Origin: Pseudomonadota bacterium
GTDB taxonomy: Bacteria; Pseudomonadota; Gammaproteobacteria; QQUJ01
Reading direction: 5' to 3'
DNA: 64,000 nucleotides
NCBI GenBank assembly: GCA_008501635.1
Contig: QQUJ01000017.1
Location: forward strand, 248,001-312,000
The notes beneath the pieces are model-generated. The model was not told the origin of the DNA and did no database searches. It saw only the letters and a program-made list of their open reading frames with translations. This document shows positions 1 through 64,000 of this stretch, one piece after another (within the stretch, counting starts at the first letter, position 1; every line of letters starts with the position of its first letter). Both the position numbers and the translations under genes were made by a program.

Positions 1-2
1 TA

Positions 3-617
3 ATGATCTTGCTCGTTCTCACGATGTTCGTTTCCCTTATTCTCGGAATGGGTCTGACTACCACTGCCTGTTACGTTATTCTCGCTGTGCTGGTTGCCCC
101 GGCCATAATCAAAATGGGGATCGATCCAATGGCTGCGCACTTGTTCGTCTTCTACTACGGTATGTACTCCTTCATTACTCCACCCGTCTCGCTCGGCGCC
201 TTCGCCGCCGCTGGGATCTCCGGCTCGTCGCCGATGGCGACTGGCTACATGGCGTGGAAGATCGCCCTCCCAGGCTTTATCCTTCCTTTCATGTTCACTT
301 CATTCCCGGCGATGTTGATGAAGGGATCCTGGCCGGAGATTCTCTACGTCACCACTACCGGCCTGGCGGGCGTGTTCTTCATCTCGGCGGCGACCGTCGG
401 CTATTTCCGACGGGATCTCAACAGGTTGGTGCGGGGCATGATGATCGTTGCTGGAGTCCTGCTCGTTCACGGCGGAATGCTGACCGACGTGATCGGTATC
501 GTCCTCGGTGGAGCCACGGTTCTCAGCTGTTACCTCCGCTCCCCCCACCCCAGCGAGGCCCACGCAATCGACGGTATAGTTCCAGCCGATGCACCTCAAT
601 CTCGTAACGACGTCTAG
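3..617 (+). CDS. TRAP transporter permease (DctM-type or fused DctQM), C-terminal part
   Basis: The protein enters from beyond the left edge, so only about 204 C-terminal residues are visible. They are strongly hydrophobic, with several membrane segments. A stretch with MAAHLFVFYYGMYSFITPPV resembles the conserved DctM region of TRAP transporters of the 4TM/12TM fused class. TRAP permeases import carboxylates or hydroxy acids with Na+ or H+, using a periplasmic binding protein that must lie outside the window. The gene ends 16 bp before a nadC-like gene in the same direction, so it is probably co-transcribed with the NPN cofactor genes. I infer, without direct evidence, that it imports the hydroxy acid used by a LarA-type enzyme. 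Confidence 0.8.
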   Translation: MILLVLTMFVSLILGMGLTTTACYVILAVLVAPAIIKMGIDPMAAHLFVFYYGMYSFITPPVSLGAFAAAGISGSSPMATGYMAWKIALPGFILPFMFTSFPAMLMKGSWPEILYVTTTGLAGVFFISAATVGYFRRDLNRLVRGMMIVAGVLLVHGGMLTDVIGIVLGGATVLSCYLRSPHPSEAHAIDGIVPADAPQSRNDV

Positions 618-633
618 AACGGGGTACAGGGGG

Positions 634-1503
634 ATGTCTGACAACGCCGGAAATCACGACCTTAGGGACGACATTTTCGCTTCTGTTATGGAGAGACGAT
701 ACATCGCAGAGGTCCGGGTCACTACCCCTGGATTGGTTTGCGGCGTCGAACTGGCCCGCCGCAAGGTGGAGGTCCTGGACTGCGAAGTGCTGGACGCCGT
801 CAGGGACGGTGCCGACGCGACACCGGAAAGTCCCATTCTTACGTTCACCGGCTCCGCCAAAGCAGTCGCCATGGCCGAGGATTGTGTGCCTGGTGCCATC
901 GCTAAGCCCTCGGGTATCGCCCGTGCTGCCCGCAAGGCCCGAGATCTTGCTGCCGGCAAGGTGCGTGTAGTATCCGGCGCTGCTAAAAAGATGCCGTCCG
1001 AGGTTAAGGACCAGGTCCGCAAGGCCGTCCATTGCGGCGGCGGTAGCGGTCGTATAGCCAACGGCCCCTTTCTCTATCTGGACAAAAACTATGTGCGCAT
1101 CTTCGGTAGCGTGCGCCAAACACTTGCTGCGGTCGCCAGCATGACCGGCCATGTCCGCGCCATTCAACTGCGGGGTTTGGTGGAGGATATCGCCACAGAG
1201 GCCCACACCGCTATCGAGTTGGGGGCTGAGATTCTGATGGTGGACACTGGGCGGTTGGATGATCTCGACTTGGTGGCATCGATAGTGCGGGAATCCGGGC
1301 GTCGCCCGTTTGTCACTATCGCCTTTGCCGGAGATATCGAGTTGGAAGACATCCCCAAGATCGCGACCCACGACGTGGACATCTTGGATATTGGGCGCGC
1401 CGTCATCGATGCGCCTATGGTGGATATCAAATTCGACATTATTGCGAAACGCGCCGCTCCTCGACAGGGCGCCTGCGACCCCGCTGACGCATCGCGTAAA
1501 TGA
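634..1503 (+). CDS. NadC-like phosphoribosyltransferase (quinolinate phosphoribosyltransferase family, divergent)
   Basis: This 289-residue protein has the fold order of quinolinate phosphoribosyltransferase, which makes nicotinate mononucleotide from quinolinate and PRPP. Visible signs are a GGGSGR motif at residues 135-140, DKNYVR at 150-155 where standard NadC has the KDNH motif, and a late barrel segment with AGDIELEDIP matching the SGNI.LENI region. Several active-site signatures differ from housekeeping NadC, so the substrate could also differ. The ATG at 634 follows a G-rich stretch. An earlier ATG at 589 overlaps the TRAP gene and seems less likely. The neighbours are NPN cofactor genes, which need nicotinate adenine dinucleotide, so a dedicated precursor role is inferred. 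Confidence 0.72.
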   Translation: MSDNAGNHDLRDDIFASVMERRYIAEVRVTTPGLVCGVELARRKVEVLDCEVLDAVRDGADATPESPILTFTGSAKAVAMAEDCVPGAIAKPSGIARAARKARDLAAGKVRVVSGAAKKMPSEVKDQVRKAVHCGGGSGRIANGPFLYLDKNYVRIFGSVRQTLAAVASMTGHVRAIQLRGLVEDIATEAHTAIELGAEILMVDTGRLDDLDLVASIVRESGRRPFVTIAFAGDIELEDIPKIATHDVDILDIGRAVIDAPMVDIKFDIIAKRAAPRQGACDPADASRK

Positions 1504-1631
1504 TCGAGCCAGCGCCTCCGTTGTATGGTTGCCTGGCCACCTCGTTTGGCGACTGCGTCGCCGGTCTCGTACCGGGGCTTGCCGGCATCGTAAGGTTATC
1601 CAAAGCGCAAAACATATATTAGGAGTTGGGC

Positions 1632-2447
1632 ATGTCGACAATAGAACTTCAGGCTCGTCTGTTGCAAGAATTGGGGCGGCACACGCGTATTGCCATCGCT
1701 GTTAGCGGAGGTATAGACAGCATGACTCTCGCTTTTATCGCACACCGTTTGTCGCCACACCCCGCGGCCATGGTACATGCTGTTTCTCCCGCAGTGCCAC
1801 CTAAGGCTACAGAACGGGTTGAGGCCTATGCGGCGCGGGAAGGGTGGGACTTGACCATCGTTGACGCCGGAGAATTCGCTGACCCCATCTATCGCGCCAA
1901 CCCGGTGGATCGCTGTTATTACTGCAAGTCCCATCTTTACAATCGCATTCATGCCCTGGTCCAAGGAACCGTCGCGTCCGGAGCTAATCTGGACGACCTG
2001 AATGACTTCCGGCCTGGTCTGACGGCGGCAGCGGAGCGCGGGATCGTCCATCCTTTCATTGCTAGCGGTATTGACAAGAATGACATCCGGGCTATTGCCC
2101 GCTGGCATGCACTGAAAGATATTGTGGACCTGCCGGCACAGCCCTGTCTGGCCAGCCGAGTAGAAACCGGTATCAGAATTGAACCGGCCGAGATGACTTT
2201 CATCGATCAAGTAGAGTGCCGGATGCGCGAGGTTTTAGGTGATAGTGCCACCATCCGCTGCCGCATTACTATGGACGGTGTTGCCATCGAAGTAGGCGTG
2301 GCGGAACTTGCCGCTGCAAAGGGCCAGATCGAGACCATTGCGCGACTGATGTGTACTTCCCAAGGTAGACCCTTCGCCGGCGTCAGGCCCTATCGACAGG
2401 GGTCCGCTTTTCTGAAAAATGAGGCGACGGCATCTGGGAGGTGTTAA
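1632..2447 (+). CDS. larE: LarE, ATP-dependent sulfur transferase for the nickel pincer cofactor
   Basis: LarE adenylates the pyridinium carboxylate intermediate and turns its two carboxylates into thiocarboxylates. This 271-residue protein has the PP-loop SGGIDS at residues 25-30. It also has Cys95 and Cys98 in RCYYCKSHLY and Cys172 in QPCLASR. Some LarE proteins sacrifice one cysteine sulfur, while others use a three-cysteine [4Fe-4S] cluster. Three well-placed cysteines make the cluster type possible, but this is inference. The ATG at 1632 follows AGGAG with 6 bases spacing. Its stop codon overlaps the larB start (TAATG). The 128 bp gap upstream may hold a secondary promoter. Confidence 0.9.
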   Translation: MSTIELQARLLQELGRHTRIAIAVSGGIDSMTLAFIAHRLSPHPAAMVHAVSPAVPPKATERVEAYAAREGWDLTIVDAGEFADPIYRANPVDRCYYCKSHLYNRIHALVQGTVASGANLDDLNDFRPGLTAAAERGIVHPFIASGIDKNDIRAIARWHALKDIVDLPAQPCLASRVETGIRIEPAEMTFIDQVECRMREVLGDSATIRCRITMDGVAIEVGVAELAAAKGQIETIARLMCTSQGRPFAGVRPYRQGSAFLKNEATASGRC

Positions 2448-3103
2448 TGAAGGATGTCGTCTTCGACTATGCCCGCGCAGCCCGCATCGGTTTGCCTGAA
2501 GCGGTGTTATGCGAGGGGAAACCCTTGGGAACACTGGCCGATCTGCTCACAACATTTGGGCGGGGCAGTGAGCATTCTGTGTTGTTCACCCGGCTGGCTC
2601 CGGAGGTCTTTGCTGCCCTTCCCGAAACGGCACGTGCGGGTGTTGATTATCATCCGCTATCTCGAACGGCCTGGGGTGAAATCCTCCCGTGTAAGCCCAA
2701 GGGAAAGGTGGCTATCGTTTCCGCTGGAACCGCGGATGGGCATGCCGCTTGGGAAGCGGCACGAACTTTGGAGTTTCTCAGGATTGAATGGACGATATTC
2801 GAGGATTGCGGTGTTGCTGGATTGTGGCGACTGCTGGAGAGGCTGCCGAAGATCAATGCCCATGATGTGGTCATCGTAGTGGCTGGTCTTGATGCTGCCC
2901 TTGCTTCCGTGCTTGGAGGCCTGACACCGCAACCGTTGCTAGCAGTGCCCACTTCCATAGGCTATGGGGTTGCCAACCAGGGCGAAACGGCTCAGCATAG
3001 CATGTTGACCAGTTGTGCCCCGGGCGTAGGCGTATTCAATATCGACAACGGCTATGGTGCGGCCTGCGCTGCAGCTCGGATCGTGAGGCTGCTATACCCG
3101 TGA
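2447..3103 (+). CDS. larB: LarB, nicotinate adenine dinucleotide carboxylase/hydrolase
   Basis: LarB carboxylates the pyridine ring of nicotinate adenine dinucleotide at C5 and cleaves off AMP, giving pyridinium-3,5-biscarboxylate mononucleotide, the first NPN intermediate. The 218-residue protein has the AIR-carboxylase-like (PurE-like) C-terminal half, with SAGTADGHAAWEA and a later PTSIGYGVANQG region typical of LarB. The ATG at 2447 sits 6 bases after GGGAGG. A GTG six bases upstream is possible but poorly spaced. It overlaps larE by one base and larC follows directly, so larE-larB-larC look translationally coupled. Confidence 0.9.
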   Translation: MKDVVFDYARAARIGLPEAVLCEGKPLGTLADLLTTFGRGSEHSVLFTRLAPEVFAALPETARAGVDYHPLSRTAWGEILPCKPKGKVAIVSAGTADGHAAWEAARTLEFLRIEWTIFEDCGVAGLWRLLERLPKINAHDVVIVVAGLDAALASVLGGLTPQPLLAVPTSIGYGVANQGETAQHSMLTSCAPGVGVFNIDNGYGAACAAARIVRLLYP

Positions 3104-3105
3104 GC

Positions 3106-3999
3106 ATGGAACGCCATCGCCATTCAATCGATCACAGCGATCATGCCCACGGATATGGTCATGGGCATTCCCATCACCATCATGGCCACTCCGCTTCCGA
3201 CCATCTTCACGAGTACGGGCGGGAAGTGACAGACCCAGCACTCACGCCGGTTCAGGGCAGCTTCATACTGATCCGTCCAGCCAGCGGCCTTTCTGGCGAT
3301 ATGCTGGTTGCTGGCCTAGCGCGGCTTGCTTGCGTGGAAAATGATGAGCTGAGCGCGTTCGCCGCCGGCATCGGGCTACCTGAGGGCTGTATCCGTCTGG
3401 AGCGAAGGGCCGTCAATGAGGTCTATGGCTGGGCCTGCCGGGTCAGTCTGCCCCACGAGCATAGCCATCGCACCCTGAATGATATCCGACGGATCATCTT
3501 TGCCGCTGAGACCATGTCACCTAGGGCCCGGCAACTGGCGGAGGTCAGCTTTACCCTACTGGCCGAGGCCGAGGGGCGGATCCATGGCATCCCCACAGAG
3601 GCCGTGACTTTCCATGAGGTGGGAGCACTGGATAGCATTCTCGACATGTGCCTGGCCTGTATCCTTTTCGATCGCATGGATCCGACCGAGCTGGTTTGCG
3701 GTCCCCTTCCGCTTTGCGACGGAACCATCCGATGCAGCCATGGCCTACTTCCGGCGCCCGCGCCGGCAGTGCTGGACCTGATCCAAGGCATGCCGGTCAG
3801 AGGAATCCCGTCTGAAGGGGAAACGGTGACCCCTACTGCCATTGCACTTCTGAAAGGCCTCGGAGCCAGGTTTGGCCCTTGGCCGTCCATGACCGTTTCA
3901 CGCACCGCTCTGGTCTTTGGGACGCGTATCCTGCCGGATGTTGCCAATGGTGCTCTCTTTGCACTCGGCAACGGTCCGATACGTACACTGTCGTGTTAG
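3106..3999 (+). CDS. larC: LarC1-type nickel insertion protein with His-rich N-terminus; LarC2 domain absent
   Basis: LarC inserts nickel into the pincer nucleotide in a CTP-dependent step. This 297-residue protein starts with 14 histidines among its first 35 residues, a likely nickel-binding or storage tail. The LarC1 core follows, with PASGLSGDM at 58-66 and a terminal GTRILPDVANGALFALG stretch that matches the end of LarC1. In Lactiplantibacillus plantarum a programmed frameshift joins LarC1 to LarC2, the CTP-binding domain. Here the frame stops and the opposite strand immediately carries nadD, with stops overlapping by 3 bases, so no room exists for LarC2. A GTG at 3100 overlapping the larB stop is an alternative start. 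Confidence 0.85.
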   Translation: MERHRHSIDHSDHAHGYGHGHSHHHHGHSASDHLHEYGREVTDPALTPVQGSFILIRPASGLSGDMLVAGLARLACVENDELSAFAAGIGLPEGCIRLERRAVNEVYGWACRVSLPHEHSHRTLNDIRRIIFAAETMSPRARQLAEVSFTLLAEAEGRIHGIPTEAVTFHEVGALDSILDMCLACILFDRMDPTELVCGPLPLCDGTIRCSHGLLPAPAPAVLDLIQGMPVRGIPSEGETVTPTAIALLKGLGARFGPWPSMTVSRTALVFGTRILPDVANGALFALGNGPIRTLSC

Positions 4000-4679
4000 G
4001 CGCTGGCCAAGGCTTGTCGCCATGTCTCGGAAACCAGGCTCCGGTGGGAGATCAACTCATCGAGGACACCCGTCGGAAGTAAGTGGCGAAGATCGCGACC
4101 GGCGAGCCATCGTTTCCGGACAAGGGACGAGCGAATCTCCAGATACGGTAGCGGCAGAAACAAGGCACGGCGGCCCGATCTGAATTCATAAGCGGCGGGT
4201 AGACTCGGTGGTGGATCCGTCTGTCGGCTATCGGGCCAAAAACGATCAAGGGTCTCATGAAATGCCGTCGGCCCAGCCCCAGAATTTCCCGTTATCAACA
4301 GATGGGCGAGCGATACGAGATAGCGCCCTCGGTACCAAAGATGAAGGCGGCAGAACTCATCCTGACCGACGACAAAAAACCGCTCCGCACACGACTCCGC
4401 CGTGGCTAGAGCGGACAGTGTCTGGTATGTGAAAGAAGGGGTCGGCAGTCGGCTCTCGATGTCGTTGACGACGCTCCCATAAAGATCATGCGTGGCGAGA
4501 CGCACCAACTCCACACGGAGGGCGTAAGGCAACAGGTCAGTCGCTTTTTTGTGGCCTGGCGAGAAGCAAGGGATCCACTCTATACGATCGAAACCCAAAG
4601 CTTCAGACGCCTCTACAGCGAGTCGAATGTGCCCGATATGGATCGGATTGAATGTTCCCCCTATGGTCAATATTCTCAT
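3996..4679 (-). CDS. NadD-like nicotinate mononucleotide adenylyltransferase
   Basis: This 227-residue protein belongs to the NadD family, which joins ATP and nicotinate mononucleotide to give nicotinate adenine dinucleotide (NaAD). The nucleotidyltransferase motif GGTFNPIHIGH is at residues 7-17, and the late motif reads EIRSSLVRKRW where NadD usually has ISST.IR. It is convergent with larC and the two stop codons overlap. NaAD is the substrate of LarB, so a NadD beside larBCE makes biochemical sense. Whether this is the only NadD of the cell or a second, dedicated copy cannot be told from the window. The usual nadD neighbours (rsfS, holA, proA) are missing, which favours a dedicated copy. 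Confidence 0.85.
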   Translation of the reverse strand: MRILTIGGTFNPIHIGHIRLAVEASEALGFDRIEWIPCFSPGHKKATDLLPYALRVELVRLATHDLYGSVVNDIESRLPTPSFTYQTLSALATAESCAERFFVVGQDEFCRLHLWYRGRYLVSLAHLLITGNSGAGPTAFHETLDRFWPDSRQTDPPPSLPAAYEFRSGRRALFLPLPYLEIRSSLVRKRWLAGRDLRHLLPTGVLDELISHRSLVSETWRQALASA

Positions 4680-5123
4680 TGAAGCATTTCTTGGATATTA
4701 GGTGAAGGGCTTTGGGTGGTTTCGCAAATCTCCGACCGATTGAACCTATAGCAGTGTATTTTGCTTCTCAAGAATTGCTGCGGGGTATTCGACCGATGTC
4801 CGGAATGATAAATCATCGTCCAAAATTCCACACAGCCAGAGCCGATCCACAATCTTCCTCGTCGACGCTCGTGCCAAGTCATCATCAAGTGAAGACTTAG
4901 AGTCTCGGCTCATGCTGTACAAAGGAAGGTTCAGTCACTGCAATGTCGGTCATCTGATGTTCCTCATCTTTTTTGCACCCGATTTCGTCGACCCGATTCT
5001 CGCTGAGTCGCAGCCAGTTGATCTCACCGCTGAGGGCTTGATCAAATGCACAGACTTACCGCTGAATTAGCGGAAGCGTGCGGCATGTCTCCAAATTGGA
5101 TGATGTTTTCCAAAACATAGAAA
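4680..5123. other. Intergenic stretch without recognisable gene
   Basis: No convincing gene is visible on either strand. Short open frames exist but show no family features. The base composition is less GC-rich than the genes further right and resembles the decayed stretch that follows. The nadD-like promoter, reading leftwards, should lie near 4690-4760. Confidence 0.5.
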
Positions 5124-5609
5124 TTGTACCCGCTTTGGAGGCAACAGCCTTTGGCTAAATTGGAAGGACTTCCCCCTCGACATCGGTTCATCCTCCGGAA
5201 CTACCAATCTGACGAAAATCCTCGGTTCGCGTACATGCTAACGCCCGTACTCTACAATCACTGTTTTGACGGGTTGTACCCCAACCTCGGATATCGAATA
5301 GGATTCGATCGTGAAGGGCGATTCGATGGATTTTCCATACTCGATATAGCAGATTCCATGAAAAATCTTTTCCGTGAGGCGGTAGAAGCTATTTGCGGGA
5401 AGGGGAATCCCGACGCCACAGGCGGTCTGACGCCCCCAATATTCACCATGTCCTTGGTAGACGGGATGCAATATAATTGTGAGGACTTCGAGCAGTTGGG
5501 ATCACAAGTCCGCCGTATGTGCTGCCCTAGCAGTGCGATCTCTTTTGTTTTTCCAGCATCTGGCTTCAAAGATCGAAGCGCCTTTTCAATGATACTTAGT
5601 CGGCCCTGA
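5124..5609 (+). CDS. Hypothetical protein, unrecognised
   Basis: This open frame codes for 161 residues with a fairly natural amino acid mix, including RNYQSDENPRFAYML and DREGRFDGFSILDIADSMK. I do not recognise a family. No clear signal peptide or membrane segment is seen, and no good ribosome binding site precedes the ATG. It sits in a stretch of broken mobile genes, so it may itself be a fragment of a larger gene. Treat it as a weak prediction. Confidence 0.3.
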   Translation: MYPLWRQQPLAKLEGLPPRHRFILRNYQSDENPRFAYMLTPVLYNHCFDGLYPNLGYRIGFDREGRFDGFSILDIADSMKNLFREAVEAICGKGNPDATGGLTPPIFTMSLVDGMQYNCEDFEQLGSQVRRMCCPSSAISFVFPASGFKDRSAFSMILSRP

Positions 5610-5677
5610 ATAACCCTGTTTTCACACCGCTACTATGGAGGTAGGCGTGCAGTCGGCCAGCCTTGGTTGCAGGGTGA

Positions 5678-6417
5678 TCATGTCGGAAAACCTGCTGGGC
5701 ACATAATTTCGGGCCGCCGGGCTGTAGAGCCACGATAAACCTCTTGCGACCACGCCAAACACTGGCCTACAAAAAACTGAGTCGCTTCAAGATCAGACGC
5801 AGATCGTGGCCGGCGCAGCACAACAGCGCATTCATCTAGGTGCACTCTTTGCCTTTCAGGCGTTTGCAGTCCAACAGCCCATCCGATTTCAGGTGGCCGA
5901 TGACCGGCTCGATGGCTTGACGATGCTTTAACGATCGCTTCAACCGCAGTGTGGTGATACCGAGATACACTACCGCTTGCCGCTCCCCGGTGTCCGCGGT
6001 AACCGCGATTGACAAACACTTCTACGATCACACCGCCCGTCATCCGCCGCACCTGTTCCAACGCCGTGACCAGCGTATGTCCAACGAACGTATTACCAGG
6101 TAGCGCGCCAAGCCGGCCGCAATAAAATTGCTCCGGTTGGTCGTGGCGATGCTCGCCTTCACATCAAACTTGTAGTGCTCGTGCACCTTAGTTTAGTGTA
6201 GCCCCGCCATCAGCCGGGTCAGCTTCGCCGGATAGCCGTTATCGGCGCAATACAGATCACCAAACACCGTATCAAATCGCTCCCAGTCAATCATTGCTGC
6301 GAGCCGGTAAAGCTCGTGGCACTGATCGAGCAGGTTTACTAAGCGGATACGAAAGAGGTCGGCGGAAGGGGATGACGCGGACTTCTTGGGGCGCATTTTT
6401 TGATCCAACAATTGCAA
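5678..6417 (-). pseudogene. Decayed IS5-family transposase
   Basis: Two minus-strand pieces together look like one IS5-type DDE transposase. The N-terminal piece (6193-6417) has LFRIRLVNLLDQCHELYRLA and MIDWERFDTVFGDLY, typical of the IS5 N-terminus. The C-terminal piece (5678-6061) has VEVFVNRGYRGHR and, in another frame, remnants of the final stretch about lysine-rich and HLK segments. Stops and frame changes between the pieces break it. No intact inverted repeats were found at the ends. Confidence 0.65.
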
Positions 6418-6539
6418 GCAATCGAGGTGTGATTATATAAAATCTGACATTTTGAAGCTGTCAATAGAAACAATATTATTTAGTGTATTCAGTATGTTTC
6501 ACTTAATTCTTAAGGTTTTCCAAGGCGGACTGCTTAACG

Positions 6540-6791
6540 TTAGGGGGCTTCGGGATCAACGGTGAGCACGAGACGAAGCGATATGTCATTCCCCACCTTT
6601 TTGTAATCTCTATTGCAGCCTTCGCAAGCCAGGATCTGCCATCTAATCAGATTCCGCGGCGTTGTATTTGGATGCCATGCCGCAGGAAAGACATGATCCG
6701 AGGTGTAGTCAATCCCAGCCGTAAGACGGTGAACACGTTTCCCCCGGTGGAGTCCTCCTAGCCACAGTCGAGGTATCAACCTGAGCCCCAA
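6540..6791 (-). pseudogene. HNH endonuclease-like fragment
   Basis: The 83-residue frame contains YTSDHVFPAAWHPNTTP followed by ACEGCNRDYKKVGNDISLRL. This resembles HNH-type proteins that begin with a DHVFP.AWYP.TTP motif and then a C..CN zinc/metal site. Such proteins are normally longer on both sides, and the piece ends at a stop soon after the LRLVLTVDP segment. It is therefore a fragment or a shortened gene. It lies between two broken transposases. Confidence 0.45.
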
Positions 6792-7025
6792 TGACTATCC
6801 TTTGCCGCGGCGGAGCGTCAGCACCGATGTCAGCAGTAGCGTCGTGCTAGCTCATAAGGTGCAGCCTGAACACCTAGCAGGTTACTTAGAAACTCGGCCG
6901 AAAGTCTTCTAGGCGATTACAACTGTAGAAACGCCAAGTTGGAGTCGCCGAGTGCGAGGGGTTCACGACCCCGCGGGACCCTTGTTCAGCTACTTTTCAC
7001 CCGAATAGCGTGTCCCGCCAAAACA
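6792..7025. other. Intergenic stretch in decayed region
   Basis: No supportable gene is seen. It joins the HNH fragment to the second transposase remnant. Confidence 0.4.
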
Positions 7026-7820
7026 TCCGCTGCGTCAGGCCAAACACCAAACCGACGAGGCCCTGAAATCACTGTCGCCGACGTTTAATGCTACGTACAG
7101 TGGCGTGGAACGACCGTCGATCCCGCCGGAAAGACTGCTAAAGAGCCTGTTGCTGATCGCCCATAATCGGTCCGCTCGGACCGTTTGTTCTGCGAGGTGC
7201 TGGATTACAATATTCTGTTCCACTGGTTCTTGGACATGAGCCTGGAAGAGCTGTTGTTTGGCGCCTCGATTTTCTCCAAGAATCGGGAGCGGCTGTTTGA
7301 TCACCAGGTCTCACACGATTCTTTGATACGGTGGTGAAGCTGGCCCGGAACAAGCGGCTGCTGTCCGACGAACACTTCACGTTGGAGGGCACCCTGATCG
7401 AAGCCTAGGCGTCGATGAAGAGCTTCAAGCCCAAGGGCAAATCGGAACGGAAACCACCGGACGATCCGGGCAATTCGGGCAATCCGACAGCAGACTTCCA
7501 TGGTGAGTGACGCAGCAATGACACCCATGAGAGCAGTACGAACCCGGAAAGTCGTTTGTTGCGGAAGTCGCTGGGCGAGGAATTGCGCCTGTGCTTCGAG
7601 GGTATGCGTTGATGGACAACCAGCATGGCCGGTGTACGGACATGACCATGACGTTGTCGGTCGGGACAATGGAATCTGACGCGGATGAGGCCATGCTGGA
7701 CCGGCAGTGAAAAAACGTGTGAAGCTGCAGACATTGGGTGTGGACAAGGGTTACCACAACAAGAAGTTTGTCACCGGCCTGAGCCAGCGAGACACTAACA
7801 AGCTGCTGAAAAATGACTAG
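7026..7820 (+). pseudogene. Decayed IS5-like transposase
   Basis: The plus strand carries the remains of a transposase in changing frames. Recognisable pieces in order are VERPSIPPERLLKSLLLIA (about 7100-7160), FCEVLDYNILFHWFLDMSLE (about 7188-7247), FSKNRERLFDHQ, then DEHFTLEGTLIEA (about 7368-7406) followed by a stop, then SMKSFKPKGKS, PPDDPGN and VKLQTLGVDKGYHNKKFVTG (about 7716-7776). This is the usual order of an IS5-superfamily DDE enzyme. At least four stops and several frameshifts make it nonfunctional. It differs from the remnant at 5678-6417. Confidence 0.75.
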
Positions 7821-8015
7821 TTTTGAACACTATGGATGTTTCTGTACCTGTATTTCAGGTGAGGCGCCTTCGCTGGGCGCTTCCAATGGGTGATTGCTGA
7901 GCAACATGTCCATATTGGTTGTCAATTTGTCACACCCAGGCCCGAGAATTCACAGAACCTGCTCACGGCCTTCGCTGGATGTACGCAGCATGCGAACCTG
8001 ACCTGACACCACCAC

Positions 8016-8210
8016 ATGCTTGAAGAGCATGAGGCTATCAGGTCGGCCGTTCAGCAACTCAGGAGCGCTGCCAAAGAGTCGGGCCGCCAGGACATCGTGG
8101 AGTTTTGTGATGATCTGGGCGAGCACGCACGCTCTGAGGAGGAGGTGCTCTACCCCGCGGCTTTACTGGTAGGCGAGGTAGTGCGCCAGCACAGTTTGGA
8201 AGCGGTTTAG
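8016..8210 (+). CDS. Short hemerythrin-like (HHE) protein or fragment
   Basis: The 64 residues read like the middle of an HHE cation-binding domain: EEHEAIRSAVQQLRSAA, then FCDDLGEHARSEEEVLYPAA. His and Glu residues in EEHE, GEHARSEEE and VRQH could hold a di-iron site. Full hemerythrin-like domains are about 120-180 residues, and an in-frame stop lies four codons upstream, so this is short. It may be a remnant at the edge of the decayed region. The 195 bp upstream (7821-8015) hold no gene. Confidence 0.45.
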   Translation: MLEEHEAIRSAVQQLRSAAKESGRQDIVEFCDDLGEHARSEEEVLYPAALLVGEVVRQHSLEAV

Positions 8211-8358
8211 CGACCCGCCGTGCGCGGTGTAGTGCGGGGTTGTTTGTCAGCGAGACAGCCCCGCCTTGACTCCCCACTGGATGTCGATTCGCCGGGCTGC
8301 CACCCCCGAACCTCGGGGTGGCGGCGCTGGTGACAAAGACGGTAACGGGATTGGTTGG

Positions 8359-8814
8359 CTAGGGACGAATATAAGCCCAGCCCTCTTGCTGGCGCTCCAT
8401 GAGATGGACCACACCGGCCGGTACCACCTTGGCCGGTGACAGCAGCGCGATCTCCTGGTTCTCCTTCCTGCCCATTCCCTTCATGGTGTTGCCGCAGGCC
8501 ATGAACGAAATATTGGAGAAGTTCTGCGAAAAAGATTGGACGCGGTCTTTTACCGGTGACGTATCGGCGCGCAGCATGTGCAGCCCCGGGCCGTAGGCGA
8601 CGATTTCGATCTCCACCTCTTCGGCTTTGTCCTTGTAGTACGCATCCACGTTGGCCGCGTTGTTGAGCGTGAGATTCATGCGCGCAGGGTCATTTTCATC
8701 AACATGGAAAACGACACGGTGCACTGGCTGTGCGGCCTGGAGCGGCGAGATTGTCGCCCCAAGCGCAGCCAGGAGCAGAAGGGGGATCAGTAGAAACGAT
8801 GTGCGTGGTGCCAT
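8359..8814 (-). CDS. Exported DsrE-like protein
   Basis: The 151-residue protein begins with a clear signal peptide (about residues 1-27, ending near LQA). A DsrE/DsrF-like domain follows: VVFHVDENDPARMNLTLNNA, an EIVAYGPGLHMLR segment, and a single cysteine in SFMACGNTMKGMG. DsrE-family proteins carry sulfur or act as small oxidoreductase partners; this exported subgroup is of unknown function. It is a single gene on the minus strand, with a GC-rich hairpin (8299-8322) beyond its 3' end. Its presence fits an organism with sulfur metabolism, but does not prove it. Confidence 0.75.
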   Translation of the reverse strand: MAPRTSFLLIPLLLLAALGATISPLQAAQPVHRVVFHVDENDPARMNLTLNNAANVDAYYKDKAEEVEIEIVAYGPGLHMLRADTSPVKDRVQSFSQNFSNISFMACGNTMKGMGRKENQEIALLSPAKVVPAGVVHLMERQQEGWAYIRP

Positions 8815-8914
8815 AGTCAGGGCTCCTCAATGTGTGGGGTACCCTTTGAATATGACCAATATCAATTGTTTCGCTATGGGGGTAAACCCTTGCTTCCACC
8901 AGGATTGGAGTGTG

Positions 8915-9823
8915 TCAACCCGTTACGCCAGCCCGCTGAGCCGCTTCCCATGCGATCAGGGCCGCCTTGCGTTCTGCCCCCCAGCGGTATCCGGTGAGGG
9001 CCCCATTGGCGCGCAGCACCCGGTGGCAGGGAATGAGCAGGGCAATGGGGTTGTGGCCGATCGCCGTCCCGATCGCCCGTCCGGCACCCTGGTAACCCAG
9101 TGTTTCGGCCAGGGCGCCATAGCTGACCAGCCGCCCGGGCGGAATGTTGAGCAGGGCGCGCCACACCTGCACCTGCAACCGGGTTCCCTTGACGAGCAAG
9201 GATGGCGCTCCATGCCCGCCAGCGAGGGCGCGCGCCAGCGCTGCCTGCGTGCCCTGGTCGTCGCGTTGAAACCGGCTCGACGGCCACTCGGCTCTAGCCT
9301 GCGACAGCCCCTGCTCCTCCTTGCCAGGTTCCAGGAAGCGCAGTCCGCAGATGCCGCGCTCGGTGAGCAGAATCAACGCCTGACCGAAGGGCGTGGGGTG
9401 GACACCGTGGCGGATCACCATCGTTGCGCCCCGCTGCTTGTATTCGCCGGGTGTCATGGCCTCCAGGGTGAGGAAAAGATCGTGCAAGCGCCCCGGTCCG
9501 GAGAGCCCGGTTTCGAGGGCGGTATCGAGTACGCTGCGCTGATCGCGCAATAGCCGCTTGGCGTGCTCGACCGTGAGGTAACCGAGAAACTGTTTGGGGC
9601 TGACGCCTGCCCAACGCACGAAGAGGCGCTGAAAGTGGAAGAGGCTCAGTCCCACGTGTTCCGCCAGCTCGCTGAGATCGGGCTGCTGCAGCCGCCGTTC
9701 GTTGATGTATGCGATGGCCCGGGCGATACGTGCGTAATCACGGTAGCCTTGATCATCGACCGCGGGCTCTACTGGTTGTCCCTCAGTGCATATCGGGTTC
9801 ATGGGGTATTGATAGCACTTCAC
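8915..9823 (-). CDS. Ada-like AraC regulator/O6-methylguanine-DNA methyltransferase
   Basis: The 302-residue protein combines an AraC-type helix-turn-helix (about residues 30-130, with LSELAEHVGLSLFHFQRLF) and a C-terminal alkyltransferase domain with the methyl-accepting cysteine in PCHRV (Cys266). It lacks the N-terminal zinc/phosphotriester domain of E. coli Ada, so it is the shorter class of Ada-like proteins. Its role is repair of O6-alkylguanine, probably with control of an alkylation response. It stands alone and is divergent from the next gene. The ATG nearest MKCYQYP was used; an inner ATG at MNPICTEG (residue 8) is also possible. Confidence 0.9.
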   Translation of the reverse strand: MKCYQYPMNPICTEGQPVEPAVDDQGYRDYARIARAIAYINERRLQQPDLSELAEHVGLSLFHFQRLFVRWAGVSPKQFLGYLTVEHAKRLLRDQRSVLDTALETGLSGPGRLHDLFLTLEAMTPGEYKQRGATMVIRHGVHPTPFGQALILLTERGICGLRFLEPGKEEQGLSQARAEWPSSRFQRDDQGTQAALARALAGGHGAPSLLVKGTRLQVQVWRALLNIPPGRLVSYGALAETLGYQGAGRAIGTAIGHNPIALLIPCHRVLRANGALTGYRWGAERKAALIAWEAAQRAGVTG

Positions 9824-9995
9824 GCGGGGCGGCGGCGACCCGATTTTTGCTGTCCAGGTACCGTGGATGCATCAGTGTGTGCTACGTGGTACCGGAAGCG
9901 ATGGGTGCGAATGTCTTCTCCACGACATCGCCTCCGGGGGGTGCGTAGCTATACTTCTAGGTTCCAAACGCATTGGCCCTATCCCGGGAGGCAGC

Positions 9996-10997
9996 ATGTC
10001 CGCTATCCACGAACCCTTTACCGCCATCGTCGTGGACCGACCCGAAGGCAAGTACCAGGCGCAGTTTCGCGATCTTACCAGGGCAGATCTTCCCGATCAG
10101 GGCGACGTGCTGGTGCGCGTGCGCTACTCCAGTCTCAACTACAAGGATGCCCTGGCCGTGACGGGCAAGGGGCGTATCGCACGTACTTTCCCGCTGGTGC
10201 CGGGCATCGATCTCGCCGGCGAAGTCGTGGAATCGGTGTCCACCGACTTCAAACCCGGTGACGCGGTGTTGGTGACCGGGTGCGAGATTGGTGAGGTCCA
10301 CTGGGGCGGATTTTCGCAGTTTGCGCGCATGCGATCGCAGTGGCTGGTGCCCATACCGCAGGGCTGGGACGCCCGGCTCGCCATGGGTGTCGGAACCGCG
10401 GGTTTCACCGCGATGCTGGCGGTCATGGCGCTGGAGCATCACGGCGTCGACAAGAGCGGCGAGGTGGTTGTGACCGGGGCGGCGGGGGGCGTTGGCAGCA
10501 TCGCGCTGACATTGCTCGCCAAGGCCGGCTTCCAGCGGATCCTGGCGTCCACGGGACGTGTGGAGGAGGAGCCCTATCTGAAGCAACTGGGTGCCACCGG
10601 CGTCATCCAACGCGCGGAGCTGGATCAACCGGCCAGTCCGCTGGAGTCGCAACGCTGGGCGGGTGCCGTGGATGTGGTGGGCGGCCAGACCTTGTCGAAA
10701 CTCATCAGCCAGATGCGTTGCGGCGGCGCGATTGCGGTTTGCGGGCTTGCCGGCGGCGCCGATCTGAACACCAGCGTCTACCCCATCATTTTGCGCGGTG
10801 TCAGCATTTTGGGCATCAATTCCGTCTACATTCCGCAATCGCTGCGGCTTGAGGCCTGGGAGCGGGTGGCCCGTGACCTCTCACCGGAAATGATTGAACG
10901 CATGATGCGCGTCGAGCCACTGAGCCGGGTGCCCCAACTCTCTGAACAGGTGCTGGCGGGGCAGGTGCGCGGTCGCGTGGTGGTGGACCTCGGTTAG
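9996..10997 (+). CDS. acuI: Zinc-free medium-chain oxidoreductase, YhdH/AcuI family
   Basis: The 333-residue protein is a quinone-oxidoreductase-like MDR enzyme of the YhdH/YhfP/AcuI group. SSLNYKDALAVTGKG near the N-terminus and GAAGGVGSIA in the NADPH-binding fold are diagnostic. AcuI reduces acryloyl-CoA to propionyl-CoA. Some relatives act on other enoyl compounds, so the exact substrate is inferred. The ATG at 9996 follows GGGAGGC; the frame is open further upstream but without a good start. It is convergent with the diguanylate cyclase gene and the two ends overlap by 4 bases. Confidence 0.85.
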   Translation: MSAIHEPFTAIVVDRPEGKYQAQFRDLTRADLPDQGDVLVRVRYSSLNYKDALAVTGKGRIARTFPLVPGIDLAGEVVESVSTDFKPGDAVLVTGCEIGEVHWGGFSQFARMRSQWLVPIPQGWDARLAMGVGTAGFTAMLAVMALEHHGVDKSGEVVVTGAAGGVGSIALTLLAKAGFQRILASTGRVEEEPYLKQLGATGVIQRAELDQPASPLESQRWAGAVDVVGGQTLSKLISQMRCGGAIAVCGLAGGADLNTSVYPIILRGVSILGINSVYIPQSLRLEAWERVARDLSPEMIERMMRVEPLSRVPQLSEQVLAGQVRGRVVVDLG

Positions 10998-12499
10998 CCC
11001 ACCTGAGGCTCGGCCTCGACGCTGAGGCAGACGCGGTCGCGCCCCTTCTCTTTGGCGGCGTAAAGCGCGGCATCGGCGCTTTGAATCAGGGGTTTCAGTG
11101 ACTGCATGTCGGGGGTGGCGACCGCTACACCCACGCTCAAGGTTATGGTGACCTGCTCCTTGCCGGTCTCAAACGGCAGGCCGGCGACCGCGCTGCGCAA
11201 ACGGTCAGCGACCCCGGCCGCGGTTTGCGCGTCGGTTTCCGGGAGCAGCACCAGAAACTCCTCACCTCCGTAACGGCCAATCTGGTCGCTGGGACGCAGC
11301 AGATCCCGGCACAGGGTCGCCATGCCCACCAGTATGCTGTCGCCCACCAGATGGCCGTAGCGGTCGTTGAGCTGTTTGAAGTTGTCGATGTCGATCATCA
11401 GCAGCGAAAAGGGCCTGCGCGTGCGCCGGTAGCGGTGCAGTTCATTGCTCGCCTCCACCAGAATCGCGCGACGGTTCAGGCATTCGGTGAGGCTGTCATG
11501 GGTCGCGAGGTCGCGCAGCCGCGCTTCGGCATCCAGTAGCCAGCGACGCGAACTCTCCGCCAGACGGTACTGCCGAATCAGCAGCCCCACCACCACGCCG
11601 GTAAAAAGAAACACGGTGAGCAGTATCGCGGCAGCCGTGAGAATCTCGTTGCGCGCGCGGTTGAGAATCGCCTCCGCCTCCAGGCCCACGGTGAGGACCA
11701 GGGGGTAATTTTCGAGCTTGCGGTAGGCGACCAGGCGCAGGATGCCGTCGGTGTTCTGGGGCGCCCAGTTGGAGCCGGCATCATTTTCCGCCAGTGTCTT
11801 GCTGAAGAGGGGCCCCTGCGAGAAGTCCTGCCCGATCAATTTCTCCGGAGCAGGGTGGCGCAGCAGCAGAATGCCGTCGCTCGAGAACAGACTGAGCGAG
11901 CCGGTGCCGTCGGGGTGAAGCTGGCGAAAGAGCTGCTCGAAGGCGGAGAGATTGAAAAAACCCACCGTCTGCATACCCTCCGCGGTCGCGGGGTAGAACA
12001 TCGGAACCACCCAGGTATCGCGGCCCTTGAGTGGCAGGCTGGGTTGTGTGGTGAGCGTGTCGCGGGTCGTGGGCGGGGCGAGACGCGCCGGGAGGTCCTG
12101 GGTCGGGCCGATGTGGGTGAGCGTTTTGCCATCGACGGCGATCACCCGCAGTGCGTGCCACGCCTTGTCCACGCCAACCCAGCGTTGTGGCAGCGCACGA
12201 GGATCGTTGGCGGTGGCGGTCAACCAGTGAGGGTCCAGCGCCTCCAGTGCCTCAAGGCGATCGATGAGCCACTGCCTGGCGATCTCCGCCTGACCCTGGA
12301 CAGTAGCGACCGCCCGCTCTTCGGCCTGATTCTGGATACGCCACAAGATCGCCGCGGAGGTGCCGGCGAAGAGCAACAGAAAGATGATGGCGCTGATCAG
12401 CAGCAGCCGGCCCAGGCGGGTGTAGTGAATCTCGTGGCGATGCGGGGGGTCGGGCGAAAGGAGCTGCCTGATATCCGCAGGTTGAGGGTCATTTTTCAT
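10994..12499 (-). CDS. Membrane diguanylate cyclase with periplasmic sensor
   Basis: The 501-residue protein has a membrane segment at about residues 30-52 (LLLISAIIFLLLFAGTSAAI), a periplasmic region of roughly 235 residues that looks like a Cache/PDC sensor, a second membrane segment near 290-312, and a C-terminal GGDEF domain. The active site reads GGEEF. RPSD lies five residues before it and matches the RxxD inhibitory site, so product feedback is likely. It should make cyclic di-GMP in response to an unknown ligand. No EAL domain is present. Confidence 0.93.
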   Translation of the reverse strand: MKNDPQPADIRQLLSPDPPHRHEIHYTRLGRLLLISAIIFLLLFAGTSAAILWRIQNQAEERAVATVQGQAEIARQWLIDRLEALEALDPHWLTATANDPRALPQRWVGVDKAWHALRVIAVDGKTLTHIGPTQDLPARLAPPTTRDTLTTQPSLPLKGRDTWVVPMFYPATAEGMQTVGFFNLSAFEQLFRQLHPDGTGSLSLFSSDGILLLRHPAPEKLIGQDFSQGPLFSKTLAENDAGSNWAPQNTDGILRLVAYRKLENYPLVLTVGLEAEAILNRARNEILTAAAILLTVFLFTGVVVGLLIRQYRLAESSRRWLLDAEARLRDLATHDSLTECLNRRAILVEASNELHRYRRTRRPFSLLMIDIDNFKQLNDRYGHLVGDSILVGMATLCRDLLRPSDQIGRYGGEEFLVLLPETDAQTAAGVADRLRSAVAGLPFETGKEQVTITLSVGVAVATPDMQSLKPLIQSADAALYAAKEKGRDRVCLSVEAEPQVG

Positions 12500-12665
12500 G
12501 GTATTACCCAGTCTAGCCTATGGAAACGTTGGAGAGTTTCGCACCTCAATCAGACTATCATCACTACACGCTGAAGGGATTGGGGTATTCAATGTTTAAC
12601 TTCGAGTGCCACCCGATGATTCGGTGTACACACTTTCCCAGTGGACGCGAGGGAGGAAGCGGGGA

Positions 12666-13700
12666 TTGAAGGTCGTATTCTCGGCAAATCAGCAGCGGCA
12701 TGCCGGTCAAAAAGAGTTGACCGAGGGTGCGTTGGTACCTTGCTTCGAGCGTCCGGAGCGGGCTGAGATCATCTTGCGGTACTTGTCTGAAGCAGGATTG
12801 CCCGCCCCAGTGGCCCCCGGCGATCGCGGAATAAGCCCCATTGCCGCGGTCCATGATTCCGACTACCTGAGCTTTCTGCGTCACGCCCATGAAGCATGGT
12901 TGGCCGAGCACGGCCCAGAGGCGGGTGATGCGCTGCCAACCGCCTGGGCAACCCACGGGTTGCGCAAGATCATGCCGCGCCGTATCGACGGGTGTTTGGG
13001 TTACTACTGCTTCGATGCCGGCACCCCGATAGGATCGGGTACTTGGGCGGGTAGTTACTGGGCAGCGCAGGCGGCGCTGCACGCCCAGGGGCTGGTGCAG
13101 GGCGGTGAACGTGCGGTCTACGCAGTGACCCGCCCTCCGGGGCATCACGCGCACCGAGCCCTCTATGGGGGTTACTGCTACCTCAATAATGCAGCTATCG
13201 CGGCGCAGGGTTTCATCGACGCGGGTTGCGAACGGGTAGCGATCCTGGATGTGGATTACCACCATGGCAATGGCACGCAGGACATCTTTTATCAGCGCGA
13301 CGATGTGCTTACCGTTTCTCTGCACGCCGATCCTCGCGATAGCTACCCCTACTTCATGGGCCACAGTGATGAGCTTGGCGCGGGACCGGGTGCGGATTTC
13401 AACCGCAACCTACCCTTACCCCTCGGGACCGATTGGTTGAGCTACGCGGAGGCGCTCAGTTGCGCCTGCGCTGAAGTGAAACGCTTTGCGCCCGCAGCGT
13501 TGGTCGTTTCGCTGGGCGTCGACACCTTCGAGGGGGATCCACTGTCGCGCTTTCGCATCCCTGTCTCGGCCTTCCCGCGCATTGGGGCGGCCATCGCCGG
13601 TTTGCGACTTCGCACCCTGTTCGTGCAGGAGGGGGGCTACGTCTCCGAGGCGCTGGGGCGGAACGTAGCGGGAGTGTTGCATGGATTTCTCGACGCTTGA
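12666..13700 (+). CDS. Histone deacetylase-like (acetylpolyamine amidohydrolase/HDAC superfamily) hydrolase
   Basis: The protein has RPPGHHAH and DVDYHHGNGTQDIF, with the His pair and the Asp/His zinc ligands of the HDAC/AcuC/AphA superfamily, and a terminal QEGGY motif. Bacterial members remove acetyl groups from polyamines or protein lysines; the substrate here is not known. I chose the TTG at 12666 (LKVVFSANQQRH) because GGAGG lies 8 bases before it and family members begin with a similar KVVFS strand. The ATG at 12606 would add 20 residues of atypical sequence. This gives 344 residues, usual for the family. Confidence 0.85.
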   Translation: MKVVFSANQQRHAGQKELTEGALVPCFERPERAEIILRYLSEAGLPAPVAPGDRGISPIAAVHDSDYLSFLRHAHEAWLAEHGPEAGDALPTAWATHGLRKIMPRRIDGCLGYYCFDAGTPIGSGTWAGSYWAAQAALHAQGLVQGGERAVYAVTRPPGHHAHRALYGGYCYLNNAAIAAQGFIDAGCERVAILDVDYHHGNGTQDIFYQRDDVLTVSLHADPRDSYPYFMGHSDELGAGPGADFNRNLPLPLGTDWLSYAEALSCACAEVKRFAPAALVVSLGVDTFEGDPLSRFRIPVSAFPRIGAAIAGLRLRTLFVQEGGYVSEALGRNVAGVLHGFLDA

Positions 13701-13724
13701 CGTCGGGCACGCTTGCGCCCAATC

Positions 13725-13931
13725 CTAGGCGTCTTTGGTGCAGCGCTTCTGCATCGCTGCGATCTCTTCGTGGTGAGCCATGAGCGCGGTTACACAATGG
13801 TTGTCCAGGCGTTCTCCGCTGATTTTGGCAAAGGCCTTGTCAACTTCAGCGACACTCCTGGTTCGCGTTTGACCGTCTGTTGTGGCAGGGCAATCCTGTT
13901 TCGCGTTGCGCCGCCGGTCAGCAGTGAACGC
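13725..13931 (-). other. Possible small coding frame without a clear start
   Basis: A minus-strand frame, open between stops at 13932 and 13725, translates to a protein-like sequence ending SVAEVDKAFAKISGERLDNH, then CVTALMAHHEEIAAMQKRC and TKDA. No ATG, GTG or TTG is in frame before the internal ATG near 13776. It may be the rest of a gene that lost its start by frameshift. The rest of 13701-14027 holds no supported gene; Rep's promoter must be there. Confidence 0.25.
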
Positions 13932-14027
13932 TTACCTTTGTTTCCCGCGTGACATTGCGCGTGTGTTCCGCAGCGGCTAGCCGCTACAATGCGCCCTCGT
14001 TCAATCTGCGGTACCCCTTACCTCCCG

Positions 14028-16037
14028 ATGGACCTGAATCCCCGACAACGCGAAGCGGTGCGCTATATCGACAGCCCGATACTGGTCCTGGCGGGCGCGG
14101 GCAGCGGCAAGACCCGCGTCATCACCCGCAAGATCGCTTATCTGATCGATGAGTGCGGTATTGCGCCTCACCACGTTGCCGCCGTCACCTTCACCAATAA
14201 AGCATCCCGCGAGATGAAGGAGCGGGTAACAAAACAGGTCGGCGGCAAAAACGCCAAGGGGCTGACGGTATCGACCTTTCACAATCTGGGTCTCAATATC
14301 CTGCGCCGTGAATGCAAGCGCCTCGGGTACAAGCCGGGCTTCTCCATTTTCGATGCCAGCGACAGCGCGGCTCTGATCAAGGAGCTGTTGCGCAAGGACC
14401 ACGGCGGTGACGGCGGTCAGGATGAGGCGGTGCAATGGACCCTCTCCCACTGGAAGAACGATCTGCTCACCCCCGAACAGGCCCTTGCCCAGGCTGAAAA
14501 CGAGCACCAGGTCGCGGCCGCCGTGCTCTACGAGCGCTATCAGCGCAATCTCAAAGCGTATAACGCGTTCGATTTCGACGATCTGATCCTGCAGCCGGTG
14601 CGGCTCTTCGACGGGCACCCCGAGGCGCTGGAGATCTGGCAGAACAAAATCCGCTATTTATTGGTCGACGAGTACCAGGATACCAATCTCAGCCAGTACC
14701 GCCTGGTGCGGCAGTTGGTCGGCGTGCGCGGGGCGCTCACCGTGGTGGGCGATGACGATCAATCCATCTACGCCTGGCGCGGCGCGCGCCCCGAAAATCT
14801 GGTGCGCCTGAGTGAGGATTTTCCCGAACTCAAGGTGATCAAACTGGAGCAGAACTATCGCTCCACCGGACGTATCCTCCACGCCGCCAATGCGTTGATC
14901 GCCAACAACCCGCATGTATTCGAAAAGCGATTGTGGAGCGAACACGGGCCTGGTGATCAGATTCGGGTGTTGGTCTGTCGCAACGAGCAACATGAGGCCG
15001 AGCGCGTGGTTTCACAGATGATGGGGCATCGGTTTCAGCACCGCACCGGCTATGGCGACTACGCCATCCTCTATCGCGGCAATCACCAATCGCGGGTCTT
15101 CGAAACCGCGTTGCGCGAGGCGCGCATCCCGTATCACCTCTCCGGCGGCACCTCGTTTTTCGAGCGTGGCGAGGTGAAAGACATCATGGGCTACCTGCGC
15201 CTGCTGGCGAACCCGGATGACGACAATGCCTTTCTGCGCATCGTCAACACGCCGCGTCGCGAAATCGGTCCCGGCACATTGGAGAAAATGGGTGGCTACG
15301 CCACCGAGCGCGGCGTGAGCCTGCTGGCCGCCAGCTACGAGTTGGGTCTGGAGCAGATCCTCAACCGCCGCGCCCTGGATCGGGTGCGGCACTTTACCGA
15401 CTGGCTGGTGGACGCCGCCGATCGTGCCGAGCGCGGCGACCCCATCGCCGTCATCAAGGGGTTGATCCGCGAGATCGACTACGAGGCCTGGCTGGCCGAC
15501 ACCAGCCGCGATCTGCAGCAGGCCGAGAAGCGCATGGAGAATGTCACCGAACTGGTGGCGTGGCTGGAACGCATGGCCAAGGAGAGCGTTGAGGAGAAGG
15601 GCATCGGTGAACTGGTGGCGCGGCTGGCGCTGATGGATATTCTGGAACGCGATGATGAGGAGGAGGCCGGCGATCGCGTCTCATTGATGACCCTGCACGC
15701 CGCCAAGGGGCTGGAGTTTCCCCACGTCTTTCTCGTCGGCTTTGAAGAGGAGTGCCTGCCCCACCGCGCCAACCTCGAAGGCCACGGACTGGAAGAGGAG
15801 CGGCGCCTCGCCTACGTCGGTATCACGCGCGCGCAGAAGAGTCTGACGCTTACTTACGCCGAGCGGCGCAAACGCTATGGCGAGATGCTGGAGATCGAAC
15901 CGAGCCGCTTTCTCGCCGAACTGCCCGAGGACGATCTGAAATGGGAAGGCAAGGAGGGCAGCATCGATTCCGCAGAGCGCCAGCAGACCGGCAAGGCGCA
16001 TCTGGCTAATCTGCGCGGGATATTGGGTGACGGATGA
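14028..16037 (+). CDS. rep: ATP-dependent DNA helicase Rep (UvrD/Rep superfamily 1A)
   Basis: The 669-residue protein has the length and order of E. coli Rep (673). The Walker A motif GAGSGKTRVITRK is near residues 23-35; next come VTFTNKASREMKERV, then LLVDEYQDTN, VVGDDDQSIYAWRGA, EQNYRS, LMTLHAAKGLEFPHVFLVGFEE and a late VGITRAQ motif. It is a 3'-5' helicase that helps replication pass protein blocks. The ATG at 14028 (MDLNPRQREAV) matches the Rep N-terminus. An earlier ATG at 13989 adds residues not seen in Rep. Confidence 0.95.
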   Translation: MDLNPRQREAVRYIDSPILVLAGAGSGKTRVITRKIAYLIDECGIAPHHVAAVTFTNKASREMKERVTKQVGGKNAKGLTVSTFHNLGLNILRRECKRLGYKPGFSIFDASDSAALIKELLRKDHGGDGGQDEAVQWTLSHWKNDLLTPEQALAQAENEHQVAAAVLYERYQRNLKAYNAFDFDDLILQPVRLFDGHPEALEIWQNKIRYLLVDEYQDTNLSQYRLVRQLVGVRGALTVVGDDDQSIYAWRGARPENLVRLSEDFPELKVIKLEQNYRSTGRILHAANALIANNPHVFEKRLWSEHGPGDQIRVLVCRNEQHEAERVVSQMMGHRFQHRTGYGDYAILYRGNHQSRVFETALREARIPYHLSGGTSFFERGEVKDIMGYLRLLANPDDDNAFLRIVNTPRREIGPGTLEKMGGYATERGVSLLAASYELGLEQILNRRALDRVRHFTDWLVDAADRAERGDPIAVIKGLIREIDYEAWLADTSRDLQQAEKRMENVTELVAWLERMAKESVEEKGIGELVARLALMDILERDDEEEAGDRVSLMTLHAAKGLEFPHVFLVGFEEECLPHRANLEGHGLEEERRLAYVGITRAQKSLTLTYAERRKRYGEMLEIEPSRFLAELPEDDLKWEGKEGSIDSAERQQTGKAHLANLRGILGDG

Positions 16038-16196
16038 GTCTGCTGGTTCTCGTTTTGGCGCGTATGTATCTGAGACTTTTTCATCGACACGCTGTACGAC
16101 GAGGTGATCGAGCCGAAGGGCGAGATCAGCAACTTCACCTTGTTGTTGCGCGTAGTCTGCACGCCGTCATGGGGTTCGGTGGCGTAGCGCTCAGCC

Positions 16197-17162
16197 TTAC
16201 TGCTCCACCAGTTCCACCCGCCGGTTCTTGGCGCGCCCCTCTTCGCTGCGGTTGGAGGCCACCGGCGAGAGAAAACCCACCCCCCAGTCCTGTAGCCGCT
16301 CGGCAGCGATGCCGTGCTCCTGCGTCAGTGCTTGAACGACGGCACGCGCGCGCTGCTGCGAGAGGTCCATGTTGTAGTCCAGTTTGCCCTGGTTGTCGGT
16401 GTGCCCCACCACCACGACCCGTAACTCGGGCTGCGCCTGCATCAGTTTGGCGATCTCTTCCAGAGTGGGTTTCGACTCCGGCTTGATGGTGGCCTTGGCG
16501 GTATCGAAATAGAGCCCGTAGAGGGCGACGCGGCCAGTCTGGTCGATCTCACGCGCCATGGCGTTGGCATCGATGGTGACCATGTTGGACTCCATCGGCT
16601 TGAGCTCGATGACATCGAGCTGCGTGAAGGTGCGTCCACGGCGTGCCCCGCCGCTCGAGGTATTGCGCACGGTATAGAGCGAGACGTAGATGTCTCCCTC
16701 GCCGCGTTGCAGCTTGCCCGCCAGGAAGCGTTGATCATCGTAGTTCTCGCCAAACAGATCATAGGGGGCGACGGCGTGATTGAAATTGCGCCCCCCGCAC
16801 TCGACGTTCTTGCACAGGAAGATCTCCTCGAAACCCGCCTGCTACAGGCTCTGCTGGTAGTTGCGAAACACCTCCAAGGTCGTACGTTCGGGCGGCGCAA
16901 TATAACTGATGCGCGTCACCTTGCCCTCCAGCGGTTGGGTCGCATCGAGGTTCTTCGCTTTTCCGCCGTAGTGTTTGGCGGCACGCACCAGAAGCCCGTA
17001 CTCGTCGAAGGCTCGCTGCTCGTATTTCAGAATCTCGGAGCCCGCATAGCGGGAGATCATCGGGTGGTCGCGCGATCCTTTTCTATCGGCGGCAGTGGTC
17101 ACGGTGCACGCCACGGACAGGATCGAGAGAAGTGCAATGCGTTGAATAGTGAGTGGAATCAC
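16197..17162 (-). pseudogene. DUF4892/OmpA-like outer-membrane protein interrupted by one in-frame amber codon
   Basis: The N-terminal part (16842-17162) has a signal peptide and the start of a DUF4892-like domain (DHPMISRYAGSEILKYEQR). It stops at a TAG at 16842-16844. The very next codons, in the same frame, continue the protein (QAGFEEIFLCKNVECGG and onwards) to an OmpA-like peptidoglycan-binding C-terminus ending at 16197 (VVGHTDNQGKLDYNMDLSQQ; RAKNRRVE). So a single base change, for example CAG to TAG, splits an otherwise intact 320-residue gene. Its intact form would anchor the outer membrane to peptidoglycan. Sequencing error, nonsense mutation or stop read-through are all possible. 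A restart at 16670 could give only the OmpA domain without a signal peptide. Confidence 0.8.
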
Positions 17163-17338
17163 GGAAGCCTCCTTTCCAGCCAGGGTGCATGGTCGATTGA
17201 AAGCTGGCTGGCAGCCCGTCGGTTCGTCAGCCTGCCTCAGGACTACCTAAGCGTAGTCAAGCAAGGGAAATTTGAAACCGGCATCGGTGCTCGATGGTCG
17301 GGCCGCGGGACAGGATCTGAAAGATAGAGATTGCAATT

Positions 17339-17352
17339 GGTGGATATCCACC
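17339..17352. promoter_or_regulatory. Perfect 14-bp palindrome upstream of korAB
   Basis: The sequence GGTGGATATCCACC is a perfect palindrome 114 bp before the korA GTG. A TATAAA at 17364-17369 could be a -10 element just downstream, so the palindrome could be an operator. No regulator gene lies next to it. This is an inference from symmetry and position. The rest of 17163-17465 holds no gene. Confidence 0.35.
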
Positions 17353-17465
17353 TAATAATTCGCTATAAAGGCTGAGTGTTTTCATCAGGTATGAATCAGG
17401 GTCCGGAAATCGTGCCCGCTATATGGGCTTGAACAGGCGGTGGCGATGATGCAAGTGAGGTCAGT

Positions 17466-19307
17466 GTGGCAGCAGCAGTAGAAGAGCGGGCATCAGTGGT
17501 GGTGCGCTTCGCCGGCGACTCGGGTGACGGCATCCAGCTGGCCGGCACGCAGTTTGCCGATACCTCGGCCATTGCCGGCAACGATTTTGCGACCTTTCCC
17601 GATTTCCCGGCGGAGATACGCGCCCCGGCGGGAACCATCGCCGGGGTCTCGGCTTTTCAGATCCAGCTCTCGCGCGGTCACGCCTGGACGCACGGTGACG
17701 CGCCCGAGGTGCTGGTGGCCATGAATCCGGCGGCGCTGCGGGCCAATGTTTCCGCCCTCAAGCCGGGCGGCACGGTGGTTTTGAACACCAGCGGATTCAC
17801 CGACAAGAACCTCACCAAGGCAGGCTATGCACAGGATCCGCGTACGACCGGCGAACTGGATGATTACCGTGTCGTCGAGGTGGATGCGGCCGGGATGACC
17901 GAGGCGGCGCTCGCCGATCTCGAACTCGGCCACGGCGCCAAGCAGAAACACAAGAATTTCTTCATGCTGGGACTGGTCTACTGGTTGTTTCAGCGTGACC
18001 CGAAATCCACGCTGGCGTGGATCGAGAAAAAGTTCGCCAAGCACGATCCGTTGGTGAGCGAGGCCAACATCCGCGCCTTGAAGGCGGGTTACCACTACGG
18101 CGAGACCACCGAGCTGAGCGTTCCCCAGCGGGTGGTGGCGGCCGCCCCTCACGAACCGGGGCTCTACCGGCGCGTCTCCGGCAACGAAGCCATTGCCCTG
18201 GGCATGCTGGCGGCGGCCGAGCGCGCGGGTCTGGAACTGGTGCTGGCCTCCTACCCCATCACCCCGGCCTCGGACATCCTCCACACCCTGGCGCGCTACA
18301 ACACCTACGGTGTGCGCACCCTGCAGATGGAGGACGAGATCGCCGCCATCGGCGCTGCCATCGGCGCCGCCTACGCCGGCGGTTTTGGCGCCACCACCAC
18401 CAGCGGTCCGGGCATGGATCTCAAGGCTGAGGCGCTGGGCCTGGCGGTGTCGCTGGAGCTACCGCTGCTGGTGGTCGACGTCCAGCGCGGCGGACCCAGC
18501 ACCGGTCTGCCGACCAAGACCGAGCAGTCCGATCTGCTGCAGGCCTGCTATGGCCGCCACGGTGAGGCGCCGGTGCCGGTGCTGGCACCCGACAGCCCCG
18601 GTGATTGTTTCTGGACCGTCATCGAGGCCGCGCGTATCGCGACGCGGTTCATGACGCCGGTGATCGTGCTCTCCGATGCCTATATCGCCAATGGTACCGA
18701 GCCGTGGAATGTGCCCTCGCTCGATCTGATCCCCTCCATTCCGGTGCAATTCGCCACCGAGCCGGAAGGTTTCCAGCCGTTTGCGCGCAACGCCGATGGC
18801 GCGCGACCCTGGGCACTGCCGGGCACCCCGGGGCTGGAGCATCGCATCGGGGGCCTGGAAAAATCCGCTGGCAGCGGCAACGTCAGTTACGACTCCCTGA
18901 ACCACGAGCGCATGACCCGGGCCCGGGCCGAAAAGGTGCAGCGTGTGGCTGATACCTACGCACCGTGCGAGGTGTTTGGAGATCACGACGGCGATCTGCT
19001 GGTAGTCAGCTGGGGCGGTACGCTGGGCGCGGTGCGCGAGGCGGTGTTGCAGGCGCGTGGTGCCGGCGCTCAGCACGTCGGGCATCTGCATCTGCGCCAT
19101 CTCAATCCGCTGCCAAACGATCTGGGCGAGATTCTGACCCGCTACCGCCGCGTACTGGCGCCGGAGCTCAACAGTGGCCAGTTGGCGCAGTTGCTGCGCG
19201 CCCGCTACCTGATCGATGTGCAAACCTACTCGAAGATGCAGGGCCAACCGTTTTATGTGCACGAACTGCTGGCGGCCATCAACGCGCAACTGGAGATCAG
19301 TCCATGA
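17466..19307 (+). CDS. korA: 2-oxoacid:ferredoxin oxidoreductase, fused gamma-alpha subunit
   Basis: The 613-residue protein joins the gamma domain (about residues 10-190, starting VVVRFAGDSGDGIQLAGTQF) to the alpha domain (about 210-613, with YPITPASDILHTLARYNTYG). This order is typical of two-subunit KorA enzymes that oxidise 2-oxoglutarate (or pyruvate) to the acyl-CoA and reduce ferredoxin. The N-terminal gamma domain holds no iron-sulfur motif. The start is the GTG at 17466; an AGTGAGGTC stretch precedes it. It overlaps korB by 4 bases (ATGA), so both are translated together. Substrate choice between 2-oxoglutarate and others is from family knowledge. Confidence 0.9.
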   Translation: MAAAVEERASVVVRFAGDSGDGIQLAGTQFADTSAIAGNDFATFPDFPAEIRAPAGTIAGVSAFQIQLSRGHAWTHGDAPEVLVAMNPAALRANVSALKPGGTVVLNTSGFTDKNLTKAGYAQDPRTTGELDDYRVVEVDAAGMTEAALADLELGHGAKQKHKNFFMLGLVYWLFQRDPKSTLAWIEKKFAKHDPLVSEANIRALKAGYHYGETTELSVPQRVVAAAPHEPGLYRRVSGNEAIALGMLAAAERAGLELVLASYPITPASDILHTLARYNTYGVRTLQMEDEIAAIGAAIGAAYAGGFGATTTSGPGMDLKAEALGLAVSLELPLLVVDVQRGGPSTGLPTKTEQSDLLQACYGRHGEAPVPVLAPDSPGDCFWTVIEAARIATRFMTPVIVLSDAYIANGTEPWNVPSLDLIPSIPVQFATEPEGFQPFARNADGARPWALPGTPGLEHRIGGLEKSAGSGNVSYDSLNHERMTRARAEKVQRVADTYAPCEVFGDHDGDLLVVSWGGTLGAVREAVLQARGAGAQHVGHLHLRHLNPLPNDLGEILTRYRRVLAPELNSGQLAQLLRARYLIDVQTYSKMQGQPFYVHELLAAINAQLEISP

Positions 19308-20335
19308 CCGCCGTGACACTCGACAAACCGGCCCCCAAGGCCAAATCGGCCCGCGCGGAGTTCAAGTCCGATCAGGAGGTGCGCTGGTGTCCCGGTTGCG
19401 GCGATTACTCGATCCTCAACCAGTTCATCCGCGTGCTCGCCGATCTCGACACGCCGCGCGAGAACCATGTGCTGGTGAGCGGCATCGGTTGCTCCAGCCG
19501 CTTTCCCTACTACGTGGATTGCTACGGTATTCATAGCATCCACGGCCGCGCCCCGACCATTGCCACGGGCATCAAGGCGCTGCGCCCGGAGCTGACCGTG
19601 TGGGTCGTCACCGGCGACGGCGATGGACTGTCGATCGGCGGCAACCACCTGCTGCATGCGTTGCGGCGCAACGTCGATATCAAGGTGCTGCTGTTCAATA
19701 ATCGCGTCTACGGGTTGACCAAGGGGCAGTACAGCCCCACCTCGCTGGCCGGCATGCGCACCAAGACCTCGCCCGGCGGCTCCATCGAAACGCCTCTCGA
19801 TCCCCTGCGCCTGGCGCTCACCGCCGGAGCGAGTTTTGTCGCACGCAGCATCGACACCGACGGCCCGCACCTGTATCAGACGCTGAAACGCGCGGCGGAG
19901 CACAAGGGCGCGGCTTTCGTCGAGATCTTCCAGAACTGCCCGGTGTTCAACGACGAGGTCCACGGCCACCTGACCAACAAAACCGGCAAAGCCGAGAACG
20001 TCCTCTATCTGGAGGCGGGAAAACCCCTGGTCTATGGTGCCGAGGGCGACAAGGGCATAGCGATCGATGCGCGCCTGCACCCCGAAGTCGTTGCCGCGAC
20101 CGATAAGCGGGTTCTGGTAATGGACGAAGGTGCCGAGCCCTTGGCGCAGCTCCTCACCGGTCTCCACCATCCCGAATTCCCAACGCCGGTCGGCGTTTAT
20201 CGGTCGGTGCAAAGGCCAACCTTCGAAGGTGAACTTGCCCAACGATTGCCGGAAAATCGAAAGATCGACAAATCACGCCTGCAGGGTCTTCTTGAATCAG
20301 GCCCCACTTGGCGCATCGGGGTGGATTGGTTGTAA
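19304..20335 (+). CDS. korB: 2-oxoacid:ferredoxin oxidoreductase, beta subunit
   Basis: The 343-residue protein binds thiamine diphosphate and an iron-sulfur cluster: CPGCGDYSI near residue 30 and GDGDGLSIGGNHL for the thiamine diphosphate/Mg2+ site. It also has HGRAPTIATGIK and an NNRVYGLTKGQYSPTS stretch, all typical of KorB. With KorA it feeds low-potential electrons to ferredoxin. No separate ferredoxin gene is nearby. The start is the ATG at 19304, overlapping korA. A longer upstream frame is a shadow of korA. Confidence 0.92.
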   Translation: MTAVTLDKPAPKAKSARAEFKSDQEVRWCPGCGDYSILNQFIRVLADLDTPRENHVLVSGIGCSSRFPYYVDCYGIHSIHGRAPTIATGIKALRPELTVWVVTGDGDGLSIGGNHLLHALRRNVDIKVLLFNNRVYGLTKGQYSPTSLAGMRTKTSPGGSIETPLDPLRLALTAGASFVARSIDTDGPHLYQTLKRAAEHKGAAFVEIFQNCPVFNDEVHGHLTNKTGKAENVLYLEAGKPLVYGAEGDKGIAIDARLHPEVVAATDKRVLVMDEGAEPLAQLLTGLHHPEFPTPVGVYRSVQRPTFEGELAQRLPENRKIDKSRLQGLLESGPTWRIGVDWL

Positions 20336-20418
20336 CGACCCACGGGGCTCCGGCCTTTGTAACCCGAGGTGGAATACCCGTGATTCGAGCGCTAGAATGG
20401 CGCGCTCGTTAAATTGAT

Positions 20419-20495
20419 GCGCCCGTAGCTCAGCTGGATAGAGTACCGCCCTCCGAAGGCGGGGGTCACAGGTTCAAATCCTGTCGGGCGCGCCA
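20419..20495 (+). tRNA. tRNA-Arg (anticodon CCG)
   Basis: The 77-nt sequence folds as a cloverleaf. The acceptor stem GCGCCCG pairs with CGGGCGC, the D-arm is normal, and the anticodon stem CCGCC/GGCGG closes the loop CTCCGAA with anticodon CCG. The T-arm is CAGG TTCAAAT CCTG, and the 3' CCA is encoded. It reads CGG codons. A strong terminator follows within 10 bp. Confidence 0.97.
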
Positions 20496-20501
20496 TCAAT
20501 G

Positions 20502-20528
20502 AAAAGGCCCTCACTGCGAGGGCCTTTT
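20502..20528 (+). terminator. Rho-independent terminator after tRNA-Arg
   Basis: An 11-bp perfect stem AAAAGGCCCTC / GAGGGCCTTTT with a 5-base loop ACTGC ends in a T-run (TTTTAGTTTT). It directly follows the tRNA and can end its transcript. Confidence 0.9.
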
Positions 20529-20571
20529 AGTTTTACTGCATCATGTAGTTAGCTGACGCTAACCGGTGTCC

Positions 20572-21141
20572 TTAGCGCAGTTTCCTCTGGATCTGTGCAT
20601 TCACTTCGGCACCACTCAGCGCGCGCCTGTTGTTGCGTGAATTGCAGTCATCGTTGTGGCGGTTGGCATCGGTTGCAAAATCGGGATCGGTGTATTGGAT
20701 TTCCGCAACAATCTTTGGTGGAAACTCGACCGAGCGACTCCAGTTGATGTGTTTGGTGAAGTAGTTCCAACCACTCCCGGCTTTGACCTCTTCAAACTCT
20801 TTGGTGTCAATGATACGCCGCGCGCCGCCGGCGGTAGGTTCCAGCACGAGATTCATGCGCATGCCGTGCGGATTGGGCCGGTAATCCAGATTGCCGTTGT
20901 TGTGTAGCTGGACCATGAAATTGAGGCGTACATCCGGTGGAGTCGGCTGGCGCACGATATAGACGCTGACGCCTTTGATTGTCAGGTCGGGGCAACCTTG
21001 TGGCTTCAGAACCCCGGGTTTGATCTGTGGCTGAATCTTGGGGCTGATCTGCGGTTTAAGCTGCAGGTTGGGGTTTGCGGCTTGCGCGGATGCTGAGATA
21101 CACAACCCGGTCGCCAGAACTGCGGTCATCAGCTGTTTCAT
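20572..21141 (-). CDS. Exported protein of unknown function
   Basis: The 189-residue protein has a signal peptide (MKQLMTAVLATGLCISASAQ, cut near AQA) and then a short proline/glutamine-rich repeat, in which LKPQ, SPKIQPQ and IKPGVLKPQ alternate (about residues 26-48). The rest forms a beta-rich domain with LNFMVQLHNNGNLDYRPNPH, like CARDB/immunoglobulin-like domains, which is inferred. Two cysteines (CPDL and DDCNSRN) may form a disulfide. It is a single gene on the minus strand. Confidence 0.6.
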   Translation of the reverse strand: MKQLMTAVLATGLCISASAQAANPNLQLKPQISPKIQPQIKPGVLKPQGCPDLTIKGVSVYIVRQPTPPDVRLNFMVQLHNNGNLDYRPNPHGMRMNLVLEPTAGGARRIIDTKEFEEVKAGSGWNYFTKHINWSRSVEFPPKIVAEIQYTDPDFATDANRHNDDCNSRNNRRALSGAEVNAQIQRKLR

Positions 21142-21238
21142 CGTCTCTCCCTTTCGGCAAGTGTTTTGGATTTGGTCCTTGAGTCGTGCGACGGCTGTTT
21201 AAGGTTCACCGGCCAAGGCCTCTTTATTAACACACTGC

Positions 21239-22459
21239 TTACGCCCGCTCCTGGGCGAGTCGCGGCAACGGCCTCTCGTTGATGGGCAGATGGATCACCG
21301 CTGCGGCGATGCCCAGCGCGACGCCCGCCCACCATACCGTATCGTAGGTGCCGGTCGTATCGTAGAGCCGCCCCCCGAGCCAGACGCCGAGGAAACTGCC
21401 GACCTGATGGCTGAAGAATACGATGCCGAACAGCGTTGCCATGTACCGCACCCCAAACACCTGGGCGACGATGCCCGAGGTGAGCGGTACCGTGGAGAGC
21501 CACAAAATCCCCATCGCCCCGGCGAACAGGTAGATGGTCAGCTCGGTTTTCGGGGACACGAGCAGTGCGGTGATGACGATCGCCCGCGTGAAATAGATGA
21601 AGGCGAGCCCGCCTTTCTTGCTCCAGCGTTGACCGGCGGCACCCGAGAGAAACGAGCCGATGATGTTGAACAGACCAATGATCGCAATCGAGTAAGCGCC
21701 CACTTCTGCGGGTAACCCCAGATCTCTTACGTACGCCGGAAAATGGACCGTGATGAAGGCGACATGGAAACCGCACACAAAAAACCCCACGGTGAGCAGA
21801 ACGAAACCGCGGTGGCCCACCGCTTCTACCACTGCACCGCCGATGCTCTGTTGGTTGGCCGCCTCGCCTGGGTGATCGGTGTTGCCCGGCAGTACGAGGG
21901 CCAGCGGGATGATGATCAGCGCCGTTACGGCGAGGATGAGCAGTGCCGAGTGCCAGCCGAATTGCGTGATGAAGAGTTGCCCGAGGGGTGAGAAGACCAC
22001 CTGACCGAAGGAGCCGGCGGCGGTACCCAGACCCAGGACCAGCGAGCGCCGCTCCGGTCCTACGACTTTTGCCAGCGCAGCGAGCACGATGGAGAAGGCG
22101 GTGAAGGCGATTCCCAGGCCTGTCAGCAGGCCGCCGAACAGGTGCAGTCCCATGCTGCTGGTGGTGGTCGCCATGCCCCAGACACCGGCCCCGTAAAGCA
22201 CGGCGCCCACCGCAAGCACGCGGGTGGGGCCGAAGCGGTCGGCAATGGCGCTGGCGACCGGTACCCCGATCCCCCACAGCAGGTTCTGGATCGCCATCGC
22301 CAGGGCGAAGGTCTCGCGGCCCCAGCCGCGCGCCTCGGTCATTGGCTCCAGAAACAGGCCGAAGACCGAGCGCACACCGAATCCAATCATGGCGATCAAG
22401 CACCCGGCGACTATCACCAAGGCGGGTGTGCGCCAGCCTATCGTTAGTGGTTGCATCAT
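21239..22459 (-). CDS. MFS transporter
   Basis: The 406-residue protein has about 12 hydrophobic segments and the usual MFS loop with DRFGPTR (residues 69-75). The N-terminal GFGVRSVFGLFLEPMTE and the weakly polar pore are typical of monocarboxylate/oxalate-formate-like MFS exporters or importers (MCT/OFA type). It is just upstream of the 3' end of the fatty-acid type cluster (SDR, ACAD, APH kinase, phosphatase) and in the same direction, 80 bp behind the SDR. It may move a substrate or product of that cluster. The substrate is not known. Confidence 0.8.
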   Translation of the reverse strand: MMQPLTIGWRTPALVIVAGCLIAMIGFGVRSVFGLFLEPMTEARGWGRETFALAMAIQNLLWGIGVPVASAIADRFGPTRVLAVGAVLYGAGVWGMATTTSSMGLHLFGGLLTGLGIAFTAFSIVLAALAKVVGPERRSLVLGLGTAAGSFGQVVFSPLGQLFITQFGWHSALLILAVTALIIIPLALVLPGNTDHPGEAANQQSIGGAVVEAVGHRGFVLLTVGFFVCGFHVAFITVHFPAYVRDLGLPAEVGAYSIAIIGLFNIIGSFLSGAAGQRWSKKGGLAFIYFTRAIVITALLVSPKTELTIYLFAGAMGILWLSTVPLTSGIVAQVFGVRYMATLFGIVFFSHQVGSFLGVWLGGRLYDTTGTYDTVWWAGVALGIAAAVIHLPINERPLPRLAQERA

Positions 22460-22539
22460 GAATCGGTCCCAGTGTTGCCGGATTGGCGACCCCTTATAGC
22501 ATACGGAAACAGTCAGAATAAGCGCGGCATGTGAACTGG

Positions 22540-23328
22540 TTATACACCCGCCAGCAAGGTGCCGCCATCGACCGTCAGGGTCACTCCCGTCATGTAGCTG
22601 CCCGCATCGCTCGCCAGCAGCAACAGCGGGCCGGACAGCTCGGTGAGTTCTCCCGTGCGCCGCGGAAACAGGCGCGTGAGATAGACCTGGCCCTTCTCGC
22701 TGGCGAAGAAGTCACGGTTGATCTCGGTCGGAAAATAGCCCGGTGCCAGTGCGTTGACGCGAATCCCTTCGCGCCACAGTTCGCGCGCCATGGTACGGGT
22801 GAGATGGATGACGCCCGCCTTGGCGGTGGCGTAGTTGCTTTGCGTCGCCTGGGTCGCAAGCCCCAGGATGGAGGCGATGTTGATGATGGCGCCCTGCGTT
22901 TTGTGCGCGACCATGCGGCGCGCCACCTCCTGACTGACGCGCCACACGCCGCTGAGGTCGGTGTCGAGCACCCGTGACCACGCCTCCTCCGACATGGTCA
23001 GGAACGGTTGGGTATCGGCGATGCCCGCGTTGTTGACCAGAATATCGATGGGGGCGCACGCCTGCTCCGCAGCGCTTACGGCGGCTGCGACGCTGGAGCG
23101 TTCGGTGACGTCCATGACGACGGTGTGCGCGGTGATTCCGTCCGCCGCCAGGGTCTCCACCGCCGCGTGCAGGCGATCGGCATTGCGGGCGGCGAGAATC
23201 ACTTGGGCACCGGCAGCGGCCAAGGTGCGGGCGAAGTGGAGTCCCAGCCCGGTGGCGCCGCCGGTAACCAGCGCGGTTCTGCCGTGCAGGGAAAAGAGTT
23301 CGGCGGGAGTCGGGTTGGCATCGCTCAT
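22540..23328 (-). CDS. SDR-family oxidoreductase
   Basis: The 262-residue protein is a classical SDR with TGGATGLGLHFA (cofactor loop, about residues 22-33), NNAG at 99-102, a serine in NIASILGL, and YATAK (Tyr166-Lys170) as catalytic residues. It oxidises or reduces a hydroxyl/keto group with NAD(P). The ATG at 23328 follows GAGGAGAAAG. It lies in the same direction as the ACAD and kinase genes (26 bp after ACAD) and likely shares their operon. A role in oxidising a hydroxyacyl-CoA is inferred. A longer open frame over this gene is a shadow of ACAD in another frame. Confidence 0.88.
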   Translation of the reverse strand: MSDANPTPAELFSLHGRTALVTGGATGLGLHFARTLAAAGAQVILAARNADRLHAAVETLAADGITAHTVVMDVTERSSVAAAVSAAEQACAPIDILVNNAGIADTQPFLTMSEEAWSRVLDTDLSGVWRVSQEVARRMVAHKTQGAIINIASILGLATQATQSNYATAKAGVIHLTRTMARELWREGIRVNALAPGYFPTEINRDFFASEKGQVYLTRLFPRRTGELTELSGPLLLLASDAGSYMTGVTLTVDGGTLLAGV

Positions 23329-23354
23329 GGGCTTTCTCCTCTTCGCATGGGCGT

Positions 23355-24605
23355 TTATAACTCCTTGGGCGGGGTCAGATAGGCCGCCGCACGGCCCAGT
23401 GTCTGCTGCCCGGCCTTGACCTCCATGCGCGCGATGCTGCGCAGATGCACCTCGTCGGGGCCGTCGGCATAGCGCAGCGCGCGTGCCCAGGTCCACAGAT
23501 CGGCCAGCGGCGTATCGGGGCTGATGCCCATGGCGCCGAAGGCCTGCATAGCGCGGTCGATGACCCGGGCCTGCATCGCCGGTACCAGCGCCTTGATCAT
23601 GGCCACCTCCTTGCGCGCGGCCTTGGCGCCCTCCCGATCGATCACCCACGCCGTTTTCAGCACCAGCAGGCGCGCCTGTTCGATCTCGACGCGGTTCTGC
23701 GCGATCCACTCGGCCACCACACCGTGTTGGTGCAGGTAGCGGCCAAAAGTCTTGCGCTCCTGGACGCGCTCGACCATCAACTCCTGGGCGACTTCCGCCT
23801 GACCGATGCAGCGCATGCAGTGGTGGATGCGCCCCGGACCAAGGCGCGCCTGGGCCATCATGAAACCGTCGCCCTCGGTGGCCAGCAGGTTGGCGCGCGG
23901 TACGCGCACGTCGCGGAACACGATCTCGCAGTGGCCTTCGGGGGCGACGTGGTTCATGACGCGGATGTTGCGCACCACGGTGACACCGGACGTCTCTATG
24001 GGCACCAGGATCATGCTCTGCTGGCGGTAGGGCTCGGCGTCGGGATCGGTCTTGCCCATCACGATCAGCAGCCGGCACTGCGGGTGGGCAGCATTGGTGA
24101 TGAACCACTTGCGCCCGTCGATCACGTAGTCGTCGCCGTCGCGGCGGATCAGGGTCTGGATGTTGGTGGCATCCGAGGAGGCGACGTCGGGTTCGGTCAT
24201 GGCGAACGCCGAGCGGATCTCGCCGGCCAGCAACGGGACCAACCACTGCTGGTTCTGATCCGCGGTGGCGAACTGGTGTAGCAGCTCCATGTTGCCGGTA
24301 TCCGGCGCGTTGCAGTTGAATACCTCCGGCGCCCACATCACCCGGCCCATGATCTCGGCCAGCGGTGCGTATTCGAGATTGGTCAGCCGGGTACCCGGCT
24401 CTGCGTCGTGCAGCGCGGGCAGGAAGAGGTTCCACAGCCCCTCCGCTCGGGCCAGCGCCTTGAGATCCTCCATGAAGCTCGGCGGATAGTTGCCCTGGTC
24501 AACTTCGCGCTGCCACGCGCCGATGCGCGGGACGATGTGATCGTCCATGAAGTCGCGCACGCGCCGGCGCAGCTCTTCGACCTTGGGGGTATAGGCAAAA
24601 TCCAT
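23355..24605 (-). CDS. Acyl-CoA dehydrogenase, ACAD10/ACAD11-like
   Basis: The 416-residue flavoprotein has the acyl-CoA dehydrogenase fold (FAMTEPDVASSDATNIQT in the middle region). Two segments match the ACAD10/11 clade: VFNCNAPDTGNMELLHQF and GPGRIHHCMRCIGQAE. In animals ACAD10/11 have a fused kinase domain and handle 4-hydroxyacyl-CoA by phosphorylating the hydroxyl and eliminating phosphate. Here the kinase is a separate gene 238 bp upstream, divided only by a repeat. It lies between that kinase and the SDR in one direction. The ATG at 24605 gives the normal length. Confidence 0.9.
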   Translation of the reverse strand: MDFAYTPKVEELRRRVRDFMDDHIVPRIGAWQREVDQGNYPPSFMEDLKALARAEGLWNLFLPALHDAEPGTRLTNLEYAPLAEIMGRVMWAPEVFNCNAPDTGNMELLHQFATADQNQQWLVPLLAGEIRSAFAMTEPDVASSDATNIQTLIRRDGDDYVIDGRKWFITNAAHPQCRLLIVMGKTDPDAEPYRQQSMILVPIETSGVTVVRNIRVMNHVAPEGHCEIVFRDVRVPRANLLATEGDGFMMAQARLGPGRIHHCMRCIGQAEVAQELMVERVQERKTFGRYLHQHGVVAEWIAQNRVEIEQARLLVLKTAWVIDREGAKAARKEVAMIKALVPAMQARVIDRAMQAFGAMGISPDTPLADLWTWARALRYADGPDEVHLRSIARMEVKAGQQTLGRAAAYLTPPKEL

Positions 24606-24843
24606 GGTTACTCCCGGGGTTGTCGGGGTGATTGACGCCCGTCCGATGACTTTGAGACCTGACCGGACTCAGGATAATCGGCATGCGGTGACGGCGGCAA
24701 AACGGAAGCCACCGAAAACACCGAAGACACTGAAAGGATAGATTGGACTAGCGACTTCGTAATGACAGAGTGCCCTTCCACGTGCGGCGGTTCGCCCTCG
24801 GCAGTTTTCGGTATCTTCAGTGTCTTCGGTGGTTCCCCAATCT
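24606..24843. repeat. Intergenic repeat with inverted copies (24707-24836)
   Basis: Between the ACAD and kinase genes, two copies of a short repeat face each other. One reads CACCGAAAACACCGAAGACA (about 24710-24730) and the other is its inverted form, TTTTCGGTATCTTCAGTGTC (about 24804-24823). They could fold into one large stem. No gene is present; this looks like a dispersed intergenic repeat. Confidence 0.55.
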
Positions 24844-25875
24844 TCAATCATCCTCAATGATCGCCATAGCCATCTCCGCCAGGGGCCGCGCCAGCTTGCC
24901 GACCTCCACCGCCCGTGGATTGGAAGCATTGCCGTCCAGCGCGCGCTTGCCCACGCCCTGCACGATCGCCGCAAAGCGGAAGAAGCTGAAGGCGAGATAG
25001 AAGGCCCAATGGGGGATCTCGTCGAGGCCCATGCGATCGCAGTAGGTGGCGACATACTCGGCGTCGCTGGGAATGCCCAGCGCGGCGCGATCGATCCCGC
25101 CCAGTCCCGGCAGCAGCTCGCCACTGCCGGGCAGGTGCCACTGCATGCACTGGTAGGCGAGATCGGCGAACGGGTGGCCGAGAGTGGAGAGCTCCCAGTC
25201 GACCACGGCGATCACGCGCGGTTCGCTGGCGTGGAAGATCAGGTTGTCGAGCCGGTAATCGCCGTGCGCCAGAGCGACGCGGCCGTCGTCCGGCGGCATG
25301 TGCGCCGGCAGCCATTCCATCAGCTGGTTCATGGCGGCGATGGTCACGGTCTCGCTGGCGCGGTACTGCTGCGCCCAGCGGCTGAACTGGCGCTCGTAGT
25401 AGTTGCCGGGCCGCCCGTAGTCGGTGAGACCCACCGCCGCGATGTCGACGCTGTGCAGTGCCGCCAGCACGCGATTCATGTCGTCGTAGACCGCGCTGCG
25501 CGCCGCGCGGTCCAGTTCCGGCAGCGCCGGGTTCCAGAACACCCGTCCCGCTTTGTACTCCATGACGAAGAACATGCTGCCGATGATGCTCGCGTCCTCG
25601 CACAGGTGATAGACGGCGGCCACGGGTACCTCGGTGTCGCGCAGCGCCGCCATCACCCGGTACTCGCGATCGACGGCGTGGGCCGATTTCAACAGTTCGC
25701 CCGGCGGCTTGCGGCGCAGCACATAGTTGCCGCTGGCGGCATGCAGCAGGTAGGTGGGATTGGACTGGCCGACAGTGAATTTCTCCGCGCGCAAAGGGCC
25801 GCGAAAACCGGGTATGGCGCTCTTCAGATAGGCGGCCAGGCGGGGTTCGTCGAGGGCGTGCGGTGATTCACTCAT
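24844..25875 (-). CDS. APH-family phosphotransferase of ACAD10/11 type
   Basis: The 343-residue protein has an aminoglycoside-phosphotransferase-like kinase fold. AHGDYRLDNLIFH is the catalytic loop and VVDWELSTLGHPFADLAY the Mg2+ region. QSNPTYLLHAASGNYVLRRK near residues 30-50 resembles the kinase half of ACAD10/11. Such kinases phosphorylate hydroxyacyl-CoA rather than antibiotics, so a resistance role is unlikely. It is 8 bp after the histidine phosphatase gene and upstream of ACAD. Confidence 0.88.
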   Translation of the reverse strand: MSESPHALDEPRLAAYLKSAIPGFRGPLRAEKFTVGQSNPTYLLHAASGNYVLRRKPPGELLKSAHAVDREYRVMAALRDTEVPVAAVYHLCEDASIIGSMFFVMEYKAGRVFWNPALPELDRAARSAVYDDMNRVLAALHSVDIAAVGLTDYGRPGNYYERQFSRWAQQYRASETVTIAAMNQLMEWLPAHMPPDDGRVALAHGDYRLDNLIFHASEPRVIAVVDWELSTLGHPFADLAYQCMQWHLPGSGELLPGLGGIDRAALGIPSDAEYVATYCDRMGLDEIPHWAFYLAFSFFRFAAIVQGVGKRALDGNASNPRAVEVGKLARPLAEMAMAIIEDD

Positions 25876-25883
25876 CGGTTGCG

Positions 25884-26558
25884 TCAGCCGTAGGTGATGG
25901 CGTCGAAGCGCCCGGGTGTATCCAGATGCGGCACGGCGTTGAATCCGGCCAGCACCATGCGCCGGTCGTTGAAGTAGAGCCGTGAAAGACTGGTGTTGTA
26001 GAGCTGCATATTGAGTTCGATCGCCTGTTCGTCCGCCAACGCCAGCACCGCGCCGAGGATCGCCGCGATCGGCCCGCCCGAGCTGACCACCAGCACCCGC
26101 TCGCCTTTGGCGGCCGGGCGCTGGATATCGGCCACCACATCCGCGATGCGCTGTTTGAAATCTTCCCAGCTCTCCGGCAGATGGTCATCGAGCTTGCCCG
26201 CCGCCCAGCTCAGCAGTGCGTGTTTGAGGAGACGGTAGAAGGCGGCGTGATCATCCGCCGGCGGCTGCGCCGTATCCGTGGTTTCGCGGTAACTCCGCAC
26301 CAGGGTGGTGAAATCGTACTCGTTGAGACCGGTGTGTTCCTCTGCCGTCAGCTCCCTGCCCAGACCACTGGCAAGAGCCGTAACCGTAGCGCACTGGCGC
26401 TGCAAGGTGCCGACCATCGCGCGATCGAAGGTCAGGGCACGCTCGGCGAAGTATGCGCCCAGCCACCGCGATTGCCGTTCTCCCAGCGGCGACAGGCGAT
26501 CGTAGTTGCCGGCGCCGAAGGAGGCTTGTCCATGGCGGACCAGGTACAGCTCGGCCAT
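25884..26558 (-). CDS. Histidine phosphatase family protein
   Basis: The 224-residue protein begins with LVRHGQASFG, the RHG phosphohistidine motif, and has a VSSGGPIAAI segment near residue 155 that would hold further catalytic positions. Members remove phosphate from sugars or other small phosphates. It leads the minus-strand set with APH-kinase, ACAD and SDR. A phosphatase beside a kinase that makes phosphoacyl-CoA could be a correction or control step; this is inference. Confidence 0.82.
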   Translation of the reverse strand: MAELYLVRHGQASFGAGNYDRLSPLGERQSRWLGAYFAERALTFDRAMVGTLQRQCATVTALASGLGRELTAEEHTGLNEYDFTTLVRSYRETTDTAQPPADDHAAFYRLLKHALLSWAAGKLDDHLPESWEDFKQRIADVVADIQRPAAKGERVLVVSSGGPIAAILGAVLALADEQAIELNMQLYNTSLSRLYFNDRRMVLAGFNAVPHLDTPGRFDAITYG

Positions 26559-26692
26559 ATCGGGTGAATCTCCTCAATTCCAGGGCGCAGCAAACGCAGT
26601 GGGTCACAAGTGATACGAAACGCAACGTTAACCGCAACCGGAAGGGTTCAAGTAGCAGCGGATGGCGGTATCCGGTTTTCTCTCCGTCGAAC

Positions 26693-27655
26693 CTACCAGT
26701 CCCTGCCGGTAATCCGGTCGTTACGGCGTAGATATCGTCCTTCGACCCTGAGCGCAAGCGGTTCGCCCGCAATGGGTGCAGCCCGCCCGCCCGGTCGCTG
26801 TGCGTGCAGGTGTAGATGGGGTTCGGCGGAGTTGCCCGAGTTTCCGACCTCGCCCAGTAAAACGCCCGGCTCCACCCGCTGCCCGAGCTCGACCCTGACG
26901 CTGCCTTGCCGCAGATGCGCCAGTAACAACACCGCCTCTTCACAGCGCAACAGCACATGGTTGCCCAGCAGGTTGATGCGGTCCATCTCGGGAACAGGCA
27001 TATCGCGGCGACTGTTTTCCACCCCGATGACTTCCCCCGCGCAGGGGGCATGCACGCGTTTGCCGAAGATCGCGTAGCGCGCCGGGTCTTCCGGTTGCCA
27101 GCCATCGCTGTGCCGGCCGAACCGGTCCACCGCGACCAGATCCAGCGCGTAGGATTGGCCGCGCCAGTTGCGGAAACGCTCGATCGCCGGGTCCAGCGTC
27201 ATCATGTGGCCGTTGATCAGCAGGTGCGATCCTCCGTGCGCCACGATATAGCGGCCGGGACCCAGCGGAATGGGCATGTCGACGACCTCGAGCGGCGGTA
27301 ACGCGCCGCCGATCACGGCCAGGCGGCCGTACCAGGAGCTCGTCGCGATGAGCAGCAGCGCAAACACCAGGCCCGTCCAGCCGGAGATTCGGGTCGGCCA
27401 CATCGGGGCCCTGCCCAGGTTGCGCCGGATGACATGCACCGCGACCGCCAACGCCCAGATCGCGCCGTAGGCCCAGGGCAGCCACCAGGGAAGCACGATC
27501 CACATGACGATCCGTGCGTGGGCAAAAAGGAACAGCGCGGTGCCAAGTGCCTGCAGCGTGTATCCGACCCGGCTGGCGGCGGGGAACAGTACCAACCCGG
27601 TCAGCAGAATCAGCGGCAGCGCAAGCTGAATCAGCAGAATGGCGGGTGTCGTCAC
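26693..27655 (-). CDS. Membrane-anchored M23-family peptidase
   Basis: The 320-residue protein has three to four hydrophobic N-terminal segments (about residues 5-110), then an M23/LytM domain. The HLHLHAQ motif and GNSGNSAEPH are near residue 275, and an early AHGGSHLLINGHMMT may help. M23 enzymes cut peptidoglycan cross-links. The first histidine/aspartate of the usual H...D pair (HxxxD) is hard to see, so activity is uncertain. It overlaps the next gene by 4 bases, so they form an operon. Confidence 0.75.
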   Translation of the reverse strand: MTTPAILLIQLALPLILLTGLVLFPAASRVGYTLQALGTALFLFAHARIVMWIVLPWWLPWAYGAIWALAVAVHVIRRNLGRAPMWPTRISGWTGLVFALLLIATSSWYGRLAVIGGALPPLEVVDMPIPLGPGRYIVAHGGSHLLINGHMMTLDPAIERFRNWRGQSYALDLVAVDRFGRHSDGWQPEDPARYAIFGKRVHAPCAGEVIGVENSRRDMPVPEMDRINLLGNHVLLRCEEAVLLLAHLRQGSVRVELGQRVEPGVLLGEVGNSGNSAEPHLHLHAQRPGGRAAPIAGEPLALRVEGRYLRRNDRITGRDW

Positions 27656-28521
27656 CGGCGCTCCCCACCACCAGGCAGCAGGCGTATCCGTTCGACCTGC
27701 GCACGATAGAAGGGGAAGTAGGCGTCAGTGCCGAAAAAGTTACCGCCATCGACCCGGAAGGGCAGACGGTAGCCGTCGACCTCGCGGAAATCGTCCAACG
27801 TGCCGCCAAAAGGCTGGATACGGTAGCTCTTGTCGGGGTTCGCATCGCTCCAGCGCGGGATCATCACCCAGATTGGCCGCCCCGCGGCATCGACGTGGAT
27901 GTCTACGGTCTGGGTCATGCCGCGATGCGTGACGGTGGCCCGCGCGGTGTCGGCGTCCACGCTCTCCCAGGTGACGCCGTTCTGGGGCAGGAGCGCGGCC
28001 GGTGCCCAGAAGGCGGCTTCGGCCACCACCCGTCCGAAGGCGGCGCGCAGATGATCCTGGTCGCCCCCGGCGCGCGCCACCGGCAAGACCCCCATCAGCC
28101 AGAACCGCACCCAGGACTCCTCGCCCTCCATCCCGTCCGATCCGGTGAAACGCAGCGGCCAGCGTCCCGCCTCGAGGTGCCAGACCAGCCCATGCGGTGG
28201 GGAGAGGATCTGGCGTGCGCGCATCGGCTGGTAGCCGGGGTTCTCTTTGGTGCCGAGCGACAACGTTCCCGACATGGTGATCTCGCTGACCGTGCTGAGT
28301 TTCGCCGCTGGGGCAATGGAAAAAAGGAAATAGCGCTGCGCGGCTTCAGGCAGATCCTTGACCAGGGCAGTGTCGAAATGTTCGGGCAGGATAGAAGGGG
28401 TGTGTTCCAGGCGCTGCCATGCCGCAGCGGTGCTGCGCTGGTCGGATTGACGCCAGAGCTGAAGCGCCCCAATGGTGATGACAAGAAGAGCAATAGCAAA
28501 GTAAACGTACTTCATCATCAT
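27652..28521 (-). CDS. DUF6544-family protein, membrane-anchored
   Basis: The 289-residue protein starts with MMMKYVYFAIALLVITIGAL, one membrane anchor. It then has a PEAAQRYFLFSI stretch and repeated aromatic beta motifs such as RFTGSDGMEGEESW. These match the DUF6544 family in general character; no enzyme role is known. I chose the ATG at 28521. A start six codons upstream (28539) is also in frame. It overlaps the M23 peptidase. Confidence 0.6.
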   Translation of the reverse strand: MMMKYVYFAIALLVITIGALQLWRQSDQRSTAAAWQRLEHTPSILPEHFDTALVKDLPEAAQRYFLFSIAPAAKLSTVSEITMSGTLSLGTKENPGYQPMRARQILSPPHGLVWHLEAGRWPLRFTGSDGMEGEESWVRFWLMGVLPVARAGGDQDHLRAAFGRVVAEAAFWAPAALLPQNGVTWESVDADTARATVTHRGMTQTVDIHVDAAGRPIWVMIPRWSDANPDKSYRIQPFGGTLDDFREVDGYRLPFRVDGGNFFGTDAYFPFYRAQVERIRLLPGGGERR

Positions 28522-28612
28522 CGTTGGCCGGCCTTGCAAAGGTTGTTGCGAATCGCTGATGGTCGCGGGGGCGTAACGCGCAGAGCGACCTTAAACCACT
28601 GACCATCTCCGC

Positions 28613-29830
28613 TCAACGTCGAGTATCGAGGTCACGGGTCGCGGACATGACGGTCTTTGCCAGCCCCGCTTCCATCTCGCGCATGAGCGACGTTGTGTCA
28701 CCGGCGACGTCGATATCGGTGTTGATCTGGAAGGCGATGCAAACACCGTGAGCAGGGTAGTAGCGCAGACTGGAGCTGTATCCCGGAATCCACCCGCCAT
28801 GACCGTATACCGGACCGAAGGGGCTGGTGCGATAAACACCGACTCCCGCTCCGTATTGAACGTCGGGCGTGTCCGGGCTTATTGGAATCGAATTCAGAAG
28901 CTCGTCCAGATAGATGCCCGGCATCGCTCTCCCCCCGAAGAGCGCCGAGCCCCAGCGGGCAAGATCGCGAGAATTGCTCACCAAGCCACCGCCCGTCCAT
29001 TCGAGACCGGGGTGCCATACCATCGCACCCTCCGCTGTGGTTGTTTTGCCGGGAAGTCCGAAGGCGTTATCCGCCGCTATGTAGCCAGCGGCGAGACCCG
29101 GTAGATACCGACGGTCAGCCGGTGTCGTCTGTGTCAGATCGAGCGGTGTCAAAAAGCGCTCCTGGATCTCGGTGTAGTAGCTTCTGCCGGTGACTTTTTC
29201 GATGACCAGGCCGATCAGGATGTACCCGGTGTCTGTATACGCCCAGCCCTTACCAGCCTCAAACAGCGGCGGCCGGTCCAGTACGAACTCAATCAAGCGC
29301 TCAGGTGGAAAGGGATTTTTCTTTTTGCGCCATTCTTGGGAGAGTGCGGCGGCAAAGCTTTCCAGTCGCACGTGATCAGGCACGCCCGAACGGTGCGTCA
29401 GGAGATGGCGTAAAGTGATCGTGGCGTGATTGGGCAGCCGCGCAAACCATGGCCGGTTGCCTAGCCATTGGGAAACCAAACCATCGAGATCCAGGACGCC
29501 TTCGCGTGCAAGGGCGACCGCTGTCGCACCGACGAAGGTCTTGCCGATACTCGCCGCCGGCATTCGCGAGCGCGGGGTCATCGCTGTGCCGGCTTCCAGG
29601 TCGGCGGCTCCCGTTGCCGCGACTCCGACCGTGCCATCGCTCAGCACGTAGGCGGCCGTTGCACCCGGGAAACCGTAACGGTTCTGAAAGGCGTCGAGAG
29701 CGGATTGAAACGCATCTGCGAGCGCAGATGCCGCCGCGCCATTGGCTTGCGAAAATACCAGGCAGGAGAACAGGCAGATCAACATCCGCGGTGGCGCGCG
29801 GCGGAAACGGAACGCCACGAAACCTTTCAA
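28613..29830 (-). CDS. Exported serine hydrolase, beta-lactamase/class C family
   Basis: The 405-residue protein has a signal peptide (about residues 1-37) and a serine beta-lactamase-like fold. PAASIGKTFVG provides the S..K pair, YTDTGYILIG stands for the Y-x-N motif, and YGHGGWIPGY for the H/K-T-G motif. Such proteins are often esterases or D-aminopeptidases rather than resistance enzymes. It overlaps the CPBP gene start by 4 bases and is probably translated with it. Confidence 0.82.
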   Translation of the reverse strand: MKGFVAFRFRRAPPRMLICLFSCLVFSQANGAAASALADAFQSALDAFQNRYGFPGATAAYVLSDGTVGVAATGAADLEAGTAMTPRSRMPAASIGKTFVGATAVALAREGVLDLDGLVSQWLGNRPWFARLPNHATITLRHLLTHRSGVPDHVRLESFAAALSQEWRKKKNPFPPERLIEFVLDRPPLFEAGKGWAYTDTGYILIGLVIEKVTGRSYYTEIQERFLTPLDLTQTTPADRRYLPGLAAGYIAADNAFGLPGKTTTAEGAMVWHPGLEWTGGGLVSNSRDLARWGSALFGGRAMPGIYLDELLNSIPISPDTPDVQYGAGVGVYRTSPFGPVYGHGGWIPGYSSSLRYYPAHGVCIAFQINTDIDVAGDTTSLMREMEAGLAKTVMSATRDLDTRR

Positions 29831-30678
29831 GGTGCCCTGACCTCGTGTGCGGGCCCGGCTGTGGGAATGACCTCTGTCACGGCATTGACACCAGTGAGCA
29901 TCGCTTCTCGGTTGAACCAGACGATCACAACCGCCGCCGCGACGAAGAACAGCGTGTCGTAGGGTTGGGCGTCGGGCCAGATCGGATTGATGAGCTGAAA
30001 ATGCATCACGGCAGCCAGCAGGATACTACCGCGTGAGGCATTGAACAGCGCGGTCATGATCACGCTCACCGCTATCGTCCCGGCGAAGAACGGAGTGAAC
30101 GACCACGCACTCTGCTGAGTTCCGCTCAGCAGGAAGGCTGGCAAATGCCAGAAGCCCCAGACGATACCCAGAATCAGCGCGGCCCAGAGGGGCGTGAACC
30201 TGCGTTGCAGCAGGGGGAGCGCCAACCCGCGCCAGCCGAATTCCTCGACCGGTCCTTTGATCGCGGCAAGCAACAGCGCGATGAGAAGCGCCTGAAAGGG
30301 GGCAAAAGGAATGGGTTCCGCGAAAAGATTGCCCTTCAGCGCAGCGCCACCGTAAAAAAGCAGGGGCACGCCGACAACCAAAAAGACGTACCAGAGCGGC
30401 GCGCAGCGCCAGAGAAACAGCCGGGTGAGAAAGCGCCGCAATCCGTTAGCGCCACTGTGGTAGATGACAATGATGAAAGCCGCGATCGCGGGTGCATACA
30501 CCGCCAGGAAGAAGAGCGGATGCTGGCCGGATATTTCACCGAAGAACGCGGTCATCCGGTCAGGGAAAACGATGAACAGCGCCACGATTCCCCACGCCAG
30601 ACCGAAAGCAATGAGCAGAAAAGGGATTAGAGCGCTGAAGGGGATTGGGGGTTTGACAGTGTTGGATGAGTCAACCAT
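29827..30678 (-). CDS. CPBP family intramembrane metalloprotease
   Basis: The 283-residue membrane protein has about eight hydrophobic segments and the CPBP motifs EEFGWRG (about residue 150), FWHLPAF and a late HFQLIN segment. These provide the glutamate and histidine ligands. CPBP proteins cleave or modify CAAX-type or bacteriocin-linked peptides. The ATG at 30678 (MVDSSNTVKP) was chosen over a longer frame because its N-terminus is usual and GGATC precedes it. Confidence 0.82.
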   Translation of the reverse strand: MVDSSNTVKPPIPFSALIPFLLIAFGLAWGIVALFIVFPDRMTAFFGEISGQHPLFFLAVYAPAIAAFIIVIYHSGANGLRRFLTRLFLWRCAPLWYVFLVVGVPLLFYGGAALKGNLFAEPIPFAPFQALLIALLLAAIKGPVEEFGWRGLALPLLQRRFTPLWAALILGIVWGFWHLPAFLLSGTQQSAWSFTPFFAGTIAVSVIMTALFNASRGSILLAAVMHFQLINPIWPDAQPYDTLFFVAAAVVIVWFNREAMLTGVNAVTEVIPTAGPAHEVRAP

Positions 30679-30856
30679 CGAGAGTGATCCTTGTGACAAG
30701 GCAACAACCTTGAACGTGGCAGCCCGGTTGCGAGCGTGAGGTGCAGTGCCAAAGAACCGCAAGCCCGCCGCGCCAGCCCCGGGTGACACAGAATGTACCA
30801 ATGCCTGGGAGGCATTACACTAGGCGTCGGAGAGCCGCTACCCGGGAGCACGCTGT

Positions 30857-32488
30857 ATGCCGAGCATCTTTGAGCGGGACCTGGACAAGAACGCCGCCAA
30901 TCACCGACCCATGTCGCCGCTCAGTTTTTTGCGCTGGTCGGCGCGCACCTACGCCGAACGCACTGCGCTGATACACGGTGCGCAGCGCTTCACCTACCGT
31001 GAATTCGATGAGCGCTGCCGGCGCCTGGCCGATGCCCTGTCGCGCCGCGGAATCGGCGCGGGTGACGCGGTGGCGATCATGTCGCCCAACACGCCGCCGA
31101 TGCTGGAGGCGCATTACGGGGTGCCGATGACCGGCGCAGTGCTCAACGCGCTCAACTACAGGCTCGACGCGGGGGCCATTGCCTTCATCCTCGAGCACGG
31201 CGAGGCCAGGGCGCTGATCACCGATCGCGAGTTCTCGCCGGTGATCGGCGAAGCGTTGCGCCGCCTGGGGCGCGAGATCCTGGTGATCGATATCGACGAC
31301 CCGCTCGCCACCGGCGGCGAGCTGCTGGGCGAGATCGACTACGAACAATTTCTTGCGAGCGGCGACCCCGCCAGCGAGTGGGCACTGCCGGAGGACGACT
31401 GGCAGGCCATCTCGCTCAACTACACCTCCGGCACCACCGGCAATCCCAAGGGCGTTGTCTACCATCACCGCGGTGCCTATCTCAATGCCCTGGGCAACGC
31501 GCTGATGTTCGAGCTCAACAGCGAGTCGGTCTATCTCTGGACCCTGCCGATGTTTCACTGCAACGGCTGGACCTACACCTGGGCCGTGACCGCCGTGGGT
31601 GGCATCCATGTGTGCCTGAGGCAGATGGATCCCGCCCGGGTTTTCGAGCTGATCGAGGAGCAAGGGGTAACGCATCTGTGCGGCGCGCCCATCGTGCTCA
31701 ACATGCTGGTGCACGCCCCGGCCCAGGCGCAGCGCCGCTTCGAGCGCACCATCGAGGTGGCCACCGGCGGCGCGGCACCGCCCAGCCGGGTGATCTCGGC
31801 CATGGAGTCGATGGGCTTTCGCGTCACCCATCTCTATGGCCTCACCGAGACCTACGGCCCGGCGACGCTCTGTGCCTGGCAGGGCGAGTGGGGGCGGCTG
31901 CGGCCGGAGGAGAAGGCGCTGAAGATGGCCCGCCAGGGGGTGCGCTACCCGACCCTCGATGACTATGCCGTGCTCGACCCCGACACCCTGGCCCCGGTGC
32001 CGGCCGACGGCCAGACCCTCGGTGAACTAATGCTCAGCGGCAACACGGTGATGAAGGGCTATCTGAAAAATCCCAGTGCGACCGCGGAGGCATTTCGTGG
32101 CGGCTGGTTCCACACCGGCGATCTCGGCGTCATGCACCCCGATGGCTACATCGAGATCAAGGACCGCTCCAAGGACACCATCATCTCCGGCGGTGAGAAC
32201 ATCTCCAGCCTGGAGGTGGAAGAAGTGCTCTATCGTCACCCCCTGGTGATGGAGGCGGCCGTGGTCGCCAAGCCCGACGACCATTGGGGTGAAACCCCCT
32301 GCGCATACGTTACCTTGAAGCCCGACGCGGGTGAGGTGGACGCGGCGACGATCATCGACTTCTGCCGTGACAACTTGGCCCACTTCAAGGTACCGAGTAG
32401 CGTGGTGTTTGGGCCTCTGCCCAAGACCTCCACCGGCAAGATACAGAAGTATGTGCTGCGCGAACGGGCGCGCGGTGCCGGCGAGTGA
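30857..32488 (+). CDS. Acyl-CoA synthetase (AMP-forming, FadD-like medium-chain ligase)
   Basis: The 543-residue protein has the ATP-binding YTSGTTGNPKGVVYHHRG motif (about residues 192-209), the GLTETYGPATL segment and the terminal PKTSTGKIQKYVLR loop. It activates a carboxylic acid to the acyl-CoA through acyl-AMP. The N-terminus (FERDLDKNAANHRPMSPLSF) matches the broad FadD/medium-chain group, not benzoate-CoA ligase. It precedes the box genes by about 170 bp. Its operator-bearing downstream gap suggests it is not in the same transcript. Confidence 0.88.
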   Translation: MPSIFERDLDKNAANHRPMSPLSFLRWSARTYAERTALIHGAQRFTYREFDERCRRLADALSRRGIGAGDAVAIMSPNTPPMLEAHYGVPMTGAVLNALNYRLDAGAIAFILEHGEARALITDREFSPVIGEALRRLGREILVIDIDDPLATGGELLGEIDYEQFLASGDPASEWALPEDDWQAISLNYTSGTTGNPKGVVYHHRGAYLNALGNALMFELNSESVYLWTLPMFHCNGWTYTWAVTAVGGIHVCLRQMDPARVFELIEEQGVTHLCGAPIVLNMLVHAPAQAQRRFERTIEVATGGAAPPSRVISAMESMGFRVTHLYGLTETYGPATLCAWQGEWGRLRPEEKALKMARQGVRYPTLDDYAVLDPDTLAPVPADGQTLGELMLSGNTVMKGYLKNPSATAEAFRGGWFHTGDLGVMHPDGYIEIKDRSKDTIISGGENISSLEVEEVLYRHPLVMEAAVVAKPDDHWGETPCAYVTLKPDAGEVDAATIIDFCRDNLAHFKVPSSVVFGPLPKTSTGKIQKYVLRERARGAGE

Positions 32489-32558
32489 GCCGAACCCGGC
32501 GGCTCTGGAGGTGTGCCCAGGGGGCAGGGGCACCAAAACCTTCCATCGCGCTCAACAA

Positions 32559-32572
32559 TGCACTATAGTACG
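32559..32572. promoter_or_regulatory. TGCA-N6-like operator before the DUF4863/boxD transcription unit
   Basis: The sequence TGCACTATAGTACG, 86 bp before the DUF4863 start, is close to TGCA-N6-TGCA with the core CTATAG. The same core appears three times before boxC. BzdR/BoxR family repressors are known to bind TGCA-N6-TGCA. Since BoxR is encoded in this window, the site is a likely BoxR operator. Confidence 0.55.
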
Positions 32573-32657
32573 TGTCCATTATCGGGCGACGGCATTAAGA
32601 TGCATGTTAGGTGTCGCCGTGTCGCTACCCTCCATCTCAAACAGGGGATAGATCGTC

Positions 32658-33125
32658 ATGACCCAAGACGAATTCGCAGGCCTGATCGCTGAGGTGACCT
32701 CCCGGATCGCCGGGCAGGAGCTGGGACCCGAGCTGGCGAAATTCCTCAATGCCACTTTTCCGCCAGATGGTGCGACTTTCGCAGCCATCGAAAAGGGTTG
32801 TCACGCCGCTATCGCCGCCGGCTGGATGTGCAGCCACGAGGCGGGCGGCATCCGTTATGGCCGGGTCATCAAGCCCGGCGATCGGACCCACGGTTTCAGC
32901 GTCGATGTGGTCCAGATGAAGGACATCAAGGGACCGCATCATCGTCATCCCACGGGCGAGATCGACATGATCATGCCGCTCACGCCGGGCGCCAAGTTCG
33001 ATGGCCAGCCCAAGGGCTGGCATGTCTATGTGCCGGAAAGCGCCCACTACCCGACCGTGACCGAGGGCGAGGCGCTGGTCCTCTATCTGCTGCCTGACGG
33101 CAGGATCGAGTTCACCAAGCGTTGA
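32658..33125 (+). CDS. DUF4863-family protein in box cluster
   Basis: The 155-residue protein matches the DUF4863/4-hydroxylaminobenzoate lyase (PnbB-like) family in length and motifs, with a cupin-like core (HHRHPTGEIDMIMPLTPGA) and a HVYVPESAHYPTVTEGEA tail. The true PnbB releases ammonia from 4-hydroxylaminobenzoate. In box clusters a member with unknown role is often seen, and it may act on an aromatic ring or a CoA intermediate. It heads the transcription unit with a hydrolase and boxD. The ATG at 32658 is preceded by GGGGATAG. Confidence 0.7.
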   Translation: MTQDEFAGLIAEVTSRIAGQELGPELAKFLNATFPPDGATFAAIEKGCHAAIAAGWMCSHEAGGIRYGRVIKPGDRTHGFSVDVVQMKDIKGPHHRHPTGEIDMIMPLTPGAKFDGQPKGWHVYVPESAHYPTVTEGEALVLYLLPDGRIEFTKR

Positions 33126-33146
33126 CAACGGGGTACGGACAGGACG

Positions 33147-33968
33147 ATGAACAAACAATCCGAAACGGGTTTTCTGACCGTCGACGGGGTACGCCTGGAG
33201 TATGCACGCTTTGCCGCTGCGCAGGCGGATCTGCCCACGTTGGTGTTTCTTCACGAGGGGCTCGGCTGCGTGGCGCTGTGGAAGGATTTTCCGGAACGTG
33301 TGGCGGCGGCCACCGGGTGCGAGGTCTTCGTCTACAGCCGCATCGGTTACGGGAAATCGGACCCGGTCGAGGTGCCGCGCCCGCTGAGTTACATGCATAT
33401 CGAAGGGTTGGAGGTGGTGTCGAAGGTGCTGGATGCCGCCGGGATCGGAGAGGCGGTACTGGTCGGCCACAGCGACGGCGGCTCCATCGCGCTGGTCAAT
33501 GCCGGCGCGGTCCACGATCGGCGGGTGACCGGTCTGGTGCTGCTGGCGCCCCACGTCTTCAACGAAGCGGTGTGCGTGGAGAGCATCCGCAAGGTCAAGA
33601 TCGCCTACGAGACGACGGAACTGCGCGACAAACTGGCGCGGCTGCATGGCGACAACGTCGACTGCGCGTTCTGGGGCTGGAACCACGCCTGGCTCGATCC
33701 CGACTTCATGCAATGGAACATCGAAGAGTACCTGCCGGGGGTAAAAGTCCCCATCCTGGCCATTCAGGGCGAAGACGACGAGTACGGCACGCTGGCGCAA
33801 CTCGACGCCATCGAGCGTCAGGTGAACGGACCGACGGAGCGCCTGGTGTTGCCGGACTGCGGGCACTCGCCGCACCGCGATCAGCCGGAGGCGACGCTGG
33901 AAGCGATCACCGGCTTTGTGAATACCCACTACGCGCAAGTCCGGCAAAACCGGATGTCAGTGACCTGA
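33147..33968 (+). CDS. Alpha/beta hydrolase (box cluster)
   Basis: The 273-residue protein has FLHEGLG near the N-terminus, the nucleophile elbow GHSDGGS (about residue 111, Ser112-like), and a late DCGHSPHRDQP that holds the catalytic histidine. A similar hydrolase occurs in other box clusters, where lactone or thioester hydrolysis is proposed. It follows DUF4863 by 21 bp and precedes the REP-flanked gap before boxD. The exact substrate is not known. Confidence 0.8.
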   Translation: MNKQSETGFLTVDGVRLEYARFAAAQADLPTLVFLHEGLGCVALWKDFPERVAAATGCEVFVYSRIGYGKSDPVEVPRPLSYMHIEGLEVVSKVLDAAGIGEAVLVGHSDGGSIALVNAGAVHDRRVTGLVLLAPHVFNEAVCVESIRKVKIAYETTELRDKLARLHGDNVDCAFWGWNHAWLDPDFMQWNIEEYLPGVKVPILAIQGEDDEYGTLAQLDAIERQVNGPTERLVLPDCGHSPHRDQPEATLEAITGFVNTHYAQVRQNRMSVT

Positions 33969-34003
33969 GCCGGTCACCCTGACCTTTCCCGGCGCGGCTG
34001 CCA

Positions 34004-34074
34004 GTAGGAGCGGCGGCAGCCGCGAAAGGCTTATCCCGGCGTCGAGCCAGAATCGCGGCTACCGCCGCTCCCAC
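34004..34074. repeat. REP pair (GTAGGAGCGG family) between hydrolase and boxD
   Basis: A plus-oriented copy at 34004-34026 (GTAGGAGCGGCGGCAGCCGC then GAA) and an inverted copy at 34053-34074 (TCGCGGCTACCGCCGCTCCC then AC) face each other. They can form a hairpin between the hydrolase and boxD. They belong to the REP family whose RAYT gene is at 36937. Confidence 0.85.
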
Positions 34075-34110
34075 ATCCTGTAATCAGACATCAATCCCGA
34101 GGAGTATCGA

Positions 34111-35679
34111 ATGCAGCTCAAGAATTATCTGGAAGGCCGTTGGATAGCCGGCAACGGAGCGGGCGTGCCGCTGATCGACCCGGTCACCGGCGAGGAACTG
34201 GCGCGTGCCGGCAGCGCAGGCCTGGATCTCGCCGCCGCCCTCGCCTACGCCCGCGAGACGGGCGGGCCTGCGCTGCGCGCCATGAGCTACGCCGAACGCG
34301 CCGCCCTGCTGCGCGCCGTGGCCGACGTACTGACCGCGCAGCGCGACAAGTACTACCGGATCGCGCTGGAGAACTCCGGCAATACCAAAGGCGACGGCGG
34401 ACTGGATATCGACGGGGGTATCGGTACGCTCAAATATTACGCCGCCATCGGCAAGGCGCTGGGCGATCACCGTTTTTTGATGGAACCGACGCTGGAGCGG
34501 CTGGGGCGCGACGAGGCGTTCCAGGCCGGGCATATCTGGACGCCGATCAGTGGCGTCGCCATTCACATCAATGCCTTCAATTTTCCTTCGTGGGGCATGT
34601 GGGAGAAGGCGGCAGTGGCGCTGCTCGCCGGCGTGCCGGTGTTCGAGAAACCGGCGACCGCGACCGCGCTGCTGAGCCACGCCATGGTCCGGGACGTGAT
34701 CGACGCGGAGGTGCTGCCCCCCGGGGCGCTGTCGCTGCTCTGCGGCGGCGGTCACGATCTGCTGGATCATGTGCAGAGTAATGATGCGGTGGCCTTCACC
34801 GGGTCGGCCGCCACGGCCGCCAAACTGCGTTCCAATCCCAGGGTGATTGCCAGCAACGTGCGCTTCACGGTCGAAGCCGACAGCCTCAATCTGGCGCTGC
34901 TGGGTCCGGATGTCCAGCCCGGTAGCGACGAGTTCAAGCTTTTTGTGAAAGAGGTGGTGCGCGAGATGACCACCAAGGCGGGGCAGAAGTGCACCGCCAT
35001 CCGCCGCGTTCTGGCGCCGGCCGACCGCATCGATGCCCTCGCGGAAGCGCTCAGCGCGCGCCTGGCGGGTACGACCGTCGGTGATCCGCGCAACGAGACC
35101 GTGCGCATGGGTCCGCTGGTCAATCGCAGCCAGCAACAGGCCGCCTGGGAGGGGATCGAGCAACTCAAGCAGGAGGCCAGCGTGATCTTCGGTGGCGAGC
35201 GCGACTGTGCCCTGGTGGATGCCGACCACGCGACCGGCTGCTTCGTCCCACCGACGCTGTTGCGCTGCGATTCGCCCGCCACCAGTCGCCTGGTGCACGA
35301 GGTGGAGGTGTTCGGTCCGGTGGCCACGCTGATGCCGTATGTGAGCACCGAGCAAGCCTTTGAGCTGGCCGCGCGCGGCGGTGGATCGCTGGTGGCGTCG
35401 GTGTTCACCGGTGACGATGCCTTCGCCGCGCAGGCGGCGGTCGCGCTCGGGCCGACCCACGGGCGGGTGTTCATCATCGATGCCTCCGTCGGCGAGAGCC
35501 ACACCGGGCATGGCGTGGTGATGCCGCAGTGCGTGCACGGTGGACCCGGGCGCGCCGGTGGCGGTGAAGAGCTGGGCGGGCTGCGTGGTCTGCGGTTCTA
35601 CCACCAGCGCAGCGCAGTGCAGGCCAATGCGAATCGGCTCGAGGCGATGCAAGGGCAAGCGGCGGTGGTATCGTTGTGA
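34111..35679 (+). CDS. boxD: 3,4-Dehydroadipyl-CoA semialdehyde dehydrogenase (BoxD)
   Basis: The 522-residue aldehyde dehydrogenase oxidises the semialdehyde made by BoxC to 3,4-dehydroadipyl-CoA with NADP+. The catalytic cysteine is Cys294 in KAGQKCTAIRR, and INAFNFPSWGMWEKAA is typical of the PaaZ/BoxD group, not of ordinary aldehyde dehydrogenases. The C-terminal GHGVVMPQCVHGGPGRAGGG is also a BoxD sign. It lies in the same direction as the hydrolase, with a REP pair in between, and is followed by enoyl-CoA hydratase after a second REP set. Confidence 0.93.
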   Translation: MQLKNYLEGRWIAGNGAGVPLIDPVTGEELARAGSAGLDLAAALAYARETGGPALRAMSYAERAALLRAVADVLTAQRDKYYRIALENSGNTKGDGGLDIDGGIGTLKYYAAIGKALGDHRFLMEPTLERLGRDEAFQAGHIWTPISGVAIHINAFNFPSWGMWEKAAVALLAGVPVFEKPATATALLSHAMVRDVIDAEVLPPGALSLLCGGGHDLLDHVQSNDAVAFTGSAATAAKLRSNPRVIASNVRFTVEADSLNLALLGPDVQPGSDEFKLFVKEVVREMTTKAGQKCTAIRRVLAPADRIDALAEALSARLAGTTVGDPRNETVRMGPLVNRSQQQAAWEGIEQLKQEASVIFGGERDCALVDADHATGCFVPPTLLRCDSPATSRLVHEVEVFGPVATLMPYVSTEQAFELAARGGGSLVASVFTGDDAFAAQAAVALGPTHGRVFIIDASVGESHTGHGVVMPQCVHGGPGRAGGGEELGGLRGLRFYHQRSAVQANANRLEAMQGQAAVVSL

Positions 35680-35773
35680 TTGCAGCTGTCGCCGCCACGG
35701 CCCTCCGCGCCGGGCGCGTAGGTGTCAATGTAGGTCGGGCTTCGCGTCCATTGCCTCCCCCCGCATTGGGGAT

Positions 35774-35926
35774 GCAGGAGCGGCGGCAGCCGCGAAAGGA
35801 TTGAGTTGTGTCTCTCGCAAAGACGCGAAGTTCGCCAAGATAAGAATCCCCTTTGCGTTCGCTGCGTCTTGGCGTCTTAGCGCGAAATCTGGCTCGATAA
35901 GAACTCGCGGCTTCCGCCGCTCCTAC
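35774..35926. repeat. REP and second-family repeat between boxD and the hydratase
   Basis: A REP copy at 35774-35796 and an inverted copy at 35905-35926 frame another inverted repeat (35815-35886) of the CGCAAAGACGCGAAG / CTTGGCGTC family. The outer pair could fold around the inner one. No gene is present in 35680-35941 other than this. The second repeat family also occurs at 42390-42536 and 50370-50445. Confidence 0.7.
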
Positions 35927-35941
35927 ACGGGATCTGAAACC

Positions 35942-36715
35942 ATGTCTTACGACAATCTTGTTTATACGGCGCAAGACGGCGTTGCGACCCTCACCCTCAA
36001 CCGCCCCGAGGCGCGCAATGCGCTGAACAATGCGCTGCTCTCCGAGGTGGCGGACGCGCTGGAGGCGGCTGCCGCCGACGATGCGGTGCGGGTAGCGATC
36101 ATCACCGGCGGGCCCAAGGTCTTCGCAGCGGGAGCGGACATCAAGGAGATGGCAGCGCTCGATATGGTCGGGGTGATGAACGATCCGCGTCCCGGCTACT
36201 GGCGGTGCATCGCGGCCTTTCCCAAACCGCTCATCGCCGCCGTGAATGGTTACGCCCTGGGCGGTGGCTGCGAGCTGATGATGCACGTCGATATCGTCGT
36301 CGCCGGCGAGGATGCGCTGTTCGGACAGCCCGAGATCAATCTCGGCATCATCCCCGGCGCGGGCGGTACGCAGCGCCTGATGCGCACCGTTGGCAAAGCG
36401 CTGGCGATGAAAATGGTGCTTGCGGGAGAGTTCATCGATACCCCCACCGCACTGCGCGCCGGGCTGGTCGCCGAAGTCGTTCCACCCGATCAGGCACTGG
36501 CGCGGGCGAACGAACTGGCGGTCAAGATCGCGGCCAAGGGGCCGATCGCGGTGCGTTTGGCCAAGGAGGCGCTGCTGAAGGCCTATGAAACCACGCTGGA
36601 GTCGGGCCTGGCCTTCGAGCGCAAGGCGTTCACGCTGCTCGCGGGCACCGAGGATCGCAGGGAGGGTATCGCTGCCTTCATGGAGAAGCGCACCCCCGAA
36701 TTCAAAGGGAGGTGA
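35942..36715 (+). CDS. Enoyl-CoA hydratase/isomerase family protein (box cluster)
   Basis: The 257-residue protein has the crotonase oxyanion-hole segments AAGADIKEM and GYALGGGCELMMH and the catalytic stretch QPEINLGIIPGAGGTQRL with both glutamates. It would hydrate or isomerise 2,3- or 3,4-dehydroadipyl-CoA, the product of BoxD, on its way to beta-oxidation (PaaF-like role). This is inferred from the position. The ATG at 35942 follows the repeat-filled gap; a longer frame upstream is meaningless. Confidence 0.88.
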   Translation: MSYDNLVYTAQDGVATLTLNRPEARNALNNALLSEVADALEAAAADDAVRVAIITGGPKVFAAGADIKEMAALDMVGVMNDPRPGYWRCIAAFPKPLIAAVNGYALGGGCELMMHVDIVVAGEDALFGQPEINLGIIPGAGGTQRLMRTVGKALAMKMVLAGEFIDTPTALRAGLVAEVVPPDQALARANELAVKIAAKGPIAVRLAKEALLKAYETTLESGLAFERKAFTLLAGTEDRREGIAAFMEKRTPEFKGR

Positions 36716-36732
36716 GCCGTACCGCGCCCCGT

Positions 36733-36903
36733 GCAGGAGCGGCGGAAGCCGCGAAAAACCCGTACATCACGCCTTGCGGCGCCCGCTCACCGTAGAGGTC
36801 AAGGCCGTAGGAGCGGCGGCAGCCGCGAAAAAACCGTACATCACGCCTCGCGACGCTCGCCCACCGTAGAGGTCAAGGCCGTAGGAGCGGCGGCAGCCGC
36901 GAA
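36733..36903 (+). repeat. REP array with 74-bp tandem spacing
   Basis: Three same-strand REP copies start at 36733, 36807 and 36881, exactly 74 bp apart. The spacer also repeats with a few changes (CGTACATCACGCC ... CCGTAGAGGTCAAGGCC), so this is a 74-bp tandem repeat made of REP plus spacer. It abuts the end of the RAYT gene, which is 33 bp beyond. Confidence 0.93.
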
Positions 36904-36936
36904 GGGAATTGGCGAGACGAACCGCGTTCCACTGGC

Positions 36937-37416
36937 CTATAACCAAATGGCGTCCCAATGCGGGTAGTCACCGATGCGCCTTACCAAACCGGCACGAAGG
37001 GGGTTGGCAATGATGTAACGGGCGGTGGCGGCCAGATCTTCCTCCATACGCAGCGAGTGATCGTGAAACCCTGGTTGCCAGACATGTTCACGCTGAGTGC
37101 CGCGCTGCCGGTCGATCGCCTTGGCCGAGTTGGCCTTGAACAGGCCGACCACCCGCGGAAGATCATCACCGGCCAGTTGTAGCAGCCAGTGCAGATGGTC
37201 GGGCATGAGCATGAAAGCGAGCGTCGCGCAGCGGCCGAGGTGATCGCAGCGGCGCAGTTCCCCGATAGCCGCGCGCGACAGGGCAAAGTCGGCGAAGAGG
37301 GGGATTCGCCCCCTGGTGACCGTGGTCACCAGATAGATGCGGCCCGCCTCGGAGACGCGGCCGCGGCGCAGGGCGCAGCCGTGGGGCGTTTGGTGCATAT
37401 GGTGTCGTCCTGACAT
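36937..37416 (-). CDS. REP-associated tyrosine transposase (RAYT)
   Basis: The 159-residue protein is in the Y1/IS200-like family that mobilises REP repeats. MLMPDHLHWLLQLAG has the HUH motif (His-Leu-His), and the catalytic tyrosine is probably in the AATARYIIANPLRAGLV stretch. The length is typical of RAYTs. REP copies lie on both sides (36733-36903 and 37486-37573), and many more occur in the region. The gene sits between the enoyl-CoA hydratase and the boxC promoter, opposite to both. Confidence 0.9.
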   Translation of the reverse strand: MSGRHHMHQTPHGCALRRGRVSEAGRIYLVTTVTRGRIPLFADFALSRAAIGELRRCDHLGRCATLAFMLMPDHLHWLLQLAGDDLPRVVGLFKANSAKAIDRQRGTQREHVWQPGFHDHSLRMEEDLAATARYIIANPLRAGLVRRIGDYPHWDAIWL

Positions 37417-37485
37417 GGGTTGAAGGAATTCCGTTGTCCTCTGACCGCCATTGTAGGTGTTGGGGCCATAGCGGTGAAATCCAGA

Positions 37486-37573
37486 TCGCGGCTGCCGCTG
37501 CTTCTGCCTTTTCCATAGGAGCGCCGGAAGGTGCGATTGGGAGATATGAATCGCGCCTTCCGGCGCTCCTACA
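37486..37573. repeat. REP copies downstream-side of the RAYT gene, including a variant hairpin
   Basis: 37486-37507 is an inverted, worn copy of the standard REP (TCGCGGCTGCCGCTGCTTCT). 37516-37536 and 37551-37571 form a nearly perfect hairpin of a variant, TAGGAGCGCCGGAAGGTGCG and TCGCGCCTTCCGGCGCTCCT, with one mismatch. The variant has a GCGCCGG core in place of GCGGCGG, so a second related REP subfamily exists. Confidence 0.8.
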
Positions 37574-37659
37574 GGAGGCGTTGGTGGGGTAGCGCGCCGT
37601 GCGGCTTTGCCCTTTATCCATCGGGGGTACCCTCCCTGGCATTATCACCGTCCCTTTGG

Positions 37660-37820
37660 CGCACTATAGTGCTTCTTTCCTGGTCAGACATGGTTTCTGA
37701 TTACACCGGTTATTTGTGAAATCACAATGACTTAACAGATATTGCCGGAATTATTCGCGACCCAACGCACTTATAGTGCATTTTTGGGTTGCAAGCCTGT
37801 GTATGCTGCACTATATTACC
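37660..37820. promoter_or_regulatory. boxC promoter region with three BoxR-like operators
   Basis: Three related sites lie within 220 bp of the boxC start: CGCACTATAGTGCT (37660-37673), CGCACTTATAGTGCA (37766-37780) and TGCACTATATTACC (37807-37820). They share the core of TGCA-N6-TGCA, the operator known for BzdR/BoxR. The 37417-37873 gap holds no gene. BoxR, with benzoyl-CoA as the effector in known systems, is encoded downstream of boxA. Confidence 0.6.
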
Positions 37821-37873
37821 TACCACGGCACGGCACACGTGCGACCTCACTACCAATCAGAGGAATCAAGCGG

Positions 37874-39523
37874 ATGATCGATTTTCAAACCCACCCGGAT
37901 CGCTACCGGCACTGGAAACTCTCTGTCGACGGCCCGGTTGCGCACCTGACCATGGACGTGGACGAGACCCAGGGCCTGTTTCCCGGCTACGAGCTGAAGA
38001 TGAACTCCTACGATCTCGGCGTCGACATCGAGCTCTACGATGCCGTACAGCGGCTGCGCTTCGAGCATCCCGAAGTTCGCACCGTGGTGGTCAACTCCGA
38101 GAAGGCGCGCATCTTCTGCGCCGGCGCCAACATCCGCATGCTCGGCGGCTCCACCCACGGCCACAAAGTGAACTTCTGCAAATTCACCAACGAGACCCGC
38201 AACTCCATCGAGGACGCCAGCGTGTTTTCCGGCCAACGCTACCTTTGCGCCATCAACGGCACGGCGGCGGGCGGTGGCTACGAGCTGGCTCTCGCCACCG
38301 ACTACATCATGCTGGTCGACGACGGCAACGCGGCGGTCTCGCTGCCCGAGGTGCCGCTGCTGGCCGTACTGCCCGGTACCGGCGGACTCACCCGGCTGGT
38401 CGACAAGCGCAAGGTGCGCCGCGATCTGGCCGATATCTTCTGCACCACCGAAGAGGGCGTGAAGGGGCAGCGCGCTGTCGACTGGCGCCTGGTGGACGAG
38501 ATCGCGCCGACCTCCAAGTTCGCCGAACGCGTCCAGGCACGGGCCCTGGCAATGGCGTCCACTTCCGATCGTCCCGAAGGCGCCAAAGGCGTCACGCTCT
38601 CGCCGTTGCAGCGAGAGATCGGCGAGAACACCGTCACCTATCCCCATCTGTCGGCCGTCGTGGAACGCGACAAGCGCCTGGTGACCATCACGCTGAAAGG
38701 TCCCGGCAGCGCGGCCCCGGCCGATGTGGTGGGTATCGAAGCGCAGGGTGCTGATTTCTGGCCGCTGGCGCTGGTGCGCGAGCTGGACGATCTGCTGCTG
38801 CATCTGCGCACCAACGAAACCGAGATGGGTACCCTGATCCTCAAGACCGAGGGTGATCATGACCTGGTCGCCGGCTATGACGCACTGCTGGCCGCCCATC
38901 AGGACAACTGGCTGGTGCGCGAGATCACGCTCTACTGGAAGCGCACCCTGAAGCGCATCGATGTCACCTCCCGCACCAGCTTTGCGCTGATCGAGCCGGG
39001 CAGCTGCTTTGGTGGGATTCTGGCCGAGCTGGTCTTCGCGGTGGATCGCAGTTACATGCTGGACGGGCAGTTCGAGGATGACGACCGTCCGGCGGCGGTG
39101 CTGCGTCTCAATGGGTTCAATTTCGGTCCACTGCCCATGCCCAACGATCTCACGCGGTTGCAAACCCGCTTCCTGGGTGAACCGGAAAGTGTCGACGCCG
39201 CCCAGGCGATGATCGGCAAAGATATCGATGCGGCGGCCGCGCTGAAGGCCGGGCTGATCACCTACGCACCGGACGACATCGACTGGGAGGATGAGATCCG
39301 CCTGGTGCTGGAAGAGCGCGCCAGCTTCTCCCCCGACGCGTTGACCGGCCTCGAAGCCAATCTGCGCTTTGCCGGACAGGAAACCGCCGAGACCAAGATC
39401 TTCGGCCGTTTGAGTGCCTGGCAGAACTGGATCTTCCAACGTCCCAACGCGGTGGGCGAACACGGTGCGCTAAAACTTTACGGAACCGGTACGCGTCCTG
39501 AATACAATCACGAGAGGGTGTAA
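37874..39523 (+). CDS. boxC: Benzoyl-CoA-dihydrodiol lyase (2,3-epoxybenzoyl-CoA dihydrolase)
   Basis: The 549-residue protein opens the ring of 2,3-epoxybenzoyl-CoA to the semialdehyde and formate. It has two crotonase-type halves, with FCAGANIRMLGG and INGTAAGGGYELALA in the first, and FALIEPGSCFGGILAELVFA in the second. These features and the length match BoxC. The ATG at 37874 (MIDFQTHPDRY) follows AGAGGAATCAAGC; a longer upstream frame adds unrelated residues. boxB follows 5 bp later. Confidence 0.95.
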   Translation: MIDFQTHPDRYRHWKLSVDGPVAHLTMDVDETQGLFPGYELKMNSYDLGVDIELYDAVQRLRFEHPEVRTVVVNSEKARIFCAGANIRMLGGSTHGHKVNFCKFTNETRNSIEDASVFSGQRYLCAINGTAAGGGYELALATDYIMLVDDGNAAVSLPEVPLLAVLPGTGGLTRLVDKRKVRRDLADIFCTTEEGVKGQRAVDWRLVDEIAPTSKFAERVQARALAMASTSDRPEGAKGVTLSPLQREIGENTVTYPHLSAVVERDKRLVTITLKGPGSAAPADVVGIEAQGADFWPLALVRELDDLLLHLRTNETEMGTLILKTEGDHDLVAGYDALLAAHQDNWLVREITLYWKRTLKRIDVTSRTSFALIEPGSCFGGILAELVFAVDRSYMLDGQFEDDDRPAAVLRLNGFNFGPLPMPNDLTRLQTRFLGEPESVDAAQAMIGKDIDAAAALKAGLITYAPDDIDWEDEIRLVLEERASFSPDALTGLEANLRFAGQETAETKIFGRLSAWQNWIFQRPNAVGEHGALKLYGTGTRPEYNHERV

Positions 39524-39528
39524 GGAAA

Positions 39529-40992
39529 ATGAGCGAAGCAAGCGTTGAAGCAACCGTCGAAGTCAACTACGACGATCTGATTCCCAACAATGTCGATCTG
39601 TCGCAGGACCGCAGCCTGAAAAAGGCGCTCGAAGCATGGCACCCGGGTTACATCGACTGGTGGAAAGAGATGGGCCCGGAAGGCTTTCAGGATGCACAGG
39701 TCTACCTGCGTACCGCCGTCGGCGTCGATCCCAAGGGCTGGGCCAAGTTCGATTACGTGAAGATGCCCGAGTACCGCTGGGGCATCCTGCTGGCGGCAAA
39801 GGAAGAGGGCCGCACCATCCCCTTCGGTAAGCACAAGGGCGAACCGGCGTGGCAGGAAGTGCCGGGCGAGTACCGTGCGCAGTTGCGCCGTCTGCTGGTG
39901 ATCCAGGGCGACACCGAGCCGGCGTCGGTGGAGCAGCAGCGGTACCTCGGCAAGACCTGCCCGTCGCTCTACGATCTGCGCAACCTGTTTCAGGTCAACG
40001 TCGAAGAGGGCCGCCACTTGTGGGCGATCGTCTATCTGCTGGTGAAGTACTTCGGCCGTGACGGTCGCGAGGAGGCGGAAGGCCTGCTGCAGCGTCGCTC
40101 CGGTAACGAGGACCGGCCGCGCATGCTGGGCGCCTTCAATGAAGCGACGCCCGACTGGTTGTCGTTCTTCATGTTCACCTACTTCACCGACCGTGACGGC
40201 AAGATGCAGCTCGAGGCGCTGGCGCAGTCAGGCTTCGATCCATTGTCGCGCACCACGCGCTTCATGCTCACCGAAGAGGCGCATCACATGTTCGTCGGTG
40301 AGTCCGGTGTCGGCCGTACCATCCAGCGTACCTGCGAGGCGATGAAAGAGGCAGGCATCACCGATCCCAACGATGTCGCGGCGGCGCGCAAGCTCGGCGT
40401 CATCGATCTGCCGTTGATTCAGCGCAAGGTGAATTTCCACTACGCCGTGACTAAGGATCTGTTCGGCGCCGAGGTCTCCACCAACGCCGCCAACGCCTTC
40501 AACGCCGGTCTCAAGGGTCGTTATCAGGAGACCAAGATCGACGACGATCATCAGCTGGAGAACGACACCTATCCGGTGACCAAGGTGATCGACGGCGAGC
40601 TGAAGGTTGTCGAGGAGCCGGCGCTCAACGCCATCAACGCGCGCCTGAACGACGACTACACCAAGGATGCGCAGGGTGGTGTCAATCGCTGGAACAAGAT
40701 CATCAGCAAGATCGGCATCGATTTTGAAATCGTCCTGCCCAATGCCGGATTCAACCGCCGCGTCGGCGAGTTCGCCGATCACTTCATCAGCCCGGATGGC
40801 AAGGTGATGAGCGAGGCGGACTGGAATGCCAAACGTGACGAGTGGCTGCCCACCCAGGAAGATCTCAAGTTCCTGGCTGATCTGATGAAGCCGGTCACCG
40901 AGCCCGGCAAGTACGCCGGGTGGATTGCCGAACCCAAGGTCGGCATCGATAACAAGCCGGGTGATTTCGAGTACGTGCAGGTAGCTTCCTGA
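39529..40992 (+). CDS. boxB: Benzoyl-CoA 2,3-epoxidase, oxygenase component
   Basis: The 487-residue diiron protein inserts oxygen into benzoyl-CoA to give the 2,3-epoxide. It has an EEAHHMFVGESG metal-ligand motif (Glu-x-x-His) near residues 245-256, and a further DWLSFFMFTYFTDRD helix for the other ligands. The length and order fit BoxB, which needs BoxA to supply electrons. It begins 5 bp after boxC with a TAAGGAAAATG start, so translation coupling is likely. boxA follows after 133 bp. Confidence 0.96.
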   Translation: MSEASVEATVEVNYDDLIPNNVDLSQDRSLKKALEAWHPGYIDWWKEMGPEGFQDAQVYLRTAVGVDPKGWAKFDYVKMPEYRWGILLAAKEEGRTIPFGKHKGEPAWQEVPGEYRAQLRRLLVIQGDTEPASVEQQRYLGKTCPSLYDLRNLFQVNVEEGRHLWAIVYLLVKYFGRDGREEAEGLLQRRSGNEDRPRMLGAFNEATPDWLSFFMFTYFTDRDGKMQLEALAQSGFDPLSRTTRFMLTEEAHHMFVGESGVGRTIQRTCEAMKEAGITDPNDVAAARKLGVIDLPLIQRKVNFHYAVTKDLFGAEVSTNAANAFNAGLKGRYQETKIDDDHQLENDTYPVTKVIDGELKVVEEPALNAINARLNDDYTKDAQGGVNRWNKIISKIGIDFEIVLPNAGFNRRVGEFADHFISPDGKVMSEADWNAKRDEWLPTQEDLKFLADLMKPVTEPGKYAGWIAEPKVGIDNKPGDFEYVQVAS

Positions 40993-41125
40993 TCGCTGCG
41001 GGGGATAGGCGGGGGCGGATCGGCTGCGGTCCGCCCTTCGTCCACTACACCGCAACCGCGCGTGACTGCGCCGACATAAACCCGCTATCTTCTCATTCGC
41101 TGAATTGATGCTATCAGGAGAAGCC

Positions 41126-42340
41126 ATGCAGCCCACCCGCCAGCACCTCATCGATCCCGAGATCTGCATTCGCTGCAACACCTGCGAAGAGACCTGCCCG
41201 ATCGATGCGATCACCCACAACGAGGACAACTACGTCGTCGATGCGGCCAAGTGCAAGTTCTGTCTGGACTGCATCGGTCCCTGCCCCACGGGTGCGATCG
41301 ACAATTGGCGCATGGTGACTCAGTTCCACTCGCTTGAAGATCAGTTTTCGTGGGACGAACTGCCCGAACAGCAGGAACTGGAGGAGGCTGCCGAAGAAAC
41401 CGGCGATTCCGAGGCCGTCGAGAAAGAGGCGACCGAGCTGCTCCAGGTGGCCCATGCGTCCGAAGGCGGCAAAGTACCGCCGCCGTGGTCTGCCGCGCAT
41501 CCCTACATCAATCTCTACAGCCGTGATGCGCCGATCAAGGCACGCGTCGCAGGCAACTATCGGATCACCGATGATGCCGCCGAATCGGATATTCACCACA
41601 TCGTGCTGGATTTTGGCTCCACCGCGTTCCCGGTCCTGGAGGGTCAGAGCATCGGCGTCATCCCGCCGGGCAAGGATGCCAAGGGCCAGCCCCACATGAT
41701 GCGCCTCTACTCCGTAGCCAGTCCGCGCGACGGCGAGCGGCCCAACCACAACAACCTGGCGCTGACCATCAAACGGGTTCGCACGGAAAAGGATGGCAAG
41801 CCGGTTGACGGTGTCGGCTCGAATTTCATGTGCGATGTGAAAAAGGGCGACGAGGTGCAGGTGACCGGCCCGTTCGGCAGCAGCTTTCTCATGCCCAACC
41901 ACCCGACCGCCAACATCATCATGATCTGCACCGGTACCGGCTCGGCGCCGTTCCGCGCCATGACCGAACGACGCCGCCGCCATATGCCCGATGCGCCCGG
42001 TAAATGGCTGCTGTTTTTTGGCGCGCGCACGCCCGACGAACTGCCTTACTTCGGTCCGCTGAAGAAACTGCCCGATAGCCTGCTCGATAAGGAGCTGGTC
42101 TTTTCCCGCATGCCTGATGGGCCCAAGGAGTACGTCCAGGACCGGATGCTGAAACGTGGCATCGATATCGGCGAGTTGCTGAAGAGCGAGGATACCTACG
42201 TTTTCATTTGCGGCCTCAAGGGTATGGAGACCGGCGTTGAGGGCGCATTCGCCGAGATCTGCGGGAAGCATGGATTGGACTGGGAGATCCTGCGTGCACA
42301 GATGCGTAAAGGGGGCCGCTATCACGTGGAGACCTATTGA
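41126..42340 (+). CDS. boxA: Benzoyl-CoA 2,3-epoxidase, reductase component
   Basis: The 404-residue protein moves electrons from NADPH to BoxB. The N-terminus has two [4Fe-4S] ferredoxin motifs: Cys14, 17, 20 and 24, and Cys43, 46, 49 and 53. A ferredoxin-NADP+ reductase-like part follows, with [11 protein letters not shown] (FAD) and [14 protein letters not shown] (NADP), ending in the aromatic tail YHVETY. The ATG at 41126 has CAGGAGAAG before it; upstream in-frame TTG/ATG (41105/41108) are less well placed. Confidence 0.95.
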
Positions 42341-42389
42341 TCGTTGTCCGCCGCTTGCGATATCGCTGAGAAATGAAAACCCTGTGCAT

Positions 42390-42536
42390 CTTTCGCAGAG
42401 GCGCCAGGAACGCGAAGAGAAGCGCAAGACGAGTGTTGTGAAACGGCCGGGCCGCCGCGGTAGTGGGTGTTGCAGTCGGGTCTTTAACGAAAGAGTTTTT
42501 ATTCTGCCTGGCGTTCCTCGCGTCTTTGCGAGAGTC
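42390..42536. repeat. Inverted repeat of the CGCGAAGA / TCGCGTCTT family
   Basis: Between boxA and boxR (42341-42631), a sequence near 42390-42430 (TTTCGCAGAGGCGCCAGGAA) pairs roughly with its reverse near 42504-42535 (GCCTGGCGTTCCTCGCGTCT). They could form a large stem. Related copies are at 35815-35886 and 50370-50445. Confidence 0.5.
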
Positions 42537-42631
42537 AATTGCTTCAAAAGGAATCGCTCCGAGCGGTTGTACAAACGGGCATACGGAACAAAACTGTGTA
42601 CCATGAGCTGCATTGATCAGGCGGATTAGCG

Positions 42632-43558
42632 ATGGCCCGGGAAAAGCACGAAGCCGAGATGTTGCTCGACGACGATTCCGAGGCGCTGGAGTCGGTCACC
42701 GAGTACATCAACCTCATCGGTCAGCGGGTGCGCGGTGTGCGCGCCCAGCGCGGCATTACGCGCAAGGATCTTGCCAAACACTCCGGTGTCTCCGAGCGCT
42801 ACCTGGCCCAGGTCGAGACCGGGCAGGCCAATATGTCGATCTCAATGCTGTGGCGCATCGCCGAGGCGATGGACGTCGGGATGGGCGACCTGCTGCCCAA
42901 CAATAATGGCGCTGAGATCGAACTCGCGCCGCTGCGTGATTTTGTCGGGCGCCTGTCGCGCGAGGAACAGAAAGAGGCCTACAAACTCCTGCTCAAGCAC
43001 CACGCCGGCCCTAGAGGCCCCGTGGGTGGAGTGGCGCTGCTTGGACTGCGCGGTGCCGGCAAGACCACCATCGGCAGCCGCCTTGCGGCCGACTTCGAGA
43101 TCCCCTTCATCAAGCTCAGCGACGTGATCGAACGCAACGCCGGTATGGAGATCAGCGAGATATTCTCGCTGCGCGGTCAGCGCACCTACCGCCGTCTGGA
43201 GCGCCAGGCGCTGCAGGAGGTGTTGGACAATCACGACAAGGTGGTGCTGGAGGTGGGCGGCAGCCTGGTCTCGGAAAAACAGACCTTCGACATGCTGTTG
43301 AGCAGCTTCTTCACCGTCTGGCTGCGCGCCACGCCGGGTGAGCACATGAGTCGTGTCGCCGGGCAGGGCGACTTCCGCCCCATGGAGGGCAAGATGGACG
43401 AGGCGATGGACGACCTCAAGCACATCCTCGCCGAACGCGAACCCTACTATCAGGCCGCCAACCACATCCTCGATACTTCCGGGCGCAGCGTCGAAGATTG
43501 CCTGCAGGAGTTGAAGGGCAAGTCCAAGTGCTACACTTGTGAGTGGCAGTGGAGCTGA
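42632..43558 (+). CDS. boxR: BoxR/BzdR-family regulator
   Basis: The 308-residue protein has an XRE-type helix-turn-helix (about residues 30-85, with GITRKDLAKHSGVSERYLAQ) fused to a shikimate-kinase-like C-terminus. The latter has a Walker A motif, GLRGAGKTT, at residues 138-146. This is the known architecture of BoxR and BzdR, which repress box/bzd genes until benzoyl-CoA binds. The first ATG at 42632 is used. It follows boxA in the same direction after a repeat-bearing gap, so it probably has its own promoter. Confidence 0.93.
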   Translation: MAREKHEAEMLLDDDSEALESVTEYINLIGQRVRGVRAQRGITRKDLAKHSGVSERYLAQVETGQANMSISMLWRIAEAMDVGMGDLLPNNNGAEIELAPLRDFVGRLSREEQKEAYKLLLKHHAGPRGPVGGVALLGLRGAGKTTIGSRLAADFEIPFIKLSDVIERNAGMEISEIFSLRGQRTYRRLERQALQEVLDNHDKVVLEVGGSLVSEKQTFDMLLSSFFTVWLRATPGEHMSRVAGQGDFRPMEGKMDEAMDDLKHILAEREPYYQAANHILDTSGRSVEDCLQELKGKSKCYTCEWQWS

Positions 43559-43628
43559 TTGCTTTTCGTTCTGTTCGCCCATCGTTCTGCGGGGGTGAGA
43601 GACTCGCACCTGATGTAGCCGATGTGCG

Positions 43629-44072
43629 ATGAACATTCACGCCAGCTATTTTGCACTCAGTCCCGCCTTCAATCCGTTCTACTTGCTTGACAAGTGGCGC
43701 AATCCCTATCGCTATCAGCACACCATCAATCTGCGTGGGCATGCGCTGGCCATCAGTTGGACTCAGCGTGCCCAGCGTGCCATGCAAGAGCGGTCCTTAC
43801 CGTTGATCGTCGAGATGCAACTCTACTTTTCCTGCGTGGTCAAAAAGCGCGTGATCTTTCACGATCATGTGGAGTTTGATTTGGTCGACGTCTCCGAATG
43901 GCTCCGGGTCGGCTTTCGTCCGGTGCAGTCCGCCTCGTGCGATCCGGATGAGTTTGCGCGCAACTATCCGGTGCAGCGCCCGTTCGATTCTTACGCCGCC
44001 GCCAAGATGAATCCCCGGTGGTTGTTGATCGACTATAAGAACGACAGCTTTGTTGGTGAATTTGGATTGTAA
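43629..44072 (+). CDS. Hypothetical protein
   Basis: The 147-residue protein begins MNIHASYFALSPAFNPFYLLD and carries several aromatic-rich segments, such as VEMQLYFSCVVKKRVIF and FDSYAAAKMNPRWLLIDYKN. No family is recognised. No signal peptide or membrane segment is clear. A short spacing (70 bp) to boxR and the same direction allow a shared transcript, but a role in benzoate use is not shown. Confidence 0.65.
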   Translation: MNIHASYFALSPAFNPFYLLDKWRNPYRYQHTINLRGHALAISWTQRAQRAMQERSLPLIVEMQLYFSCVVKKRVIFHDHVEFDLVDVSEWLRVGFRPVQSASCDPDEFARNYPVQRPFDSYAAAKMNPRWLLIDYKNDSFVGEFGL

Positions 44073-44215
44073 AAGACTCTGGCAAGGTTTGTTGTCGAAG
44101 CAAGAACCGATGCAACACTGCAAGACCAGGCACTGTCGAATCTGGTTCTGTCCGCGCATGTGGAGGACTGGCAATGCGCCGACGCGGATAAAGGGCCTTG
44201 ACCATTCTTGCATTG

Positions 44216-44314
44216 GTAGGTCGGGTTAGCGCAGGGTAACCCGACATCCTGTCTATAGGTGCAAAGCTTTTGACGAAATCCATTGTCGGGTTACGCTGCG
44301 CTAACCCGACCTAC
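44216..44314. repeat. Facing copies of the TCGGGTTAGCGC...GTAACCCGA repeat
   Basis: GTAGGTCGGGTTAGCGCAGG (then GTAACCCGAC) at 44216-44245 and its inverted form at 44285-44314 face each other. Each copy is itself a small palindrome. A third copy, with TTGGG in place of TCGGG, is at 46366-46395. The family is common as a dispersed intergenic repeat in many Proteobacteria. Confidence 0.8.
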
Positions 44315-44486
44315 GCCTTGAAATGAAATCTATTCTCTTTCCCCTGCGGTAACTCATACATAGGGTAATAAAGGGTGCCTCAGACCCCATTGTCTCCACA
44401 ATGAATAAGTCAGGGTATACCTCGCTCCGTACGCAAGTCAGCGACGGCTATGCTGGCTTTTTGACGTTTACTGGTAAAGAATCGAA

Positions 44487-44654
44487 TTAGGGAACCTCTG
44501 ATCAAGCCGTGTTCAGTGATTCTGCTGCCCGGAAGCGACGATTTCGGTGTTGGAAAGCTTGGCAATAGCGGGCTATTAACCGCACTTTCCGCCTTGAATC
44601 CGCCACTGCTGAACAACACTCGCATCTGAACAGACATAATCAAAGGTTCCTTAG
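44487..44654. mobile_element. MITE-like element (160 bp) with IS5-type ends
   Basis: The left end reads GGAACCTCTGATCAA at 44491, and the right end read inwards gives GGAACCTTTGATTAT from 44650, a terminal inverted repeat of about 15 bp with a few mismatches. TTAG stands directly outside both ends (44487-44490 and 44651-44654). A 4-bp YTAR target duplication is the IS5-family habit. No transposase frame is inside, so it would need a helper IS5 copy elsewhere. Confidence 0.6.
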
Positions 44655-44690
44655 CTCGAAATTCACTCTAATCCAAGCAAGAGTATCACT

Positions 44691-46217
44691 ATGAGTAACT
44701 CGCCCATCATCGCCGCAAAATCGCCTGTCACCATCAATCTCGAGAAAGGAGAGACCTATTATTGGTGTCGTTGTGGACGCTCGGCCAGTCAACCGTTTTG
44801 CGATGGCTCTCACGCTGGCACGGACATCACGCCATTGGCATTTACCGCTGAGACCAGCGGCCCTGCGAATCTGTGCCGCTGCAAAGGCAGCGGCAATCAG
44901 CCGTATTGCGATGGCACTCATGTCAATTTCGCGGCTCTCAATCCTGGGGATCCGGTGCCGGTCTTGAACCGCGATGCCGCGCCCGCAGCCAAGCCCACAC
45001 CGGAAGAACCGACGGTGGCCCGGATCCATGCGCTCGCACGAGACGGCCTTGCCGGATTTGGACACCACGGTGAGATAGGTGCCATGGGTGTGCCACGAAA
45101 AGATCTCCCGCACTGGGACGATATTCAGATTCTCACTGCGCAATTCGCGACCAAGCCGCTGATGGACAACGACCCGGTCGGCACGGAACTTGTAATTGGA
45201 CCGCGGGCCGCCAAACCACTCACGCTGAAGATTCCCCTGTTCGTATCGGACATGAGTTTCGGTTCATTATCGGAGGAGGCAAAGATCGCGCTGGCCCGTG
45301 GCGCGGAAATGGCAGGTACCGGAATATGTTCCGGTGAAGGCGGCTCGCTCCGTGAGGAACGTGAGGCGAACAGTCGGTATTTTTATGAGCTCGCTTCCGC
45401 AAAATTCGGTTGGTCCTGGGATCTGCTCGATGAGGTTCAGGCCTTTCATTTCAAAGGTGGCCAAGGCGCAAAAACCGGCACTGGTGGGCACCTGCCGGCC
45501 GCGAAGGTCACCGAGAAAATCGCGGAAACTCGCGGGATTGAGCCAGGCAAGGACGCGATTTCGCCATCAACCTTTGACACGCCGCGAACCACAAAGGAGT
45601 TTCGCCGTTTTGGCGATGAGGTTCGCGAACGAACCGGCGGAATCCCGATCGGGTTCAAGCTGTCAGCGAATCACATCGAGGCTGATATCGATTTTGCGCT
45701 GGAGGCCGGCGCAGATTACATCATTCTTGACGGCCGCGGTGGTGGTACGGGTGCGGCTCCACTCCTGTTTCGTGATCACATCAGTGTGCCGACCATCCCA
45801 GCACTCGCTCGTGCCAGAGCGCATTTGGACCGCAAGGCCGGCCGGGAAGTCACCTTGATCATCACCGGCGGTTTGCGGATGCCGGAGGATTTCATCAAAG
45901 CGATGGCTTTAGGCGCTGACGGGATTGCGCTGGCAAACTCTGCTATCCAGGCTGTTGGTTGTGTTGCGGCGCGTATTTGCCATACCAACAACTGTCCAAC
46001 CGGAATTGCAACGCAAAAGCCGGAGTTGCGACGCCGGCTCGATGTTGCGGTTGGTGCGAAACAGTTGGCCAGTTTTTTTGACGCCTCGACCCGTCTCATG
46101 CAGGTAATGGCTCGGGCCTGCGGACACACTCATCTGTCAGATTTTTGCAAGACGGATTTGACGACCTGGAAACTCGAGATGGCAGCGCTGTCCGGCATCG
46201 CGTTCGGTGGCTTATGA
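44691..46217 (+). CDS. Fusion of two CDGSH iron-sulfur domains and a glutamate-synthase-like FMN domain
   Basis: The 508-residue protein starts with two CDGSH motifs: Cys26, Cys28, Cys37 and His41, and Cys62, Cys64, Cys73 and His77. Each can hold a [2Fe-2S] cluster. From about residue 100 it resembles the central FMN domain of glutamate synthase, with LDGRGGGTGAAP for flavin and CHTNNCPTGIATQ for a [3Fe-4S] site. The glutaminase domain is missing, so it cannot be a normal glutamate synthase. The electron donor and substrate are not known. It is a lone gene preceded by the MITE. Confidence 0.85.
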   Translation: MSNSPIIAAKSPVTINLEKGETYYWCRCGRSASQPFCDGSHAGTDITPLAFTAETSGPANLCRCKGSGNQPYCDGTHVNFAALNPGDPVPVLNRDAAPAAKPTPEEPTVARIHALARDGLAGFGHHGEIGAMGVPRKDLPHWDDIQILTAQFATKPLMDNDPVGTELVIGPRAAKPLTLKIPLFVSDMSFGSLSEEAKIALARGAEMAGTGICSGEGGSLREEREANSRYFYELASAKFGWSWDLLDEVQAFHFKGGQGAKTGTGGHLPAAKVTEKIAETRGIEPGKDAISPSTFDTPRTTKEFRRFGDEVRERTGGIPIGFKLSANHIEADIDFALEAGADYIILDGRGGGTGAAPLLFRDHISVPTIPALARARAHLDRKAGREVTLIITGGLRMPEDFIKAMALGADGIALANSAIQAVGCVAARICHTNNCPTGIATQKPELRRRLDVAVGAKQLASFFDASTRLMQVMARACGHTHLSDFCKTDLTTWKLEMAALSGIAFGGL

Positions 46218-46703
46218 GTCTGTATTCGTCGTGATAAGGGGACCGGCCCCCTTTAATGGACCTTGAAAGTAAATCCGCCCCGTTTTCCCCATCCCCTTTT
46301 TCCCCAGTCCTCATCGGATCCAATCACAACAGAAGATAAACCTGTAACCTTTCTATGCACAGCAGGTAGGTTGGGTTAGCGCAGCGTAACCCAACGTCCT
46401 TCTTCTTGCTCTCGGAAAATCTGCGTCAGAGAGGAATTGTTTCTGATATTAGACTTTATTGCTCTCTGAGCCGGGTTTTCGCTCATTTGTACGGTTGATT
46501 TCTTCGAACACCGAGCTCTCGCGCGATCTCGCTGGATGTCTTGTGTTTAGCTCTTGCACGGCTTTCTTTTCGTCGTCATTTGAACACACCGGGCAGCGAT
46601 CATTGTTGCTGATTACAGCCGAAAGGGGTCAAAGCCCTTTTGCCGTTCATTCTGATTCGGTCAGGGGATCCGCCGTCTCAACGCGCCACCGTGCCAGGAC
46701 GAA
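46218..46703. other. Gene-free gap with a weak hairpin and a repeat
   Basis: No supported gene. A short hairpin AAGGGG / CCCCTT (46236-46253) directly after the fusion gene may act in termination. A GTAGGTTGGGTTAGCGCAGC repeat is at 46366-46395. Confidence 0.5.
46366..46395. repeat. Third copy of the GTAGGTTGGGTTAGCG repeat
   Basis: A 30-bp copy that is itself a palindrome (TTGGGTTAGCGC with GTAACCCAA). It is of the same family as the pair at 44216-44314. Confidence 0.75.
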
Positions 46704-47450
46704 TTAGAAGTTTGAAAGACCTGCACTCGCCTTGAGTTGCGCCTCAGCATGCCAGCAGCGCAACCGCTCCACATCCACCCGATCCGCTTCCAGATCATCG
46801 ACCACCGCTACGGCACCCGCGACACCATCGTCCTGGGTGTAGCGACTCCGCGTAACGACGGTGGGAATGCCCGCACCCAGCGCGGCACGCAGGCCGTTGG
46901 CGGAATCCTCGATAGCCAGACACGCCCTGGGCGGGAGGTCGAGCTGTTCGAGCACCCAGCGATAGACATCGGGCGCGGGTTTCTTGGCGGCGGCCTGTTC
47001 GCCGGCGCCGATCACTTCGAAGCGCTCGCGACCGCCCGTGCCGAGCGTGACGTCGAGTAACGCGAGCACATTGCTCATGCCGGTGGTGGTGGCGATGGCC
47101 AGACGCAGCCCCGCCGCCTGCGCCTCGTCGAGCAGGCGACGCACGCCGGGGCGCAATGCCACTTCACCGGCCGCGACCCGTTCCGCGTAGCGGCGGGTCT
47201 TGTCGGCGTGAAGGGTGGCGATGAGTGCATCGAGATCGGGGTCGGCAAGGAACTCGGGCTGCAGCATGGCGAGGTAGTGGCGGATGCGTTCGCGGCCACC
47301 GGCCACGGCGAGCAGTCGCAGGTAGAGGGACGGGTCCCAGTACCAGGCGAAACCGGCGGCCTGGAAGGCGTCGTTGAAGGCGTGGCGGTGTGCCTCTTCG
47401 GTTTCGGCGAGGGTGCCGTCGACGTCGAAGATCAGGGCTTGCAAAGTCAT
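46704..47450 (-). CDS. cbbY: CbbY-type HAD phosphatase
   Basis: The 248-residue protein has the HAD motif DVDGTLAETEEAHRHAFNDA (Asp nucleophile and acid Asp), the ATTTG segment as motif II, and KPAPDVYRW plus EDSANG as motifs III and IV. CbbY clears xylulose-1,5-bisphosphate, a misfire product that blocks RuBisCO. Its position after cbbLSQO supports this role. The 160 bp gap to the preceding small gene may separate it from the operon or hold an internal promoter. Confidence 0.87.
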   Translation of the reverse strand: MTLQALIFDVDGTLAETEEAHRHAFNDAFQAAGFAWYWDPSLYLRLLAVAGGRERIRHYLAMLQPEFLADPDLDALIATLHADKTRRYAERVAAGEVALRPGVRRLLDEAQAAGLRLAIATTTGMSNVLALLDVTLGTGGRERFEVIGAGEQAAAKKPAPDVYRWVLEQLDLPPRACLAIEDSANGLRAALGAGIPTVVTRSRYTQDDGVAGAVAVVDDLEADRVDVERLRCWHAEAQLKASAGLSNF

Positions 47451-47610
47451 GGTAGGGTTCCCCTCATCCTAACGTTGGTCGCAGTCATGGATGGCTTCCT
47501 CCCCTCGGGCGCACTGCGTGCGACCAGCGTTGCTCCAGGCAAAGCTGTCTCCCTCAAGGAGCAGGGACCGTAAGGTGATTACAGGCGCGGTTGGTTGGCC
47601 GCTCTCCCGT

Positions 47611-47982
47611 CTATTTGCCTTCGCCCCCTGGATGCAAACGCGTTTGTAGATTCTCGTGCATCAATTCCAGCACCTTGGCACGCAGCTGGCTCGCCATGAA
47701 GTGGTAGTAGTTGAGGGTGCAGCGGACCGGTTCGTGGAGGGCGGCGCGTCCTTCGGGGGCGAATTGCACCCAGGCGAGTATCGGCAGGTCGTACTGGCGT
47801 TGATCGACCACCACCCAGGCGTCGTCTTCCAGAAGCAGCGCCATCTCTTTCAATCCCGGCAGCTCGATACGCAACCGGGTGCCGAAGCGCTGGCGCGCGC
47901 GCCGCCACAGATTGTAGAGCGCGGCCTCGATCTGATCGGGGCGGGTGGCGATGACGGGCAGATCGTCGATACGGGTGGACAT
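47611..47982 (-). CDS. Conserved-looking small protein of the cbb operon
   Basis: The 123-residue protein (MSTRIDDLPVIATRPDQIEA...) has a MALLLEDDAWVVVDQRQYDLP segment and a C-terminal helix-rich stretch (LNYYHFMASQLRAKVLELMH). No family is recognised with certainty. Its start overlaps the cbbO stop by 1 base, so it is translated with cbbO. It may be an accessory of the CbbQO activase; this is inference. Confidence 0.7.
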   Translation of the reverse strand: MSTRIDDLPVIATRPDQIEAALYNLWRRARQRFGTRLRIELPGLKEMALLLEDDAWVVVDQRQYDLPILAWVQFAPEGRAALHEPVRCTLNYYHFMASQLRAKVLELMHENLQTRLHPGGEGK

Positions 47983-50312
47983 CAGCGTGTCAGGCTGGCA
48001 AACAGGGTTGGGAGCTTCTCCGGCAGGCGCTGCACGTTATCGATGATGGTGTAGTGATTGGCGCCGAAGATGCGCTCGACGTAACGGTCGGCGAGCGGAT
48101 CGAGGGTCAGGCAGTAACTGAGCACGCCGGTGCTGCGCAGCTCCTCGGCCGCCTTTTTGGCGTCCATGCGCAGGTACTGCGGATCGCGCTCGTCGATGTC
48201 GGCCGGTTCGCCGTCGGTGACGATAAGCAGCAGCTTGTGGCGCTCGCTGCGCTGCATGAGGTGGCGCCCGGCGTGGCGCATCGCCGCCCCCATGCGCGTT
48301 GAGAGCCCGCCCTGCATGCCCGCCAGGCGACTCTTCACCTCGGCGTCGAAGCGTTGGTCGAAATCCTTGAAGCGGTAGTACTGCACATCGTGACGTCCGT
48401 CGGAGGCGAAGCCATGAATGGCGAAGGGATCGCCGATGCCGGTGATGGCGGTGGCCACCAGCGACGAGGCCTCGCGGGTCAGCTCCAGGATGGTTTTGTC
48501 GGAACCGCGCACCTTTTCGTTGGTGGACTCGGAGAGGTCGAGCAGGATCACCACCGCCAGATCGCGGCGGTTGAGCACGTTGCGCATCGTGATACGCGTG
48601 TCGGGGTGCAGACCCATGCGTACCGCGACCATGGCGTCCACCGCGGCGTTGATATCGAGTTCGTCGCCGTCTTCGAGTTTGCGCTGACGGCTCACTCCCT
48701 GCGGGCGCAGGCGGTCGATGATCTGCTTGATGCGGTGGCTGACGCCCTTGTGCGCGGTGAGCACGTCATCGATCAGCTTGGGATCGGCGCGTCCCTGGCG
48801 GCGTTCGTAAACAGTCGCCCAGTTGGGACGGTGCAGCTGCACCTGGTAGTCCCACTCCTGATAGTGGAAGGGATCGGAGACCGGCTCCTTGCCTTCCATC
48901 TGGTTGTAGGAGACACCCATGTCCTCGTAGGGGAAGAGTTCGCTACCCAGCACCCAGATCTCCTGCGCGTCGTCGCCAGCGTTCTCCACCTCGACCTCGT
49001 TGATGAACTCCATCAGCCCGACGCGCTTGCGCACCTGACGCTGGCTGGCGGGCAGGTAGGCGGAGGACTCGGACCAGTCGTGCTGATTGAGCGACCAGAT
49101 GAAGCGGTTGTCGTCGCGGTAGGGGATGCGCAGTTTTTCCAGGATGCGCAGGCTCGGCATCGCCTGACGCCGCGCGAGCAGATTGAACAGGTCGAGACCG
49201 ATGTGCCAGGCGAACTGGCCGTCCTCGGCGTGCGTGGCGATCTCGTCGTGAAAGCGCGCGACGATGGCGTCGATCTCGTCATCGCCGGTGCGCTCGGCGG
49301 GATCGAGCAGCGCCAGGGCGATCTGCTCGATCAGCGGCAGGCTCTCGTGCTCGATGCTGCCGGACTTGGGCACCGTCATGAGGTCGCGCCACAGGCGGCG
49401 CATGCCGGGAAAGGCCTGGATGGCGCGGTACTCGACGCGCGCATCTTCCACCAGTCCGACGAAGAACTGCTGCGCCGGGGCCAGCGCCTCGGCCGACTGC
49501 GGTTCGGTGGTGTAGACCAGGTGCGCGGCCATGTGGGCGCACATGGCGCGATAGAGATCGAGGCCGCTGAGCCCCGCGATATCGTCCACTGCGTCGGGCA
49601 GATGGAGGGTGCGTGCCTCGATGAAGCAGCGAAAGCCGAGATAGTCCGCCGCCGTGGGGCGCAGGAAGAAGGGGCGGCCCCAGAAGGCGCGCAGGTAGAA
49701 GTTGAGTTTGCGTTGGCTGTCGATGAACAGCGTGCCGCGCCGCTCCTGCTGCAGCACTGCTTTGCTGTCTTCGGTCTCCAGTCCGAAGTAGCCGGCCTGC
49801 TTGGGCAGGTCGCGGCGGTAGGCCTCGGCGCCGAAGTCGGCCCAGCGGCGCAGGCCCGAGAGGGTGAGCTTGCCGAGCAGCTCGTCGAGGTGGTTGAGCA
49901 TCGGCCGCAAGCCGCGCGGGGCGTTGGCGGTGAGGCGGTGCAGCAGTTGCAGGTAGCCGCGCAGCAGTTCCGGGTCGCCGAGGCGGCTGGCGGCGGTGGG
50001 CAGTGTAGCGAAGACCAGGGTCAGTACGCCCCCCGAGGTCATGGAGGCGAGCTTCATCACCGCGTGCACGCAGTCGCGGATCACGTCCTCGCCGCATTCG
50101 CGCGCCACCAGCGGCATCTCTTCAAGATACGTGGTGAGAAGTTGCTGCTCTTTGCCCAGATTGACCAGGCCGCGGGCGCCTTCGAGGTAGTCCTTGAGCC
50201 CGGCGGGGGACATCACCCGCGCCGCTTCGTGGAAGGTGGACTCCAGGGTGTCGGCGAGTTCGGGGACCGCAGCGACCAGTTCGTCCCGGTAGTCGTCCAA
50301 TGTCACGGTCAT
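47982..50312 (-). CDS. cbbO: RuBisCO activase subunit CbbO
   Basis: The 776-residue protein has a C-terminal von Willebrand A domain with the MIDAS motif DLSES (in VVILLDLSESTNEKV) and later IVTDGEPAD. CbbO binds the RuBisCO surface and, with the CbbQ hexamer, removes sugar-phosphate inhibitors. I used the ATG at 50312 (MTVTLDDYRDELV); a longer frame upstream runs through the REP repeat and adds unlike residues. It follows cbbQ after 184 bp containing two repeats. Confidence 0.95.
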   Translation of the reverse strand: MTVTLDDYRDELVAAVPELADTLESTFHEAARVMSPAGLKDYLEGARGLVNLGKEQQLLTTYLEEMPLVARECGEDVIRDCVHAVMKLASMTSGGVLTLVFATLPTAASRLGDPELLRGYLQLLHRLTANAPRGLRPMLNHLDELLGKLTLSGLRRWADFGAEAYRRDLPKQAGYFGLETEDSKAVLQQERRGTLFIDSQRKLNFYLRAFWGRPFFLRPTAADYLGFRCFIEARTLHLPDAVDDIAGLSGLDLYRAMCAHMAAHLVYTTEPQSAEALAPAQQFFVGLVEDARVEYRAIQAFPGMRRLWRDLMTVPKSGSIEHESLPLIEQIALALLDPAERTGDDEIDAIVARFHDEIATHAEDGQFAWHIGLDLFNLLARRQAMPSLRILEKLRIPYRDDNRFIWSLNQHDWSESSAYLPASQRQVRKRVGLMEFINEVEVENAGDDAQEIWVLGSELFPYEDMGVSYNQMEGKEPVSDPFHYQEWDYQVQLHRPNWATVYERRQGRADPKLIDDVLTAHKGVSHRIKQIIDRLRPQGVSRQRKLEDGDELDINAAVDAMVAVRMGLHPDTRITMRNVLNRRDLAVVILLDLSESTNEKVRGSDKTILELTREASSLVATAITGIGDPFAIHGFASDGRHDVQYYRFKDFDQRFDAEVKSRLAGMQGGLSTRMGAAMRHAGRHLMQRSERHKLLLIVTDGEPADIDERDPQYLRMDAKKAAEELRSTGVLSYCLTLDPLADRYVERIFGANHYTIIDNVQRLPEKLPTLFASLTR

Positions 50313-50329
50313 GGTGTGTTTACCTGGCC

Positions 50330-50484
50330 GTAGGAGCGGCGGAAGCTGCGAATGGGTAGATTGAATTCTTTCAACGCCAAGACGCGAAGACGCAAAGGGT
50401 TTGTTTTTCCTGGCGCGCTTGGCGTCTTCGCGTCTTGGTGCAAAATCGACCTCAATAAACACTCGCGGCTGCCGCCGCTCCTAC
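50330..50484. repeat. REP pair and inner repeat between cbbQ and cbbO
   Basis: A REP copy at 50330-50352 and an inverted copy at 50463-50484 enclose an inverted repeat at 50370-50445 (ACGCCAAGACGCGAAGACGC and GGCGTCTTCGCGTCTTGGTG). The structure resembles the gap between boxD and the hydratase. Confidence 0.8.
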
Positions 50485-50496
50485 GGTTGGTTCTGC

Positions 50497-51300
50497 TCAT
50501 CCGAAGAAGGTCTTGACCGCCGCATCCAGCGTGTCGCGCATATCGGGATCGTCGGTCAGCGGCTCGACCAGCGCCATCTCGCAGGCGGCCACCGGTGCGA
50601 TGCCTTTGTTGATCAGCTGCCCGGCGTAGATCAGCAGGCGGGTGGACATGCCCTCGTCGAGGCCGTGGCCCTTGAGGTTGCGGCTGCGCTGGGCGATCTG
50701 CACCAGACGCTCGGCGGTGGGGGCATCCACGCCGGCCTCGTGACTGACGATCTCGCACTCGACCTCGGTGGGTGGGTAGTCGAAGGACATGGCGCCAAAG
50801 CGCTGCTTGGTCGACTGCTTGAGGTCCTTCATCAGGCTCTGGTAGCCGGGGTTGTAGGAGATGACGATCTGGAAATCGGGATGCGCCTGCACCAGCTCGC
50901 CCTTCTTCTCCAACGGCAGCATGCGGCGGTGATCGGTGAGCGGATGGATCACCACGGTGGTGTCCTGGCGTGCCTCCACCACTTCGTCGAGGTAACAGAT
51001 CGCACCGAGGCGCGCCGCGGTGGTGAGCGGGCCGTCCTGCCAGCGGGTGCCGTTGATATCGAGCAGGAAGCGCCCGATCAGGTCGGAGGCGGTCATGTCC
51101 TCGTTGCAGGCCACGGTGATCAGCGGCTTGCCGAGCTTCCAGGCCATGTACTCGACGAAGCGCGATTTGCCGCAACCGGTCGGGCCCTTGAGCATCACCG
51201 GCATGCGCGCTGCGTAAGCGGCCTCGTACTTGGCGATCTCGTCGCCGACCGGGCGGTAGAAGGGTTCGTTGGCTATTTGGTACTGGTCAAGGTCGCTCAC
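50497..51300 (-). CDS. cbbQ: RuBisCO activase subunit CbbQ
   Basis: The 267-residue MoxR-type AAA+ ATPase has the Walker A motif [10 protein letters not shown] and the Walker B-like [12 protein letters not shown], with a later SYNPGYQ sensor stretch. It drives inhibitor removal from form I RuBisCO with CbbO. The GTG at 51300 ([17 protein letters not shown]) matches the usual N-terminus; the ATG at 51381 would run through a repeat. A 222-bp gap with repeats separates it from cbbS. Confidence 0.95.
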
Positions 51301-51340
51301 GGTGGGATTCCAGGGCTGAGATGGGGGGACGGCTGAGAAT

Positions 51341-51429
51341 CCCCTCTCCTGCCGGGAGAGGGTCAGGGTGAGGGGATTCACGACTCAAACCACCCTCATC
51401 CCAACCTTCTCCCCGAGGGAGAAGGGGTG
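51341..51429. repeat. Dispersed repeat between cbbS and cbbQ
   Basis: Two related motifs lie together: TCCCCTCTCCTGCCGGGAGA (near 51349) with GGGTCAGGGTGAGGGGATTC, and CCCTCATCCCAACCTTCTCC (near 51393) with GGGAGAAGGGGTG. Each can form a hairpin. It is a common type of intergenic repeat and may affect the cbbS-cbbQ message. Confidence 0.6.
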
Positions 51430-51521
51430 AACTGCGAATCGACGAAATCCGTTCGATACGGGTCATTTCTCAGGGCCGGCGGCGGGCGGTGCGGGACCGC
51501 CCGCCGCCGGCCAACGTGACT

Positions 51522-51881
51522 TCAGGCCTCGATGGGCGCGCGATAGACGATCATGTTCGCGCCCTGGGACTGCGCGACGTTGTCGTAGCCGATCAGGCGC
51601 ACGTGGTGTCCCGGGTTGGCCTTCTTGCACGCCTCGATCTCGGTGAGGATGCGGTCGACGTCGGATTCACCGAACATCGGCAGCTTCCACATGTACCAGT
51701 AGTTGCTGCTGGCGTGCATCGGCTCGCTGTGCTCGATGGCCGGATTCCAGCCCTGCTGCACGATGTACTGGATCTGCTTGCGGATCTGGTCGGCATCCAT
51801 CGGCGGCAGATACGAAAAGGTGCCCAGCTTGCGGCTGCTCGGGTCCGACAGGCGGGATGCGTAGTCTTGGGGTTCGCTCAT
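51522..51881 (-). CDS. cbbS: RuBisCO small subunit, form IA
   Basis: The 119-residue protein has [20 protein letters not shown] at the start and the [12 protein letters not shown] segment of the CbbS family, and [11 protein letters not shown]. It assembles as L8S8 with CbbL. The ATG at 51881 (MSEPQDY) is preceded by AAGGAATTG; an upstream ATG at 51911 is in frame but the extra ten residues are unusual. It is 69 bp after cbbL, with a REP in the gap. Confidence 0.96.
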
Positions 51882-51931
51882 TTCAATTCCTTCATGGCTT
51901 GGCGTGTTCAAGGAGCGCCTTGCGGCGCGAC

Positions 51932-51954
51932 TTCGCGGCTGCCGCCGCTCCTAC
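51932..51954 (-). repeat. REP copy overlapping the cbbL stop codon
   Basis: TTCGCGGCTGCCGCCGCTCC (then TAC) is a clean inverted REP copy. Its outer TAG, read on the minus strand, is the cbbL stop codon (51951-51953). It sits between cbbL and cbbS and can fold as a hairpin in the message, which may set the ratio or stability of the two messages. Confidence 0.88.
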
Positions 51955-53369
51955 TTGTGCGAGATGTCGAGCTTGTCGACGGTGTCGAACTCGAACTTGA
52001 TCTCTTTCCAGGTCTCCATGGCCATCTTCAACTCGGCGCTCGATTTGGCGGCGGTGGTGAGGATCTCCTTGCCCTCCTTCTCCAGTTCGCGGCCCTCGTT
52101 GCGAGCCTGCACGCAGGCCTCCAGCGCGACGCGGTTGGCCGCGGCGCCGGCTGCGTTGCCCCACGGATGACCCAGGGTGCCGCCACCGAACTGCAGGATC
52201 GAGTTGTCGCCGAAGATGGAGACCAGTGCCGGCATGTGCCAGACATGGATGCCGCCGGAGGCGACCGGGAACAGGCCGGGCATCTGGCCCCAGTCCTGAT
52301 CGAAGAAGATACCCTTGGCGCGATCTTCCTTGTTGAAACGGTCGCGCATCATGCCGATCCAGCCGATGGTGGCCTCGCGGTCGCCCTCGAGCTTGCCCAC
52401 CACCGTGCCGGAGTGCAGGTGATCACCACCCAGCAGGCGCAGCAGCTTGGTCAGCACGCGGAAGTTGATACCGTGACGCGGGTTGCGGTCGAGCACGGCG
52501 TGCATGGCGCGATGGACGTGCAGCAGCATGCCGTTGTCGCGGCACCAGCGCGACAGGCTCGAATGCGCGGCCCAGCCCAGTGTCAGGTAGTCGGACATGA
52601 TGATCGGCGAGCCGATCTCCTTGGCGAACTCGGCGCGCTTGTACATCTCCTCGACGTTGGGCGCGGTGACGTTCAGGTAGTGACCCTTGCGCTCGCCGGT
52701 CTCCTTCTCGGCCTTCTCGATGGCCTCCTGGCAGAAGGAGAAGCGGTCGCGCCAGCGCATGAAGGGCTGCGAGTTGACGTTCTCGTCGTCCTTGGTGAAA
52801 TCCAGGCCGCCGCGCAGGCACTCGTAGACGGCGCGGCCGTAGTTCTTGGCCGACAGACCGAGCTTGGGCTTGATGGTGCAGCCGAGCAGCGGACGGCCGT
52901 ACTTGTCGAGCTTGTCGCGCTCGACCTGGATGCCGTGGGGCGGGCCGTCGCAGGTGGTGACGAACCAGAGTGGGAAGCGAATGTCTTCCAGGCGCAGCGA
53001 GCGCACCGCCTTGAAGCCGAACACGTTGCCGACCAGCGAGGTGAAGACATTGACGATCGAGCCCTCTTCGAAGAGGCCCATGGGGTAGGCGATGAAGGCA
53101 AAGAAGGCCTCATCGTCGCCCGGCACGTCCTCGATGGCGTAGGCGCGGCCCTTGTAGTAGTCGAGGTCGGTCAGCAGGTCGGTCCACACGGTGGTCCAGG
53201 TACCGGTCGAGGACTCGGCGGCTACGGCGGCGGCGGCCTCCTCGCGGGGTACGCCGGCTTGAGGCACCACCTTGAAGCAGGCCAGGACATCACTCTCTTT
53301 GGGCGTGTAGTTCGGATCCCAATACGTTTCGCGGTACTCTTTTACGCCCGCTTGATAGGTCTTAGCCAT
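51951..53369 (-). CDS. cbbL: RuBisCO large subunit, form IA
   Basis: The 472-residue enzyme fixes CO2 to ribulose bisphosphate. [20 protein letters not shown] holds the catalytic Lys167, and [10 protein letters not shown] the carbamylated Lys193 (equivalent to Lys201). HVHRAMHAV and [15 protein letters not shown] (loop 6 Lys) are also present. Linked cbbQ/cbbO, with no carboxysome genes in view, point to the noncarboxysomal IAq type. The ATG at 53369 has GAGGAGGC before it. The C-terminus ends KLDISHK, with the stop given by a REP. Confidence 0.98.
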
Positions 53370-53624
53370 TCGTGGCCTCCTCGGATTGAATATCGACGGT
53401 CATTCTCTGGGTGGCGCACCCGCAGTGTCGCAGATGTGCTGTATTCAGGGGTACGATTATTAAGGTCTTTAGGCATAAATGAAAATAGATATTAATAATA
53501 TTTAACATTTGTTTTTACTTATGTATCGGTTACACTGCTTTTTCACCTCGCCGATGCGGATTTGAAGAGTGGGTCGTCGCGCCGTGGTGAGGTGGATGGC
53601 ATCGTCCAGGATAGGTGAGCTTTT
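53370..53624. promoter_or_regulatory. cbb operon control region
   Basis: No gene is seen in this gap between the divergent cbbL and Rieske genes. The stretch 53474-53520 is very AT-rich (TATTAATAATATTTAACATT) and stands out from the surroundings. CbbR-type sites have a TNA-N7-TNA pattern, which could be placed here, but CbbR is not encoded in the window. The assignment is weak. Confidence 0.35.
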
Positions 53625-53963
53625 ATGCGCGAGCTTTGTCATTTGCAGGACCTGGTGGATGCCAAAACGAAGGGATTCGAGCTCGAGGTCGGTGAGGAAT
53701 CCGTCGCTATCCTCCTCGCGTTCCGGGATGGCGCCGTCTACGCCTATCGCAATGCCTGCCCTCATGTGGGCACACCGCTCAACTGGCTGCCCGATCAGTT
53801 CCTCGATAGCGAGGAACAGTACCTCCAATGCGCCACCCATGGCGCCCTGTTTCGCATTCACGACGGCTACTGTGAGTATGGCCCCTGCGCCGGTGACTCA
53901 CTGCAGGCGGAAGCGGTTACCGTAACCGACCACAGGGTCTACTGGGTGGATGGAGACGCGTAA
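53625..53963 (+). CDS. Rieske [2Fe-2S] domain protein
   Basis: The 112-residue protein is a single Rieske domain: Cys45 and His47 in CPHVG, and Cys69 and His72 in CATHG. This small ferredoxin-like type passes electrons to an oxygenase or other partner; none is next to it. It lies divergent from cbbL and convergent with ybaK. The ATG at 53625 has GGTGAGC before it. Confidence 0.9.
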   Translation: MRELCHLQDLVDAKTKGFELEVGEESVAILLAFRDGAVYAYRNACPHVGTPLNWLPDQFLDSEEQYLQCATHGALFRIHDGYCEYGPCAGDSLQAEAVTVTDHRVYWVDGDA

Positions 53964-53973
53964 GCGACGGACG

Positions 53974-54438
53974 CTACATCTCCTCTTTCATCACGTTGCA
54001 GACCTCTGCCCCCGTAATACGCAACAGCTGGTCGTAGCGCATCGGCACGCCCGAGGCATCGGTTCCGGCGGCGGGGTAGATGGTGTCATAGTCACCAAGC
54101 CCTACATCCACAAAGAGCGGCAGCGCCTCGTGGCCGAAGGGGCAGACCGCGCCGGGACGAAAGCCGGTGACCTGCTCCGTCTCCGCCGCGGTCGCCATGC
54201 GGGCGTTGACCCCCAGGGTATTCTTGAGTTTCTTGTTGTCCACGCGCCGGTCGCCCGGGCAGACGATGAGTCGGAAGGCGCCATCCTTGCCCTTGAAGAG
54301 CATCGATTTGGCGATCTGGCCCACCTGGCAGCCGATCCTGGCGGCCGCGAGTTCGGAGGTGGGAGTGCTGCCGGGTTCGAACTCCAGCGGGGTGAGCCGG
54401 TGCCGGGTGAGGATCCGGCGGACTTTTTCTGGGATCAT
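53974..54438 (-). CDS. YbaK/EbsC-family aminoacyl-tRNA deacylase
   Basis: The 154-residue protein has the YbaK fold, with GCQVGQIAKSMLFKGKDGAF and its conserved lysine, and a late FGHEALPLFVD. Members hydrolyse mischarged tRNA (Cys-tRNA-Pro or Ala-tRNA-Pro). It is convergent with the Rieske gene. Which substrate applies is not clear. Confidence 0.87.
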   Translation of the reverse strand: MIPEKVRRILTRHRLTPLEFEPGSTPTSELAAARIGCQVGQIAKSMLFKGKDGAFRLIVCPGDRRVDNKKLKNTLGVNARMATAAETEQVTGFRPGAVCPFGHEALPLFVDVGLGDYDTIYPAAGTDASGVPMRYDQLLRITGAEVCNVMKEEM

Positions 54439-54558
54439 GGCCTGTCTTCACGCTACGATGTTCTGCACCCTAACCAATCGCCGGCGGTTCGCCAAGTCTC
54501 GCACAGCGATCAATGGCTATAGTTCAATGCGAGACCGGCCATTTCTGAAAGGCAAGGT

Positions 54559-55173
54559 ATGTATATCGATCTGCGCACCATGAGCCCCAATCAGGTTTAC
54601 TTCAACATGATCCAGACGCTGATCCCGCGGCCCATCGCCTGGGTGCTGTCGGAGAACGCAGCGGGGGGATTCAATCTTGCGCCCTTTTCCTACTTCAATG
54701 CCGTGTGCAGCGATCCGCCCATCATCATGATCTCGTTGGGCAAGCAACCGGACGGGACGCACAAGGACACGCGCGTCAATATCGAGGCACGCAACGATTT
54801 CGTCGTACACATCGCGCATCGCGAGATGCTCGAAGCCATGAATGCCAGCTCGGCGACCCTGCCACCCGAGGTCTCGGAAGTGGAGCAGCTGGGATTGGCC
54901 ACGGCGCCGATGGAGGGATCGCGCCTGCCGCGCCTCGCCGATTGCCGCATCGCCTACGCCTGCGAACGCCATGAGATCCTGGAGATCGGCAACAGCCCGC
55001 AGTCGCTGATCCTGGGACGCGTCAAAGGTATCTATATCGATGATGCGGTCGTCCACACCAACGCCAAGGGGCGCATCAAGGTGGATGCCGCCGCGCTCGA
55101 TCCCCTGGGTCGTCTGGGTGCCAGCGAATATGCCACCTTTGGCGAGGTGGTGAGCCTCGCGCGCCCCGGGTGA
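54559..55173 (+). CDS. Flavin reductase-like FMN-binding protein
   Basis: The 204-residue split-barrel protein has LIPRPIAWVLSENAAGGFNL and PFSYFNAVCSDPPIIMISLG, the FMN-binding part of the flavin reductase/DIM6-like family. It could reduce flavin for an oxygenase. The ATG at 54559 follows AAAGGCAAGGT. The stop overlaps the next gene by 4 bases. Confidence 0.85.
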   Translation: MYIDLRTMSPNQVYFNMIQTLIPRPIAWVLSENAAGGFNLAPFSYFNAVCSDPPIIMISLGKQPDGTHKDTRVNIEARNDFVVHIAHREMLEAMNASSATLPPEVSEVEQLGLATAPMEGSRLPRLADCRIAYACERHEILEIGNSPQSLILGRVKGIYIDDAVVHTNAKGRIKVDAAALDPLGRLGASEYATFGEVVSLARPG

Positions 55174-55535
55174 TCGGGGTGGTCGAGAACCTTGAGGTTG
55201 ATGATGAAAGGTTGCGCGCCCTGTTGATCGGGCGGCGCGACGAATTGCTGGCGACGGCCGCGGCCGGAGACGATGCGGCCATGGCGGTGGAACTCGATCA
55301 ACAGCGTGTCGGGCGCCTGTCGCGCATGGATGCCCTGCAGTCGCAGGCGATGTCGGTGGAGGCCAAGCGTCGGCGCGAGCAGGAACTGCGGCGCATCAGT
55401 GGCGCGCTGCAACGCCTCGAGGATGGCGGGTATGGCGATTGTGATAACTGCGGCGAACCCATCGCGCGGCGACGGCTGGAGGTCAATCCTGCGGCGACCC
55501 TTTGCATTGGCTGCGCGGGCCGTGCCGAGTCGTGA
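55170..55535 (+). CDS. TraR/DksA-type zinc-finger protein
   Basis: The 121-residue protein has an N-terminal coiled region and the C-terminal zinc finger CDNCGEPIARRRLEVNP...CIGC of the TraR/DksA family. Without the two Asp tip of DksA it may not act on RNA polymerase in the same way. The GTG at 55170 overlaps the upstream stop, so it is translated with the flavin reductase. Confidence 0.85.
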   Translation: MIGVVENLEVDDERLRALLIGRRDELLATAAAGDDAAMAVELDQQRVGRLSRMDALQSQAMSVEAKRRREQELRRISGALQRLEDGGYGDCDNCGEPIARRRLEVNPAATLCIGCAGRAES

Positions 55536-55550
55536 GCCCGCACTGTTGCC

Positions 55551-56012
55551 ATGTCGAGACTTGAACTGAAGATCCCGCCCCTGGCACTTGCCCTGCTCAC
55601 GGCGGCGGCGATGTGGGGGCTTGGCGCATGGACAAAATCCCTGTCGGTCGTTATCCCCTATGGCGCCAGGATTGCGCTTTTGCTGGCGGCGCTGGGTGCC
55701 GTCGTGATTGCTGCGGGGATCGTTTCGTTTCGCGCCGCCAGAACCACCGCCGACCCGCGCTATCCCGGGAAGGCGTCATCGCTGGTTGTTGTCGGGATCT
55801 ACCGCTACTCGCGGAATCCGATGTACCTCGGTATGGCGATTCTGCTGCTGGCTTGGGCGTTTTATCTTGCCAATGGGTTTGCAGCCTTGTTGGTGGTCGC
55901 TTTTGTGATCTACATGAATCGCTTTCAAATCGGGGTGGAGGAGCGATTCCTGAGTGAGCTGTTTGGCGCCGATTACGTGGGCTACACGAACCGGGTGCGC
56001 CGCTGGCTGTAG
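55551..56012 (+). CDS. Isoprenylcysteine methyltransferase-like membrane protein
   Basis: The 153-residue protein has four hydrophobic segments and the RYSRNPMYLGM motif, with a later EERFL segment, typical of the ICMT/PEMT membrane methyltransferase families. It would use S-adenosylmethionine. The substrate is not known. It begins 15 bp after the DksA-like gene. Confidence 0.8.
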   Translation: MSRLELKIPPLALALLTAAAMWGLGAWTKSLSVVIPYGARIALLLAALGAVVIAAGIVSFRAARTTADPRYPGKASSLVVVGIYRYSRNPMYLGMAILLLAWAFYLANGFAALLVVAFVIYMNRFQIGVEERFLSELFGADYVGYTNRVRRWL

Positions 56013-56044
56013 CGGGTCCCGGCTCCTGAGTTACCATTAGGCCC

Positions 56045-56533
56045 ATGCCCCTGTTAGATGACGTAGTCGAGGCCGATCTCCCGGCGATATTGGCCTTGAA
56101 CCAGATCTCCCAACCCCACGTGAGCAGCCTGACGCTTGATGCGCTGCGCCAGCTCCGGGAATGGTCTGCCTATTTTCGAGTAATGCGCGACGGTGAGGTG
56201 CTGGCGGGCTTTCTGCTGGCCCTGCGCGAAGGGCAACCCTACGCGAGCCTCAATTACCGCTGGTTTGCGCAACGTTACGTTCAGTTCGTCTATATTGATC
56301 GGGTAGCGGTGGCGAAATCGCACCATCGGCGCGGCCTGGGTGCCTTGCTCTACGAGGATCTGCACCGGTTCGCGGCGCGACAAGCGCCCCTGGTGGCGTG
56401 TGAAGTGAACACCCGCCCGCTGAATGAGGTATCTTTGGCCTTTCATGAGCGCATGGGCTATCAGCCGGTAGGCAGCCAGGAGACCGAAGGCGGAACCAAG
56501 ACGGTTGCCATGATGGTCCGCCCGTTCAGCTGA
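56045..56533 (+). CDS. GNAT-family acetyltransferase
   Basis: The 162-residue protein has the acetyl-CoA-binding segment VDRVAVAKSHHRRGLGALLYEDL shortened here to the RRGLGALLYEDL loop, and a late NEVSLAFHERMGY. It is a standard GNAT N-acetyltransferase of unknown target. The ATG at 56045 follows a weak binding site. It stands alone. Confidence 0.85.
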   Translation: MPLLDDVVEADLPAILALNQISQPHVSSLTLDALRQLREWSAYFRVMRDGEVLAGFLLALREGQPYASLNYRWFAQRYVQFVYIDRVAVAKSHHRRGLGALLYEDLHRFAARQAPLVACEVNTRPLNEVSLAFHERMGYQPVGSQETEGGTKTVAMMVRPFS

Positions 56534-56574
56534 ATACGCATAACTAGAAGAACGCAGAGTCCAAGGCATCGATT

Positions 56575-57384
56575 GTGAACAGCGCAGCACACAAAGAGCA
56601 CGCCTCCTCCGTCGACGGGCGTCTGCCGGCCCTAGTGTTGGAAAACATCCACAAACGCTTCGACAAGCTCGAAGTGCTCAAGGGAGTTTCCCTTACCGCG
56701 CACGACGGCGATGTCATCTCGATCCTCGGTAGCAGCGGCTCGGGCAAGAGCACGCTGTTACGGTGCATCAATCTGCTGGAGCAACCCGACGCCGGCCGCA
56801 TCTGGGTCAACGGCGAAGAGATCGCGATGAGCGAGTGCAAAGGCGGTGGAATGGAGCCTTCCGACAAGCGTCAGGTGGAGTCGATCCGCGCGCGTCTGGC
56901 GATGGTGTTCCAGAGCTTCAACCTGTGGGCGCACAAGACCATCCTGGAAAATGTCACCGAAGCGCCGGTGCACGTGCTCAAGCTCCCCAAGGCCGAAGCG
57001 GTCGCGCGTGCCGAGGCGCTGCTCGATAAGGTGGGTATCGCCGACAAGCGCAATTTCTACCCGGGCTCCCTCTCCGGCGGCCAGCAGCAGCGCGCGGCCA
57101 TCGCCCGTGCGCTGGCCATGGAGCCCAGGGTGATGCTGTTCGACGAGCCGACCTCCGCCCTCGACCCCGAGCTGGTGGGCGAGGTGTTGAAGGTGATGCG
57201 CGGGCTCGCCGACGAGGGGCGCACCATGATCGTGGTGACGCACGAAATGGGTTTCGCCCGCGAGGTTTCGTCAGAGGTTATTTTTCTGCACCAGGGTCAG
57301 GTCGAAGAGCAGGGCGATCCCGCCCGGGTCTTCGGTTCGCCGAGGTCAGAGCGCTGCCGCCAGTTCCTGGCCAGCCAGTTATAG
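56575..57384 (+). CDS. Polar amino acid ABC transporter ATPase
   Basis: The 269-residue ATPase has Walker [11 protein letters not shown], the LSGGQQQR signature and the Walker B motif [11 protein letters not shown]. It is of the HisP/ArtP/GlnQ group. It begins with GTG at 56575. The binding protein and both permeases follow in order, giving a complete arginine/ornithine/histidine-type uptake system. The exact amino acid is not certain. Confidence 0.94.
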
Positions 57385-57483
57385 CGAAGTTTGTAGAGAG
57401 GTGCCGGCTCACCCCGTGGGAGACCGGTTGGTTTGCAATCACAACAAGTAACAGCTGCGTAAGTATTCAACGAGGAGGATAAG

Positions 57484-58236
57484 ATGAAACAACTGAAACT
57501 GATTTTGATTTCGCTGGCACTGATCGCGGGCGGTAGTGGTGCCGCGCTCGCCGACAGCGTACGCATCGCCACGGAGGGCGCTTACCCTCCGTTCAACATG
57601 AAGAGTGCCAGCGGTGAGCTGGAAGGCTTCGACGTCGATATCGCCAAGGCGTTGTGCGCCAAAATGAACGCCAAATGCGACATCGTCGCCCAGGATTGGG
57701 ACGGCATCATCCCCGGCCTGCTGGCGAAGAAGTACGATGCGATCATCGCCAGCATGTCGATCACCGACGAGCGCAAACAGAAGGTGGCGTTCACCAGTCC
57801 CTACTATTCCAACTATCTGCGTTTCGTCGCCGCCAAGGGCAGCGGCCTGCAGGCGACCGCCGAGGGTTTGAAGGGCAAGAACCTGGGTGCGCAGCGTGCC
57901 ACCATTGCCGCGCAGCATCTGGAAGACAACTTCCGCAAAAGTGCCAGCGTGAAGGTCTACGACACCCAGGAAGCGGCTTATCTCGACCTGAAAGCGGGCC
58001 GCATCGACGCGCTGCTCTCCGATATCTACCCCGCCTACGACTGGATGCAGCAGGCAGACAATTCCGGCTTTGAGTTCATCGGCGACTCCATCGATATCAA
58101 CGACAAGATCGGTATCGCCGTGCGCAAGGGCGACAAGAGCCTGGCCGAAAAATTTGACAAGGCGCTCAAGGAGATTCGCGCCGACGGCACCTACCAGAAA
58201 ATCAACGCCAAGTATTTTCCGTTCGATATCTTCTAG
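57484..58236 (+). CDS. Periplasmic amino acid-binding protein
   Basis: The 250-residue protein has a signal peptide (MKQLKLILISLALIAGGSGA, cut near ALA-DSV) and the binding-protein start IATEGAYPPFNMKSASGELEG. It resembles the ArgT/HisJ (lysine/arginine/ornithine or histidine) family. The ATG at 57484 has AGGAGGATAAG before it, a strong site. It is the second gene of the transporter operon. Confidence 0.93.
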   Translation: MKQLKLILISLALIAGGSGAALADSVRIATEGAYPPFNMKSASGELEGFDVDIAKALCAKMNAKCDIVAQDWDGIIPGLLAKKYDAIIASMSITDERKQKVAFTSPYYSNYLRFVAAKGSGLQATAEGLKGKNLGAQRATIAAQHLEDNFRKSASVKVYDTQEAAYLDLKAGRIDALLSDIYPAYDWMQQADNSGFEFIGDSIDINDKIGIAVRKGDKSLAEKFDKALKEIRADGTYQKINAKYFPFDIF

Positions 58237-58305
58237 ATCGTTTATGGTTGCGGCGCCGGTGGTTGAGTCCACCGACGCCGCAACTTTCGACAGTTTGCTC
58301 AACGC

Positions 58306-59013
58306 ATGTGGGAAATGCTCAGTTTCGGCGATCAGGGCTTTGGCGATGAGATTCTCGCCGGAGCCTGGCTGACGCTGCAACTCGCTGTTGTGTCGCTGGG
58401 ATTCGGACTTGTCCTCGGGCTTGCGGCGGCCTCGGCACGACTGTCACGCTCTCGCCTCGCGCGGGGCGTGGCGCGCGGGTATACCGAGTTGGTGCGTGGC
58501 GTGCCCGAGATGCTGGTGGTGCTGGTGGTCTTCTTTGGCGCGTCGGCATTGCTGCAGACCGTCGTCGGCTGGTTCGGCTACGATGACTATATCGAGGTCA
58601 ACGCCTTTCTCGCCGGCACTTTCGCCCTGGCCCTGGTCTTTGGTGCTTTCGCCAGTGAGGTGCTGCGTGGCGCTTTTCTTGCAGTACCCCAGGGTCAGAT
58701 CGAGGCGGGTATCGCCTGCGGCATGACGCCGTGGCAGGTCTTTCATCGGATACGCCTGCCACAGATGTGGCGTTTCGCCCTGCCCGGCCTTGGCAACCTG
58801 TGGATGGTGTTGCTCAAGGACACCTCGCTGATTTCGGTCATCGCGCTCGATGAGCTGTTGCGCTGGTCCAAGGTGGCGGCCGAAACCACCAAGCAACCCT
58901 TCACCTTCTATGCGGTGGCGGCGCTGATCTACCTGCTGCTGGCCATCGTTTCCGATGGCGCTCGCCTGCGCATGGAGCGCTGGGCGTCACGCGGCGTGCC
59001 GAGGGCGAATTGA
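58306..59013 (+). CDS. Amino acid ABC transporter permease (first)
   Basis: The 235-residue membrane protein has the EAA loop with GIACGMTPWQVFHRIRLPQM, and RGVPEMLVVLVVFFGAS earlier, the pattern of HisQ/ArtQ permeases. It overlaps the next permease by 4 bases (ATGA-type). It forms a heterodimer channel with it. Confidence 0.93.
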   Translation: MWEMLSFGDQGFGDEILAGAWLTLQLAVVSLGFGLVLGLAAASARLSRSRLARGVARGYTELVRGVPEMLVVLVVFFGASALLQTVVGWFGYDDYIEVNAFLAGTFALALVFGAFASEVLRGAFLAVPQGQIEAGIACGMTPWQVFHRIRLPQMWRFALPGLGNLWMVLLKDTSLISVIALDELLRWSKVAAETTKQPFTFYAVAALIYLLLAIVSDGARLRMERWASRGVPRAN

Positions 59014-59708
59014 TGGACTTCGAGATCATCACCCGTTACGGCGACCGTTTGTTCGACGGCACGCTGATCACCCTCAAGCTGGTAGCGCTTGCGTCGGTGG
59101 TGGGGTTGTTGCTGGCGGTGCCGTTGGCATTGGCGCGGGTATCGCGTCGGCGCTGGTTGTGGGTGCCCGCCTACGCCTACATCTATTTCTTCCGCGGCAC
59201 GCCACTGCTGATCCAGCTGTTTCTGATCTACTACGGACTCGGCCAGTTCGAAGCGGTCCGCGGGAGCGCCGCCTGGGCAGTGCTCGGCAACGCCGAGTGG
59301 TGCGGTTTTCTCGGTATGACGCTCAACACCGCCGCCTACACTGCTGAGATCCTGCGCGGCGGCATTCTCGGTGTACCCAAGGGCGAGATCGAAGCGGCAC
59401 GCGCCTGCGGTATGTCCTATGCGCTGATGATGCGCCGTGTGGTACTGTCGCGCGCCGCGCGTATTGCCTGGCCCGCCTATGGCAACGAGGTAATCTTGCT
59501 GATGAAGGGCAGCGCACTGGTGAGTACCATTGCGGTGTGGGATCTGATGGGCGAGACGCGTTCGATCTTCTCGCGCACCTATTCGCTGGATATCTTCGTC
59601 TACGCCGGCATCATCTACTTCCTCATCACCTTCGTGCTGACGCGCGTCTTCACGCGCGTCGAGGATCGCATCAACCGCTATCTCTCGCTGGGTTCCGTCG
59701 GGGCCTGA
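59010..59708 (+). CDS. Amino acid ABC transporter permease (second)
   Basis: The 232-residue membrane protein has FFRGTPLLIQLFLIYYG and the EAA loop with EAARACGMSYALMMRRVVLS, typical of HisM/ArtM permeases. It ends 4 bp before the convergent MFS gene. The gene order ATPase-binding protein-permease-permease is usual for this class. Confidence 0.93.
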   Translation: MMDFEIITRYGDRLFDGTLITLKLVALASVVGLLLAVPLALARVSRRRWLWVPAYAYIYFFRGTPLLIQLFLIYYGLGQFEAVRGSAAWAVLGNAEWCGFLGMTLNTAAYTAEILRGGILGVPKGEIEAARACGMSYALMMRRVVLSRAARIAWPAYGNEVILLMKGSALVSTIAVWDLMGETRSIFSRTYSLDIFVYAGIIYFLITFVLTRVFTRVEDRINRYLSLGSVGA

Positions 59709-59711
59709 CGT

Positions 59712-61085
59712 TCAGCGCTGTTCCTTGCGGCGAAACAGCGTGACGAACTCGTAGACCATACCGATAAAGGCATTGAAGCGCGTGGCGCGAAACACGAAGT
59801 CGTGGGGCGAGATGGCACGCCGCGGTTTGCGCACCTCGCGTACCCGGCGCAGGAACAGCAGCGCTACCGTGAGGCGCGCCGCCGTGGAGATGAGAAAGAT
59901 CCACAACAATGAAGTGGCCAACGTCGGGTCGCCGAACAGGGTGGCGCGGGCCGGCAGCCAATTGAGCAACGCCACACCCAGCAAGCCGCCGAGGAACACG
60001 CCGCCTGCGGTCACGATACTGTGCATGACCACGTAGCCCGAGCGTTGGCTGCGCGGCACCAGATCGAACAGCAGATTGCCCGCGCTCAGACTGAAGCCTG
60101 CCCAGCTCAGACCGGAGAGGCACTGGATCGCTATGAGATACCAGAAATTGTCCGACACGACCCACAGCGCCGGCAGCAGCGGCACCGAGAGGCTGGTCAC
60201 CACCAGGATCAGACGATTGCCGAAGGCATCGCTGATGCGGCCCCAGTAGGTGAGCGTCAGAAACTGCACCAGTACCGCGGTGCCGGTGGTCATCATGAAC
60301 TCAAGGTAGGTGAAGTTGAGATCGCGCAGCATGTAGACCGAGAAGAAGGGCGCCGAGATACCCACCGAGGCCTGCATCAGCGCAAAGTAGGCGGTAAACC
60401 AAAACGCGCCGGTCTGGCGTACGTTGCGGATCCATTCGCGTCCCAGGGGCACGCGCGGCAACGTGCTGCCATGCGCCGGTTCCTGCATGCGACCCAATTG
60501 ATAGACCGAGATCAGGCGGGCGCTGCAGCCGATGCCGAGCAGGAGCGCAAAGCCAATTGCGGTCTGCTCCCATGCTTCGCTCACATGAAGGATCACACCG
60601 CCGGCCACCAGCGCGCTGAACGAGGTGATGGTGGTCCAGCGGGTGCGTCGCCCGAAAAAGCGCCCGCGCCGGCGTTCGGGCACCAGGTCGCCCAACCAGC
60701 TGGTCCACAGCGGGGCGGCGAGATTGGCGCCCGCGAAGTAGAGTGTGAACAACAGCAGCAGCGTGGCGAAGACATGATCACCGGCCAACCAGATGCTGGC
60801 CAGCAAGGGCAGCAGGATCAATCCCTGCAGCAGCGCCGCACCGATGACGACGGGTTTGCGTCGGCCGACCCACTGCGCCAGCAGCGGAGCCAACAGCGCA
60901 ACCAGGGTGCCGAGCAGCGCGGGGAGCGTGGCCAGTATCGCCACCTGCTGAGCCGATGCGCGCATGAACAGTGCAAACGCCGAGAAGTAGGTCTCGCTGC
61001 CACCGGCCATCACCGCGTAGGCCATCCCGTCGCGCACCGAATGGTGCAGCGTGCGGTCGAGTTCGGGGTCCTTGGAATAACGCAT
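59712..61085 (-). CDS. MFS transporter
   Basis: The 457-residue protein has about 12 membrane segments, with LLAQWVGRRKPVVIGAALLQ as the MFS loop 2-3 motif, and a YFALMQASVGISAPFFSVYM region. The substrate is not known. The ATG at 61085 (MRYSKDPELDRTLHHSV) was chosen; the upstream extension is not protein-like. The protein is divergent from the thiamine diphosphate enzyme. Confidence 0.82.
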   Translation of the reverse strand: MRYSKDPELDRTLHHSVRDGMAYAVMAGGSETYFSAFALFMRASAQQVAILATLPALLGTLVALLAPLLAQWVGRRKPVVIGAALLQGLILLPLLASIWLAGDHVFATLLLLFTLYFAGANLAAPLWTSWLGDLVPERRRGRFFGRRTRWTTITSFSALVAGGVILHVSEAWEQTAIGFALLLGIGCSARLISVYQLGRMQEPAHGSTLPRVPLGREWIRNVRQTGAFWFTAYFALMQASVGISAPFFSVYMLRDLNFTYLEFMMTTGTAVLVQFLTLTYWGRISDAFGNRLILVVTSLSVPLLPALWVVSDNFWYLIAIQCLSGLSWAGFSLSAGNLLFDLVPRSQRSGYVVMHSIVTAGGVFLGGLLGVALLNWLPARATLFGDPTLATSLLWIFLISTAARLTVALLFLRRVREVRKPRRAISPHDFVFRATRFNAFIGMVYEFVTLFRRKEQR

Positions 61086-61213
61086 GGCGGTGCGAGTACA
61101 GCGGTACTTGGCGGGTAGGGAATGCAGGGGGTGCAGGATACGCCCCCTGTGCAGCAATCGCCAGTAGGCTACACTTGCACGCCAGCGGTTTTTCAGTAGC
61201 GAATGGAGCGGGC

Positions 61214-62899
61214 GTGGCGACACGGCGAGCGGGTGACAGGCACGGTGGACAGGTGGTGGTGGAGCAGTTGCGGCGCCACGGATGCCGACGTGTTTACACC
61301 GTGCCGGGCGAGAGTTTTCTCGCGGTACTGGATGGGTTGCACGACGCCAACGACATCGAAACCATCGTCTGTCGTCAGGAGGGCGGCGCGGCGATGATGG
61401 CCGAGGCGCACGGCAAGCTCACCGGCGAACCGGGCGTCTGCCTGGTCAGCCGCGGACCGGGTTGCACCAACGCCAGCGCCGGCCTGCACATCGCCCAGCA
61501 GGATTCGACACCGCTGTTGCTCATCGTCGGTCAGGTGCCGCGCTCCATGCTGGGGCGCGAGGCGTTCCAGGAGATGGACCTGGTGCAGTTCTTCACGCCC
61601 CTCGCCAAGTGGGTCGTGCAGGTGGAGGATGCCGATCGTATCCCCGAGTACATGCGCCAGGCCTATTGTCGTGCCACCGCTGGACGTCCGGGCCCGGTGG
61701 CGCTGATCTTTCCCGAGGACATCCTGTCGCAGCTCGTTGCGGCGGCCGAAGTGGCGCCCTACCGCCGCACCGTCAGTCGCTGCGGTATCGACGATATGGA
61801 AGCGGTATTGCAGGTTCTGGAGAAGGCCGAGCGCCCGCTGGCATTGATCGGCGGGCCGGGCTGGAGTCAGGCGAGTGCCGATCATCTGGCCACCTTTGCC
61901 CAGCGCAACTCGTTGCCGGTGGCTGCCACCTTTCGCTGCCAGGATTACTTCGATAACACCCATCCCTGCTACGTGGGCGATGTGGGTTTGGGTATCAATC
62001 CCGAACTGGCACAGCGCGTGCGCGATGCCGATCTCATCCTCGCCATCGGCGCGCGCCTGGGCGAAGCCACCACCTCCGGATATACGCTGCTCGAACCACC
62101 AGTGCCCAGGCAGCGTTTGATCCATGTCCATCCCGCGGGTGAAGAGCTGGGACGGGTCTATCAGCCCACCGTCGCGGTACAGGCCGACAGCGCGGAGTTC
62201 GTCGCCGAGTTGGGCCGCTGCGATCTCGCCGACAGCCGGCGCTGGCGCAGTTGGCTGGAATCGGCACGCCGCGATTACGAGCAGTGGATCGTACCGCAGA
62301 AGACGCCGGGTGCATGCCGGTTGGAAGATATCGTCACCTGTCTGCGCGAAGAACTGTCCACCGATGCCATCATCACCAATGGTGCTGGCAACTACGCAGC
62401 CTGGGTGCATCGCTACTTCCAGTATCGCCGCTACGGAACGCAGCTCGCGCCGCGCAGCGGTTCCATGGGTTACGGTCTGCCGGCCGCGGTCGCCGCCAAA
62501 CTGCAGCACCCGGATCGGCCGGTGATCTGCTTCGCGGGCGACGGCTGTTACATGATGCATGGCCAGGAACTGGCCACGGCGGTGCAGTACGGCGCAAACA
62601 TCGTCGTCATCGTCGCCAATAACGGCCTGTATGGCACCATCCGCATGCACCAGGAGAAGCGCTTTCCGGGGCGAATCGTTGCGACTAAGCTCACCAATCC
62701 CGATTTTGCCGCGCTGGCGCGGAGCTACGGCGCCTTTGGCGCGACGGTGGAACGCAGCGAAGATTTCGCCGCAGTGTTCGCGCAGGCGGTGGCGGCGGAG
62801 AAACCCGCCCTCATCGAATTGCGCACCGACCCCGAGGCGAGCACTCCCCGAATCACGCTGACAGGTCTACAATCAAATCAACCGAATCCGCGGGTGTAG
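61214..62899 (+). CDS. Thiamine diphosphate-dependent enzyme, acetolactate synthase-like
   Basis: The 561-residue protein has the three domains of the ALS/POX family: the activating glutamate in CRQEGGAAMMAEAHGKLTG, the central FAD/nucleotide-like domain, and the GDGCYMMHGQELATAVQYG thiamine diphosphate motif with NNGLYGTIRMHQ. The small subunit IlvN is not next to it, so it is unlikely to be the main acetolactate synthase. It may act on another 2-oxoacid. The GTG at 61214 follows ATGGAGCGGG. A far longer open frame upstream is out of character. Confidence 0.83.
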   Translation: MATRRAGDRHGGQVVVEQLRRHGCRRVYTVPGESFLAVLDGLHDANDIETIVCRQEGGAAMMAEAHGKLTGEPGVCLVSRGPGCTNASAGLHIAQQDSTPLLLIVGQVPRSMLGREAFQEMDLVQFFTPLAKWVVQVEDADRIPEYMRQAYCRATAGRPGPVALIFPEDILSQLVAAAEVAPYRRTVSRCGIDDMEAVLQVLEKAERPLALIGGPGWSQASADHLATFAQRNSLPVAATFRCQDYFDNTHPCYVGDVGLGINPELAQRVRDADLILAIGARLGEATTSGYTLLEPPVPRQRLIHVHPAGEELGRVYQPTVAVQADSAEFVAELGRCDLADSRRWRSWLESARRDYEQWIVPQKTPGACRLEDIVTCLREELSTDAIITNGAGNYAAWVHRYFQYRRYGTQLAPRSGSMGYGLPAAVAAKLQHPDRPVICFAGDGCYMMHGQELATAVQYGANIVVIVANNGLYGTIRMHQEKRFPGRIVATKLTNPDFAALARSYGAFGATVERSEDFAAVFAQAVAAEKPALIELRTDPEASTPRITLTGLQSNQPNPRV

Positions 62900-62948
62900 G
62901 GAGACATCTTCGGCAGCAGGGTAACAATAACAAGCACCGGAGATGGTC

Positions 62949-63152
62949 ATGACTGAAAACGCAGCTCGCTTTTGTGCCCAATGCAGCAACCCGTTCCGTT
63001 GCGGGCGCGACGACGATGGAGGTTGCTGGTGTGCGCGTGATTTCCCCGCGTTGCCGCAGATACCCGCACCGCACCTGCAGGGTTGTCTCTGCCCGGGTTG
63101 TCTGACGCTGGTTGCGACCGATTATCTCAATCAAACCGAGGGGGCGGGCTGA
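62949..63152 (+). CDS. Small cysteine-rich CWC-type protein
   Basis: The 67-residue protein has cysteines in FCAQCSNPFRCGRD, GGCWCARDFP and GCLCPGC, the pattern of the cysteine-rich CWC family, which likely binds zinc. The ATG at 62949 (MTENAA) has GGAG 6 bases before it; the ATG at 62943 is too close to it. It precedes a cytochrome c gene by 19 bp. The role is not known. Confidence 0.75.
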   Translation: MTENAARFCAQCSNPFRCGRDDDGGCWCARDFPALPQIPAPHLQGCLCPGCLTLVATDYLNQTEGAG

Positions 63153-63171
63153 CGCCTGCCGAGGAGTGAGC

Positions 63172-63510
63172 ATGGTAAAACGCAGTGAATCCATAGCGCT
63201 GGCGTTGGGGCTGGGTCTCTTTGGCTTGGCTTCGTACGTGCAGGCAGCGGGTGACGCCAATGCCGCCAAGGGTCTGGTGGCCGACAATTGCGGCAAGTGT
63301 CACGAAACACCCTACTCCAAACCTGGCGAACGCAGTGAAGCCGTCGAAGCGCCCTCTTTCCAGGCCATGGCCAACGATTCCGCCAGTTACTCACCCGAGA
63401 AAATGCGCGCAACTCTACTGCAACCCCACTTCCCCATGCAGCAGTTCATTCTGTCGAAACGCGATATCGACAATATCATCGCCTACCTCGCCAGTTTAAA
63501 GAGGAATTGA
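63172..63510 (+). CDS. Monohaem cytochrome c
   Basis: The 112-residue protein has a signal peptide (about residues 1-26) and one haem motif, CGKCH, at Cys40-Cys43-His44. A methionine in PHFPMQQF or elsewhere may be the sixth ligand. It is a small periplasmic electron carrier. The ATG at 63172 follows GAGGAGTGAGC. Neighbour genes give no partner. Confidence 0.85.
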   Translation: MVKRSESIALALGLGLFGLASYVQAAGDANAAKGLVADNCGKCHETPYSKPGERSEAVEAPSFQAMANDSASYSPEKMRATLLQPHFPMQQFILSKRDIDNIIAYLASLKRN

Positions 63511-63515
63511 GCACC

Positions 63516-63701
63516 ATGGGCGATGTACTGCCATTCACCAAGCCCAGGCTGGCCGACAAGGCCAAGGGTAAGACCATGTGCCGCCATGGTTTTCACAAAT
63601 GGCGTATCGACAAGAACCGTCGCTTCGAAGTGAAAGAGGGCAAGCTGCTCACGGTCTACCGCTGCGAACGCTGCGGTGCCACCAAGCACAAGGCGGAGTA
63701 G
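63516..63701 (+). CDS. Small zinc-ribbon protein
   Basis: The 61-residue basic protein has cysteines in [10 protein letters not shown] and [12 protein letters not shown], which look like a small zinc ribbon. No family role is known. The ATG at 63516 sits a few bases after the cytochrome c stop, with GAGGAATTGAG before it. The stop overlaps the next start (TAGTG). Confidence 0.65.
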
Positions 63702-64000
63702 TGATCTCACCGTTTGAACTGCACCCGCGTCTGGCGACGGATACTTTTACCCTGGGTCGTTTCAAACTTTGTCGTCTGCTGTTGATGAACGATGCGCGCT
63801 TTCCGTGGTGCATTCTCGTACCCGAGCGTTCCGGCATTACCGAAATCCATACGTTGAGTGATGAGGATCAGATTCTATTGGTCCGTGAATCTTCGTTGCT
63901 GGCCTCGCGGATGACGGAGACGTTCGCGGCCGATAAGATGAATGTGGCGGCATTGGGAAATGTGGTGTCGCAACTGCATGTGCATCATGTGGCGCGGTTT
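63701..64000 (+). CDS. HIT-domain protein, N-terminal part
   Basis: The frame runs from GTG at 63701 to the window edge (100 codons). It begins [20 protein letters not shown] and reaches the HIT motif, [10 protein letters not shown], at the edge. HIT proteins cleave nucleotide phosphoramidates or polyphosphates. The remainder lies outside. Confidence 0.85.

Follow-up and report, generated by a model that had tools for sequence, protein, structure and literature searches.

Which protein uses the nickel-pincer nucleotide (NPN) in a genome that carries lar genes and no LarA, and why do NadC-like and NadD-like genes stand beside them? All NPN enzymes characterised in the literature we surveyed isomerise 2-hydroxy acids, and the role of NPN in lar-positive, LarA-less organisms has been stated as an open question for cyanobacteria (PMC11796402). 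We approached it from a window of 64,000 nucleotides of a gammaproteobacterial genome (contig QQUJ01000017.1, positions 248,001 to 312,000), analyzed together with the sequence upstream of it (L010, for which window position = L010 position - 19000). The five genes placed near the start of the window by the sequence-only reading (NadC-like, larE, larB, larC, and a convergent NadD-like gene) were all found at the positions it gave. From left to right, the features are:

L010:9985-10700 (window -9015..-8300): left one of two direct repeats of 716 bp (100% identity over the full length)
L010:11019-11930, minus strand, upstream of the window: MogA-like protein
L010:11920-12711, minus strand, upstream of the window: HpcH-type aldolase
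L010:13183-13923, plus strand, upstream of the window: GntR
L010:13923-14534, plus strand, upstream of the window: ferredoxin/BFD
L010:14537-15961, plus strand, upstream of the window: OrfX, predicted LarA fold
L010:15931-17088, upstream of the window: TAXI
L010:17147-17692, upstream of the window: DUF1850
window 1..617, plus strand: 3' part of a fused TRAP transporter permease, whose gene starts upstream of the window at L010:17692
634..1503, plus strand: NadC-like protein, a family-specific QPRTase paralogue and not the housekeeping enzyme (Pfam and relatives' alignment)
1632..2447, plus strand: larE, NPN sulfur insertase (NCBIfam-type model, 236.7 bits, cut-off 150)
2447..3103, plus strand: larB, NaAD carboxylase/hydrolase (231.8 bits, cut-off 175); an alternative GTG start is possible at 2441
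3106..3999, plus strand: larC, reduced to its LarC1 part, with an N-terminus rich in His (162 bits against the LarC1 model, cut-off 90)
3996..4679, minus strand: NadD-like pyridine mononucleotide adenylyltransferase (110.2 bits, cut-off 112.45)
8016..8731, no strand: right copy of the 716-bp direct repeat, 100% identity over 716 bp

The lar gene run extends beyond the left edge of the window through the genes for GntR, ferredoxin/BFD, OrfX, TAXI, DUF1850, and the TRAP permease, and the locus lies within an island of ~17 kb, both boundaries of which are the perfect 716-bp repeats. It is a portable NPN set on a mobile island with computed boundaries, and to this extent the earlier description of a self-contained NPN locus holds; its proposal that the NadC-like protein supplies NaMN from quinolinate is unlikely, as set out below. 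OrfX and the NadC-like gene each occur in 1 of the 369 genomes of the class, in both cases the source genome, and a search of plasmids for OrfX returned none. On balance, we favor the view that these genes form one half, the cofactor-building one, of a self-contained NPN system that was acquired horizontally and whose client, OrfX, would act as a reductase and is encoded ~3.7 kb upstream in the same gene run.

LarB and LarE both exceed their equivalog cut-offs. LarE has three cysteines in a CxxC...C arrangement (residues 95, 98, and 172), a type with a precedent (PMC9283937) that is expected from its sequence to carry a [4Fe-4S] cluster. The larC product covers only positions 3-228 of the 375 of the Ni_insertion model; the LarC2 half is therefore missing, and profile searches found no LarC2 (CTP-dependent) domain in larC or elsewhere in the genome. 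In the described pathway, LarB acts on NaAD and LarC cytidylylates P2TMN (PMC11796402).

The sequence-only reading had proposed looking for larA homologues in the genome, and none is recognizable by Pfam: Lar_N (PF09861) matched neither OrfX nor anything else in the genome at E 1. OrfX apparently stands in LarA's place. This protein of 474 aa has no Pfam family, and a sequence search of the PDB gave no match. For its AlphaFold model (pLDDT 72, medium confidence), the first four Foldseek ranks were all LarA entries (E 7e-7 to 5e-6). In VIA-align, 11 LarA entries matched the model with Z 16.1-17.5 across 316-347 residues, the next match reaching 6.5. By its computed, predicted fold, OrfX is a remote member of the two-domain LarA fold, a kinship that does not in itself prove use of the cofactor. 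Profile comparison (hhalign) with the LarA proteins of the same genomes gave E 0.004-0.008 at a probability of only 5-9%; enlarging the LarA set moved the E-value from 0.008 to 0.004 and left the register unchanged.

The candidate active site departs from that of LarA. K203 and H219 are invariant in OrfX, and their 16-residue spacing equals that of LarA K184 (NPN-binding) and H200 (nickel ligand), whereas the hhalign register differs and does not set K203 opposite the cofactor lysine; the match of H193, K203, and H219 to LarA is a hand register by spacing. In the alignment, H193 is nearly invariant and sits at the spacing of LarA H174. OrfX is without the LarA catalytic pair H108/H174, the H108 position being an invariant arginine (R129). 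The positions of LarA D72 and R75 look replaced, so NPN is perhaps bound differently or not at all. The model is weak at residues 189-198, 208-225, and 301-355, some of which lie near the expected active site. The best structural match of the model (Z 17.5) is to the LarA homologues of PMC12393405, which like OrfX break the two-histidine rule; those proteins retain the H108 equivalent and have H174 replaced by Asn, whereas OrfX apparently shows the reverse, at an identity of only ~12-16%. Taking the modeled fold and the gene context together, we think it probable that OrfX uses NPN.

Gene co-occurrence across relatives is consistent with this. OrfX is present in 20/20 genomes carrying the NadC-like gene, and LarB scores above its cut-off in 19 of these, the exception being G015. 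The MogA-like protein, OrfX, and ferredoxin/BFD accompany the NadC-like gene essentially always across the 20 loci. Sampling of OrfX around one clostridial genome comprised only four genomes and was uninformative. The locus shares with the LarA/LarB/LarE/LarC system the predicted LarA fold, larB, larE, larC1, and the genomic link between OrfX and the NPN synthesis genes. It differs in that OrfX falls below Pfam/NCBIfam detection, has arginine at the H108 position, and is partnered by ferredoxin/BFD, and in that LarC2 is missing and NadC-like, MogA-like, and NadD-like genes are added.

We infer from these data the following scheme, in which NPN binding, reductase activity, and a substrate are assigned to OrfX and roles to the three added proteins. 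LarB and LarE would make the pincer nucleotide, and LarC1 would insert nickel. The NadC-like, MogA-like, and NadD-like proteins would most likely be dedicated to the nucleotide part of the cofactor: one option is that the P2TMN phosphate is adenylylated, replacing cytidylylation by the missing LarC2, and the other is that a variant cofactor is made for OrfX binding. OrfX would use the nickel-pincer as a hydride or electron relay fed by the adjacent ferredoxin/BFD and would be a reductase, not a racemase; we put net reductase activity at an even chance. Where relatives carry the full catabolic cluster, the substrate would be 2-furoate or another five-membered heteroaromatic carboxylate of this kind; OrfX would open its ring reductively with two electrons, and MhpD-, MhpE-, and MhpF-type enzymes would take the product, 2-hydroxypenta-2,4-dienoate, to pyruvate and acetyl-CoA. 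The complete chain, in which OrfX is the first net-reductase nickel-pincer enzyme and electrons pass from NAD(P)H through ferredoxin/BFD to a helper-built variant cofactor for anoxic furan-type ring opening, is a speculative proposal that we regard as rather doubtful as a whole. OrfX is nevertheless a concrete candidate NPN user in a genome with lar genes and without LarA. If it is a reductase, nickel-pincer chemistry would be widened past hidden-hydride isomerization, functions for the NadC-like, MogA-like, and LarA-like families would be assigned together, and there might be a first genetic handle on anaerobic furfural and furoate degradation.

The substrate was suggested by the clusters of relatives, which add members of the MhpD, MhpE, and MhpF families (2-oxopent-4-enoate hydratase, aldolase, and acylating aldehyde dehydrogenase). 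Only 4-5 of the 20 genomes have a UbiD in the cluster. These UbiDs are closest to 6h6v, which is HmfF (PMC8988006), with 552, 453, and 281 bits vs 194, 186, and 160 for the next family, and they retain the furan-specificity histidine of HmfF (position 296 of the 6h6v chain, equated with H297 of PMC7976604). Judged by their gene content, the clusters of these related anaerobes look built for oxygen-free furan-type ring opening. The aerobic furfural/HMF pathway (hmfABCDE, hmfFGH; PMC6604932) likewise uses an HmfF-type UbiD decarboxylase toward 2-furoate, but it hydroxylates furoyl-CoA, whereas the proposed OrfX route would be a reductive, CoA-free ring opening that ends in 2-oxopent-4-enoate chemistry. 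Two anaerobic degraders of furfural/furoate are cited in PMC6604932, where further pathways are expected. Literature searches on NadC with NPN, LarC1/LarC2, and anaerobic furoate ring opening, confined to openly accessible papers, returned no account of this system. A furoate-type substrate in the MhpDEF clusters is a tentative assignment. MhpD homologues are missing from the source genome and from G001 and G003, its close relatives, all of which have an HpcH-type aldolase instead, so the furoate route is not directly transferable to the source organism, where such a substrate is unlikely.

The same chemistry might act on pyrrole-2-carboxylate, thiophene-2-carboxylate, or a six-membered heteroaromatic acid, which we hold to be the less likely case though a plausible one. 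By chemical reasoning, reductive opening of pyrrole-2-carboxylate with loss of ammonia would reach the 2-oxopent-4-enoate level, an XDH-type hydroxylase occurs in L029/L030, and the branch formed by G002, G004, and G005 has a different gene context. However, PA0254, the pyrrole-2-carboxylate decarboxylase, is a far weaker match to the cluster UbiDs than HmfF is (~103 vs 552 bits), and the retained histidine also argues for a furan.

The NadC-like and NadD-like genes could simply have been the housekeeping copies, a reading we ruled out: a housekeeping NadC with DTRKT/NHR/IKENH motifs (C18) and a housekeeping NadD in the context proA-nadD-rlmH (C10) were found elsewhere in the genome, so that the locus copies are paralogues, as the sequence-only reading had supposed. 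They might then be a dedicated NaAD supply for LarB that spares the NAD pool, with OrfX an ordinary client of normal NPN. Besides the second copies, this is favored by NaAD being the LarB substrate (PMC11796402) and by the full NaMN adenylyltransferase match of the NadD-like protein, which has the GGTFNPIHIGH motif and a full-length alignment to 1yul, a solved bacterial NadD. The NadC-like protein is the obstacle. Like NadC and ModD, it has a two-domain QPRTase match across its whole length (Pfam QRPTase_C 1e-15, QRPTase_N 1e-8), but it fails the NCBIfam nadC equivalog (91.5 bits vs a cut-off of 198.4). Compared with housekeeping NadC, all 20 family members carry R104->D/N/E, R138->A/W, H160->gap, K171->D, and E198->R/K, retaining only K139, R161, and D221 of the aligned quinolinate/PRPP-contacting residues; the losses comprise four positions that contact quinolinate and the acidic residue at E198. 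Unlike NadC and ModD, the family has its own near-invariant motif, KKxP..GG..R..PFxYLDKNYVRxFG (20 relatives), and is always accompanied by OrfX in the genomes searched. Since most quinolinate-binding residues are gone, supply of NaMN from quinolinate, the route first proposed for this locus, is unlikely on sequence grounds, although a variant in which nicotinate is the substrate may apply. The NadD-like gene is present in 6/20 loci and missing from 14/20, the conserved partner being the MogA-like protein. We consider dedicated NaAD supply improbable; that the NadC-like protein instead tailors the nucleotide falls just short of an even chance.

Tailoring of the nucleotide would be in keeping with the distribution of larC forms and with the MogA-like protein. 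In the source locus, the NadD-like gene is convergent with larC and shares 4 bp with its stop codon. A LarC1-only protein and the NadD-like gene occur together in the OrfX locus of five genomes, and LarC1 and LarC2 are both present in 9/9 genomes without the NadD-like gene in which larC was seen; G002 is an exception, with a NadD-like gene plus a full LarC (adjoining a LarA). The MogA-like protein scores below equivalog cut-offs. Its MoCF domain (residues 131-296) matches Mog with Z 15.4, and fold matches are restricted to these residues, leaving an N-terminal domain of ~130 residues unmatched. It thus shares the fold of the MogA/MoaB/Cnx1G-Cnx1E molybdopterin adenylyltransferase/metal insertase domain and differs in its extra N-terminal domain, its nickel-cofactor context, and its fusions to the NadC-like protein, which were seen in two Desulfovibrio MAGs (L022, L023).

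OrfX could instead be a 2-hydroxy-acid racemase or epimerase, with ferredoxin/BFD serving another purpose such as reductive activation of the cofactor. The modeled LarA fold would suit this, and characterized LarA homologues isomerize 2-hydroxy acids (PMC11770544). We nonetheless find it unlikely, as R129 occupies the position of catalytic H108, no hydroxy-acid racemase is needed in the Mhp pathway context, and the ferredoxin/BFD gene lies directly 5' of orfX in every locus seen, in L097 within a protein of 652 aa bearing Fer4_20 and Pyr_redox_2, joining it to a flavoprotein reductase.

Least probable is that the lar genes and OrfX only travel together and NPN serves another protein, as the very weak OrfX/LarA sequence similarity and the many LarA-less genomes with lar genes (cyanobacteria, PMC11796402) might suggest, because the fold match is specific to LarA, five OrfX genomes (G000 and G003-G006) have larB and no Lar_N by Pfam profile search, and the lar genes lie inside the OrfX gene run in several lineages. 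The genes Fd/BFD-orfX-mogA-larE-larB-larC follow one another on the same strand in G004 and G005.

The genes recognised by the sequence-only reading (nadC-like, larE, larB and larC in one direction, with a convergent nadD-like gene overlapping larC) are present as placed. Its suspicion of a specialised set for synthesis of the nickel-pincer nucleotide (NPN) was right, but what stands out is both bigger than this set and of another nature. We regard the locus as a portable NPN system comprising a hidden client with the fold of lactate racemase (LarA), together with an electron carrier and three proteins of unusual type that handle nucleotides; the cofactor, reaction, and substrate of the client are putative. 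The gene run starts upstream of the window, in a stretch we call L010 (window position = L010 position - 19000), and leads into the NadC-like gene. The order is GntR regulator, a 203-aa ferredoxin with a BFD [2Fe-2S] domain (Fd/BFD), a 474-aa protein (OrfX), TAXI binding protein, DUF1850, TRAP permease, and NadC-like; a MogA-like protein and an HpcH-type aldolase are encoded divergently further upstream.

Features of the locus, in window positions
-9015 to -8300 (L010:9985-10700), left copy of a 716-bp direct repeat
window start, falls inside a fused TRAP permease gene
634-1503, + strand, NadC-like gene, 91.5 bits, below the curated cut-off of 198.4
1632-2447, + strand, larE, above the curated cut-off
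2447-3103, + strand, larB, above the curated cut-off
3106-3999, + strand, larC, LarC1 above the curated cut-off
3996-4679, convergent with larC and overlapping its stop by 4 bp, NadD-like gene, 110.2 bits, below the curated cut-off of 112.45
8016-8731, right copy of the 716-bp direct repeat

The two repeats are 100% identical, overlap a DsrE-like gene, and flank the whole locus; the G+C content is about 0.61 outside them versus 0.52-0.59 inside. The locus resembles an island of some 17 kb acquired in the recent past, in keeping with a cofactor supply that is self-contained and that no other part of the genome uses. Short unassigned ORFs occupy positions 5124-6420, after the nadD-like gene and before the right repeat; those tried had no Pfam match, and they are possibly decayed mobile-element genes.

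For the larA homologue that the sequence-only reading proposed to seek in the rest of the genome, a Pfam search of the whole genome gave no Lar_N match. The LarA fold was instead found in OrfX, which has no Pfam match over its 474 residues. In a Foldseek search with an AlphaFold model built from 13 relatives (mean pLDDT 72, pTM 0.74), only LarA proteins reached significant E-values (ranks 1-4, E 7e-7 to 5e-6), and VIA-align gave Z scores of 16.1-17.5 over 316-347 residues to 11 LarA entries, the next entry scoring 6.5. Profile-profile comparison with LarA proteins of the same genomes was weak but co-linear (E 0.0078 with eight sequences, 0.0036 with 22). On the evidence of the model, OrfX is a LarA-fold protein. 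In a hand alignment, LarA H174, K184, and H200 correspond to OrfX H193, K203, and H219, the intervals of 10 and 16 being the same in both proteins, H108 to an invariant arginine (R129), and D72 and R75, the ribose and phosphate contacts, to H89 and an aromatic residue. Because the hhalign register around K203 differs and the model is weak in that region, these residue assignments are leads rather than results.

A scan for the NadC-like protein, taking one genome per species, yielded 20 loci. OrfX is encoded in all 20 genomes with the NadC-like gene (19 searched plus the window's own), and LarB scored above cut-off in 19 of the 20 versus 6 of 14 control genomes. Of 369 genomes sampled from the same class, the window's own is the only one in which OrfX, and likewise the NadC-like protein, occurs. 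Since the sequences are related, none of the counts in this comparison of loci can be read as independent. A Lar_N protein is absent from five of the 20 (the window's own, G000, and G003, G004, G005, and G006). In G004 and G005, the genes for Fd/BFD, OrfX, the MogA-like protein, LarE, LarB, and LarC are consecutive on one strand, and in L024, L031, and L034, larB and larC follow catabolic genes, joined by larE in the latter two. L034 also carries, between larC and larE, a CbiM/CbiQ-type transporter that plausibly serves nickel. The Fd/BFD gene lies immediately 5' of orfX in every locus seen, and at one locus (L097:7264-9219) a single 652-aa protein combines Fer4_20 and Pyr_redox_2 domains with the Fd/BFD part that is a separate protein elsewhere, and so has the domain layout typical of NAD(P)H-dependent flavoprotein reductases. 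This protein and the constant adjacency suggest that OrfX receives electrons originating from NAD(P)H.

The genome (3.93 Mb, 98% complete) holds a second NadC with classical DTRKT, NHR, and IKENH motifs on contig C18 and a second NadD between proA and rlmH on contig C10. The locus copies are therefore paralogues and not, as the sequence-only reading had allowed, the housekeeping genes. Among the 20 closest relatives of the NadC-like protein, one signature is near-invariant (KKxP, GG, R, PFxYLDKNYVRxFG). Aligned with housekeeping NadC and human QPRT, all 20 have R104, R138, H160, K171, and E198 replaced by D/N/E, A/W, a gap, D, and R/K, and the family retains K139, R161, and D221; in QPRTases, the compared positions bind quinolinate and PRPP-Mg. 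A changed substrate is the simplest reading of these replacements, with a role involving nicotinate or an already formed pyridine nucleotide being possible. Two Desulfovibrio MAGs encode a single polypeptide in which the NadC-like protein is fused to the MogA-like one (L022:3363-5156 and L023:1617-3428).

The larC of the window, the only Ni_insertion match in its genome, lacks LarC2, the domain responsible for cytidylylation. NadD is an NaMN adenylyltransferase and P2TMN an NaMN derivative, and the MogA-type fold is that of enzymes adenylylating molybdopterin before metal insertion. LarC cytidylylates the P2TMN phosphate with CTP before nickel is inserted (PMC11796402). A NadD-like or MogA-like protein could replace the missing LarC2. 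A LarC1-only protein and a NadD-like gene occur together in the OrfX locus of G000, G001, G003, G004, and G005, and in nine genomes that lack the NadD-like gene, LarC1 is accompanied by LarC2. G001 has two NPN synthesis sets, a canonical larB-larC1-larC2 (L163:6366-9034, contig C32) and the LarC1-only set of its OrfX locus (L015). An exception is G002, where the NadD-like gene is present, yet a full LarC adjoins a LarA. As the five genomes represent two or three related lineages, the pairing is only a hint of LarC2 replacement.

Downstream of the module, Clostridia, Desulfovibrio, and others carry genes for a homologue of 2-oxopent-4-enoate hydratase (MhpD-type), acylating acetaldehyde dehydrogenase, and 4-hydroxy-2-oxovalerate aldolase, and many of these clusters include a BenE-type transporter. 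In composition, 2-furoate (C5H4O3) plus two electrons and two protons equals 2-hydroxypenta-2,4-dienoate (C5H6O3); breaking the C5-O bond of 2-furoate would give this compound, the first substrate of the lower pathway. The 2-furoate idea came from chemistry, before the UbiD proteins of the clusters were looked at. PtHmfF is a furan-2,5-dicarboxylate decarboxylase producing 2-furoate. The UbiD proteins of L023 and L025 are closest to PDB 6h6v (E 8e-165 and 1e-134), named PtHmfF (PMC8988006), and the cluster proteins retain the HmfF histidine tied to furan specificity (PMC7976604). L017, from a genome with the window's locus layout, also has, in the locus, a UbiD closest to HmfF. The substrate is probably not shared by all OrfX branches, since the MhpD hydratase is absent from the window's genome, G001, and G003, and the gene context differs in G002, G004, and G005. 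A divergent OrfX branch (L018/L094 and L019/L095; 81-82% to L016) has as neighbours AMP-dependent ligase, ABC transporter, and 2-oxoacid dehydrogenase genes without MhpDEF, and probably uses another substrate. With 46 matches to the UbiD query in its one genome, the Candidatus Tectomicrobia MAG G018 (L033, L096) is exceptionally rich in decarboxylases of the UbiD family.

Follow-up and report, generated by a model that had tools for sequence, protein, structure and literature searches.

A likely split ACAD10/11-type module for 4-hydroxyacyl-CoA and its recurrent histidine-phosphatase-like partner lacking the second catalytic histidine

The genes running from position 26558 down to 22540 of the window, the 64,000-nucleotide stretch of a Pseudomonadota genome analysed here, likely form a split ACAD10/11 module that handles 4-hydroxyacyl-CoA, with a histidine-phosphatase-like protein (HP) as an accessory that may limit the 4-phospho pool. 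That these genes degrade 4-hydroxyacyl-CoA through phosphorylation and elimination of the phosphate is a well-supported prediction and their best reading, because the kinase and acyl-CoA dehydrogenase (ACAD) halves carry the published catalytic and phosphate-binding residues. Our own basis comprises the gene families, their catalytic residues, the recurrence of the grouping and the absence of the second histidine from HP. Through the kinase/ACAD route, cells can use 4-hydroxy acids as fuel, among them gamma-lactones, levulinate and products of lipid peroxidation.

Gene organization

The row of genes that the original prediction had described, with a histidine phosphatase, an APH-type kinase, an ACAD and an SDR in one direction followed by an MFS gene, is present in full on the minus strand, each member with Pfam matches:

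25884..26558, minus strand: HP (P0004), histidine-phosphatase-like, 224 aa; Pfam PF00300 His_Phos_1, 81 bits
24844..25875, minus strand: APH-type kinase (P0003), 343 aa; Pfam PF01636 APH, 181 bits
24702..24834, no strand: noncoding segment containing two imperfect inverted repeats, in the kinase-ACAD interval
23355..24605, minus strand: ACAD (P0002), ACAD10/11-type acyl-CoA dehydrogenase, 416 aa; three Pfam ACAD domains
22540..23328, minus strand: SDR (P0001), 262 aa counted from ATG; Pfam PF00106 adh_short, 196 bits
21239..22459, minus strand: MFS transporter, the next gene in the same direction; Pfam PF07690 MFS_1, 136 bits

The intergenic gaps measure 8 bp (HP-kinase), 238 bp (kinase-ACAD), 26 bp (ACAD-SDR) and 80 bp (SDR-MFS). 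The inverted-repeat stretch, which occurs at three places in its own genome, two of them as short pieces, may mark the border of two transcripts, and a single transcript for the module is not assured given the wide gap in which these repeats lie. No CoA ligase was found inside the HP-kinase-ACAD-SDR cluster at this locus; an AMP-binding ligase (30857-32488) lies outside the gene row on the other strand, 4.3 kb from the HP gene.

Of 65 kinase loci, 31 have an SDR relative close to the kinase. The MFS gene was considered as a module member and rejected, since an MFS gene stands near the kinase in only one of the 65 loci, that of the window's own genome; its best NCBIfam match, L-lactate MFS transporter, falls below the cut-off, and the gene probably lies outside the conserved module.

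Catalytic residues of the kinase and ACAD

That the kinase and ACAD correspond to the two halves of animal ACAD10/11 is borne out by matches to mouse ACAD11 (398 bits for the ACAD, 282 bits for the kinase) and by the presence of the published residues. Among solved structures, the kinase matches 3dxp at 410 bits, with mouse ACAD11 as the second best entry, and in the blocks compared it is ~44% identical to the mouse protein. Residue mapping places D206, N211 and R162 of P0003 at the catalytic D220 and N225 and the CoA-contacting R176 of mouse ACAD11, and the catalytic site also includes D226. In the available portion of the paper from which the residues reported as ACAD10/11-specific are taken (PMC12440821), a kinase R86 contacts CoA beside the αC glutamate; this residue is unmatched in the numbering used here, in which mouse position 86 is a phenylalanine, while R84-E85 is kept as R70-E71 in P0003.

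For the ACAD, the best match among solved structures is mouse ACAD11, at ~47% identity over the blocks compared. All residues published as ACAD10/11-specific are present in P0002, namely Asp381, the HCMR motif and the upstream arginine: D381, H262-C-M-R265 and R254 map to mouse D753, H634-R637 and R626, and R259 is a further mapped residue. ACAD relatives at E<=1e-70 are confined to kinase-carrying genomes (30/30).

Proposed pathway

In the proposed route, a CoA ligase would first make the CoA ester of a 4-hydroxy acid, the kinase would then phosphorylate the 4-hydroxyl of the 4-hydroxyacyl-CoA, and the ACAD would eliminate the phosphate to give a 2-enoyl-CoA that enters beta-oxidation; the kinase and ACAD chemistry was established by others on related proteins. 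In the two further roles that we infer, together with the natural substrate, the SDR would probably interconvert 4-oxo- and 4-hydroxyacyl-CoA and thereby supply the stereoisomer accepted by the kinase, and the HP-like accessory would keep the 4-phosphorylated pool small, either by holding the kinase back or through slow removal of dead-end phosphates. Of the substrates first proposed for the cluster, 4-hydroxy or 3-hydroxy acids, the ACAD10/11 residues favor the former; use of 3-hydroxy acids is unsupported, because the known chemistry concerns 4-hydroxyacyl-CoA and nothing points to 3-hydroxy substrates.

Recurrence of HP with the kinase

The HP, kinase, ACAD and SDR families occur together in many other genomes, which takes the grouping beyond chance. 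HP is found beside the kinase, in shuffled gene order, in Pseudomonadota, Deinococcota and Actinomycetota. The kinase is present in 18 of 19 HP genomes of the class sample (p about 1e-18, Fisher, a test whose values disregard genome relatedness) and in 68 of 70 of the phylum sample (G464 and G494 lack it), the two samples overlapping by at least five genomes (G000, G007, G106, G161 and G223). In G257, the sole HP genome of the class sample without a kinase hit, no kinase match appears even at E<=0.001. Points against our reading are the two phylum-sample HP genomes without a kinase, the class genomes with a kinase and no HP, and the spacing in the phylum sample, where at least 34 of the 70 HP genomes have a kinase no more than 6 kb from HP. 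Wherever both fall within 4 kb of each other they share a strand (24/24 loci).

The pathway does not depend on HP, since 14 of the 32 class-sample genomes that carry the kinase have no such HP at E<=1e-10. A general histidine-phosphatase trait was rejected as the cause of the co-occurrence: the SixA-type HP of the window's own genome occurs in 126 of the 274 genomes of the class and in 20 of the 32 kinase genomes, a weak association (odds ratio 2.1, p=0.06).

The HP catalytic site and alternative readings

HP has a confidently modeled fold (AlphaFold, mean pLDDT 96.1), and PF00300 is present in 45 of 45 copies. P0004 keeps R8-H9-G10, R54 and E80, whereas the second catalytic histidine is replaced by Ser160 (VVSSGGPI), which a profile alignment places at the second histidine of solved phosphatases. 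Serine occupies this position in 55 of 55 aligned copies, and the first catalytic histidine, Arg54 and Glu80 are each equally invariant. Among 19 other HP-family frames, 16 carry the histidine motif, three are unresolved and none has the serine form. HP may thus not be an ordinary phosphatase. Its conserved partnership with the kinase together with the serine substitution makes plain hydrolysis of the phospho-intermediate doubtful and a putative control step plausible.

It is quite possible, if somewhat short of probable, that HP, as a degenerate phosphatase, attaches to the kinase or to the kinase product. It would then either restrain the kinase, in the manner of the ACAD10 HAD domain, or assist it, the part that LvaB seems to play for LvaA in the available accounts. 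The exceptionless loss of the second histidine and the strand shared with the kinase argue for such a role. So do two published observations, from the accessible parts of their sources: in animals the degenerate HAD domain of ACAD10, likewise with an incomplete catalytic motif, holds back the kinase step of its own protein (PMC11342911), and Pseudomonas citronellolis has HP and no lvaB beside lvaA (PMC6692424). Against it stand the full conservation of the remaining catalytic site, for which a pure scaffold would have no need, and the genomes that carry HP away from the module, including 4 of the 19 in the class sample, where HP has no kinase or ACAD nearby; the neighbors of such distant HPs (ten proteins at four loci) include no pathway genes.

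We lean against a working phosphatase while granting it a real chance. Such an enzyme would take phosphate off 4-phosphoacyl-CoA, as the 2019 authors, in the available text, proposed for 4-PV-CoA (PMC6692424), or, as a repair enzyme, off free 4-phosphohydroxy acids that have lost CoA. The invariant first histidine, Arg54 and Glu80 are consistent with activity, and free 4-phosphohydroxyhexanoate has been measured in mammalian cells, according to the portion available of PMC11342911. The universal serine, absent from the other HP-family frames, speaks against it, and hydrolysis of 4-phosphoacyl-CoA would merely reverse the kinase step.

That the kinase instead acts on another small alcohol or an antibiotic, beside an ACAD of ordinary beta-oxidation, is highly improbable: the APH fold is common to aminoglycoside kinases, but P0003 scores only 40 bits against APH(3') (cut-off 205) versus 282-410 bits for ACAD11-type kinases, by which an antibiotic kinase was rejected, and P0002 contains two features missing from ordinary ACADs, the Asp base and the HCMR motif (PMC12440821, in the part available).

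Returning to the degenerate HP, the kinase-restraining HAD domain of ACAD10 offers a suggestive parallel. We tentatively raise an idea that we rate as rather unlikely: a dedicated degenerate HP without the second catalytic histidine might serve as a phospho-intermediate sensor that restrains bacterial 4-hydroxyacyl-CoA kinases, an independent counterpart, of unrelated fold, of that domain. If an unrelated degenerate phosphatase does serve the same purpose in bacteria, control of the 4-phospho pool would be a general need of the pathway, and the published guess of simple phosphate removal by a histidine phosphatase would be corrected.

Comparison with known systems

Mammalian ACAD10 and ACAD11 have homologous kinase and ACAD halves with the same catalytic residues. 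They join the two in one polypeptide, whereas here they are separate genes, and in place of a HAD domain an HP-like protein and an SDR adjoin. Arabidopsis IBR1/IBR3 may offer a plant parallel.

Burkholderia pseudomallei also has a separate kinase and ACAD (Q63VL0 and Q63VL1), which in 2024 replaced the ACAD10 domains in vitro and carried out the chemistry proposed here; the available part of that account leaves HP and SDR unmentioned (PMC11342911). The likeness is drawn through the Burkholderia cenocepacia locus, one cluster with HP and SDR, whose kinase and ACAD are 60% and 73% identical to those of the window.

As far as the consulted papers extend, the Pseudomonas putida lva operon (2017) shares a kinase, ACAD and SDR with the functions proposed here and differs in having LvaB, a CoA ligase and a symporter, with no HP in the accounts of later papers. 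The levulinate-induced locus of P. citronellolis LA18T, reported in 2019, groups kinase, HP, ACAD and SDR with no adjoining lvaB, as here; according to the same partial source, its gene order differs and a CoA ligase, transporter and regulator are adjacent, unlike here (PMC6692424). Its kinase is 59% identical to LvaA and therefore probably belongs to another branch than P0003.

The idea of a split kinase/ACAD module is thus not new, given the Burkholderia pair and the P. citronellolis cluster as they appear in the available text. New here are the recurrence of HP beside the kinase, the HP-kinase co-occurrence and the universal serine in place of the second catalytic histidine.

A gene row with a histidine-phosphatase-like protein

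Five window genes share one direction on the minus strand:

25884-26558, minus strand, histidine-phosphatase-like (HP) gene, encoding P0004
24844-25875, minus strand, APH-type kinase gene, encoding P0003
23355-24605, minus strand, ACAD gene, encoding P0002
22540-23328, minus strand, SDR gene, encoding P0001
21239-22459, minus strand, MFS transporter gene

Pfam bears out the family that the original prediction named for each gene. The HP and kinase genes lie 8 bp apart and the ACAD and SDR genes 26 bp apart. The 238-bp gap between kinase and ACAD contains two imperfect inverted repeats (window 24702-24834; arms of 18-19 nt spaced about 81-84 nt), so the genes may not share one transcript. Another contig of this genome carries short pieces matching these repeats in two places, and the stretch looks like a small dispersed repeat. 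The kinase is single-copy in its genome (one match at E<=1e-5).

Kinase and ACAD resemble the two halves of animal ACAD10/11

The nearest solved structure to the ACAD is mouse ACAD11 (398 bits), followed, after further ACAD11 entries, by the putative acyl-CoA dehydrogenase 4hr3 (383 bits) and then by matches of at most 141 bits. The kinase is nearest to 3dxp (410 bits), with mouse ACAD11 next (282 bits). Across the compared blocks, three of the four in each protein, the ACAD is identical to mouse ACAD11 at 47% of 289 positions and the kinase at 44% of 300. The available text of PMC12440821 gives as ACAD hallmarks the aspartate base D753, the HCMR motif H634-R637 and R626, and as kinase hallmarks D220, N225, R176 and R86. 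When these were mapped with chain numbering shifted by one, the ACAD carried every hallmark residue (R254, R259, H262, C263, M264, R265 and D381), and the kinase carried D206, N211 and R162, with no match in the same mapping for the published R86.

In the proposed mechanism, the kinase would phosphorylate 4-hydroxyacyl-CoA, and the ACAD, using its aspartate base, FAD and the phosphate-binding HCMR/arginine set, would eliminate phosphate to yield a 2-enoyl-CoA for β-oxidation. Both steps have been demonstrated by others for relatives; here we infer them from residues. By analogy with LvaD, the SDR probably forms or inverts the 4-hydroxyl via a 4-oxo form. Use on 3-hydroxy acids, which was also predicted, finds no support among these findings.

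HP recurs beside the kinase

Of the 274 class genomes sampled, 32 carry the kinase (E<=1e-20), 30 the ACAD (E<=1e-70; every one of these is a kinase genome) and 19 HP (E<=1e-10), with the kinase present in 18 of the 19. In 14 of these 19, no more than 6 kb separates HP from the kinase, and in 15 it is this close to the kinase or ACAD. In 398 genomes of the phylum, 131 have the kinase and 70 have HP, 68 of the latter with the kinase; a control SixA-type HP is only weakly associated with it. Within 4 kb of the kinase at 65 loci, some from the same genus and some of them plasmid loci selected by HP match, we found ACAD at 37, SDR at 31, HP at 24 (always on the kinase strand) and MFS at one, the window's own.

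HP also adjoins the kinase, in varying gene orders, on annotated plasmids of Azoarcus, Caballeronia, Sulfitobacter, Azospirillum and Ideonella and, outside Pseudomonadota, of Deinococcus and Streptomyces. Nine of the ten plasmid loci, themselves selected by HP match, have a kinase match; the Haematobacter locus lacks a kinase within 4 kb of HP, and at the Cupriavidus metallidurans locus only HP was found within 6 kb. Searching an unannotated Burkholderia cenocepacia record gave the order HP, kinase, two SDR matches, ACAD.

HP probably limits phosphorylated intermediates. That it restrains or supports the kinase is tentatively possible, falling a little short of an even chance; the available text of PMC11342911 describes the HAD domain of ACAD10, whose motif is incomplete and whose phosphatase activity is negligible, as restraining that protein's kinase. 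At four loci (L109, L110, L112 and L113), serine-type HPs stand apart from kinase and ACAD, adjoined by unrelated genes; the genome with L113, G257, has no kinase match.

A serine replaces the second catalytic histidine

We aligned 55 distinct HPs from 30 phylum-sample places, all class-sample places and 10 of 46 plasmid records, dropping duplicates and matches under 120 residues. All 55 keep the first catalytic histidine, Arg54 and Glu80, and all 55 have serine at the position of the second histidine. This residue, Ser160 of P0004, aligns in a profile alignment with the histidine of solved CobC-type and phosphoglycerate-mutase-type proteins. To provide a control, we scanned the window's genome and 12 genomes that carry the kinase for PF00300 and examined 33 of the resulting loci (3 of 4 and 30 of 49 places, respectively). 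Five gave no usable frame; all nine P0004-like proteins had the serine form, and the other 19 had the histidine motif in 16, were unresolved in three and never had the serine form.

Loss of the second histidine would generally be expected to cripple histidine phosphatases. The confident AlphaFold model of P0004 (mean pLDDT 96.1) matches histidine phosphatases, best 9mmh. That HP is a true phosphatase or a repair enzyme is slightly less likely than an effect on the kinase, the invariant residues speaking for it and the uniform serine against it; for the Pseudomonas citronellolis HP, the authors suggest phosphate removal from 4-phosphovaleryl-CoA (PMC6692424, available text).

Other genes in the window

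An AMP-binding acyl-CoA synthetase (30857-32488, plus strand), on the opposite strand 4.3 kb from the HP gene, is a candidate activator of the acid substrate. Near the module, two genes (17466-20335, plus strand) resemble, by eye, 2-oxoacid:ferredoxin oxidoreductase subunits, and a similar subunit lies just past the module at the Azoarcus locus L157; this shared neighbour may be chance. A one-directional row (34111-43558, plus strand) encodes an aldehyde dehydrogenase, a protein of 549 aa that carries an enoyl-CoA hydratase domain, another of 487 aa that no Pfam family matches, a 4Fe-4S/NAD-binding oxidoreductase and a shikimate-kinase/HTH regulator; we take it to resemble the box pathway for aerobic use of benzoyl-CoA, whose regulator is BoxR. 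One protein (44691-46217, plus strand) combines glutamate-synthase-like and CDGSH iron-binding domains.

Comparison with published modules

In the open literature searched, PMC6692424 alone describes HP with such a module, no printed statement of the serine replacement was found, and no title or abstract in a literature listing concerned HPs lacking the second histidine. The kind of module is already known, because the available parts of PMC11342911 and PMC6692424 describe such a kinase/ACAD pair and cluster. The Burkholderia pseudomallei kinase Q63VL0 and ACAD Q63VL1 each substitute for the corresponding ACAD10 domain in vitro with 4-hydroxyhexanoyl-CoA, and the ACAD10 kinase prefers the R form (PMC11342911). 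In P. citronellolis, a kinase-HP-ACAD-SDR cluster without lvaB sits in the locus that includes the genes with the strongest induction by levulinate (PMC6692424), bringing the four genes together as in the window.
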